A stretch of 33,395 nucleotides of DNA from positions 1-33,395 of the forward strand of contig NZ_JABXYK010000030.1 in NCBI RefSeq assembly GCF_013378445.1. Direction: 5' to 3'. Under the pieces are notes generated by a model. It ran no database searches and was not told where the DNA came from. It was given only the letters and a program-made list of their open reading frames with translations. The position numbers and the translations under genes are program-made. Below, one piece after another: positions 1 to 33,395 of this stretch (the first letter of the stretch is position 1; the number at the start of each line of letters is the position of its first letter). This DNA comes from Mycoplana rhizolycopersici. GTDB lineage: Bacteria; Pseudomonadota; Alphaproteobacteria; Rhizobiales; Rhizobiaceae.

Positions 1-474
1 GGGGACTTCCTGCTGTGAAGCAGCATGCATTGCATCATTCGAAAGCGGGGAGCGGCCGGCAAGGCCACTCCCTCAAGGCTTTTCACCGGATCGCCTGTCG
101 CCCGGTGGATCGCTTGCGGCTCGGCGTGGATCGTTACCCGCGCGCCTGATGCGTCTGCCCTTCCTCGCGGCTTGCGCGCATTTCCTCGGCATCGATAGTG
201 GTCATTGCCCAGGTTGGCCCCTTGCCGAGCCAGTGGAGATACGCCGAGAGGCATGAGCTGGAGAGGGGGCCGGCAAGCAAGGAGAATGAAAGGCGCCCGG
301 GGGCGTCTGCCCGAGCCGGCGTCTCGCGCGGCACGGACGCTACCCATCACCGACTTGAGTGCTCCCAGCGAATCTGTGTTGCGGGGTCACGTGTCGTTGG
401 GCCACAGCTGGTAAGGTTTGAGCATTGCAAACGATCGGGATCGGCTTCATGACCACTTACAGAGCATCGGCCGG
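1..474. other. No intact gene; degraded sequence
   Basis: I see no complete gene here. Short open frames exist on both strands, but none has a ribosome site plus a recognisable domain. The left part may belong to the same decayed block as the sugar-binding-protein remnant to its right. An imperfect hairpin at 48-72 has one mismatch and no clear T-run, so it is not called a terminator. Confidence 0.5.
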
Positions 475-706
475 CCTGGACCGCGCCGCGGGGCATATCC
501 GAATAGTTGGAGATGAAGATGGTCAGATCCTTGTTGGCCTGAAAAGCGGCAGGGTCTTCTGGTTGCCCTGAAGTACCCAACAGTCCGTCTTGACCACGGC
601 GGCGACCTTGAAGTCTGGATACTTTTCCTGGACATCCTTGAGCGCCAGTTCGATGTTGATCGCGTTGGCGTTCAGATCGGGCCCGGTCAGCACCGCGACT
701 TTCCGG
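475..706 (-). pseudogene. Remnant of a periplasmic sugar-binding protein (ABC importer)
   Basis: Read leftward, two frames each carry a piece of the same kind of protein. From about 704 one frame reads KVAVLTGPDLNANAIN and continues through a KDVQEKYPDFKVAAVV stretch. After a frameshift near 580-560 another frame reads ANKDLTIFISNYSDM then RGAVQA. These resemble the periplasmic-binding-protein type 1 fold of sugar ABC importers (ligand-region segments after the hinge). Start, N-terminal lobe and C-terminus are missing, and no permease or ATPase accompanies it. This is a dead fragment. The exact sugar class cannot be told. Confidence 0.55.
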
Positions 707-765
707 GGGCGGGATTGGCAGGCAATGCGTTCTCGCTATCTGCAACTGTTGCCGGGTGACGGATT

Positions 766-882
766 TCAGCTAGAAATGCTGACCGCGCGGCGGTGGGAAA
801 GCCAGTCCTTGCGGGTGGCGATGCCGATCAATTCGGAGGTGCGGGCAAGATCGAAGGGCAGGGGCGTCATCGCCGGGCGCGC
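766..882 (-). pseudogene. Possible C-terminal scrap of a LysR-type regulator
   Basis: About 40 leftward codons read PLPFDLARTSELIGIATRKDW and then end at a stop. The wording resembles the last strand of the effector-binding domain of LysR-type regulators, where an IG(I/L)xxRxDW pattern is common. No helix-turn-helix part is present. It lies divergently upstream of the ring-cleavage dioxygenase gene, where a LysR regulator would be expected, but the piece is too short to be sure. Confidence 0.3.
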
Positions 883-970
883 CGCAGCTCTACCTGAGCG
901 GACCGCACACCCCCAGTCGGTCTTCCCGCGGACCGTCGTTGAACATTGAAATCCATTGGGAGGAAACCGG

Positions 971-1936
971 ATGGAACCCTGTTTCGACATAGCCCATCTC
1001 GCGCATGTGGAGATGTATACCGACCGCTATGAGGAAAGCCTCGATTTCTTCGTCAATGTCTACGGCCTGACATTGGCAGGCGAGGATGAGACGTCGGCCT
1101 ATCTGCGCGCCTGGGACGACTACGAGTTCCATTCGCTGAAACTGACCCGCCATACGACGACGGGGATCGGCCATGTCGCCTACCGCGCCGCCTCGCCGGC
1201 GGCGCTGGAGCGGCGTGTCAGGGCGGTCGAGGCGAGCGGCTACGAGGTGATCGGCTGGGTGGACGGCGATGCCGGCCACGGCCGCGCCTTCCGTTTCCGA
1301 GATCCCTTCGGCCATGTCTTCGAAATCTACTGGGATACGGTGAGCTACGCGCCGCCGCCGCAGGAGCGGCCGAAACTCAAGAACATCGCGCAGCGCTATC
1401 ACGGCCGCGGCTGCCATCCGCGCCGGATCGACCACCTCAACCTTTTGGCCTCGGACGTTTCCGCGTTCCGCGCCTTCATGGAAACCTGCCTCGGATCGCG
1501 CGTGACCGAGTTGATCCAGCTCGACAACGGGCGTCTCGGCGGGTGCTGGTTCACTGTCAACAACAAGACCTACGACCTCGCCTGCGCCGAGGAGCACGGC
1601 GGCGGCGAGGGGCGGCTGCACCATGTCACCTATGCGACCGATACGCGCGAGGACATTCTGCGCGCCGCTGACATTTTCCTGGAGAACGGCGTTCATATCG
1701 AGACCGGGCCGCACAAACACGCCATCCAGGGCACGTTCTTCCTCTATGTCTGGGAGCCCGCCGGCAACCGCGTTGAACTGGCCAATTCCGGTGCTCGTCT
1801 GATCCTCGCACCCGACTGGGAGCCGGTCGTCTGGACCGAGGCTGACCGCCGGAAGGGACAGGCATGGGGCCTCAAGACGATCGAAACATTTCACACACAC
1901 GGCACGCCGCCGGTGAAGAAGCACGGTGATGATTGA
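971..1936 (+). CDS. Catechol 2,3-dioxygenase-like extradiol ring-cleavage dioxygenase (VOC fold)
   Basis: A 321-residue type I extradiol dioxygenase, the usual length for XylE/BphC relatives. Such enzymes cleave catechols next to the two hydroxyls using Fe(II) and O2. The protein is a two-domain vicinal-oxygen-chelate duplication (about 8-125 and 150-285). In the C-terminal domain the likely iron ligands are His155 (RIDHLNLL), His218 (GRLHHVTY) and Glu269 (GNRVEL). His250 and Tyr259 sit where the acid-base residues of XylE lie. The ATG at 971 is preceded by GGGAGG with 7-nt spacing; an in-frame TTG at 956 is less likely. No hydrolase, dehydrogenase or ferredoxin of a meta pathway is beside it, so the substrate is unknown and the gene looks stranded among remnants. 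Confidence 0.9.
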   Translation: MEPCFDIAHLAHVEMYTDRYEESLDFFVNVYGLTLAGEDETSAYLRAWDDYEFHSLKLTRHTTTGIGHVAYRAASPAALERRVRAVEASGYEVIGWVDGDAGHGRAFRFRDPFGHVFEIYWDTVSYAPPPQERPKLKNIAQRYHGRGCHPRRIDHLNLLASDVSAFRAFMETCLGSRVTELIQLDNGRLGGCWFTVNNKTYDLACAEEHGGGEGRLHHVTYATDTREDILRAADIFLENGVHIETGPHKHAIQGTFFLYVWEPAGNRVELANSGARLILAPDWEPVVWTEADRRKGQAWGLKTIETFHTHGTPPVKKHGDD

Positions 1937-2175
1937 TGGGTGTCCGCATCGTCCGTCGGGTGGAGGGGGAAGCAGCATTGCGGCGGCGGAAAAGAGGTTT
2001 GCCAAAGACGAGCCGAAGCGCCGGTCTTCGCTGCCGGCGAACTCGGCCTAGATAGCTACGGCATGCGCAAGCGCCTCGCCGAAAAGGGTCTCAGATATGC
2101 CTGACGATGGCATTCCCTGTCTGTGGATGCGGGGTGAACGTGAAGGGCGCCTATCTCCTCGCGGAGGAGCTTCCT
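1937..2175. other. Unassigned mosaic between dioxygenase and IS remnant
   Basis: No complete gene. Two rightward scraps look protein-like. One ends the phrase MRKRLAEKGLRYA with a stop near 2103. The other, about 2128-2180, reads VNVKGAYLLAEELPAM, which resembles the helix of short-chain dehydrogenases that carries the VNVKG motif. Neither has a start or the rest of a domain. The second scrap runs straight into the deleted end of the IS256-type element. Confidence 0.3.
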
Positions 2176-2500
2176 GCCATGCGGTGTGGCTCGAGGAAGC
2201 TCGGGAAACAGTTGCCGGTGCGAAGCTTCGGAATACGAAGCTCGATGGTGCCTCCGCGTGTCGTTCTTCTCGCCATAGCCCGCGCCGGTCTTCACGCCGA
2301 CCTCCAGCGCCATCAACTTTTCGGCGGCAAAGCCGATCACCTTCAGCAGCAAATCGGCGTCGGCACTCTTCTCAACGAGTGAGCGCAGATCCATCATGTC
2401 GTCGGTCATCGGCGGTCTTCCATCAGGCTTGAACAACCCGACCCTACCAGAAAACACTGGTGACCACCGCTAACCCGCTACACCACTCCGTGGGACATGA
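2176..2500 (-). pseudogene. IS256-family transposase remnant with one IS end
   Basis: From ATG 2409 leftward the frame begins MTDDMMDLRSLVEK and continues through a GFAAEKLMALEVG stretch, typical of the N-terminus of IS256-family (MULE-type) transposases. About 20 codons are then missing. The sequence resumes in another frame as TIELRIPKLRTG followed by SFLEPHRMA, the next conserved block, and homology stops near 2176. The DDE catalytic part is absent. Upstream of the start, 2410-2500 looks like the non-coding left end of such an element, finishing near the GTGGGACATGATC at 2489-2501. The element is inactive. Confidence 0.75.
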
Positions 2501-2776
2501 TCGATAAAAGTAGCCACCTCACCACCGAATGGTTTCGGCATATCGGGATCCTCCCGGTCGGCGATGATCCCCAGAAACCGCTCATAACCCGACACGCCGC
2601 CAACATCCTCGGGCAGTCGAGCCCTTTCGCCACAGACGCAGTTCCGGTGTTTGGGCATAGCAGTTAGCGTTGAGAACTCCTTGACCGCTACGGTGTGCCA
2701 CCAGTCATCCCGGAAATCATAGTGGTAGCTGAAAACAGCACCGTGCTCGAAGTCGAGAAAGCGGGCGTTCGATTTT
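2501..2776 (-). pseudogene. pRiA4b ORF-3-like protein, C-terminal fragment cut by the IS
   Basis: The leftward frame from 2776 reads FSYHYDFRDDWWHTVAV and later LPEDVGGVSGYERFL then PKPFGGE. These match the two best conserved blocks of the plasmid pRiA4b ORF-3-like family (YDFGDxWxH, then PEDxGGxxGY). An in-frame TGA precedes the fragment, so the N-terminal half is gone. The normal C-terminal tail is replaced at about 2500 by the end of the IS256-type element, which fits insertion into this gene. The family has no settled function and is common on rhizobial plasmids. Confidence 0.65.
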
Positions 2777-2809
2777 CACCAAGTGCCGAGATCGCGGAGC
2801 GCGGCAAGT

Positions 2810-3625
2810 CTAGCTGGCCGGCTTTTGCGCCACGATCGCGTAGCGATGCTGCATTCCCCTCGCGGTGGCTTTGAAGAAACCGAAATGCTTGGCCTGCGCC
2901 TTGTGGATTTGCCGCAGGTTGGTGTCAGCCGCAACGGCTGAAAAGCCTGCCTCTTCAAGCATGCGGCGAACGGCATCGGCACGCGCACCGCCGGAGAAGT
3001 GAACGCGCGACAAGATGTTTTCATGCGCGCCAGCCATCACGGCTGACGCATGGGTCGCTTGCGCCTTTAGGATGCCGGCTCTTTCAAGGATGGCTGCGAG
3101 ACGCTTTACCAGCCGCTCGGCAAGGCCCGTGTTGACGAAATCACCGTCGATGATGAGCAGCTTGCCGCCCGGCTTCAGGACACGCAGCCATTCCGCAAAA
3201 CACGCCTTGGGATCGACGAGCGTCCACACAAGATGCCGCGTCACGATCACATCGTAGCTGTCGCCCGACTCCAGCGTGTTCTCCGCATCGCCGAGGTGAA
3301 AGCGGATCGCCCGGCCGCGCGACGTTGCCTTGGCACGCGCCCGTTCCAGCATGGCTTCCGACCAGTCGATGCCGGTGACGCGATAGCCTAGATCGTCCAT
3401 GAGGTGGGAAATCACACCGGTGCCACTGGCAAGGTCGAGCGCCTTGGCGCCGTTGCGACGGCCGACGTGCCGCTCGATCAAGGCATGCCAAGCGGCCCGC
3501 TCTTCCTCGGAAAAGATCTCGTGGCCCGGCGACTGGTCGAAGGTGGCCGCGCGGGCCGACCAATAGGCCTTGATTTCATCCCTCAGGGTGAAATTGGCGC
3601 CTTCCGCTATCCCCTCGCTCTGCAT
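2810..3625 (-). CDS. Class I SAM-dependent methyltransferase, iron-module paralogue
   Basis: A 271-residue soluble Rossmann-fold methyltransferase. Motif I is LDLASGTGV (64-71), the acidic residue binding the SAM ribose is Asp87, and the post-III block is VLKPGGKLLIIDGDF (149-163). The ATG at 3625 has AGGAG at good spacing. It is divergent from the FecBCD-type importer and shares its control region, including the IRO box. A paralogue sits at 18646-19434 inside the B12-controlled importer operon. Both carry the same RHLVWTL string (130-136 here), the same YW-S-(R/K)RxATFD start and a GD(F/W) after motif III. The acceptor is unknown. From context I infer action on an imported metal chelate or on a related ligand. 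Confidence 0.85.
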   Translation of the reverse strand: MQSEGIAEGANFTLRDEIKAYWSARAATFDQSPGHEIFSEEERAAWHALIERHVGRRNGAKALDLASGTGVISHLMDDLGYRVTGIDWSEAMLERARAKATSRGRAIRFHLGDAENTLESGDSYDVIVTRHLVWTLVDPKACFAEWLRVLKPGGKLLIIDGDFVNTGLAERLVKRLAAILERAGILKAQATHASAVMAGAHENILSRVHFSGGARADAVRRMLEEAGFSAVAADTNLRQIHKAQAKHFGFFKATARGMQHRYAIVAQKPAS

Positions 3626-3668
3626 GCGCTGCTCCTTGATTCAGGTTTGACGCTCTAAAAGATAGAAC

Positions 3669-3695
3669 TTGACTATGAAAGTCATCAAATAATAA
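3669..3695. promoter_or_regulatory. IRO box (RirA-type, TGA-N9-TCA) over a divergent promoter
   Basis: TGA at 3670-3672 and TCA at 3682-3684 are separated by exactly nine bases, the iron-responsive operator form bound by RirA in Rhizobiales. It overlaps a rightward -35-like TTGACT (3669-3674) followed by an AT-rich -10 region. On the other strand it overlaps a TTGATG/TATCTT pair facing the methyltransferase. Iron-dependent repression of both genes is inferred. Confidence 0.65.
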
Positions 3696-3727
3696 GTGCG
3701 GACAGTTTCCACCGGAGATGAACTATC

Positions 3728-4858
3728 ATGCGCCCTACAGGCAAGTCCGCGATGCTGGCCGTTGGCCTTTTTGTGTCCACCGTGCTTCCCGCCTTGGCCG
3801 ATCCCGCCATCGTTGAGGACGTGACGGGTCGCGAGGTCGAAGTCAACGTTCCGGTCAGGCACGTCATCCTGGGGGAAGGCCGTCAGATCTATTTCCTTGC
3901 CGCGCTCGACAAGGAGAACCCGTTCCAGCACGTGGTCGGGTGGCGTGACGACCTGCCGAAGGCGGATCCGGAATCCTATGCCGCCTATCTCGAGAAGTAC
4001 CCGGACATCGCCAAACTGCCGACGTTCGGCGGCATGAAGGATGGCACGTTCGACATCGAGCAGGCGGTGGCCCTGAAGCCCGACGTCATCCTGATGAACG
4101 TCGATGCCAAGACCGCGACGGAGGAAGCCGGCTACATCGAGAAGCTCGCCAAGGTCGGCATTCCCTTGGTCTATGTAGATTTTCGCGAAAAGCCGATGGA
4201 AAACACCGAGCCGAGCATGCGCATCATGGGCACGCTGATGGGCAAGGAAAAGGTCGCCGAAGACTTCATCACGTTCCGCGCCGAAGCGATCAAGCAGGTG
4301 ACGGATGTGCTGGAGAAGAATAAGCCTGCGAAGCCGCTCGTCTTCATGGAGCGGGCCGGGGGCTATTCCGACGATTGCTGCATGTCCTTCGGCAATGAGA
4401 ACTTCGGTCGGATGGTCGAGCTTGCCGGCGGCACCAATCTGGCGAAGAATATCATTCCAGGCACCTTCGGTACGGTGAATCCGGAGCAAATCATCGCGTC
4501 CAATCCGGATCAGGTGATCATCACCGGCGGCATGTGGGAAGGCTATGTGCCAGGCGGGGCGTGGGTCGGCGTCGGCTATGGCGCGGATACCGCCGAAGCG
4601 CATCGCAAGCTGGAGAACCTGACAAAGCGACCGGCCTTCACCGGCATCAAGGCAGTCAAGGACGGCAATGTTCACGCCATCTGGCACCAGTTCTACAACA
4701 ACCCCTACCAGTTCGTCGCGATCCAGCAGATCGCCAAGTGGCTGCATCCGGATCTCTTCAAGGATCTGGATCCGGAAGCGACCTTCAAGGAGTTGCACGC
4801 GCGCTTCCTGCCGCTCGACTACAAGGCAGGCTACTTCGTATCGCTGAAAGACAAGTAG
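3728..4858 (+). CDS. Periplasmic binding protein of a FecB-type (siderophore/haem class) ABC importer
   Basis: A 376-residue cluster A-II binding protein. A signal peptide of about 24 residues ends in PALA and is followed by VEDVTGREVEV, the usual first strand of FecB/BtuF-like proteins. The lobe motif ALKPDVILMN is near 116-125 and a DDCC pair lies near 216-219. The ATG at 3728 has GGAG about 10 nt upstream. It is the first gene of a three-gene importer; the permease starts 3 nt after the stop. The IRO box just upstream points to an iron chelate as cargo. The exact siderophore cannot be read from sequence. Confidence 0.85.
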   Translation: MRPTGKSAMLAVGLFVSTVLPALADPAIVEDVTGREVEVNVPVRHVILGEGRQIYFLAALDKENPFQHVVGWRDDLPKADPESYAAYLEKYPDIAKLPTFGGMKDGTFDIEQAVALKPDVILMNVDAKTATEEAGYIEKLAKVGIPLVYVDFREKPMENTEPSMRIMGTLMGKEKVAEDFITFRAEAIKQVTDVLEKNKPAKPLVFMERAGGYSDDCCMSFGNENFGRMVELAGGTNLAKNIIPGTFGTVNPEQIIASNPDQVIITGGMWEGYVPGGAWVGVGYGADTAEAHRKLENLTKRPAFTGIKAVKDGNVHAIWHQFYNNPYQFVAIQQIAKWLHPDLFKDLDPEATFKELHARFLPLDYKAGYFVSLKDK

Positions 4859-4861
4859 GCC

Positions 4862-5926
4862 ATGACTGCTGTGGCCGCAGAAGCCAAGGCAACGGGTCGC
4901 GATCAGTATCGCGCCCTTGCCTTTCGGCGCATTCTCATCCTCGCCGGTCTTGCCTGTGCACTCGCCGTGAGTATCGCGACCGACATGGCGCTGGGGCCGG
5001 CGAATTACAGCTTGTCGCAGGTGCTTTCCGCGCTATTCTCGCCCGATACGGTCGGTGACCAGCTGCGTGTCGTGATCTGGGATATCCGCATGCCGATAGC
5101 GCTGATGGCCGTCACAGTCGGTGCGTCGCTTTCCGTCGCCGGGGCGCAGATGCAGACGATTTTGTCGAACCCGCTCGCCAGCCCCTTCACCCTCGGCATT
5201 TCAGCTGCGGCCAGCTTTGGTGCGGCGTTGGGGCTTGTCGGTGGCGTGGCCATCTTTCCCGGCGCGGTTCAATATATGGTACCGGTCAACGCTTTCATCA
5301 TGGCAATGGTGGCGGCACTTTTTATTCATTTTGCCTCGACACTGCGCGGCGTGACGGTCGAGACGATCGTGCTGCTCGGCATCGCGCTCGTCTTCACCTT
5401 TAATGCCGCGCTTTCGCTGCTTGAATATCTGGCTTCCGAACAGGCGCTCGCCGCCGTGGTGTTCTGGACGATGGGCAGCCTCACGAAGGCGACCTGGGAC
5501 AAGGTGTTCGTCACCGCCGCCATCCTGCTAGTAACCCTGCCGTTCTTCATCCGTAGTGCCTGGGCGCTGACGGCGCTGCGACTGGGCGACGACAAGGCGG
5601 CGAGCATGGGCGTCAACGTACGGCGCCTGCGCCTTCACACCATGCTCATCGTCAGCCTGCTCGCCGCCATTCCGGTATCGTTCGTCGGCACGATAGGCTT
5701 CGTCGGCCTTGTCGGTCCGCATATCGCCCGCATGGTGGTGGGTGAGGACCAGCGCTTCTTCTTGCCGGGTGCTGTCATCTGCGGCGCGCTGCTGCTGTCG
5801 ACGACCTCGGTCGTGAGCAAGGTGCTCATTCCCGGCGCTATCCTGCCGATCGGCGTCATCACCGCGTTCGTCGGCGTACCCTTCTTCTTTGTTCTGATTT
5901 TCTCGAACCGGAGGCGCGCATGGTAA
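4862..5926 (+). CDS. FecCD-type ABC importer permease
   Basis: A 354-residue inner-membrane permease of the BtuC/FecCD family with about ten hydrophobic segments, the usual number. Recognisable blocks are RMPIALMAV near 77-85, GAQMQTILSNPLASPFTLGIS near 94-114 (the loop that meets the ATPase), and FVGLVGPHIARM near 281-292. A tail near 323-333 reads ILPIGVITAFV. Such proteins work as dimers. The gene starts 3 nt after the binding-protein stop and overlaps the ATPase start by 7 nt, so the three genes are one translationally linked operon. No outer-membrane TonB receptor is in the window. Confidence 0.9.
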   Translation: MTAVAAEAKATGRDQYRALAFRRILILAGLACALAVSIATDMALGPANYSLSQVLSALFSPDTVGDQLRVVIWDIRMPIALMAVTVGASLSVAGAQMQTILSNPLASPFTLGISAAASFGAALGLVGGVAIFPGAVQYMVPVNAFIMAMVAALFIHFASTLRGVTVETIVLLGIALVFTFNAALSLLEYLASEQALAAVVFWTMGSLTKATWDKVFVTAAILLVTLPFFIRSAWALTALRLGDDKAASMGVNVRRLRLHTMLIVSLLAAIPVSFVGTIGFVGLVGPHIARMVVGEDQRFFLPGAVICGALLLSTTSVVSKVLIPGAILPIGVITAFVGVPFFFVLIFSNRRRAW

Positions 5927-6672
5927 GCTTGGTGCTGAAGGACGTTGGTGCCAGCTATGGCCGCACAACGGTCCTGTCCAAGGTCGCAATCGAGTTGCTG
6001 ACGCCCGGCACCACGACAGCGGTGATCGGCCCCAATGCGGCGGGGAAGTCGACGCTGTTCAAGCGGATCGCCGGGCTCATCTCCGGCCCCGGCGTCGTGC
6101 AACTCTCCGAGGCGACGCGCGGCGATCGCTCGATCTGCTACATGCCGCAGGATACAGGCTCGAATGCCGTGCTGACAGTCTACGAGTCGCTGCTGCTTGC
6201 GGCCAAGCAGGACGGCGGCTGGCGTGTGCGGGACGACGAACTTTTCGAGATCGACGCAATCCTGAAGGCGCTGCGCATCGAGGACCTCGCCTTCCGCGGG
6301 CTCGATGCGCTTTCCGGCGGCCAGCGGCAGTTGGTCTCGCTCGGCCAGGCGCTGGTGCGTAAACCCGAAGTCCTGCTGATGGACGAGCCGACGTCGGCGC
6401 TCGATCTGCACCGCCAGATCGACGTGCTGGAATTCGTCTGCGCGATCGCCAGCCGCACCGGCATGATCGTCCTGATCGCGCTGCACGACCTGAACCATGC
6501 TCTACGCTATTGCACGAACACCATCGTCATCGCCAATGGAGAAATGGCTTCGAGCGGCGTGACTACGGACGTGATCACCTCGGCCATGCTGCGTGACATC
6601 TACCGCGTCGAAGCGCGCATCGAATCCTGTTCCCGTGGCCGGCCCATGATAATAGTCGACGGCGCGCTTTGA
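5920..6672 (+). CDS. FecE-type ABC importer ATPase
   Basis: A 250-residue nucleotide-binding subunit powering the preceding permease. Walker A is GPNAAGKST (37-45), the Q-loop glutamine is Gln77, the signature is LSGGQ (131-135), Walker B is VLLMDE (151-156), and the switch histidine is His189 (ALHDLNH). This is the full set of a working ABC ATPase of the siderophore/B12 class. ATG 5920 lies inside the last codons of the permease gene. After the stop come a pyrimidine-rich stretch and 262 nt of non-coding DNA before the converging zigA gene. Confidence 0.92.
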   Translation: MVSLVLKDVGASYGRTTVLSKVAIELLTPGTTTAVIGPNAAGKSTLFKRIAGLISGPGVVQLSEATRGDRSICYMPQDTGSNAVLTVYESLLLAAKQDGGWRVRDDELFEIDAILKALRIEDLAFRGLDALSGGQRQLVSLGQALVRKPEVLLMDEPTSALDLHRQIDVLEFVCAIASRTGMIVLIALHDLNHALRYCTNTIVIANGEMASSGVTTDVITSAMLRDIYRVEARIESCSRGRPMIIVDGAL

Positions 6673-6934
6673 TCCGCACATTCTTCTTTTTTCTCCTAAC
6701 GTACTGCCACCGTCTGGAACCGCGGCAGAAGCACGCCGCCTGCTGCGCGGCGCGAGTATGGCCAACCCGGTAAAACCGATCGCGTTTTTCTGTCTGTAGA
6801 AGCGAAGCGGAGGATCGAGTTCGGGTGATTTTGCGCCAAAGCGGCGGCAGACCTGACCCAGAAGACAATGCGGCCGGTCTAGCCTCCAGGCACAATCAGG
6901 GCCCGACGCCTGTCAATCTGCCGGTCGGCGGCAC

Positions 6935-8137
6935 TCAAGCAGCCTTGCGATCCCAACTGGCGAACGGATCCGGCAGGTTGCGCCAGAGGTCCGGCACGAA
7001 GACCGGGCTGTCGATCAGGCAGGCGTCCAGTTCAGCGCAGATCTTCGCCTCGTCCATCGGATCGGCGCCGATGAAGACGATTTCCTGCCGGCGGTCACCC
7101 CAGACAGGATCGAGATAGGGCTTCATCATGTTGAGAAAGCCGGGATCCTGCGGCCATTGCTCGCGCGAAACGGACGTCCACCAAAGGCCCATCTTTCCGG
7201 TTCGCACAAGCGCACCCGCCTGGCTGATCTCGCCGACATGGCGCGGGCGGGTCGCCAGCCAGAAGAAGCCCTTGGCGCGCACGACGCCCGGCCAGGATTT
7301 GTCGATGAAGGCCTGGAACTTCATTGGGTCGAATGGCTTCTTGGCGCGGTAGACGAAGGAGCGGATACCATATTCCTCGGTCTCCGGAATATGGTCCTTG
7401 AAGCCGTGCAGCTCCTTATACCAAAGCGGATGCGTCTCAGCCTTGGCAAAATCGAAGCGACCGGTGCCCAGGACCTCCTTCAGATCCACCTTGCCGAAGT
7501 CGGCCTCGATGAGCCTGGCATCCGGGTTCAGGCCGACAATAATCTTGCGCGCGGCATCGCGCTGTTCGGGCGTCGCCGTGGTGATCTTGTTGAGGATCAC
7601 GACATCCGCAAATTCGATCTGTTCGACCAAAAGATCGACCAGTGTGCGGCTATCTCCTTCTCCTGCCGTCTCGCCGCGATCCGCCAGGAAGTCCGAGGAA
7701 CTGTAGTCCTGCAAAAGGTTGGCGGCATCAACGACGGTCACCATTGTGTCCAGCTTCGAGACATCCGCAAGGCTCTGACCGTTCTCGTCACGGAAGTCGA
7801 AAGTTGCCGCAACGGGGAGTGGCTCGGCGATGCCGGTTGATTCGATCAGCAGGTAGTCGAAGCGATCCTGCTCGGCCAAGGCCCGCACCTCCTGCAGCAG
7901 ATCGTCACGCAGCGTGCAACAGATGCAGCCATTGGTCATCTCGACCAGTTGCTCCTGCATGCGCGACAGGTTGGCGCCGCCGTCGCGGACCAGTGCGGCG
8001 TCGATATTGATCTCGCTCATGTCGTTGACGATCAGGGCAACGCGCATGCCGGCGCGGTTGGTGAGAATATGGTTGAGCAATGTCGTCTTTCCGGCTCCGA
8101 GGAAGCCGGAAAGGACGGTGACAGGAAGCTTCTTCAC
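6935..8137 (-). CDS. zigA: ZigA-type zinc metallochaperone GTPase (COG0523)
   Basis: A 400-residue G3E P-loop GTPase of the CobW/COG0523 family. Walker A is GFLGAGKT (11-18), the family metal motif is NGCICCT with Cys71, Cys73 and Cys74, and a base-recognition NK occurs in VVILNKI. N-terminus, length and the VNDMSEINIDAALV stretch fit the ZigA/ZagA subgroup, which is made under zinc starvation and thought to deliver zinc to client enzymes. The start is a GTG at 8137 with AAAGGA upstream; no ATG fits as well. It lies 77 nt downstream of zur on the same strand, with a Zur-like site in between, supporting zinc control. Confidence 0.88.
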   Translation of the reverse strand: MKKLPVTVLSGFLGAGKTTLLNHILTNRAGMRVALIVNDMSEINIDAALVRDGGANLSRMQEQLVEMTNGCICCTLRDDLLQEVRALAEQDRFDYLLIESTGIAEPLPVAATFDFRDENGQSLADVSKLDTMVTVVDAANLLQDYSSSDFLADRGETAGEGDSRTLVDLLVEQIEFADVVILNKITTATPEQRDAARKIIVGLNPDARLIEADFGKVDLKEVLGTGRFDFAKAETHPLWYKELHGFKDHIPETEEYGIRSFVYRAKKPFDPMKFQAFIDKSWPGVVRAKGFFWLATRPRHVGEISQAGALVRTGKMGLWWTSVSREQWPQDPGFLNMMKPYLDPVWGDRRQEIVFIGADPMDEAKICAELDACLIDSPVFVPDLWRNLPDPFASWDRKAA

Positions 8138-8152
8138 AATGAGAATCCTTTA

Positions 8153-8167
8153 ATGAAATAACGTAAC
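8153..8167. promoter_or_regulatory. Candidate Zur site upstream of zigA
   Basis: ATGAAATAACGTAAC matches the core of the strong site upstream of the azt genes (ATGTTATTACGTTAC) at 11 of 15 positions by hand count. It sits in the 77-nt gap between zur and zigA, 15 nt before the GTG start. Zinc-dependent repression of zigA is inferred. Confidence 0.4.
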
Positions 8168-8214
8168 AGATCCAGGCAATGCGCAATGACCGTTTAGCCG
8201 TCAGCAGCTCAAGC

Positions 8215-8628
8215 TCAGTGGCACTCGCCGCATACGCCGTGGACCTCGATCGTGGTGGTTCTGATCTTGAAGCCTCTCTTTCGAGCATGGCGTACGAGGG
8301 CATCCTCGATCTTCGCATCGTGGAATTCGTTGACCTTCCCGCAGCCTTCGCAGATCTCGAATGCAGTGATCCGCGGATGGATCTGCCCATGCTTTGAATG
8401 GCAACAGACGACGAAGGCGTTCATGCTTTCCAACCGGTGGATGCGGCCAACCTCCATCAGTTTATCGAGCGCGCGATAGATCTGAAGCGGCGCCCTCAAG
8501 CCGTCATCCCGCAGACGGTCCAAGATGGTATAGGCGCTGAGCGGCTGCTCGGTCGATTGCAGCACGGAGAGCACGAGGCTCTGGTTCCTCGTCAGCTTTA
8601 CATCGTGGGTATGGGCTGCCTGCAACAT
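8215..8628 (-). CDS. zur: Zur, zinc-responsive Fur-family repressor
   Basis: A 137-residue Fur-family protein: N-terminal winged helix (about 10-70) and C-terminal metal-binding dimerisation domain. The blocks YRALDKLMEVGRIHRLE (51-67) then SMNAF are typical of Zur rather than Fur or PerR. Structural-zinc cysteine pairs are C93-x2-C96 and C133-x2-C136; His77, His80 and His84 are candidates for the regulatory site. The ATG at 8628 follows GGAG. It lies between aztD and zigA, so zinc likely controls its own regulator's operon. It is the obvious candidate to bind the sites at 11030-11073 and 8153-8167. Confidence 0.9.
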   Translation of the reverse strand: MLQAAHTHDVKLTRNQSLVLSVLQSTEQPLSAYTILDRLRDDGLRAPLQIYRALDKLMEVGRIHRLESMNAFVVCCHSKHGQIHPRITAFEICEGCGKVNEFHDAKIEDALVRHARKRGFKIRTTTIEVHGVCGECH

Positions 8629-8658
8629 GCGGATCTCCGGGAGGTGCCGTTTTGAGGG

Positions 8659-8691
8659 TCTGCCCGGAACTGCGCTACAGTTCCGGGCAGA
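8659..8691. other. Strong hairpin between aztD and zur
   Basis: Arms 8659-8672 and 8678-8691 pair perfectly over 14 bp around a 5-nt loop. It fills the short aztD-zur gap. No U-run follows on either strand, so it is not a classic intrinsic terminator. It may protect the aztD message end or lower read-through into zur. Confidence 0.6.
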
Positions 8692-8703
8692 GGTTTCATC
8701 GCG

Positions 8704-9942
8704 TCAGTGAGAGGCGCCCGAACCGCCGACGGCAACGATCGAGAAGGGCTGACCTTCGACCGCGATTGTGCGCGTTTCTTTCAGCGTGTCCGCATCGACA
8801 ACGCGAACGAGAGAATGGCGGGGATCGGTGACGGCGATCTGGCCATCGGCCACAGCAAGGCGCGGGCGCGGATCGCGCCAATGGCCATCCTTGCTGTAAG
8901 GCTGGGTGACCTTCGCCTTATTGACGATTGCGCCCTTGACGACATCGAGAACGTGAAGGTCTCCGTCTTCCGTCAGGATATAGGCGTTGCGCGGTTCTGC
9001 CGGATCGAGCTGAAAATCCACGCGGCGCGTCGGCAACTCGATCAGCTTGTAGGGTTGTTCGGCATCCGCGTCGATCAACACCAGCTTGTCATCGCCATAG
9101 TTGCCGAGGAAGAATTGCATCGCCTTGCCGCCGAGGAGTGTGCCCGTGTAGGTCTTCGGAAAATCGTCGGGATAGGGCAGCATCGTGAGCTTCGGCCCAT
9201 CAAGTCCGCCCGGGCGCGCCACAAGAACGCCCTCCTTGCAGCCGAAGGCGACGAGGCGGGCCGAGGTCGCCTCGCCGTGAAGGTCGGTGCATCTGGCCAT
9301 TTCGCCAACCTGCTCGCCCTTTTCGTCGACTACGCGAAGGCCAATACGCGGCGGCAATTCATCTGGTTTCGTTTCGATTTCTGTATTTGGGGCCGAGACG
9401 AGCACGTAGCGGCCCATCGTCACCGCCACGCCGTGATGCGGCTTGATCGTGTCGACAATCCGCTTTTCCACTTTTCCGTCGAGGATGTCGGCTTCATCGA
9501 CGATTTCTGCCTTGTCGGCGCGATCGTAGAACAGGACGACATGGTCATCATGCGGCACGACGTGGCCGGGGCGCTTGCCCTCAAATGTCACGGGCAGGAG
9601 CGCGGGCTCGGAAACTTCGAGATCGCGATGTTCTCCATGATCCGAAAAATTGATGCCGGTTCTGATCGCATGAATGACATCTGCTTCCGTCTGGGCAGCA
9701 AAGACTGTCTGACCGGAGGCACTCGCCGTTAGCGATGCATATCCCTTGACGTCATAGCGGCCGAGTTCCTTACCATCCTTGAAATCGATGACGCGCACGA
9801 CCGGGTTTGTATGGTCAGCCACGAACAGGCGCCAGGCCTCTTTAGTCTCATGATCTTCGTCGGCAAAGGCGCCGGGTGCAATGAAGACCAGGCTCGCTGC
9901 CACCGCAGCCAGCAAGCGGTTTCGGGTAAGAGACAGTCTCAT
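8704..9942 (-). CDS. aztD: AztD, periplasmic zinc metallochaperone
   Basis: A 412-residue secreted protein. A signal peptide ends near residue 27 (GAFA) and the mature part is a beta-propeller-like repeat protein. It starts DEDHETKEAWRLFVADH and has further His clusters (SDHGEHRD near 98-105, KPHHGVA near 170). This matches AztD, which in the Azt system passes zinc to the binding protein AztC in the periplasm. ATG 9942 follows GGAAGGAA. It lies 42 nt after the upstream CobW gene and is convergent in function with aztABC on the other side of the shared promoter. The split from aztABC onto the opposite strand is notable. Confidence 0.85.
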   Translation of the reverse strand: MRLSLTRNRLLAAVAASLVFIAPGAFADEDHETKEAWRLFVADHTNPVVRVIDFKDGKELGRYDVKGYASLTASASGQTVFAAQTEADVIHAIRTGINFSDHGEHRDLEVSEPALLPVTFEGKRPGHVVPHDDHVVLFYDRADKAEIVDEADILDGKVEKRIVDTIKPHHGVAVTMGRYVLVSAPNTEIETKPDELPPRIGLRVVDEKGEQVGEMARCTDLHGEATSARLVAFGCKEGVLVARPGGLDGPKLTMLPYPDDFPKTYTGTLLGGKAMQFFLGNYGDDKLVLIDADAEQPYKLIELPTRRVDFQLDPAEPRNAYILTEDGDLHVLDVVKGAIVNKAKVTQPYSKDGHWRDPRPRLAVADGQIAVTDPRHSLVRVVDADTLKETRTIAVEGQPFSIVAVGGSGASH

Positions 9943-9984
9943 CGGGTTCCTTCCTTCATGTTGTGATTTGTTGTGCGCGGCGGG

Positions 9985-10971
9985 CTATTCGGCGGCCTGC
10001 CAAACCGCACGGCATTTGGTAAAGCCGTCGCTGATGACGTCTTTGGGCAGGTCGCGGCCAATGAAGACCAGCCGGGTCACCCGATCCTCATTTTCCTTCC
10101 ACGGCCGCTGGTGATCGCCTTCCAGAAGCATGTGCACGGCCTGGACGACGAAGCGGTCGTCGTCACCGGCAAACGAGATGATCCCCTTCATTCGCAGCAT
10201 ATCCCTTCCGAATGCCTGCACCGTCGTTTGCAGCCAGTTCAGGAACCTGCCTGGATCCATGGGCTCCCGCTCGACCAGCGAAAAGCTGGTGACATGGTCG
10301 TCATGCTCGTGCTCGTGCTCTTCGTCGAGAAAATCGGGCTCGACCTCCAGAATGCGGTCAAGATCAAACGCTTTGCGATCCAGGAGGCTTGATATGTCGA
10401 TATCGCAACGCGTTGATCTGATTATGCTGGCGGTGGGATTGATCCGCCGGATGCGCTGCTCGACGGCCGCGATGTCATTGTCACTGACGAGATCGGTCTT
10501 GTTGAGGATGATCGTATCGGCGAAGGCGAGTTGTTCCTGTGCCTCATGAGCGCGGTCGATCTCGCCGAGAAGATGCTTGGCGTCGACGACGGTGATGATC
10601 GAATCCAAGCGGGTTTTCGACCTGACATCCTCGTCGACGAAGAAGGTTTGTGCCACCGGCGCCGGATCAGCGAGGCCCGTCGTCTCGATCAGGATGCCGT
10701 CGAAGCGGCCGGGGCGACGCATCAGTCCTTCGATGATCCGGATCAGGTCTCCTCGCACCGTGCAGCAGATGCAGCCGTTGTTCATCTCGAACACGTCCTC
10801 GTCCGACTCGACGATCAGGTCATTGTCGATCCCGACCTCGCCGAACTCGTTGACGATGACGGCGAACTTCTTGCCGTGCGGCTCGGTCAGAATGCGGTTG
10901 AGAAGCGTGGTTTTCCCGGCACCCAGATATCCGGTCAGTACCGTGACGGGGGTGGGTTCGATCTGAGACAT
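9985..10971 (-). CDS. CobW/COG0523 GTPase with acidic His-rich insert
   Basis: A 328-residue G3E GTPase: Walker A GYLGAGKT (14-21), metal motif NGCICCT (Cys67, Cys69, Cys70), [10 protein letters not shown] switch block, and LNKTDL for base recognition. Between GTPase and C-terminal domain lies an [10 protein letters not shown] stretch, a common zinc-binding insert in this family. The AUG at 10971 has AGGAGG close upstream; longer in-frame starts would run through the Zur sites and are rejected. It is first in the leftward zinc operon (this gene, aztD, zur, zigA). Role by context: intracellular zinc allocation. It is a different subgroup from the ZigA-type GTPase. Confidence 0.85.
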
Positions 10972-11029
10972 GGTGGTCCTCCTGAACGATCCGCTTGAGC
11001 CAGCGGGTGTCGGCGGTTCGGTCAATGCA

Positions 11030-11073
11030 AATGTTATTACGTTACGTTTGCGATTGACGAACGTAATAACATT
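11030..11073. promoter_or_regulatory. Pair of inverted Zur-like sites in the azt divergent promoter
   Basis: AATGTTATTACGTT (11030-11043) and its exact reverse complement AACGTAATAACATT (11060-11073) are separated by 16 nt. Each arm is itself a loose palindrome of Fur-family form; for example GTAAT-N3-ATTAC spans 11063-11075. The pair lies between the divergent CobW gene and aztA. One site probably serves each direction. Binding by the Zur encoded nearby is inferred. Confidence 0.65.
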
Positions 11074-11107
11074 ACCTATGCAGTCGCTGTCAATCCCCGA
11101 GGACGCG

Positions 11108-11917
11108 ATGAGCAACACTTGTCTGGAATTTAGAAATCTTACGCTTGGCTACCAGGGTCACGCGGCCGTTCATCACCTGAGCGGTGGCGTGCAACGCGGT
11201 TCGCTGACCGCAGTCGTTGGCGCCAACGGGTCGGGCAAATCCACCTTGCTGAAAGGCATAGCCGGTATTTTGAAGCCGATCAGCGGTGCTTGCGTTCCGG
11301 GCTTTCGGCGCCTTGCCTATCTGGCGCAGCAATCCGAACTTGACCGGACCTTTCCAGCGCGCGTGATCGATCTCGTGTCTCTCGGTTACTGGCAGAAACG
11401 CGGCTTGCTGGGGCGCCTCACGGCCGCTGACAAGATCAGGCTTTCCACTTGCCTGGACGCGGTTGGATTGACTGGTTTTGAGAAGCGCCCCCTCGACAGC
11501 CTGTCCGGCGGGCAGATGCAGCGGGCTCTTTTTGCGCGCACCATGCTTCAGGATGCCGATCTGATCCTGCTGGACGAACCGTTCAACGCGGTCGATGCCC
11601 GCACCATTGCTGACCTTATTGTGGTGATCAAAGGCTGGGTGGCGGAAGGCCGCACAGTTCTGTGCGTGCTGCACGACTACGTGCTGGTGCGCGACCATTT
11701 TCCCGAGACCCTGCTGATCGCCCGTAAGCCTGTGGCATGGGGCGCCACCTCTGACGTCATGACATCAGAGAATTTGCGCAAGGCGCGCAGCTTTCAGGAG
11801 GCATGGGACGAAGAGGCCGGCTGGTGTGAGGATGATGCAGGCCGGGAGGGCCAAACTTGCGGCCACGACCATCACACTCACCTCCCGCGCCAACACAAGA
11901 TTGCCGGCCATGTATGA
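11108..11917 (+). CDS. aztA: AztA, zinc ABC importer ATPase
   Basis: A 269-residue ATPase of the zinc/manganese (ZnuC-like) class. Walker A is GANGSGKST (38-46), Q-loop glutamines are Gln74/75, signature LSGGQ (132-136), Walker B LILLDE (152-157), His189 switch. The ATG at 11108 has GAGGA 5 nt upstream; earlier in-frame starts fall in the operator region. The last 30 residues carry an unusual C-G-H-D-H-H-T-H cluster that could bind zinc. It overlaps aztB by 8 nt. The gene heads aztABC and faces the Zur-like sites, so it should be expressed when zinc is short. Confidence 0.9.
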
Positions 11918-12776
11918 GGATCTGATCGGTCCATTCCTGCGCTATGGCTTCATGCAGCGCGCGCTGTTCGGATCGCTTGTCCTTTCCGTCAGTTGCGCAC
12001 CCATCGGCGTCTTCCTGATGTTGCGGCGCATGAGCCTGACGGGGGATGCGATGGCGCATGCCATTCTTCCCGGTGCGGCCGTCGGCTTCGTGCTGTTCGG
12101 GCTTCAGATCGTTCCCATGACGATCGGCGGTCTGATCGTCGGACTGCTGGTGGCGCTCGGCTCAGGCATTGTCTCGCGCTTCACCGTCCAGAAGGAGGAT
12201 GCGTCGCTTGCCGCCTTCTATCTGATTTCGCTTGCGGTCGGGGTGCTGCTGGTGTCCTGGAAGGGATCGAGCGTCGATCTCATGCATGTCCTGTTCGGCT
12301 CGGTGCTGGCGCTCAATGATGCCGCGCTCACGCTGATTGTCGGCGTCGCCGTCATCACATTTTTAGCGCTGGCGGTGTTCTGGCGCGCGCTCGTCGCCGA
12401 GTGCCTCGACCCGCTTTTTCTCCGGTCCGTCAGTCGTATCGGAACGCCTGTTCACCTCATCTTCCTGACGCTTGTCGTGCTTAACCTCGTCGGCGGGTTC
12501 CAGGCGCTCGGCACGCTGCTGTCGGTCGGCCTGATGATGCTACCCGCTGCTGCCTCCCGCTTCTGGACCAACGAGGTTCGCGCGATGTGCGTCATAGCGA
12601 TCGTCATCGCCGCCATCTCGTCGGTCAGCGGATTGCTGCTGTCCTATCACGCCTCTTTGCCGTCTGGCCCCGCCATCATCCTGACGGCGGGCGTCATCTA
12701 CGCCGTCTCCGCCCTGGTCGGGACGCGGGGAATGCTTCCGACTGCCCTGACGTCCCGGCGTCACAAAACCGCCTGA
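11910..12776 (+). CDS. aztB: AztB, zinc ABC importer permease
   Basis: A 288-residue integral membrane protein of the ABC-3 (ZnuB) family with about eight hydrophobic helices. Family marks are RRMSLTGDAMAHAILPGAAVG (39-59) near the N-terminus and GTLLSVGLMMLPAAASR in the second half, the loop that contacts the ATPase. ATG 11910 overlaps the aztA stop (ATGTATGA), showing translational coupling. It forms the membrane channel for zinc delivered by AztC. No unusual residues noted. Confidence 0.92.
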   Translation: MYEDLIGPFLRYGFMQRALFGSLVLSVSCAPIGVFLMLRRMSLTGDAMAHAILPGAAVGFVLFGLQIVPMTIGGLIVGLLVALGSGIVSRFTVQKEDASLAAFYLISLAVGVLLVSWKGSSVDLMHVLFGSVLALNDAALTLIVGVAVITFLALAVFWRALVAECLDPLFLRSVSRIGTPVHLIFLTLVVLNLVGGFQALGTLLSVGLMMLPAAASRFWTNEVRAMCVIAIVIAAISSVSGLLLSYHASLPSGPAIILTAGVIYAVSALVGTRGMLPTALTSRRHKTA

Positions 12777-12795
12777 TCAACCCAAGGAGATCTCC

Positions 12796-13770
12796 ATGTT
12801 CAACACTCTACGTTTTGCCACCTATGCCAGCCTCCTCACGCTTGGCGGCTTTGCCTCCAGCGCATCAGCTGCTGAGCTGAAGGTGGTCGCCAGCTTTTCG
12901 ATCATCGCCGACTTCGCCAAGAACGTCGGCGGCGACCGCGTGGAAATCTCCACGCTGGTTGGACCGGACGGAGACGCGCATGTCTATGAACCGCGCCCGG
13001 CAGATGCTGCCGCTCTGGAAGGAGCCGATGTCGTTCTCGTCAACGGTCTTCAGTTCGAGGGCTTCATGTCACGCCTCATTGAAGCCAGCGGCACGAAAGC
13101 CTCGGTGGTCGAGGTCACCAAGGGGATCGAGCCGCTCAAGAGTGCCGAAGAAGAGCACGAGGCCGTGGAGAAGACCGAGGCTGGACATGATCACGAAGAA
13201 GCGGGTCACGATCATGGGCACGAGGGTCATCATCACGGTGAGTTCGATCCACACGCCTGGCAGTCGATCCACAATGCCGAGATCTATGTGAAGAATATCG
13301 CCGATGCCTTCTGCGAGGCCGACAAGGCCGGTTGCGCGACATATACGGCCAACTCCGAGGCCTATATTGCCAGGCTCGGTAAACTTGAGACCGAGGTGAA
13401 GGCCGCAATCGAAGCCATTCCTGCCGACAAGCGCACGGTGATCACCTCCCATGATGCCTTTGGCTATTTCGAACACGAATACGGCCTCAGGTTCATCGCG
13501 CCAGAGGGCATCTCGACGGAAGCGGAAGCCTCTGCCGCCGACGTGGCAAAATTGATCGATCAGGTGAAGCACGACAAGGCGTCGGCGATCTTCCTCGAGA
13601 ACATCACCAATCCGCGTCTCATCGAGCAGATCTCGACTGAAACCGGCATCAGGATCGGCGGCACGCTGTACTCGGACGCCCTGTCCGGGCGCGAAGGCCC
13701 CGCATCCAACTATATCGATATGTTCCGCTACAACGTGAACACGATGCAGGCCGCGATCCTCGGAAGCTGA
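12796..13770 (+). CDS. aztC: AztC, zinc-binding periplasmic protein
   Basis: A 324-residue cluster A-I (ZnuA-like) binding protein with a signal peptide to about residue 26 (SSASA). Zinc ligands by family alignment are His62 (DAHVYEP), His153 (FDPHAW), His219 (TSHDAFGY) and Asp294 (YSDALS). A flexible His-rich loop covers 121-147, as expected for zinc capture and receipt from AztD. ATG 12796 follows AAGGAG. It is third in aztABC, 19 nt after aztB. Zinc rather than manganese is supported by the His/Asp site and the surrounding zur, aztD and zigA genes. Confidence 0.92.
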   Translation: MFNTLRFATYASLLTLGGFASSASAAELKVVASFSIIADFAKNVGGDRVEISTLVGPDGDAHVYEPRPADAAALEGADVVLVNGLQFEGFMSRLIEASGTKASVVEVTKGIEPLKSAEEEHEAVEKTEAGHDHEEAGHDHGHEGHHHGEFDPHAWQSIHNAEIYVKNIADAFCEADKAGCATYTANSEAYIARLGKLETEVKAAIEAIPADKRTVITSHDAFGYFEHEYGLRFIAPEGISTEAEASAADVAKLIDQVKHDKASAIFLENITNPRLIEQISTETGIRIGGTLYSDALSGREGPASNYIDMFRYNVNTMQAAILGS

Positions 13771-13778
13771 ACCTATGG

Positions 13779-13802
13779 CTTGCCCGGCTCATGCCGGGCA
13801 AG
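13779..13802 (+). other. Perfect 10-bp hairpin just after aztC
   Basis: CTTGCCCGGC, loop TCAT, GCCGGGCAAG, beginning 8 nt after the aztC stop. No T-run follows. It may be an mRNA 3'-end stabiliser that keeps AztC high and lowers the downstream GTPase. An ATG at 13775 overlaps it, which argues against that codon as the real start of the next gene. Confidence 0.6.
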
Positions 13803-13840
13803 CCCCTGATCTGACATTCAACCCATGGATTCCCAGCAGC

Positions 13841-14968
13841 ATGATTGGCGGCCTGTTCAAGCGGTGGCGCAACTCAACCGATCCCACGGAGGATGACGTG
13901 AGACGGCTTTACGATTCCCAGCCGGTCACGCTGCTGACCGGCTTTCTTGGCTCGGGCAAGACAACTCTGCTGAATGACATCCTGGTCGATCCGGCCATGC
14001 ACGGGACAGCCGTTATCGTCAACGAGTTCGGAACCGTCCCGATCGATCACGATCTCGTCCGCAAGGGCTCCGAAACCTATTTCCGTACGACGACCGGCTG
14101 CATCTGCTGCACGGCGACAAGCGATATCAGAAGCTCCTTGTCAGAGCTTCACGAGGCGCGGCTTCGTGGCGAAATACCGCCTGTCTCACGGGTCGTGATC
14201 GAGACGACCGGACTGGCCGATCCTGCTCCCATCATCAACAGCATTATCCCCGGCGGATCACCTGCCATGGGGCTGAGAGATCACGTGGTCGCGCGGCATT
14301 TTCATCTCGCCCGCGTCGTGACGGCTTTCGACGTGGTCAACGGGCGTGCAACCCTCACTAGCTTCATGGAAGGCTGGAAACAGCTCGCCTTTGCCGACCA
14401 TGTGGTCCTGACCAAGACAGATATCGCAGATCCGGCCCACGACTGGCCAGATGAGCTGAGGGCTCTCAATCCTGCGGCAGTCTACCATGATCGCCATCGA
14501 CAGGATTTCAATCTGTCCGGGCTATTCGGTGACGGCGCCTATTCCGTCACGGGCAAGGCCGAGGAGGTGCCTGCCTGGCTGGCCATGGAGAGGCTCGGGG
14601 CTCACGGCGATCACGCCCACGACCCCAACCGGCATGGGGATGAAATCGAGGCGATCAGCCTGAGCCACGATGTCCCCCTCTCGCCCCAGGCCGTCGAGAC
14701 CTTTCTGCATATCGTGACGACAGACATCGGCTCCGGTCTTCTGCGCCTGAAGGGTCTGTTCGCGCTCGCCGACGACCCAACCCGTCCGCTGGTCGCCCAC
14801 GCGGTGCAGCACCGGCTCTATCCGCTTCAGCGCCTGGAACATTGGCCGGACGAAGATCACAGCAGCCGCGTGGTCCTCATCGGTCAGGACATGCCGGCCA
14901 AACCGCTTCGGGATCTCTTCGAAGTACTGGCTCCGCGCGCGGCAAGAAAGAGGCGAGGTGCGGCATGA
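13841..14968 (+). CDS. CobW/COG0523 GTPase, third copy in the zinc island
   Basis: A G3E GTPase of 375 residues from ATG 13841. Walker A is GFLGSGKT (34-41), metal motif TGCICCT (Cys87, Cys89, Cys90), [11 protein letters not shown] switch block, and LTKTDI for base recognition. A His-rich HGDHAHDPNRHGDE linker precedes the C-terminal domain. Start is uncertain: GTG 13898 has a perfect GGAGG at 5 nt and would remove 19 residues, while codon bias supports coding from 13841. ATG 13775 lies at the hairpin and is unlikely. It is co-directional with aztABC and overlaps the next small gene by ATGA. Likely zinc trafficking, but cobalt is possible given the B12 operon after it. Confidence 0.82.
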   Translation: MIGGLFKRWRNSTDPTEDDVRRLYDSQPVTLLTGFLGSGKTTLLNDILVDPAMHGTAVIVNEFGTVPIDHDLVRKGSETYFRTTTGCICCTATSDIRSSLSELHEARLRGEIPPVSRVVIETTGLADPAPIINSIIPGGSPAMGLRDHVVARHFHLARVVTAFDVVNGRATLTSFMEGWKQLAFADHVVLTKTDIADPAHDWPDELRALNPAAVYHDRHRQDFNLSGLFGDGAYSVTGKAEEVPAWLAMERLGAHGDHAHDPNRHGDEIEAISLSHDVPLSPQAVETFLHIVTTDIGSGLLRLKGLFALADDPTRPLVAHAVQHRLYPLQRLEHWPDEDHSSRVVLIGQDMPAKPLRDLFEVLAPRAARKRRGAA

Positions 14969-15309
14969 GCGAGGCCTTCGTCAACCCGTTGGCACGGAAT
15001 GGTCCCTCGGTCATCAACAGTGCCCGCGCGATCAAATCCTGGGTCCGCAAGCTGCTCACGCTGCCGGACGAGGCTGTTGTCTCGGTCAATGAACTTGCCT
15101 GCCACGTGCCGGGTTGCCCTCCGAAGGAGACCGTGATCCTGGTGATGCAGGGCACGGAGACGGTCCAGGCGTCGGTTCACAAGCCAATGAAGGGCGTGAC
15201 GGAGGATGATATAGCTTATGCTTTTCTCGCTGCCTCCGGGCGCGATCTTGCCGAAAACGTCTCGATGCGGTTCATCGATCTGGGAGGCGCTGGTGGAAAA
15301 GCCACTTGA
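14965..15309 (+). CDS. Small conserved protein coupled to a CobW GTPase
   Basis: A 114-residue soluble protein starting at ATG 14965, overlapping the GTPase stop by ATGA. I do not recognise a named family. The centre reads LPDEAVVSVNELACHVP then GCPPKETVILVMQG, with two cysteines six residues apart (Cys46 and Cys52) that could form a metal site or disulphide. The phrase HKPMKGVTEDDI follows. No signal peptide or membrane helix is visible. Tight coupling suggests a partner or client of the GTPase. It ends 64 nt before the cobalamin riboswitch. Confidence 0.7.
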   Translation: MSEAFVNPLARNGPSVINSARAIKSWVRKLLTLPDEAVVSVNELACHVPGCPPKETVILVMQGTETVQASVHKPMKGVTEDDIAYAFLAASGRDLAENVSMRFIDLGGAGGKAT

Positions 15310-15373
15310 GGTCGTTCGCTGCGTCTCCAAGTCGGGCCTTGACCAGGCACCAGCTTCTCCATTAACTGGCCGC

Positions 15374-15575
15374 GACGGTTCCCCTACCCATGAGGCGGAG
15401 GGGAATAATAGGGAACACGGTGCGGACGACCCGCATGGGACCAAAGCCGTGGCTGCCCCCGCAACTGTAAGCGGATTGCCGTCCATCCTTGTGGCGCATA
15501 GCGCCATGCCACTGTGCGAGCAGCACGGGAAGGCAGATGGACGGCGGATATCCGTGAGCCAGGAGACCTGCCGTC
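15374..15575 (+). ncRNA. Cobalamin (B12) riboswitch
   Basis: The class I cobalamin element is almost complete: GACGGTTCCCC at the start, AATAGGGAACACGGTGCGGA, then GCCGTGGCTGCCCCCGCAAC and TGTAAGCGG, a GCCACTG...GGGAAGGC arm, and the diagnostic B12 box GCCAGGAGACCTGCC at 15558-15572. It precedes the ABC importer operon on the same strand. A small hairpin (15595-15610, CGGGC/GCCCG) sits directly before the next ribosome site and may be the expression platform. Binding of adenosylcobalamin would lower downstream expression. Confidence 0.95.
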
Positions 15576-15625
15576 ACATATCGATCCATCGTCACGGGCG
15601 GGGAAGCCCGGAACAGGAGTATGCA

Positions 15626-15709
15626 ATGAAGATCACCAGCGCCTCGCGGCGTGGACCGACGCTGCCTTTCCCCAGACCTGTCGATTGTTCGATCGTGCGG
15701 ACGGCCTGA
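15626..15709 (+). CDS. Candidate 27-residue leader ORF after the riboswitch
   Basis: ATG 15626 is preceded by AGGAG at 6-nt spacing, the best ribosome site between the riboswitch and the first importer gene. The peptide begins MKITSASRRGPTLPFPRP and ends at TGA 15709. It is basic and proline-rich, with no signal peptide or known domain. The importer gene starts 60 nt later with a weak ribosome site. A leader whose initiation is switched by B12 is one reading; chance is the other. Confidence 0.4.
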   Translation: MKITSASRRGPTLPFPRPVDCSIVRTA

Positions 15710-15769
15710 CCGTCCCTTCGTTTCGCCCTGCCGACTTGCGCGGCTTTCAATCCATATTTGGGACAGATC

Positions 15770-16801
15770 ATGACATCGCTTTTCAAAACGCCGCTTCGCG
15801 CGGGTTTGCTGTTCGCATCACTGGCGGCCGCCTCCTTTGCCAGTGCCGCGCAGGCTGCCGAGACCACCTATCCGTTGACACTGGAAAACTGCGGTCGCCA
15901 GATCACTATCGAGAAGGCACCGACACAGACCGTGTCGATCGGCCAAAGCAGCACCGAAATCCTCTATCTGCTCGGCCTTGCCGACAAGGTCGCGGGCACC
16001 GCGCTATGGGTTGGTCCCGTCTTAAAGGGTTATGAGGAAGTCAATGCCAGGATCGACCGCCTGGCCGACAACGATCCGAGCTTCGAAAGCGTGCTTGCCA
16101 AGAAGCCTGACATCATTACCGTTCAGTTCCAGTGGCAGGTCGGCCCGGAGGGTGTCGTCGCCAAGCCCGAGCAGTTTGAGGAACTGGGTATTCCCGTCTA
16201 TACTTCTCCGTCCGATTGCACCGGGAAGGAGAACTCCGCCGCCAGCGACGGTGTGCGTCATCAGGTCTTCACCATGGACCTCGTCTATCAGGAGATCCGC
16301 GAACTGGCGCAGATCTACAACGTCCAGGACAAGGGCGAGGAGGTCGTCGCCGATCTGAAGAAGCGCGAACAGGCGGCCCGCGCCAAGGTGGCGTCGGCCG
16401 AGGGCAAGCTGTCGGCCGTCTTCTGGTTCTCCAGCGCCGCGGACGCCGATCCGTATGTCGCGGGAAAGAACGGGGCGCCGGGCTACATCATGTCGGCGCT
16501 CGGCATTGAAAACATCATCAAGACCGACGACGAATGGCCGACAGTCGGGTGGGAAACGATCGCAAAGGCCAACCCGACGATCATTGTCGCGGGTTCCATG
16601 GAACGCCGCCGCTATCCGCTGGACAGCCTGGAGGCCAAGCTCGATTTCCTGAAGACCGATCCCGTCGCCAGCCTCATGCCGGCGGTGAAGAACGGCCATG
16701 TCTTCAACATGGACGCTCAGGCCATGAACCCGACGATCCGCACGATCGAGGGCATCGAGGCGTTGGCAGACGCCATCGCCGAAGCCGGCCTTGCCCAGTG
16801 A
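15770..16801 (+). CDS. Periplasmic binding protein of B12-controlled importer (first)
   Basis: A 343-residue cluster A-II (BtuF/FecB-like) binding protein. The signal peptide ends near residue 29 (AAQA) and the mature part begins TTYPLTLENCGRQITIEKAP. Further blocks are STEILYLLGLADKVAGTA, KKPDIITVQFQW and VGWETIAKANPTIIVAG. A cysteine in ENCGR and another in PSDCTGK may pair. ATG 15770 is chosen over an upstream in-frame TTG; its ribosome site is weak. Riboswitch control points to a corrinoid, its precursor or a cobalt chelate as cargo. A close paralogue ends the same operon. Confidence 0.88.
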   Translation: MTSLFKTPLRAGLLFASLAAASFASAAQAAETTYPLTLENCGRQITIEKAPTQTVSIGQSSTEILYLLGLADKVAGTALWVGPVLKGYEEVNARIDRLADNDPSFESVLAKKPDIITVQFQWQVGPEGVVAKPEQFEELGIPVYTSPSDCTGKENSAASDGVRHQVFTMDLVYQEIRELAQIYNVQDKGEEVVADLKKREQAARAKVASAEGKLSAVFWFSSAADADPYVAGKNGAPGYIMSALGIENIIKTDDEWPTVGWETIAKANPTIIVAGSMERRRYPLDSLEAKLDFLKTDPVASLMPAVKNGHVFNMDAQAMNPTIRTIEGIEALADAIAEAGLAQ

Positions 16802-17826
16802 GCCGGACGCTGACATCGATCGGACGAACGGGGGCGGCATTCGCCGCGCTCGCCATTCTGCTGATCGCACTCTGGCTAGGAGCGGCGATCGGTGAAACGG
16901 CCATACCGTTCTCGACCGTGGCACAGACGGTGGCAAACCGGCTCTGGAACGCGGGCTATCCGCTGGAGCCGATCGACGAAGGCATCATCTGGAGCTATCG
17001 CCTCAGCCGTGCCGTGGTCGCCGCCTCTTGCGGCGCGGCGCTGGCGCTTTCCGGTGCCGTGCTACAATCGCTGCTGCGCAATCCACTGGCCGATCCCTAT
17101 ATTCTCGGCATCTCGGCGGGCGCTTCGACGGGTGCTGTCAGCGTTGCCATCCTCGGGTTCGGCGCTGGGATGTTGACCATGCCGCTCGGCGCCTTCCTCG
17201 GCGCGCTCATCGCCTTCGTGCTGGTCAGTGTGCTGGCGGTGAAGGCGGGGCGCGGTACGGCGGCGATCATCCTGGCAGGCGTCGCAGGTTCGCAACTCTT
17301 CAACGCGCTCACATCCTTCATCGTTACCAAGGCGGCGACGGCCGAGCAAGCCCGCGGCATCATGTTCTGGCTGCTCGGAAACCTATCGGGCGTGCGCTGG
17401 CCGGATGCCTGGCTGGCGGTGCCGGCAGCGCTCGTCGGCCTCGCCGTCTGCCTCTGGCACGCCCGCGCGCTCGACGCCTTCACCTTCGGCCAGGAATCGG
17501 CCGCCTCGCTCGGCATCTCGGTGAGGCGCACCTATCTGGCCCTCGTCGGCGTCTCGGCGATGATGACGGCCGTCATGGTCTCGATCGTGGGATCGATCGG
17601 CTTCGTCGGGCTCGTCATTCCCCATGCCGCGCGGATGCTGGTCGGCGTGCGGCACGGTGTCCTGCTTCCCGCCGCCGCGTTGATCGGCGCGGTCTTCATG
17701 ATTATCGCGGACATCCTGTCGCGTACGCTGATCCCCGGCCAGGTGCTGCCGATCGGCGTGATCACCGCACTCGTCGGCGCGCCTGCCTTCGCACTCATTC
17801 TCGGACAAAGGAGGGCGCGGGCATGA
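16798..17826 (+). CDS. BtuC/FecCD-type ABC permease of the B12-controlled importer
   Basis: A 342-residue permease with about ten membrane helices. Family blocks are SYRLSRAVVAASCGAALALS (64-83), LRNPLADPYILGISAGAS for the ATPase contact, and GFVGLVIPHAARMLVG near the end, followed by QVLPIGVITALVG. The GTG start at 16798 overlaps the preceding TGA (GTGA), so translation is coupled. It resembles the iron-module permease at 4862-5926 in fold and order, but clearly differs in sequence. It works as a dimer with the next gene's ATPase. Confidence 0.88.
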   Translation: MSRTLTSIGRTGAAFAALAILLIALWLGAAIGETAIPFSTVAQTVANRLWNAGYPLEPIDEGIIWSYRLSRAVVAASCGAALALSGAVLQSLLRNPLADPYILGISAGASTGAVSVAILGFGAGMLTMPLGAFLGALIAFVLVSVLAVKAGRGTAAIILAGVAGSQLFNALTSFIVTKAATAEQARGIMFWLLGNLSGVRWPDAWLAVPAALVGLAVCLWHARALDAFTFGQESAASLGISVRRTYLALVGVSAMMTAVMVSIVGSIGFVGLVIPHAARMLVGVRHGVLLPAAALIGAVFMIIADILSRTLIPGQVLPIGVITALVGAPAFALILGQRRARA

Positions 17827-18641
17827 CGCTTTCAGCCGATCACGTTTCCTGGTCCGCCGGCGGCGCGGATATCTTGAAGGGCGTGTCACTCACCGTCGAG
17901 ACCGGCGAATTCCTTGGCATCATCGGTCCGAACGGATCGGGCAAGACGAGCCTGATGTCGCTGCTTGCAGGCATCCGCAAACCGAAGTCGGGCGCGGTCC
18001 TCATGGACGGTACGCCGATCGGGGAGCTTGGTAGGCGTGCCGTGGCGCAGCGTCTGGCTTTCGTCGAGCAGCAGGCGGAGACAGGGGAGCGGATCACGGC
18101 GCGGCAAGCGGTCGAACTCGGCCGCACTCCCTATCTAGGACCTTTGTCGCCGTGGACGTCGCAGGATGACAGTATAGTCGACGCGGCTCTCGAAAACGTC
18201 GATATGACACACCTCGCCGAAAGGTTCTGGCACACGCTTTCGGGTGGCGAACGGCAGCGCCTGCACATCGCTCGGGCGCTTGCGCAGCAACCCAAGATCC
18301 TGTTGCTCGACGAGCCGACCAATCATCTCGACATCGGTCACCAGATCAGTCTTCTCGATCTGGTCCAGCGCCAGGATCTGACAGTGGTGGCGGCACTGCA
18401 CGATCTCAATCACGCCGCCATGTTCTGCGACCGCATCGCCGTCATGCAGGGCGGTTGTCTCGTGGCTCTCGGCCAGCCGCGGGAGGTGCTGACAGAGGCA
18501 CGGATACGAGACGTGTTCGGCGTTAATGTCGATATCGAGCAGGACAGCGGCGGCATCTGCCACATCCGCTTCCTGACGCGACGTTCGCAAGGCAGGACCA
18601 ACCTCGCACGACCGGCACCTCTATCCGTGATGGGGGCTTGA
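17823..18641 (+). CDS. BtuD/FecE-type ABC ATPase of the B12-controlled importer
   Basis: A 272-residue ATPase with Walker A GPNGSGKTS near 40-48, a Q-loop in FVEQQAE, signature LSGGERQRL, Walker B ILLLDEPTNHLD and switch histidine in ALHDLNHAA. ATG 17823 overlaps the permease stop by ATGA. About 25 residues beyond the usual end form a basic tail (LTRRSQGRTNLARP). A much longer in-frame extension upstream overlaps the permease gene and is rejected. Substrate is as for the operon: probably a corrinoid or cobalt complex. Confidence 0.9.
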   Translation: MTLSADHVSWSAGGADILKGVSLTVETGEFLGIIGPNGSGKTSLMSLLAGIRKPKSGAVLMDGTPIGELGRRAVAQRLAFVEQQAETGERITARQAVELGRTPYLGPLSPWTSQDDSIVDAALENVDMTHLAERFWHTLSGGERQRLHIARALAQQPKILLLDEPTNHLDIGHQISLLDLVQRQDLTVVAALHDLNHAAMFCDRIAVMQGGCLVALGQPREVLTEARIRDVFGVNVDIEQDSGGICHIRFLTRRSQGRTNLARPAPLSVMGA

Positions 18642-18645
18642 ACCA

Positions 18646-19434
18646 ATGGACATGCGCAACCACGACCTCAAGGAAGACATCCGGGAGTACTGGTCGAAAC
18701 GGTCCGCGACCTTCGATCTGGCGTTCGGGCACCGCATCCCGCCGGGTCCGGAACTGGAGGCCTGGGCGGCAGCCGTGCGCGACGCGATCGGGCCGGAGCC
18801 CAAAAGGGTGCTGGAGCTTGCCTGCGGCACGGGAGAGGTGACGAATGTCCTGCTCTCGCTTGGCCATGAGGTGACGGCGCTCGATTTTTCCGAAGCTATG
18901 CTCGGCGTGGCGCGAACGAAGCACGCAGGCAACACACGCGTTCGGTTTGTGCTTGCCGATGCCGAGCGCACGATGGAACCCGACGAAGCCTATGATGCGG
19001 TGATCTGCCGGCATCTGGTCTGGACACTGACGGAGCCGGAACAGGCGTTGGCCGACTGGATCCGGGTGTTGAAGCCGGGCGGCAGGCTGCTCGTCTTTGA
19101 TGGCGATTGGACGCAACCAACGCGTATGGGCCGGCTCGCGGGCCTTGCTGTCCGCCTGATCGAGCGCCTTATCGGACATGATCCCTACTATGACGGCGCC
19201 ATGAGCGAGAAGCACGCCGATATCATGAGGCGACTTCCGTTTAGCGACGGGCTGACGGCTGAGCGCCTCGAACCGCTGGTGCGAGAGGCGGGTTTCGTGA
19301 ACATCGCCTTCCCATCCCATCGGTCGATCGCCATGGCTCAGCGCAAGGATGCTGATCTCAGAAACAGATTGCGCACCCTGTTCTACCGGCGGTTCGTCCT
19401 TGTGGCATCCCGCCCTGTCGATGTGGCCTCATGA
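18646..19434 (+). CDS. Class I SAM-dependent methyltransferase in the B12-controlled operon
   Basis: A 262-residue methyltransferase beginning 4 nt after the ATPase stop. Motif I is VLELACGTGEVT (55-66), Asp80 is the ribose-binding acid, and the block VLKPGGRLLVFDGDW spans 141-155. It carries RHLVWTL (122-128) and a YWSKRSATFD start like the enzyme at 2810-3625, so the two are paralogues. ATG 18646 is used; ATG 18652 is also possible. No cobalamin-biosynthesis methyltransferase (CbiH/CobJ type) signature is seen, so this is not a known corrin-ring enzyme. Action on an imported corrinoid or metallophore is inferred only from position. Confidence 0.85.
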   Translation: MDMRNHDLKEDIREYWSKRSATFDLAFGHRIPPGPELEAWAAAVRDAIGPEPKRVLELACGTGEVTNVLLSLGHEVTALDFSEAMLGVARTKHAGNTRVRFVLADAERTMEPDEAYDAVICRHLVWTLTEPEQALADWIRVLKPGGRLLVFDGDWTQPTRMGRLAGLAVRLIERLIGHDPYYDGAMSEKHADIMRRLPFSDGLTAERLEPLVREAGFVNIAFPSHRSIAMAQRKDADLRNRLRTLFYRRFVLVASRPVDVAS

Positions 19435-19471
19435 CAGCGCGGCCGATCAGACCGTTCAAAGGATTTCAACG

Positions 19472-20491
19472 GTGAAGAACAGTTTCGTATCATCTCTTCC
19501 AGCCGCCCTGGTCGCCCTGTCGATAACGGTCCCTTCAACTGGCTTGGCTCAGGAAACAGTTTACCCGTTGACGATCGAGAATTGCGGTCGGCAGCTTACC
19601 TTTTACAAGGCGCCCTCGCGCGCCTTCGCCGACGGGCAAAATTCAGCGGAAGTGTTCTACCTGTTGGGCCTTGGCGACAAGGTTGCCGGCACAGCACTCT
19701 GGATTGGGCCGGTGCTGGAAGGTTTTGAAAAGGTGGACGCACGGGTTCCCCGTATTGCCGAGCTTGATCCGAGCTTCGAGGGTATTCTGGCGACAAAACC
19801 AGATTTTGTCGCGACGCAGTTCCAGTGGCAGATCGGTCCGGAAGGCGTGGTGGCCAGGGTCGAGCAGTTCGAGGAATTGAGTATCCCAGTCTACACAGCA
19901 CCGGCTGATTGCCACTTGAAGGGTAAGAATGCGGATGGCGCCGAGCCGCCAAAGTTCTCAATGGATCTGATTTATCGGGAAATCGACGAGATCGCGCGCA
20001 TCTTCAATGTTGCCGACCGGGGCAGGACGGTCATTGGTGAGATGAAGGCGCGTGAGCAGGCAGTGAAAGCGCGGGTAGTAGCGCTGAAGGGTGATGTATC
20101 TGCGCTCTTCTGGTATTCCAGCGCCAAGCTCAATGCGGACCCGTATGTGGCGGGCGAGGGCGGTGTTCCGGCATATCTCATGGCAGAGCTAGGAATTCGA
20201 AATGTTGTCGACAGCAACGAGGAGTGGCCGACCGTCGGCTGGGAAACCGTTGCCAAAGCGAACCCGACAATCATTATAGCCGGTGACATGACAAGACGGC
20301 GCTTCGAGGGGGACGACATTGCGGTCAAGCTCGATTTCCTCAGGCATGATCCGGTTGCCAGTGTCATGAAGGCTGCGCGGCAGGGGCAGATTGTCGAGAT
20401 GAGTGTCCAACTCATGGATCCGACTGTCAGAACCATCCGTGGATTGGAGGTTCTTGCAGATGCGCTGGAGAGGTACGAATTCGTCCGGTAA
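19472..20491 (+). CDS. Second periplasmic binding protein of the B12-controlled operon
   Basis: A 339-residue paralogue of the binding protein at 15770-16801. The signal peptide ends near residue 27 (TGLAQ), then ETVYPLTIENCGRQLTFYKAP. Shared blocks include AEVFYLLGLGDKVAGTALWI, QFQWQIGPEGVVA and WPTVGWETVAKANPTIIIAG. The start is GTG 19472 with AAGGA upstream; the frame runs further back into the methyltransferase gene but without a better start. It keeps the ENC and ADC cysteines. Two related receptors with one permease suggest two related ligands, perhaps the methylated and unmethylated forms. Confidence 0.85.
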   Translation: MKNSFVSSLPAALVALSITVPSTGLAQETVYPLTIENCGRQLTFYKAPSRAFADGQNSAEVFYLLGLGDKVAGTALWIGPVLEGFEKVDARVPRIAELDPSFEGILATKPDFVATQFQWQIGPEGVVARVEQFEELSIPVYTAPADCHLKGKNADGAEPPKFSMDLIYREIDEIARIFNVADRGRTVIGEMKAREQAVKARVVALKGDVSALFWYSSAKLNADPYVAGEGGVPAYLMAELGIRNVVDSNEEWPTVGWETVAKANPTIIIAGDMTRRRFEGDDIAVKLDFLRHDPVASVMKAARQGQIVEMSVQLMDPTVRTIRGLEVLADALERYEFVR

Positions 20492-21060
20492 ACCATCGCG
20501 TCTTACTGCCATCAATGGATTATTATAAGTTCCATTGTTGCGATCACCTGCTTGATAGGACTACGGGTCGTCTGTTCATATCCCTTCAAGACCGTCCTCG
20601 GCCGCTTTCTCAAGGTGGTGTTGTCGGGCGCCGTCGCTATTGGCAGCCACAACGCATCCAGGCGTTCTTGATGGCGTTTCCCTTCAAACTCCAACCACTC
20701 GTCAGTGGATAGCCCCTTTCCAGTTTGCTACATCGCCGGTGGCGACTCTGCGCCACGACGAGGCGCCCGACGAGGTGATGAACACGCCGTCGATCGGCGA
20801 GAGTCAGTTGCTGATAGCATCGCGACATGCCGAAATCTCAAAGTGAAGCCTTTGAAATCATTGGCATGTCTCACTTGAAAAGTGAATGTACCCATTCTGA
20901 ATAGCGTTGGTGCATAAATGAGTTCGCAATCGGATTCTGACCTTTGAAAGCAGTAGCTATGGCGTACCGGACGGATTTCGGGCGTGCGCATGCCAGCATG
21001 CGATTGAGTGCGACGCAGCCGAGGCAACTTCGGTCTGCTACGCGCCAGAGGAACGAGCGC
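20492..21060. other. 569-nt spacer with decayed sequence, no intact gene
   Basis: No gene with a ribosome site and a domain is visible on either strand. Base composition drops towards A/T around 20820-20960, unlike the neighbours. The only recognisable piece is a short leftward scrap at 20763-20828. The spacer separates the metal genes from the catabolic cluster, consistent with an old junction. Confidence 0.5.
20763..20828 (-). pseudogene. Possible IS30-family transposase N-terminal scrap
   Basis: The leftward frame from ATG 20828 reads MSRCYQQLTLADRRRVHHLV, which resembles the first turns of IS30-family transposases (a YxQLxxxDR pattern before the helix-turn-helix). Homology ends after about 22 residues. 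Short length keeps confidence low. Confidence 0.35.
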
Positions 21061-22542
21061 TTAGCCTGTGATCGATGATTGATTTGTATCGGCCGATAGC
21101 GCTTTCGACCAATCAACGTTTGCGGTAGCCTGGGCCGAAGAGGTGTACCTCGTTAAATAGTGTCCGTTACCCGGGCGGTTCAGAACTTGACCATTTTCCA
21201 TGACCACCGAACCCCGCAGCATTGTGGCGATCGGCCAGCCAGTGACTTCAAAGCCTTCCCAGGGCGTGTAGTCGCTGCCGTGGTGCAGGGTCTCCTGACG
21301 GATGGTCTCCTTGCGATTTGGATCCCACAGGACGAGATCGGCGTCGCTGCCGACCGCGATCGTGCCCTTGCGGGGATAGAGGCCGTAGGTTCGCGCATGA
21401 TTGGTCGCCGTCAGTGCCACAAATTTCTCAAGACTGATGCGGCCCTTGCTCACCCCTTCGGAGAACAGGATGGCCAGCCGTGTCTCGACGCCGGGAATGC
21501 CGTTGGGCACCCAGCGGAACGACGTTCTGGCCTTCGGCGTATCCTTGCCGCGGCCGTCTTCGTCCTGAAAGAAGAAGGGGCAATGATCCGAGGAGAACAG
21601 TTCCAGCGTGCCGTCCACAAGACCCTGCCATATGGCGGCCTGGCTTTCGGCGTCCCTCGGCGGTGGCGAGCAGACATATTTGGCGCCTTCGAAACCCATG
21701 TTGAGGTCGCGTAGATCGTCTGCCGTCAGGGTGATGTATTGCGGACACGTCTCCGCCGACACCTTGAGGCCACGCGCCCTTGCCCAGCGGATCTGCTCGA
21801 GTGCTTCGCGGCCCGAAACGTGGACGATGACGATCGGGATGCCGGTGATCTCGGCATGGCTGATCGCCCGATGCGTGGCTTCCCGCTCCACGATCTCCGG
21901 CCGCGAGAGCGCGTGGTAATAGGGCGCGACATGACCCTCGCGCTCCAGCTTTTCCGAGAGGAAGCGAATGGCATCGTAGCCTTCGGCGTGTACCATGACG
22001 GTGGCGCCATGCGCGCCGGCGACCGCGAAGACCTCAAGCAATTGCCGGTCGTTCAACACAAGGTCGTCATAGGTCATGAAGACCTTGAAGGAGCTGTATC
22101 CTGCCTCGATCAGCGCCGGCAGTTCCTGCCCGAGGACCTGCGGTGTGGGGTCCGAGATGATCAGGTGGAAGCTCACGTCGACGTGGCACTTCCCGTCGGC
22201 CTGCGCATGATATTCGGCGACGGCCTCGCGTAGCGACTGGCCCTTCTTCTGCAGCGCGAAGGCAAGCACGGTCGTCGTTCCGCCGGCCGCCGCCGACCGG
22301 GTGCCGCTCTCGAAATCGTCGGCCATCACCGAGGCGTCGGACGATGGCTGCGACAGATGCACGTGGCTGTCGATGCCGCCCGGCAGGACCAGCAGGCCGG
22401 ATGCGTCTATCAGTTCGTCGGCGCCGGAAAGTTCGGCGGCAAGCGCGGTGATGCGCCCGTCCTTGATTCCGATATCGGCGATGTAACGATCCGCCGCGGT
22501 GACGATCATGCCGCCCTTGACGATTGTGTCGAATGCCATCAT
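21061..22542 (-). CDS. Dihydropyrimidinase / D-hydantoinase family cyclic amidase
   Basis: A 493-residue amidohydrolase, the usual size for hydantoinases. The two-metal site is complete: His60 and His62 (SHVHLS), carboxylated Lys153 (SSFKVFM), His185 (HAEGYD), His241 (HVSGRE) and Asp319 (SSDHCPF). The AETCPQYI block (263-270) is also typical. Such enzymes open five- or six-membered cyclic ureides. ATG 22542 (MMAFD) has GAGGA at good distance; a TTG 18 nt upstream is less likely. It is last in the leftward operon, downstream of the racemase-like genes. Substrate could be hydantoin, dihydrouracil or a related ring; sequence alone does not decide. Confidence 0.88.
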   Translation of the reverse strand: MMAFDTIVKGGMIVTAADRYIADIGIKDGRITALAAELSGADELIDASGLLVLPGGIDSHVHLSQPSSDASVMADDFESGTRSAAAGGTTTVLAFALQKKGQSLREAVAEYHAQADGKCHVDVSFHLIISDPTPQVLGQELPALIEAGYSSFKVFMTYDDLVLNDRQLLEVFAVAGAHGATVMVHAEGYDAIRFLSEKLEREGHVAPYYHALSRPEIVEREATHRAISHAEITGIPIVIVHVSGREALEQIRWARARGLKVSAETCPQYITLTADDLRDLNMGFEGAKYVCSPPPRDAESQAAIWQGLVDGTLELFSSDHCPFFFQDEDGRGKDTPKARTSFRWVPNGIPGVETRLAILFSEGVSKGRISLEKFVALTATNHARTYGLYPRKGTIAVGSDADLVLWDPNRKETIRQETLHHGSDYTPWEGFEVTGWPIATMLRGSVVMENGQVLNRPGNGHYLTRYTSSAQATANVDWSKALSADTNQSSITG

Positions 22543-22556
22543 TGGGAAATTCCTCT

Positions 22557-23225
22557 TCAATTCGCTGCGCGCAGCATCAGTCCGAGACGCTTCAGCGCCG
22601 TCGTAACCGGATCGATGATCGGCGGGGCGAAACGGAGGTCGAGGCGGCGCGCGGCCGCTGAAAGCGGGCCGCCGGCAACCAGCACGGCCTTTGCGCCGTC
22701 CTCGGCCATCACCTGGCTGATCAGCCGGCCGAGTTCCCGGTCGAGCCTGTCGGCATCCGCCATGACTTCGGCGGGCACGCCGGGCGTCAATCGGATCGAC
22801 CGCAACTGACGACAGACGCCCAGCCCTTCGACCTGCCGCCGGATCGACGTTTCAAGCTCCGGCGTCGTGGTGACGATGGAAAAGGGGCGACCGCCGGCGG
22901 AGGCTTCTGCGATCGCGGATTCGCCGATCCCGACCACGGGCACGGGAGCGCGCAGCCTGAGTGCTGCAAGACCCGGATCACCGAAAGCACCAATCACGAT
23001 GGCATCGGCGGGCCAGCCCGTCTCCGCCATCCTGTCAGCGAAGGCGTCAACAGCGAGGCTGGCCGTATCGAGGTCCGGCGGATTGATAATGATCGGCGCT
23101 CCGAAGTCGGCTGTGCGGCCTTCGACGTCCGCCCAGTTCCGGGCGGTTTCGTGCGCGATGGCGACCATTTCGGCCGTCGTGGTGGAACTCGTATTCGGGT
23201 TGAACAGAACAACAAGGCTTTTCAT
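22557..23225 (-). CDS. Asp/Glu/hydantoin racemase-fold protein A, catalytic cysteines absent
   Basis: A 222-residue member of the Asp/Glu/hydantoin racemase superfamily, with N-terminal LFNPNTSSTTT and a GDPGL block. Active hydantoin racemases have Cys in the (A/N)C-F-x-D-P-G-L loop and again in a G-C-A-G loop. Here these positions are Ala80 (IGAFGDPGL) and Gly185 (AGGPLS). The only cysteine is Cys138. The gene overlaps the stop of racemase-like B by ATGA and precedes the hydantoinase. A cysteine-dependent racemase reaction is therefore doubtful; a lyase, decarboxylase or binding role is possible. Confidence 0.82.
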   Translation of the reverse strand: MKSLVVLFNPNTSSTTTAEMVAIAHETARNWADVEGRTADFGAPIIINPPDLDTASLAVDAFADRMAETGWPADAIVIGAFGDPGLAALRLRAPVPVVGIGESAIAEASAGGRPFSIVTTTPELETSIRRQVEGLGVCRQLRSIRLTPGVPAEVMADADRLDRELGRLISQVMAEDGAKAVLVAGGPLSAAARRLDLRFAPPIIDPVTTALKRLGLMLRAAN

Positions 23226-24046
23226 GGGGTATTGGGCATAGTTCTGGAAGTCAGTCCCGCAGGCACGGCTGTCAGGCCCGCGCCGATCGCCGGCCTGTGT
23301 TCTATCCAGGCGGCCAGTGGCGGAAAAAGTCCCTCGGCGGATTTGGGGCCCGGCCGGGCGAAGCGTCCGGCGCTTGCGGCACGGGGTTTTAGCCGTGCGA
23401 GGGTCTGGGCCTGGCTCACGGCGGCGGCCAGCGGATCGACGAGAGGTACGGAGACGCGGTGTGCGATGCGCTGCGCCAGGCCGGTCAGCGGCGCGCCCGC
23501 GAGGATCAGCACGTCTGCGCCGTGTTCCCTGACCGTATTTTCGGCAAGCGCGACAATCTCGTTCTCAAGCTCGTACTGCACAGTCGAGACGGACTGGAAG
23601 CTGACATCCGGCACGCGAATGGCGGCGCAGCGATGGTTCAGCCCTGTTACGGCGACTGCGTCCTCGTACCACGCGACCAGCGTGCGCGAGAAGGTGAGCA
23701 TGGCAAAGCGCTCGCCCAGCATGCAGGAGGTCAGCATGGCCGATTCTGCCATGGCAGTGATCGGCAGCTCGAAGAGTTCGCGCGCTGCGATCAGGCTCGG
23801 ATCGCCGAATGCTGCAATGACGGCTGCGTCACAGCCGTGATGATGCTCGGCCAGCATTTCGAGCGTTATGCCGCCGGCGATCATGGCTTCGGCCCGGCTG
23901 GCGATATAGGGAAAGCCGCGCGTCGCGGTGAACGCGACGAGTTCGGTATCGGGTGCCAGCACTGACTGGGCTGTGGCCACCATGCGTTCCGTCATTTCCA
24001 CCGAAGTGTTCGGATTGATCAGCAATATCTTCAAGGTCGTCTCCAC
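23222..24046 (-). CDS. Asp/Glu/hydantoin racemase-fold protein B, catalytic cysteines absent
   Basis: A 274-residue paralogue of protein A: ILLINPNTSVEMTERM, IAAFGDPSL at 77-85 and LAGAPLTGLAQRI at 182-194. The two usual catalytic Cys positions are again Ala79 and Gly184/Ala185; remaining cysteines (72, 108, 140) are elsewhere. About 50 extra C-terminal residues are rich in Ala, Pro and Arg. GTG 24046 is used; TTG 24034 would give the more typical MKILLINPN start with GGAG upstream. It begins 4 nt after the amidase stop. A tandem pair of the same altered fold suggests a heteromer or two related substrates. Confidence 0.8.
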   Translation of the reverse strand: METTLKILLINPNTSVEMTERMVATAQSVLAPDTELVAFTATRGFPYIASRAEAMIAGGITLEMLAEHHHGCDAAVIAAFGDPSLIAARELFELPITAMAESAMLTSCMLGERFAMLTFSRTLVAWYEDAVAVTGLNHRCAAIRVPDVSFQSVSTVQYELENEIVALAENTVREHGADVLILAGAPLTGLAQRIAHRVSVPLVDPLAAAVSQAQTLARLKPRAASAGRFARPGPKSAEGLFPPLAAWIEHRPAIGAGLTAVPAGLTSRTMPNTP

Positions 24047-24050
24047 CCGG

Positions 24051-25403
24051 TCAGGCTGCCGGTTCTGAAAGTATTCTCTCGACGCGCAGGGCCGCCGCTA
24101 GCACGGTCGTATCCGCCCCGCGTGGACCGACGATTTGCATGCCGACAGGAAGGCCGTTCCGCCCCGTGCCGCAGGGCATCGACAGGGCAGGCAGTTGCGC
24201 GTGGTTGAAGCGGGGCGTGAGAGCCGCATGGTCCCGCGGTGCGGCGGGTTTCCCGCCGATCGTCTCCGGTCCCAGTCGGTCATGGGACCATGCCTTGCAG
24301 GGTGTTGTCAGCCCGATCAGAAGGTCATGGCTTGCGAACATCGGATCGAGCGCGCCGCGCAACCGGTGGGACTGGTCGAGCGCCCGGGCGACGGCGGTGC
24401 CCGGAAGGGCAAGTCCGCGCTCGATCTGCGCGCCGATATCCGGATCGAAAAGTTCCGGTTCCTGCCGCCAGCGCTCGCCGTAAAGCATGGCGAGGCCGGC
24501 ATGCTGCAGCGGCATCAGGACTTCCTCGCTCAGCCCATCGGGCCAGGAAACTTCGACGAACTCGATGATCCAGCCGGCATGCTTGAGAGACTGAACAGCC
24601 CCTTCGATTGCATCCCTGACATCGCCGTCGATTGCCGCCTCGATTCCGAAAGTCGGATTGTAGCCCAGGCGAAGCGGACGATCTGCTTGCTGCATCCGGC
24701 CGCCCAGGACCGAGAAAAGCAGCGCGCAATCGTCGACGGTCCTGCCCATGGGCGCGGTGACGGAAACGTCCCAGAACGGCTCGGCAAAACCAGGGCCATA
24801 GGGCAGGAGATCCTGGCTGGGCTTGAAGCCGACCACGCCACAATGCGCCGGCGGACGACGGCTCGATCCGCCGGCATCGGTGCCAAGCGCTACGGGCGCC
24901 ATGCTTGCTGCAAGAGCCGCAGCGTTACCGCCCGAGGAACCGCCCGGCGTCAGCGCAGCATCAAGCGGATGATGCGTGGTGCCGTACAGCGGCGTCTTCG
25001 TCACGCCCTTGCAGGCGAATTCCGAACAGGCGCCGATACCGATGACGATCGCTCCCGCGCCGCGCGCCAGCCGCACGGCTTCCGCGTCGCGGGGCGCGAC
25101 GAAGTCGGCAAAGAGGCGCGAGCCCTGGGTGATCGGCCAGCCTTCGGCCCAGATATTGTCTTTGACGATCAGCGGCACGCCGGCAAGCGGCAGGTGCTGG
25201 CCCTTCGCGATCCTGTCGTCGACCTGTGCGGCTTCGGCCAGCGAACGCTGTGCATCGATCGCCACCAGAGCGTTGAGCGTCGGATTGCGCTCAAGGATGA
25301 TCTCGAGATGGCGGCGCACGCTGTCGACGGCGCTGAACCTGCCGGCATTCACTGCGGCGGCAATCTGGCGGGTACGCATCGTGGCAATGTCACTGTCGCT
25401 CAT
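24051..25403 (-). CDS. Amidase signature family hydrolase
   Basis: A 450-residue amidase with the full Ser-cisSer-Lys triad: Lys81 (IVKDNIW), cis-Ser156 in GGSSGGN, and nucleophile Ser180 in TDAGGSS. The C-terminal LPALSMPCG and PVGMQIVG blocks are typical. The ATG at 25403 directly follows the deacetylase stop. In this operon it may hydrolyse the linear carbamoyl or amide product released by the hydantoinase, taking the place of a missing N-carbamoylase. It is not GatA: no gatB or gatC is nearby. Confidence 0.88.
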   Translation of the reverse strand: MSDSDIATMRTRQIAAAVNAGRFSAVDSVRRHLEIILERNPTLNALVAIDAQRSLAEAAQVDDRIAKGQHLPLAGVPLIVKDNIWAEGWPITQGSRLFADFVAPRDAEAVRLARGAGAIVIGIGACSEFACKGVTKTPLYGTTHHPLDAALTPGGSSGGNAAALAASMAPVALGTDAGGSSRRPPAHCGVVGFKPSQDLLPYGPGFAEPFWDVSVTAPMGRTVDDCALLFSVLGGRMQQADRPLRLGYNPTFGIEAAIDGDVRDAIEGAVQSLKHAGWIIEFVEVSWPDGLSEEVLMPLQHAGLAMLYGERWRQEPELFDPDIGAQIERGLALPGTAVARALDQSHRLRGALDPMFASHDLLIGLTTPCKAWSHDRLGPETIGGKPAAPRDHAALTPRFNHAQLPALSMPCGTGRNGLPVGMQIVGPRGADTTVLAAALRVERILSEPAA

Positions 25404-26321
25404 TCACGCCTCCACCGGTGCAAAGTCGGGGAGACCGACGGCATGTCGCCAGTAGGTGGCGATCTGTGCCCGCGTCGCGAACCACACCCCGCCCCGCGCC
25501 GCCATGGAGTCGAGCAACGCCTCCAGAGCGCCGATACGGGCCGGCCGGCCGATGATCCTCAGATGAAGGCCGATGCTCAGAATGCGCGGAATATCGCCGC
25601 CTTCGCGCCAAAGACGGTCGAAGGCGGCGAGGCAGTAGCGCGTGAAATCCTCCGGCTGTACAAAGCCGCCGCCCGGCTGAAAGCGCATGTCGTTCGTATC
25701 GAACGCGTAGGGCAACACCACATGCGGCGTTTCGCCGACGGGAACGACATAGGGGGTGTCGTCGTCATAGGCATCGGAATCGTAGAGAAAGCCGCCATGT
25801 TCGACGAGCAGGCGCCGCGTCTCGGGCGCCGAGGCCGAGCGGGTATGCCAGCCGCGCGGTGCGATGCCGCCTGCCTCCCGGACGGCGTTGAATGTACGTG
25901 CGATGTTCGCGCGCTGTTCGTCTTCCGACATGCCGGCCAGGCGCTCCCAGCGCCAGCCATGACAGCTTGCCTCGTGGCCGCGCGAGACGATATCCCGAAC
26001 CATCCATGGCGAACGCGCCGCCGCCCGGCCGCAGCAGGAGAAGGTGGCGGGGGTCGAATGCCGTGACAACGCGTCGAGGATGCGGCCATAGCCCACCCGT
26101 GGACCATAGCCGTAGTGGCTTTCCATGCAGGGGTCGGGAGAGCCGATCACCTCTTCGCGCGCCTCGTAGATGCTTTCGTTGCGTTCGTCTCCGTCGGCGA
26201 TGGACAGCTCGGCGCCCTCTTCCACATTGACGACGAAAGAGACCGCGAGGCGCGCGCCGTCAGGCCACCTGACATCGGGATGGCCATGGCGATAGCCGAT
26301 GAAATTGCGTCTGTCGCCCAT
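25404..26321 (-). CDS. Polysaccharide-deacetylase-family (PuuE-like) hydrolase
   Basis: A 305-residue NodB-homology protein resembling the PuuE/allantoinase-like branch rather than sugar deacetylases. Marks are FVVNVEEGAE near 29-38, MESHYGYGPRVGY near 67-79, SRGHEASCHGWRWE near 112-125, and GGFLYDSDAYDDDTPY near 175-190. No signal peptide is seen, so it acts in the cytoplasm. ATG 26321 shares one base with the permease stop. PuuE-type enzymes open ureide rings without a metal-dependent amidohydrolase fold. A second ring-opening step, on allantoin or a similar compound, is a reasonable inference. Confidence 0.8.
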   Translation of the reverse strand: MGDRRNFIGYRHGHPDVRWPDGARLAVSFVVNVEEGAELSIADGDERNESIYEAREEVIGSPDPCMESHYGYGPRVGYGRILDALSRHSTPATFSCCGRAAARSPWMVRDIVSRGHEASCHGWRWERLAGMSEDEQRANIARTFNAVREAGGIAPRGWHTRSASAPETRRLLVEHGGFLYDSDAYDDDTPYVVPVGETPHVVLPYAFDTNDMRFQPGGGFVQPEDFTRYCLAAFDRLWREGGDIPRILSIGLHLRIIGRPARIGALEALLDSMAARGGVWFATRAQIATYWRHAVGLPDFAPVEA

Positions 26322-27118
26322 CACTGGATCATCCGGTTGAGGCCGACGGTGCGCGAGCCGACGATGAGTGCGACGAGCGCCAGTGCGATCAGGCCGGTGG
26401 AGATGGCGGCGATCGTCGGATCGGGTGCTTCTTCCAGATATTGCAGCATCTTGATGGGCAGCGTCTTGTTCCAGGCATCGGTGAGGAAGATGGAGATCGG
26501 GTAATTGTCCATCGAGGCGAGGAAGGCGAACATGCCCGAGGTGAGGAAGGCCGGCGCAAGGCCCGGCACCAGCACCTTCAGGATCGCCTTTGGATAGGGC
26601 AGGCCGAGCGTCTGCGCCGCATCGATCAGCGAGAAATCGAACTTTTCGAGCGCTGCGACGAGGGTGCGGACCACGTAGGGGAGGGTGATGACGATGTGCG
26701 CAAGCAACAGGCTCCAGTAGGCGTCGCGCAGCCCGAGTTCCCGGAAGAACTGCAGCAGCGCCACACCGATCACCAGGCCAGGCATCATTAGTGGCGACAC
26801 TGTGAAGGTGGCGAGCGCCTCTCGTCCGCGGAAGCGCCCACGCACGATCGCAAGCGATGCGAGCGTGCCGACGACGAGCGCTACCACCGTCGAGATCACG
26901 GCGAGATTGACCGAAAGCCACAGCGCGGCCAGAAGGTCCGGTTTGCGCGCCATGCTCTCGTACCAGCGCAGCGACCAGTCCGGCGGAGGCAGCGTGTAGA
27001 CGGTCGAGGATGTGAACGAGACGATCACCGTGATAATGAGCGGGGTCAGCAGATAGATGCAGGCGAACAAGGCGATGAGCCAGCTCACCGTCGTTGCGAT
27101 CCGGTCCGTAAGGGTCAT
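26321..27118 (-). CDS. PotC-like ABC importer permease
   Basis: A 265-residue binding-protein-dependent permease with about six membrane helices. The EAA-loop is EKFDFSLIDAAQTLGLPYPKA (165-185), where D-A-A-x-x-L-G is the ATPase contact. It pairs with the PotB-like permease, whose stop it overlaps by ATGA. The type (spermidine/putrescine, PotC) suits small cationic or polar nitrogen compounds. Together with the ATPase and the Tat-exported binding protein it forms a full importer for the operon's substrate. Confidence 0.9.
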   Translation of the reverse strand: MTLTDRIATTVSWLIALFACIYLLTPLIITVIVSFTSSTVYTLPPPDWSLRWYESMARKPDLLAALWLSVNLAVISTVVALVVGTLASLAIVRGRFRGREALATFTVSPLMMPGLVIGVALLQFFRELGLRDAYWSLLLAHIVITLPYVVRTLVAALEKFDFSLIDAAQTLGLPYPKAILKVLVPGLAPAFLTSGMFAFLASMDNYPISIFLTDAWNKTLPIKMLQYLEEAPDPTIAAISTGLIALALVALIVGSRTVGLNRMIQ

Positions 27119-27984
27119 GCCTGCCTCCCCGAAAGCCGCTTGAGGATGATGGAAGATGCGATGACGATCATCGCCGCGATGACGAGCAGAACCGCCGACA
27201 TCGTGGAGCCCATCTGCTCGTCTCGAAGGTAGAGGAACGACCGGGCGATGAGCATGGATAGCATCTGGCTGCGTTCGCCCACGATCAGGTTCGGGATGAC
27301 GTACATGGAAACCGCCATCGAGAAGACGAAGGCGGCGCCTGCGACAACACCCGGCAGCGTTAGCGGCAGGGTGACTCGGAAGAAACGGAAGAATGGTCCC
27401 GCGCCGAGCGTCGCGGCGGCAGGTCCGAGATTGGGATTGATCTGTCGGATTACGGCATAGATCGGCAGCACCATGAAGGGCAGGAAGATGTTGGCTGCGC
27501 CGATCACCAGCGCCGTCTCGGTGAAAAGCAGGCGCAGCGGCTCGTCGATGATGCCAAGGCCGAGAAGCGTCTTGTTTATCACCCCGTCGCTGCGGAACAC
27601 GATCGACCAGGCAAACGCCTTGACGATCACGCCGACGGAAAGTGGCAGGATCATCGCGATCAGGATGCATGTCTGGACGAAGCCGCGGGCGCGAGCCAGT
27701 GCAAAGGCTGTCGGATAGCCGAGAACGAGCGTCAGCAGCGTCGTCTCGAAGGCGATGACGATCGTGCGGCGGAGCGCGGTCAGCATGTAGGGATCGGAGA
27801 AGAATGCGATGTAGCCGGCGACGGAAAGCGCGCCGTCGGCATCCCGGAAGCTTTTGAGCAGCAGGAACGCGATCGGCAGGGCGAACAGCATCCCAAGCAG
27901 CAGGAGCGATGGAACGGCGAGCAGAAGAAAAGGATCTCTTGTCCGGCCGGCCGGCGAGGCGGTCTTGGCAGCGGCGTGGCTCAT
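27115..27984 (-). CDS. PotB-like ABC importer permease
   Basis: A 289-residue permease with an N-terminal hydrophilic stretch, then about six helices. The cytoplasmic EAA-like loop reads LGPAAATLGAGPFFRFFRVT, close to the PotB/HisM pattern. ATG 27984 overlaps the ATPase stop by ATGA. Longer in-frame starts would overlap the ATPase gene and are rejected. It is the partner of the next permease; order ATPase, PotB-type, PotC-type is standard. Confidence 0.9.
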   Translation of the reverse strand: MSHAAAKTASPAGRTRDPFLLLAVPSLLLLGMLFALPIAFLLLKSFRDADGALSVAGYIAFFSDPYMLTALRRTIVIAFETTLLTLVLGYPTAFALARARGFVQTCILIAMILPLSVGVIVKAFAWSIVFRSDGVINKTLLGLGIIDEPLRLLFTETALVIGAANIFLPFMVLPIYAVIRQINPNLGPAAATLGAGPFFRFFRVTLPLTLPGVVAGAAFVFSMAVSMYVIPNLIVGERSQMLSMLIARSFLYLRDEQMGSTMSAVLLVIAAMIVIASSIILKRLSGRQA

Positions 27985-29060
27985 TGGCGGTGCTCCGCCG
28001 GATAGACGAGCGTGTCCTCCACCCTCCAACCGAAGGTGACCGGGGAGCCGGCGGATGGAAGCCCGATGGCGTACGCACCGGACTCCTCGCATACCAGGCA
28101 ATCGTCACCGGAGGCGGCGCCGTAGATCAGGGTCTTCGCGCCGAGGCACATGACGTCGCTGAGCGTCGCCGTGACCCGGTTTGTCGCCTCCGGCGATCCT
28201 TGCGGCAGGCCCGGCGAGATGAGTTCCGGCCGCACTCCGACCAGGACCCTGGCACCTGCGATGAAATTGCCCGGAGCGGTGATGTCGCCATAGGCCGTGG
28301 AAATGCGAAGAAGCCGGCCCTCGGCGCTCTTCACCGTGCCGGCAAGTCGCATCGACATGCCGACGAAGTCGAGTACGAAACTCGTCGCCGGTTTTGAGTA
28401 GAGATCCATCGGGCCGCCATATTGCTCGATCCTGCCGGCGTTCATCACCGCGATCCTGTCTGACACGGCGAGTGCTTCTTCCTGATCGTGGGTCACGAAG
28501 ACGGCGGTGATGCCGCGTGAACGAAGAAGGGCCTTCAACTCGACCTGCATGGTTTCGCGCAGTTTGCGGTCCAGCGCTGAAAAGGGCTCGTCGAGCAGCA
28601 GGAGGTCGGGTGCCACGACGAGTGCGCGCGCTACCGCGACACGCTGCTGCTGGCCGCCGGAGAGCGCAGAAATCGGCCGGTCGGCATATTGCTCCATGCG
28701 AACGAGAGCCAGCGCCTCTTCGACCGGAACCTTCTGCTGAGCCTTCGTCATTCCGCGTGCCGAAAGGCCGAAACCGACGTTCTCACGGACGTTCAGATGC
28801 GGGAAAAGTGCGTAGTTCTGGAAAACCACCGATACGTTCCGCCGGTGGGCGGGCAGGGTGGTCACTTCGCGTTCCGCCAGCCTTATCGTTCCGCTGTCGG
28901 CGGAAACCAGTCCCGCAACCATCCGCAACAATGTGGTCTTGCCGCAGCCCGACGGGCCCAGCAACGAGACCAGTTCACCCTTGAGCACCGAGAAATCGAG
29001 CTTGTCGAGCACCGTGTTGTCTCGATAGCTCTTGGTGATGCCTTTTACGTCCAGGTACAT
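27981..29060 (-). CDS. PotA-like ABC importer ATPase
   Basis: A 359-residue ATPase with C-terminal TOBE-type regulatory domain (about 260-355). Walker A is GPSGCGKT (35-42), Q-loop Gln81, signature LSGGQ (133-137), Walker B LLLLDE (153-158), His191 switch. I place the start at ATG 29060 (MYLDVKG), which has AAGGGGA upstream. An in-frame ATG at 29093 has GGAGG, but both lie inside a perfect hairpin. The two starts differ by 11 codons. It powers the two following permeases and overlaps the PotB-like gene by 4 nt. Confidence 0.88.
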   Translation of the reverse strand: MYLDVKGITKSYRDNTVLDKLDFSVLKGELVSLLGPSGCGKTTLLRMVAGLVSADSGTIRLAEREVTTLPAHRRNVSVVFQNYALFPHLNVRENVGFGLSARGMTKAQQKVPVEEALALVRMEQYADRPISALSGGQQQRVAVARALVVAPDLLLLDEPFSALDRKLRETMQVELKALLRSRGITAVFVTHDQEEALAVSDRIAVMNAGRIEQYGGPMDLYSKPATSFVLDFVGMSMRLAGTVKSAEGRLLRISTAYGDITAPGNFIAGARVLVGVRPELISPGLPQGSPEATNRVTATLSDVMCLGAKTLIYGAASGDDCLVCEESGAYAIGLPSAGSPVTFGWRVEDTLVYPAEHRQ

Positions 29061-29075
29061 TCCACATTCCCCTTG

Positions 29076-29106
29076 CGGAGGACGGGTGTTCATAGCCCGT
29101 CCTCCG
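29076..29106 (-). other. 11-bp perfect hairpin enclosing an ATPase start codon
   Basis: CGGAGGACGGG and CCCGTCCTCCG pair exactly around a 9-nt loop. On the message the 5' arm holds GGAGG and the loop holds the AUG of 29093. It lies between the binding-protein gene and the ATPase gene. It could lower ATPase translation relative to the binding protein, or act as a processing barrier. Confidence 0.65.
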
Positions 29107-29122
29107 GATCGTTGATGACGGA

Positions 29123-30169
29123 TCAGATCGCCATGAGGCGGTCGAACTGCTCGATCCAGCCGGCGCGGTTCTTCGAGACGAAGGCCCAGTCGGGACTGAA
29201 CACCTCGACGTCCTCGGGCACGATATCCAGGCCCGTGACCTCCGTGTTTGCCGGCAGGGCATAGGTCGACTTGGCCAGGATCGTCTGCAGCTCCGCGCCG
29301 AGCATCTCGTTGACATAGGCGGCGGCCAGTTCCGGATACGGTCCGTCCTTGACCATGCAGATGCCCGACGGCATGGCGAAGATGCCTTCCTTCGGCGCGG
29401 CCAGATCGATTGCAGCACCCTCGATCTTGCGCGGCAGCGCATAGGAGGAGAACTGGCCGGCCAGCATGGCGATTTCGTTCTGTTCCAGCAGGTTGAACGA
29501 CTGGGTCAGCACCGAGTAGACGTTCAGCAGATTTGGCTTCAGTTCCTCGAGTTTGCCGAATGCGGCATCGATCTCGTACTGTGCCTCTGCGAGCGGCTTG
29601 CCCGTGGCCAGATGTGCCGCCATGAAAAGCGTCCACATGCCTTCGGTGTTCTGCAGCGAGGGAATGACGACCTTGCTCTTGAAGCTCGGATCCCACAGCT
29701 TGGCCCAGCTATCGACGCCGCCAACGGCGGTGTTGTAGGCCACACCCGCCCACGGCTGCACGTAGTTGGCCCACATGCCCTCCATGTGCACGGCGCCGGT
29801 ACGCAGCTTTGCGACGTTTGGCGCAATGTGCGCCGTGATCGGCGTCAGCAATCCCTCATTGACGGCCATGATCATGACCGGATCGTCCATCTGCACCACC
29901 GACAGGTAGGGATTGGCCTTGTTCGATTGCATCTTTTCCAGGTTCACCAGCGACTTGGTGCCCTCGAAGATGATGCGTGCCCCGTGCTTCTTCTCGAAGG
30001 CGGGGGCGACGATTTCCTCCACCCATTTCGTGTGGCTTGCGGCGCCGCCGACGACAAGCTCCTTCGTCTGCGCGCGCAGAATTCCAGGGGTGGCCAGAAA
30101 GGTGGCCGCGGCGGCGCCGGTCTTGATGAGGCTTCGACGGGTAACGTCGGTCGATCCGTTCTTTGTCAT
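29123..30169 (-). CDS. PotD-like periplasmic binding protein with Tat signal
   Basis: A 348-residue binding protein of the polyamine/iron-polyamine class. The N-terminus TRRSLIKTGAAAATFL is a twin-arginine (Tat) signal, cleaved near residue 33 (ILRAQ), so it folds before export. Mature marks are VVGGAASHTKWVEEIVAPAF, AYNTAVGG and WDPSFKSKVVIPS. ATG 30169 follows GAGAG. It is the first gene of the leftward operon and faces the shared regulatory region. Cargo is unknown; the operon suggests a ureide, hydantoin or related amide rather than a polyamine. Confidence 0.88.
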   Translation of the reverse strand: MTKNGSTDVTRRSLIKTGAAAATFLATPGILRAQTKELVVGGAASHTKWVEEIVAPAFEKKHGARIIFEGTKSLVNLEKMQSNKANPYLSVVQMDDPVMIMAVNEGLLTPITAHIAPNVAKLRTGAVHMEGMWANYVQPWAGVAYNTAVGGVDSWAKLWDPSFKSKVVIPSLQNTEGMWTLFMAAHLATGKPLAEAQYEIDAAFGKLEELKPNLLNVYSVLTQSFNLLEQNEIAMLAGQFSSYALPRKIEGAAIDLAAPKEGIFAMPSGICMVKDGPYPELAAAYVNEMLGAELQTILAKSTYALPANTEVTGLDIVPEDVEVFSPDWAFVSKNRAGWIEQFDRLMAI

Positions 30170-30205
30170 GGCGATCTCTCTCGGTTTCTTGGGGTGGTCG
30201 AATTA

Positions 30206-30318
30206 CGCCAATCGGAGTTGCAAATGGCATGCCATTTTGAAAAAAACAATATTTACATTGGCTTGTTAATGGATAAATATTTTATCGCGAACATTTTAAC
30301 GCCTATTGAGTTGGCGTT
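30206..30318. promoter_or_regulatory. Divergent regulatory region with palindromes (GntR candidate sites)
   Basis: The A/T-rich gap between the binding-protein and amidohydrolase genes holds a perfect 16-bp palindrome, AAATGGCATGCCATTT (30222-30237). It also holds an 8-bp inverted repeat AATATTTA/TAAATATT (30248-30255 and 30274-30281, 18 nt apart) and an outer ACGCCAA/TTGGCGT pair (30206-30212, 30312-30318). The 16-bp palindrome is the best operator candidate for the GntR/FCD protein at 31719-32441. -10-like TAAATAT is at 30274-30280. Confidence 0.55.
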
Positions 30319-30354
30319 TGCCCATAATTTCCTCACTCTATTCCGGAGAACTTC

Positions 30355-31707
30355 ATGTCAGTCACAGCCGCCGCACCGGAGAAATTCGACCTCGTCCTCG
30401 ACAATGTCACCCTGGTCACACCCGGCCGGCCGGCCGGGCGTGACATGGCCGTGGCCATATGCGGCGGTGCCGTGAAGCGGATCGCGCCCGCCGGCGAACT
30501 GAGGCACAGTCTTGCGGACAGGCGGATAGACGGACGCGGCGGCCTGCTGATGCCGGGCCTCGTCAACACGCACAACCATTCGCCGCTGATGATCGTGCGG
30601 GGCATGGTCGAGGATATCGGCTTCGCACCGGCCTACACGAAGGGCGTGCCGCAGGGCCACTGGCTTTCCGACGAGGAGACGCTGGCGCTTTCCCGCCTGG
30701 GTCTGCTGGAAATGATCCGTTTCGGATGCACGTCCATCGTCGACTACTATCGCAAGCCGCTGGCACTGGCGCAGGCCGCAAACGAGGCAGGTATCCGCGC
30801 CTTTCTCGGGGGGCGGGTGATGGATGTCGACACGGCTGCCCTGGCCGAGGGGCGGTTCCAGCATGATCCGGCGCTTGGCGAGGCAACGCTTGCCGACAAC
30901 CTGAAGCTCATCGCCGAGTGGGATGGCGCCAATAACGGCCTGATCCGCTGCTTCTACGGGCCGCACGCGCCGGACACGGTCTCACGGGAGCTTTACCGCA
31001 CAATAGCGGCCATGGCGGAAAAGGACGGCCGCCAGATCCATACGCATCTGGCGCAGTCGCGAATGGAAGTTGCCCACATGCAGGCGCGCGAAGGCATGAG
31101 ATCCAGCGATTTTCTCGAGGATGTCGGCGTCTTGAACGACCGTCTTGTCGCGGCGCATTGTATCTTTCTGGAAGAAGACGAGATTGGAAAACTCGGCCGG
31201 GCCGGTGTGCAGGTGGCGCACGCGCCGATCGGCAATGCCTCGTTCGGTGCGGCCGCGCCGATCGCCGCTCTTGCGGAAGCCGGAGCCAACATCACGCTTT
31301 GCACCGATACCAAGTCTGGCGACATGTTCGAGGCGATGCGAATGGCGCTGGCGTCGGCGCGGTTGCGTGCGAAGGAAACCTTCGTCTTCGACGCCGCCAC
31401 GGTCTTCGGCTGGGCGACGACCGGTGGGGCGCGGGCGCTCGGCGTTGAGGACAAGGTGGGCAGGATTGAGATCGGCAATAGGGCGGATCTGACCCTGCTC
31501 GATTCCAGGGCGCCCAACCTCTACCCCGTAGTCGACGGCTTCGGCGTCATCGCACATCTGGGGTCGGGGGCAAACGTGCGAACTGTCATCTGCGACGGCA
31601 ATGTCCTGATCGACGATGGCCGGGCGACCTGGGCGGACGAGGACGAAATTATCGCCACGGCACAGGCTGTCGCGGACCGGCTCTGGCAACGTGCAAGGGC
31701 TGCCTGA
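30355..31707 (+). CDS. Metal-dependent amidohydrolase (TrzA/SsnA-type, subtype I)
   Basis: A 450-residue cytoplasmic amidohydrolase. Metal ligands by pattern are His73 and His75 (VNTHNHSP), His231 (IHTHLAQS), His268 (VAAHCIF) and Asp318 (LCTDTK). This mononuclear set is typical of the deaminase/chlorohydrolase branch (guanine deaminase, N-ethylammeline chlorohydrolase, SsnA). ATG 30355 follows GGAG. Transcribed divergently from the importer operon, it probably deaminates or hydrolyses an aminated ring before or after the hydantoinase step. Exact substrate not deducible. Confidence 0.88.
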   Translation: MSVTAAAPEKFDLVLDNVTLVTPGRPAGRDMAVAICGGAVKRIAPAGELRHSLADRRIDGRGGLLMPGLVNTHNHSPLMIVRGMVEDIGFAPAYTKGVPQGHWLSDEETLALSRLGLLEMIRFGCTSIVDYYRKPLALAQAANEAGIRAFLGGRVMDVDTAALAEGRFQHDPALGEATLADNLKLIAEWDGANNGLIRCFYGPHAPDTVSRELYRTIAAMAEKDGRQIHTHLAQSRMEVAHMQAREGMRSSDFLEDVGVLNDRLVAAHCIFLEEDEIGKLGRAGVQVAHAPIGNASFGAAAPIAALAEAGANITLCTDTKSGDMFEAMRMALASARLRAKETFVFDAATVFGWATTGGARALGVEDKVGRIEIGNRADLTLLDSRAPNLYPVVDGFGVIAHLGSGANVRTVICDGNVLIDDGRATWADEDEIIATAQAVADRLWQRARAA

Positions 31708-31718
31708 CAAGGCCCGCT

Positions 31719-32441
31719 CTAGCGCGGCGGGGATTCCGCCGCCTGTCCCCGCAAGACGGCGCAGACCGTGTCGCCGGTATGGTTCAGGTGCCCTTGCCAG
31801 ACGCGTCGCGCGGCCTCCGGGTCGCGCTTTCGCAGTGCTTCCATCAAGGCCTCGTGTTCGGCGACGGATTCGTTCCAGCGGTCCGGCTTCATGATCGCCA
31901 TGTACCGGCCACGGCGTGCCCTCAGCATGAGGCCTGCATGGGTGGCGCGCAGGATGCTGTTGCCGGAAAAGTCGACCACCAGGTCGTGAATGCGGCTGTT
32001 GACGTCAAAATAGAGGTCCTTGTCCTTGTTTCGGTAATGTTCAAGCATGTCCGCATGCAGTATTTCGAGGTGCGCCAATTCGTCGTCGGTGATGCGCTGG
32101 GCCGCCAATTGTGCGGCCAGGCTCTCCATTCCGGCGATCACCTCGAAGAGTTCCCGGGCTTCCTCGACCGTGAACGAAATCACCCGCGCGCCGCGGTTCT
32201 GGGAGATCTCGACAAGGCCATCGCGTTCGAGCAGCTTCAATGCCTCGCGCAGCGGCGTGCGGGACACTTTCATGCGCACGCTCAGTTCCCGCTCGGGAAT
32301 GCGGCTGCCGGGCACCATCTCGCCACGGATGATAAGGCTTCGCAGAAGCGCCGCCGCCTGATGGGCAAGCGGTTCCCGCTTCGAAAGAAGTACCTTGGGC
32401 GGACGGCCTCGCTTCAGGAGTTTTTGCGTGGATGTCTCCAT
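31719..32441 (-). CDS. GntR-family transcriptional regulator, FCD domain, with AT-hook-like N-terminus
   Basis: A 240-residue regulator: winged helix (about 25-90, with SRTPLREALKLLERDGLVE) and FCD effector domain (about 95-230). Metal/acid ligand histidines are in SRIHDLVVDFSGN and EHEALM. Before the winged helix, residues 10-16 read KRGRPPK, an AT-hook core that could grip the A/T-rich divergent region. ATG 32441 is used; GTG 32465 is possible. It converges with the amidohydrolase gene, 11 nt away, and is the likely local regulator. Ligand is probably a pathway intermediate. Confidence 0.88.
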   Translation of the reverse strand: METSTQKLLKRGRPPKVLLSKREPLAHQAAALLRSLIIRGEMVPGSRIPERELSVRMKVSRTPLREALKLLERDGLVEISQNRGARVISFTVEEARELFEVIAGMESLAAQLAAQRITDDELAHLEILHADMLEHYRNKDKDLYFDVNSRIHDLVVDFSGNSILRATHAGLMLRARRGRYMAIMKPDRWNESVAEHEALMEALRKRDPEAARRVWQGHLNHTGDTVCAVLRGQAAESPPR

Positions 32442-32713
32442 ATCGCACTCACGTGTAGATGACACTGCCTACCTACATCGGAAGGCGGTCGTTGACCATC
32501 CGTCGTTGTCGCCGCAGTTTCGGGCGGCAGGGACGAGACGCCGTTCAGGGGACGTGCGAGGATCGCTGCTCCGCGGTAGTACCCCAGTGCCAGCTGCGCC
32601 GGCTCCGCCGGATTCCCTCGACCGGCATCGGGGGTGTCTCTTTCGAGCATTCCGTCATCTCCATGGATGGGGCCGGAGAATCGCTGACAGCAGGCTTATG
32701 TGGCAACACCGGT

Positions 32714-33199
32714 TCAAAAAGTGGGCGAGCCCCGGTGTGCCAGCAGATGCGGTGCAAGCGCGTCGGCGGTACGGATCGCATCGGCAACGATGCGGGCATT
32801 GAGCGAGCGCGGCACCGAATGGATGACGCTCGCCGGGTTCATCGCGGTTTCCCCGACACGCAGGAGATCGGCGTCGGAGACCTGTCCGAGGCCCAGATCG
32901 GCCAGCCGCACCGGCAGGCCGATCTGGGCGCAGAACAGGATGGTCTGCGTTATTTCTTCCGGGGCACGGTTTTCCAGAACCTGAAGGCCGATGATGCCGA
33001 AGGCCACCTTTTCACCATGGAAGAAATGATGGGTCGGCTCCAGGACGGTCAAGGCGTCATGAATGCCGTGCGCGGCCGAGACACCGCAATTCTCGAATCC
33101 GAGGCCGGAGAGCGGCGTGTTGGCCTCGATGATGTTCTCCACCGCTTCCATCAGGCATCCGGCTTCCGCCGCGTGATAGGCCGCCCGGACCTGCGACGA
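32714..33199 (-). pseudogene. gldA: Glycerol dehydrogenase (GldA-type), 3' fragment
   Basis: The open frame runs from 33199 to the stop at 32714, 161 codons, and lacks the NAD-binding N-terminal half. It reads EAVENIIEANTPLSGLGFE then AAHGIHDALT and HHFFHGEKVAFG, the metal-binding helices of iron/zinc-type glycerol dehydrogenases (two zinc histidines kept). The C-terminal QIGLPVRLADLGL block is also standard. An in-frame stop and insertion-sequence DNA replace the 5' part. No ribosome site gives a full protein. The 272 nt between this remnant and the GntR gene hold nothing recognisable. Confidence 0.75.
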
Positions 33200-33216
33200 T
33201 TAGAGCCTCGGCGGTT

Positions 33217-33315
33217 TTGAACCGCTCCAGGTTTCTGGACCGCCGGAGGCTAGAGTTTTCCGGCTTCTTGAACCGCCCCGAGTTTCTGGACCAGCGGATG
33301 GTAGAGTTTTCCGGC
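33217..33315. repeat. Two tandem 48-bp units at an insertion-sequence end
   Basis: Units at 33217-33264 and 33268-33315 start TTGAACCGC and end GAGTTTTCCGGC, with 41 of 48 positions identical by hand count and a 51-bp offset. TGAACCGC begins like the terminal repeats of rhizobial IS3-type elements. Two copies in a row suggest one element's end lying against another's, or a duplicated end. Confidence 0.6.
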
Positions 33316-33320
33316 CTAAC

Positions 33321-33395
33321 TCAGGGAAGCGGGCTGGCGGCGCTTCCCGGATTCATCAGCGAGATCGGTACCTTGTTGCCGATCGCACCATGGGG
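33321..33395 (-). mobile_element. DDE (IS3-like) transposase C-terminus, continues beyond window
   Basis: The leftward frame entering from the window edge reads PHGAIGNKVPISLMNPGSAA then SPLP and stops at 33321. The RPHSAIGxxxPxxL pattern is the tail of integrase-core (IS3/IS481-like) transposases. Only 24 residues are visible, so family and intactness cannot be judged. Confidence 0.6.

Follow-up and report, generated by a model that had tools for sequence, protein, structure and literature searches.

The operon studied here lies in a window of 33,395 nucleotides, the whole stretch of DNA analysed, from Mycoplana rhizolycopersici (contig NZ_JABXYK010000030.1). It consists of a cobalamin riboswitch followed by genes for a binding protein (SBP1), a permease, an ATPase, a class I methyltransferase (MT1) and a second binding protein (SBP2), all five on the + strand (Table 1). 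This arrangement, described in an earlier note made from the sequence alone, was confirmed by a riboswitch match above the RF00174 gathering score of 31.5 and by protein domains over their cut-offs. The start given there, 15374, cuts off 15 bases of the riboswitch. The SBP1 gene was taken to start at ATG, with TTG upstream at 15758 as a possible alternative. The permease gene starts with GTG and overlaps the SBP1 gene by 4 nt, the ATPase gene overlaps the permease gene by 4 nt, and the MT1 gene begins 4 nt past the ATPase stop. The SBP2 gene, also with a GTG start, follows after a gap of 37 nt.

Table 1. Features of the riboswitch operon and of a paralogous set in the same window
Feature	Position	Strand	Remarks
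MT2, paralogous class I methyltransferase, divergent from siderophore-type importer	2810..3625	-	38% identical to MT1
TGA-N9-TCA palindrome (RirA/IRO-type box), predicted	3670..3684		pattern search; between MT2 and importer
Siderophore-type periplasmic binding protein	3728..4858	+	ferrichrome/ferrioxamine-type model 235 bits, below cut-off 374
Siderophore-type FecCD permease	4862..5926	+	40% identical to Cbt-type permease
Siderophore-type ABC ATPase	5920..6672	+	31% identical to Cbt-type ATPase
Cobalamin (AdoCbl) riboswitch aptamer, predicted	15359..15589	+	RF00174, 124.9 bits, E 3.3e-31, full length
SBP1, CbtJ-like periplasmic binding protein	15770..16801	+	Peripla_BP_2 179 bits
CbtK-like FecCD permease	16798..17826	+	FecCD 293 bits
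CbtL-like ABC ATPase	17823..18641	+	ABC_tran 128 bits
MT1, class I SAM-dependent methyltransferase, importer companion	18646..19434	+	Methyltransf_11 84 bits
SBP2, second CbtJ-like binding protein	19472..20491	+	Peripla_BP_2 112 bits

The importer and its relation to CbtJKL

The importer part of the operon is already known. SBP1, permease, ATPase and MT1 are 84%, 93%, 79% and 80% identical, respectively, to their counterparts in S. meliloti 4H41 (locus L149), where binding protein, permease and ATPase genes stand in the same order. The importer is thereby orthologous to CbtJKL, which in Sinorhizobium meliloti imports Co(II) under riboswitch control. The passages of PMC7689651 that deal with CbtJKL describe it as borne on pSymB, under an AdoCbl riboswitch and transporting Co(II), with knock-outs that grow only with 1-10 uM CoCl2; the system had formerly been mistaken for a cobalamin transporter. 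Passages of PMC12239276 and PMC4207669 likewise name it a cobalt uptake system. By analogy with this S. meliloti literature, the importer of the operon would transport Co(II). In the S. meliloti 1021 pSymB record (L222) a riboswitch lies at 66246-66475, directly ahead of a binding protein at 66647. According to an excerpt of PMC2780559, candidate B31 sits between SMb20055 and SMb20056, and one of PMC2245857 has a cobalamin riboswitch preceding smb20056. From these riboswitch and gene positions, we deduce that cbtJ is SMb20056. The structure model of SBP1 (pLDDT 89) has 4mlz as its nearest solved fold, for which we know of no ligand.

The earlier note had named a corrinoid or cobalt chelate as cargo. 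According to the corrinoid version, the importer takes up cobalamin, cobinamide or other corrinoids, the methyltransferase methylates them after import, and each ligand form has its own receptor. Cobalamin is indeed what the riboswitch senses, the permease and ATPase resemble both BtuC and BtuD models and siderophore models, and the best NCBIfam match of MT1 is the 'corrinoid protein-associated methyltransferase' CpaM (NF043040), at 73 bits far below its cut-off of 180. However, the BtuF model gives 28 bits (cut-off 234), the BtuC model 230 (cut-off 461) and the BtuD model 128 (cut-off 281). Additionally, none of the 12 matches to BtuB (TIGR01779) in the whole genome passes the cut-off of 599.7 bits; the best reaches 146 bits and scores higher with catecholate siderophore receptor models. 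The report of CbtJKL as a Co(II) importer also argues against corrinoids, as do the related methyltransferases beside siderophore-type importers with iron boxes and the riboswitch operons that pair the methyltransferase with Nik-type importers and a CbiX-like gene (both below). A corrinoid importer was dropped as first choice on the Btu model scores, the missing BtuB and the CbtJKL orthology, and we hold corrinoid salvage to be very improbable; the cobalt option of the earlier note stands.

Other cobalamin riboswitches in the genome precede bluB, cbtAB and metH, and there is a cobN match, so the source organism, by these genes, probably makes B12. De novo B12 synthesis was uninformative as a discriminator of Cbt-type carriers: cobN was found in 23/23 genomes with the Cbt-type importer and in 324/374 others (p 0.10).

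SBP2 is paralogous to SBP1, as the earlier note had it, at 56-59% identity. Its clade comprises 4 rows (support 100/100, branch 0.56), and pN/pS over four strains is 0.16-0.23. It is a rare and old protein, kept under purifying selection. A recent in-place duplication was rejected, since the clade joins the binding protein of another genome, G300 (98/80), and not the SBP1 of the window.

The methyltransferase and the importers beside it

MT1 is a putative class I SAM-dependent methyltransferase, with Methyltransf_25 (80 bits) over cut-off in addition to Methyltransf_11. The SAM-binding motif LELACGTGE is kept or nearly kept across 42 aligned sequences, two of them iron-side methyltransferases, and D24, H29, H123 and W126 are invariant in all 42 (the alignments leave out L213, with a stop codon inside the stretch, and L196). 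No NCBIfam family matched MT1 above its curated cut-off, and MT2 reaches 59 bits against the cut-off of 180 for CpaM. The MT1 model (pLDDT 92.3) yielded 1501 fold matches at E <= 0.001, with mixed functions among the best 50 of the 1501; the nearest solved structures are likewise mixed in function, at 12-26% identity. No substrate follows from the fold comparison or from the sequence search of solved structures.

MT1 lies in a recurring setting. SBP1, permease, ATPase and methyltransferase genes stand in order at 72 of the 80 named methyltransferase loci, and a riboswitch lies within 1.2 kb at 71 of them, which supports methyltransferase plus importer as a recurring unit behind the cobalamin riboswitch. 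At three Agrobacterium/Rhizobium rhizogenes loci (L183, L186, L199) the methyltransferase is last in another riboswitch operon, which carries CbiX-like, SBP_bac_5 and Nik-type permease genes; no ABC ATPase was seen in the stretches fetched for these three. No importer was found near the methyltransferase at four of the 80 loci (L147, L148, L196 and L198), of which L196 is truncated. In the methyltransferase tree, from which stretches under 180 aa (L040, L232) were left out, the riboswitch-linked proteins group together with four that are Nik/Dpp-linked and three that are unlinked (support 100/98).

Importer genes also adjoin 31 of 33 methyltransferase places in the survey of the order (6 Cbt-type, 24 siderophore-type and 1 Nik/Dpp-type; matches in G305 and G440, for which no importer was found, count as misses) and 7 of 8 in the survey of the class, with the window itself not counted. 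As a control, 1 of 21 other Methyltransf_11 matches in the source genome has a weak ABC match within ~1.5 kb. In 319 genomes sampled from the phylum, no methyltransferase match at E 1e-30 lay outside the class.

Seen from the importer, the association is looser. When the order was sampled evenly, 6 of 23 Cbt-type importer loci were seen to carry this methyltransferase and one more (G366) has a divergent one; thus the methyltransferase is dispensable to these loci. The two loci whose binding proteins come next in similarity within the order survey (G295 and G349, 84-85%) lack it, and its presence or absence changes at least 7 times on the permease tree. Among 17 loci without the methyltransferase, no replacement gene was generally conserved after the ATPase gene; the small sets seen include a 144-146 aa protein recurring in L108, L111 and L118, and L114 has a divergent methyltransferase. 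Judged by the refuting condition that the earlier note set, the result for its functional unit is mixed: the named methyltransferase loci uphold it, and the homologous importers of the order sample weaken it. Such patchiness is what would be expected if the methyltransferase is a hitch-hiker that shares no function with the importers and stays by them because the whole block is passed from genome to genome together. Against this stand an MT1 pN/pS of 0.09-0.18 over four strains, which indicates purifying selection, partners from two ABC superfamilies, and the importers found at nearly all methyltransferase places of the order survey; we regard a mere passenger as highly unlikely.

The earlier note missed that the same window holds the paralogous MT2 with a siderophore-type importer set. 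The TGA-N9-TCA motif between them is of a kind described in a passage of PMC8822346, and its presence makes the set a candidate for RirA control. Of 32 regions upstream of the siderophore-type binding protein, 20 contain the motif, where mononucleotide shuffles would give 2.0. A cobalamin riboswitch was absent from 29/29 fetched siderophore-type methyltransferase loci. In many related bacteria, relatives of the methyltransferase adjoin importers for cobalt and for iron, a hint that metal import is followed by a step not yet described.

Two other readings of the methyltransferase were weighed. In one, it builds or modifies a secreted chelator, so that making a chelator for cobalt (or iron) and taking it up are linked in one operon; methyltransferases beside importers of both metals are consistent with this, as are small-molecule N- and O-methyltransferases among the solved folds nearest MT1. 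However, the conserved unit is importer plus methyltransferase, with no other biosynthetic gene (neighbours beyond the unit were annotated in part of the loci), and no exporter was seen in the window operon, which makes metallophore synthesis unlikely. In the other, the target of the methyltransferase has nothing to do with the chelate: it would be a protein, a lipid or, as for ArsM, a toxic metal or metalloid let in through this importer. Conservation over two metals fits this protective or sensing role as well as it fits action on a ligand. Arsenite methyltransferase models are weakly similar to MT1 and MT2 (34-53 bits), but none comes close to its cut-off, and we give this role a similarly low probability.

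A possible role after metal import and comparison with known systems

We infer, with about an even chance of being right, that the operon joins a CbtJKL-type cobalt importer to a methyltransferase acting on the ligand imported along with the metal and to a second receptor that widens the range of chelates. AdoCbl, acting through the riboswitch, would turn off the high-affinity importer, and cobalt import would be turned on once the cell's own B12 synthesis falls short. The methyltransferase would be made from the same message as the importer and would belong to a family accompanying metal-chelate importers for cobalt and iron, of FecCD and Nik/Dpp type. It would most likely act in the cytoplasm on the ligand that the metal brings along. 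Methylation of a donor group, for instance, would make it easier to release the metal or would keep the ligand from taking it up again. SBP2 would broaden the set of cobalt chelates feeding a single permease. The CbtJKL passages of PMC7689651 give Co(II) as CoCl2 and do not name a chelator, which tells against a ligand for the methyltransferase.

A wider and more doubtful proposal is that Alphaproteobacteria have an unrecognised family of import-coupled, ligand-methylating enzymes, in which one class I methyltransferase lineage might serve importers from two unrelated ABC superfamilies, for cobalt chelates and for iron chelates, and change the arriving ligand in such a way that the metal comes free and stays free. 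Hydrolases and reductases free iron from siderophores, and a ligand-methylating enzyme, if real, would be their counterpart. To our knowledge, little is understood of how imported cobalt is released and handed on for B12 synthesis. If the methyltransferase acts on imported ligands, the family would also matter for rhizobial iron nutrition, because paralogues adjoin siderophore-type importers with RirA-type boxes. In S. meliloti, a laboratory strain with a known cobalt-dependent growth phenotype, the gene comes next after cbtL. No account of it was found in the literature searched, which lies outside the original CbtJKL paper (Cheng et al. 2011), and the CbtJKL passages of PMC7689651, PMC12239276 and PMC4207669 leave it unnamed.

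Among known systems, the operon resembles BtuFCD in having a FecCD-type ABC importer under cobalamin riboswitch control; it differs in that its proteins fall far below the BtuF, BtuC and BtuD cut-offs and its genome is without a BtuB over cut-off. EitABC provides the best NCBIfam models for SBP1 (345 bits), SBP2 (277 bits) and the ATPase (306 bits). However, these scores lie below the EitA (640) and EitC (485) cut-offs, and a cobalamin riboswitch was found in 0/23 fetched relatives of under 50% identity in the order. Nik-type systems behind B12 riboswitches are reported for other phyla in a passage of PMC2667541, and the three rhizogenes operons, with the methyltransferase as their last gene, belong to this type; Nik-type importers differ in belonging to a superfamily unrelated to the FecCD type, in being absent from the window, and in the ATPase gene not seen in the three stretches. 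The closest likeness is to CbtJKL, with 79-93% identity over the three importer proteins, the same riboswitch position and gene order, and a methyltransferase gene likewise next after the importer in S. meliloti; the operon in the window differs from it by the addition of a second binding protein.

The riboswitch operon and its second receptor

The earlier note described a cobalamin riboswitch followed by a binding protein, permease, ATPase, class I methyltransferase (MT1) and second binding protein, and each of these elements is present. They lie on a contig (C30) of 33,395 bases that the window covers completely. Neighbours among the first four genes either overlap by 4 nt or lie 4 nt apart, a 37-nt gap precedes gene five, and the two binding proteins (first and second receptor) share 56–59% identity. 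A zinc block adjoins the operon (window 8704-14968), and portions of this block likewise adjoin methyltransferase or CbtJKL-like (Cbt-type) importer genes in the fetched loci L145, L148 and L155. On the 3' side, the minus strand at 21061-24046 carries a cyclic-amidase-like frame (hydantoinase or dihydropyrimidinase by eye) and two racemase-like frames.

Features of the operon and the adjoining zinc genes
Feature	Position	Strand	Score
CobW/ZigA-type GTPase	6935-8137	-	
AztD	8704-9942	-	
CobW/ZigA-type GTPase	9985-11118	-	
AztABC	10970-13770	+	
CobW/ZigA-type GTPase	13775-14968	+	
Cobalamin riboswitch RF00174, full-length	15359-15589		124.9 bits
Peripla_BP_2 binding protein, first receptor	15770-16801	+	
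FecCD permease	16798-17826	+	
ATPase	17823-18641	+	
Class I methyltransferase MT1	18646-19434	+	
Second binding protein	19472-20491	+	

MT1 peptide patterns led to 118 named genome loci, the best 80 of which were analyzed. The binding protein-permease-ATPase-methyltransferase order occurs in 72 of these best 80, with the riboswitch present in 71 of the 72 (exception L145); because the loci were picked by likeness to MT1, this share shows where MT1 is placed and not how frequent it is among importers. The second receptor is intact and in the same place in four loci: the window, Rhizobium sp. Root482, Shinella fusca and R. subbaraonis (L142-L144). L146 holds fragments, and L196 has a broken copy adjoining a truncated methyltransferase. 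DNA 77% identical to the second receptor occurs on A. tumefaciens plasmids in 19 records among the matches listed, annotated as two features, and lies apart from any methyltransferase in the one record examined. The second-receptor clade groups with a binding protein of another Rhizobiales genome (G300), not with the window's first receptor, and extra receptors in L212 and L215 are of independent origin. The second receptor is under purifying selection (pN/pS 0.16–0.23), and four alignment positions are fixed within one receptor type and different in the other (T61, D99, N100 and F219, first-receptor numbering).

The methyltransferase beside importers for two metals

The methyltransferase, METHYLTRANSFERASE, accompanies metal importers. 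In three loci from Rhizobium rhizogenes and Agrobacterium (L183, L186 and L199) it is the last gene of a different riboswitch operon, following a CbiX/ferredoxin-like gene, an SBP_bac_5 binding protein and two BPD permeases (assigned by Pfam in L186 and by similarity in the others); no ABC ATPase was seen in the fetched stretches. In L219 it follows a Dpp/Nik-type operon, and in L147, L148, L196 and L198 no importer was seen adjoining it. A second cobalamin riboswitch begins directly 3' of the methyltransferase in L159, L160, L187 and L211 (about 8830-9160). Frames resembling, by eye, an ACR3 arsenite exporter and ArsH lie 3' of the methyltransferase in L186 (9365-11551).

Across 397 Rhizobiales genomes, excluding the window's second receptor, 23 places encode a binding protein that shares 50% identity or more with the first receptor. 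The riboswitch lies within 1.2 kb upstream in 21 of the 23 (in G050 it is 4.3 kb off, and in G262 none was found); among 29 places below 50% identity, 23 were fetched and none had a cobalamin riboswitch. The methyltransferase is present in 6 of the 23 Cbt-type loci of this even sample, and one further locus (G366, L114) has a divergent 218-aa form overlapping the ATPase stop. In L108, L111 and L118, a secreted, cupredoxin-like protein (by eye) of 144–146 aa comes right after or overlaps the Cbt-type ATPase.

Searching the same genomes with MT1 gave 33 places in 31 of the 397, and importer genes adjoin 31 of them: 6 Cbt-type, 24 siderophore-type FecCD and one Nik/Dpp-type (G378). Of the remaining two, the one in G050 is a short second copy and the one in G305 a weak match. 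The survey of Alphaproteobacteria gave eight places beyond the window, and seven have importer genes next to them: five adjoin siderophore-type importers, one adjoins a Cbt-type importer with riboswitch, and one lies within a Dpp-type operon. As a control, the window's genome has 23 Methyltransf_11 matches; both family members adjoin importer genes, and only one of the other 21 has an ABC match, a weak one, within about 1.5 kb.

The window's siderophore-type set has its own paralogue, MT2, divergent from the binding protein, permease and ATPase; in Neorhizobium petrolearium such a set (L153:3700-6092) adjoins the cobalt-side operon, and the window likewise holds both. Upstream of the siderophore-type binding protein, TGA-N9-TCA, which the available text of PMC8822346 gives as the RirA-type box, occurs in 20 of 32 regions versus 2.0 expected from mononucleotide shuffles. 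Three of the 12 regions lacking it belong to second, downstream receptor copies. No cobalamin riboswitch was found in the fetched siderophore-type methyltransferase loci.

In an unrooted tree of 77 rows, the riboswitch-linked methyltransferases form one group (100/98), including four Nik/Dpp-linked and three unlinked rows; the siderophore-linked ones fall into a group of 25 rows (96/86) and a much smaller one of four rows, which adjoins the riboswitch-linked group. On the permease tree, methyltransferase presence requires 9 changes, at least 7 on well supported branches. G295 and G349 (binding protein 84–85% identical) have no methyltransferase and probably lost it, since both nest beside a methyltransferase-bearing relative. 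Outside the class, 319 genomes of the phylum gave no match at E 1e-30, and therefore the family may be alphaproteobacterial.

Substrate of the methyltransferase

Of the two cargoes proposed in the earlier note, a corrinoid or a cobalt chelate, the corrinoid is not supported as the methyltransferase's substrate: a single chemistry shared across two metals and two importer superfamilies favours a common substrate over a corrin. The simplest candidate would be a chelating ligand, on which we infer that the enzyme acts. The weakest point of this view is that the available portion of PMC7689651 has CbtJKL importing Co(II) and mentions no chelator. The methyltransferase keeps its SAM-binding motif, and D24, H29, H123 and W126, which do not vary among 42 sequences that include two iron-side enzymes, may line its substrate side. 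Alternatively, it may methylate a protein, or may serve detoxification or chelator synthesis. In the open-licence literature we found no description of the methyltransferase as a conserved partner of importers for cobalt and iron chelates, nor of the second receptor.

Cobalt supply and the identity of the importer

The BtuB model gave 12 matches in the window's genome, none near the cut-off (best 146 versus 599.7 bits), and the best-matching receptor scored higher with catecholate siderophore models. Five further cobalamin riboswitches occur in this genome, one upstream of metH, another upstream of bluB and another upstream of cbtBA followed by cobU-, cobW- and cobN-like frames (cobU and cobW named by eye). 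The cell probably makes its own B12 and needs cobalt. Another of these five cobalamin riboswitches, at G000:C7:231291-231485 (L068, 114.9 bits), precedes a glycine-betaine-monooxygenase-like pair scoring 513 and 384 bits, below the cut-offs of 670 and 500; to our knowledge, betaine demethylation under B12 control would be unusual.

Sinorhizobium meliloti 4H41 (L149) and the pSymB locus of S. meliloti 1021 (L222) have the same riboswitch and gene order as the window. Compared with 4H41, the window's binding protein is 84% identical, its permease 93%, its ATPase 79% and its methyltransferase 80%. The pSymB riboswitch, at record 66246-66475, coincides with candidate B31, placed between SMb20055 and SMb20056 in the accessible part of PMC2780559, and an excerpt of PMC2245857 has smb20056 preceded by a cobalamin riboswitch. 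In the portion of PMC7689651 available, CbtJKL is pSymB-borne, controlled by an AdoCbl riboswitch, initially taken for a cobalamin transporter and an importer of Co(II), with knock-outs growing only with 1–10 µM CoCl2; passages of PMC12239276, PMC4207669 and PMC6249242 briefly give the same account. From these published places we deduce that cbtJ is SMb20056, and the window's importer genes would, by orthology plus this deduction, be CbtJKL. Orthology to this Co(II) importer, together with the BtuB result, speaks against a corrinoid importer, one of the two options in the earlier note, the other being import of a cobalt chelate. The importer part of the operon is already known.
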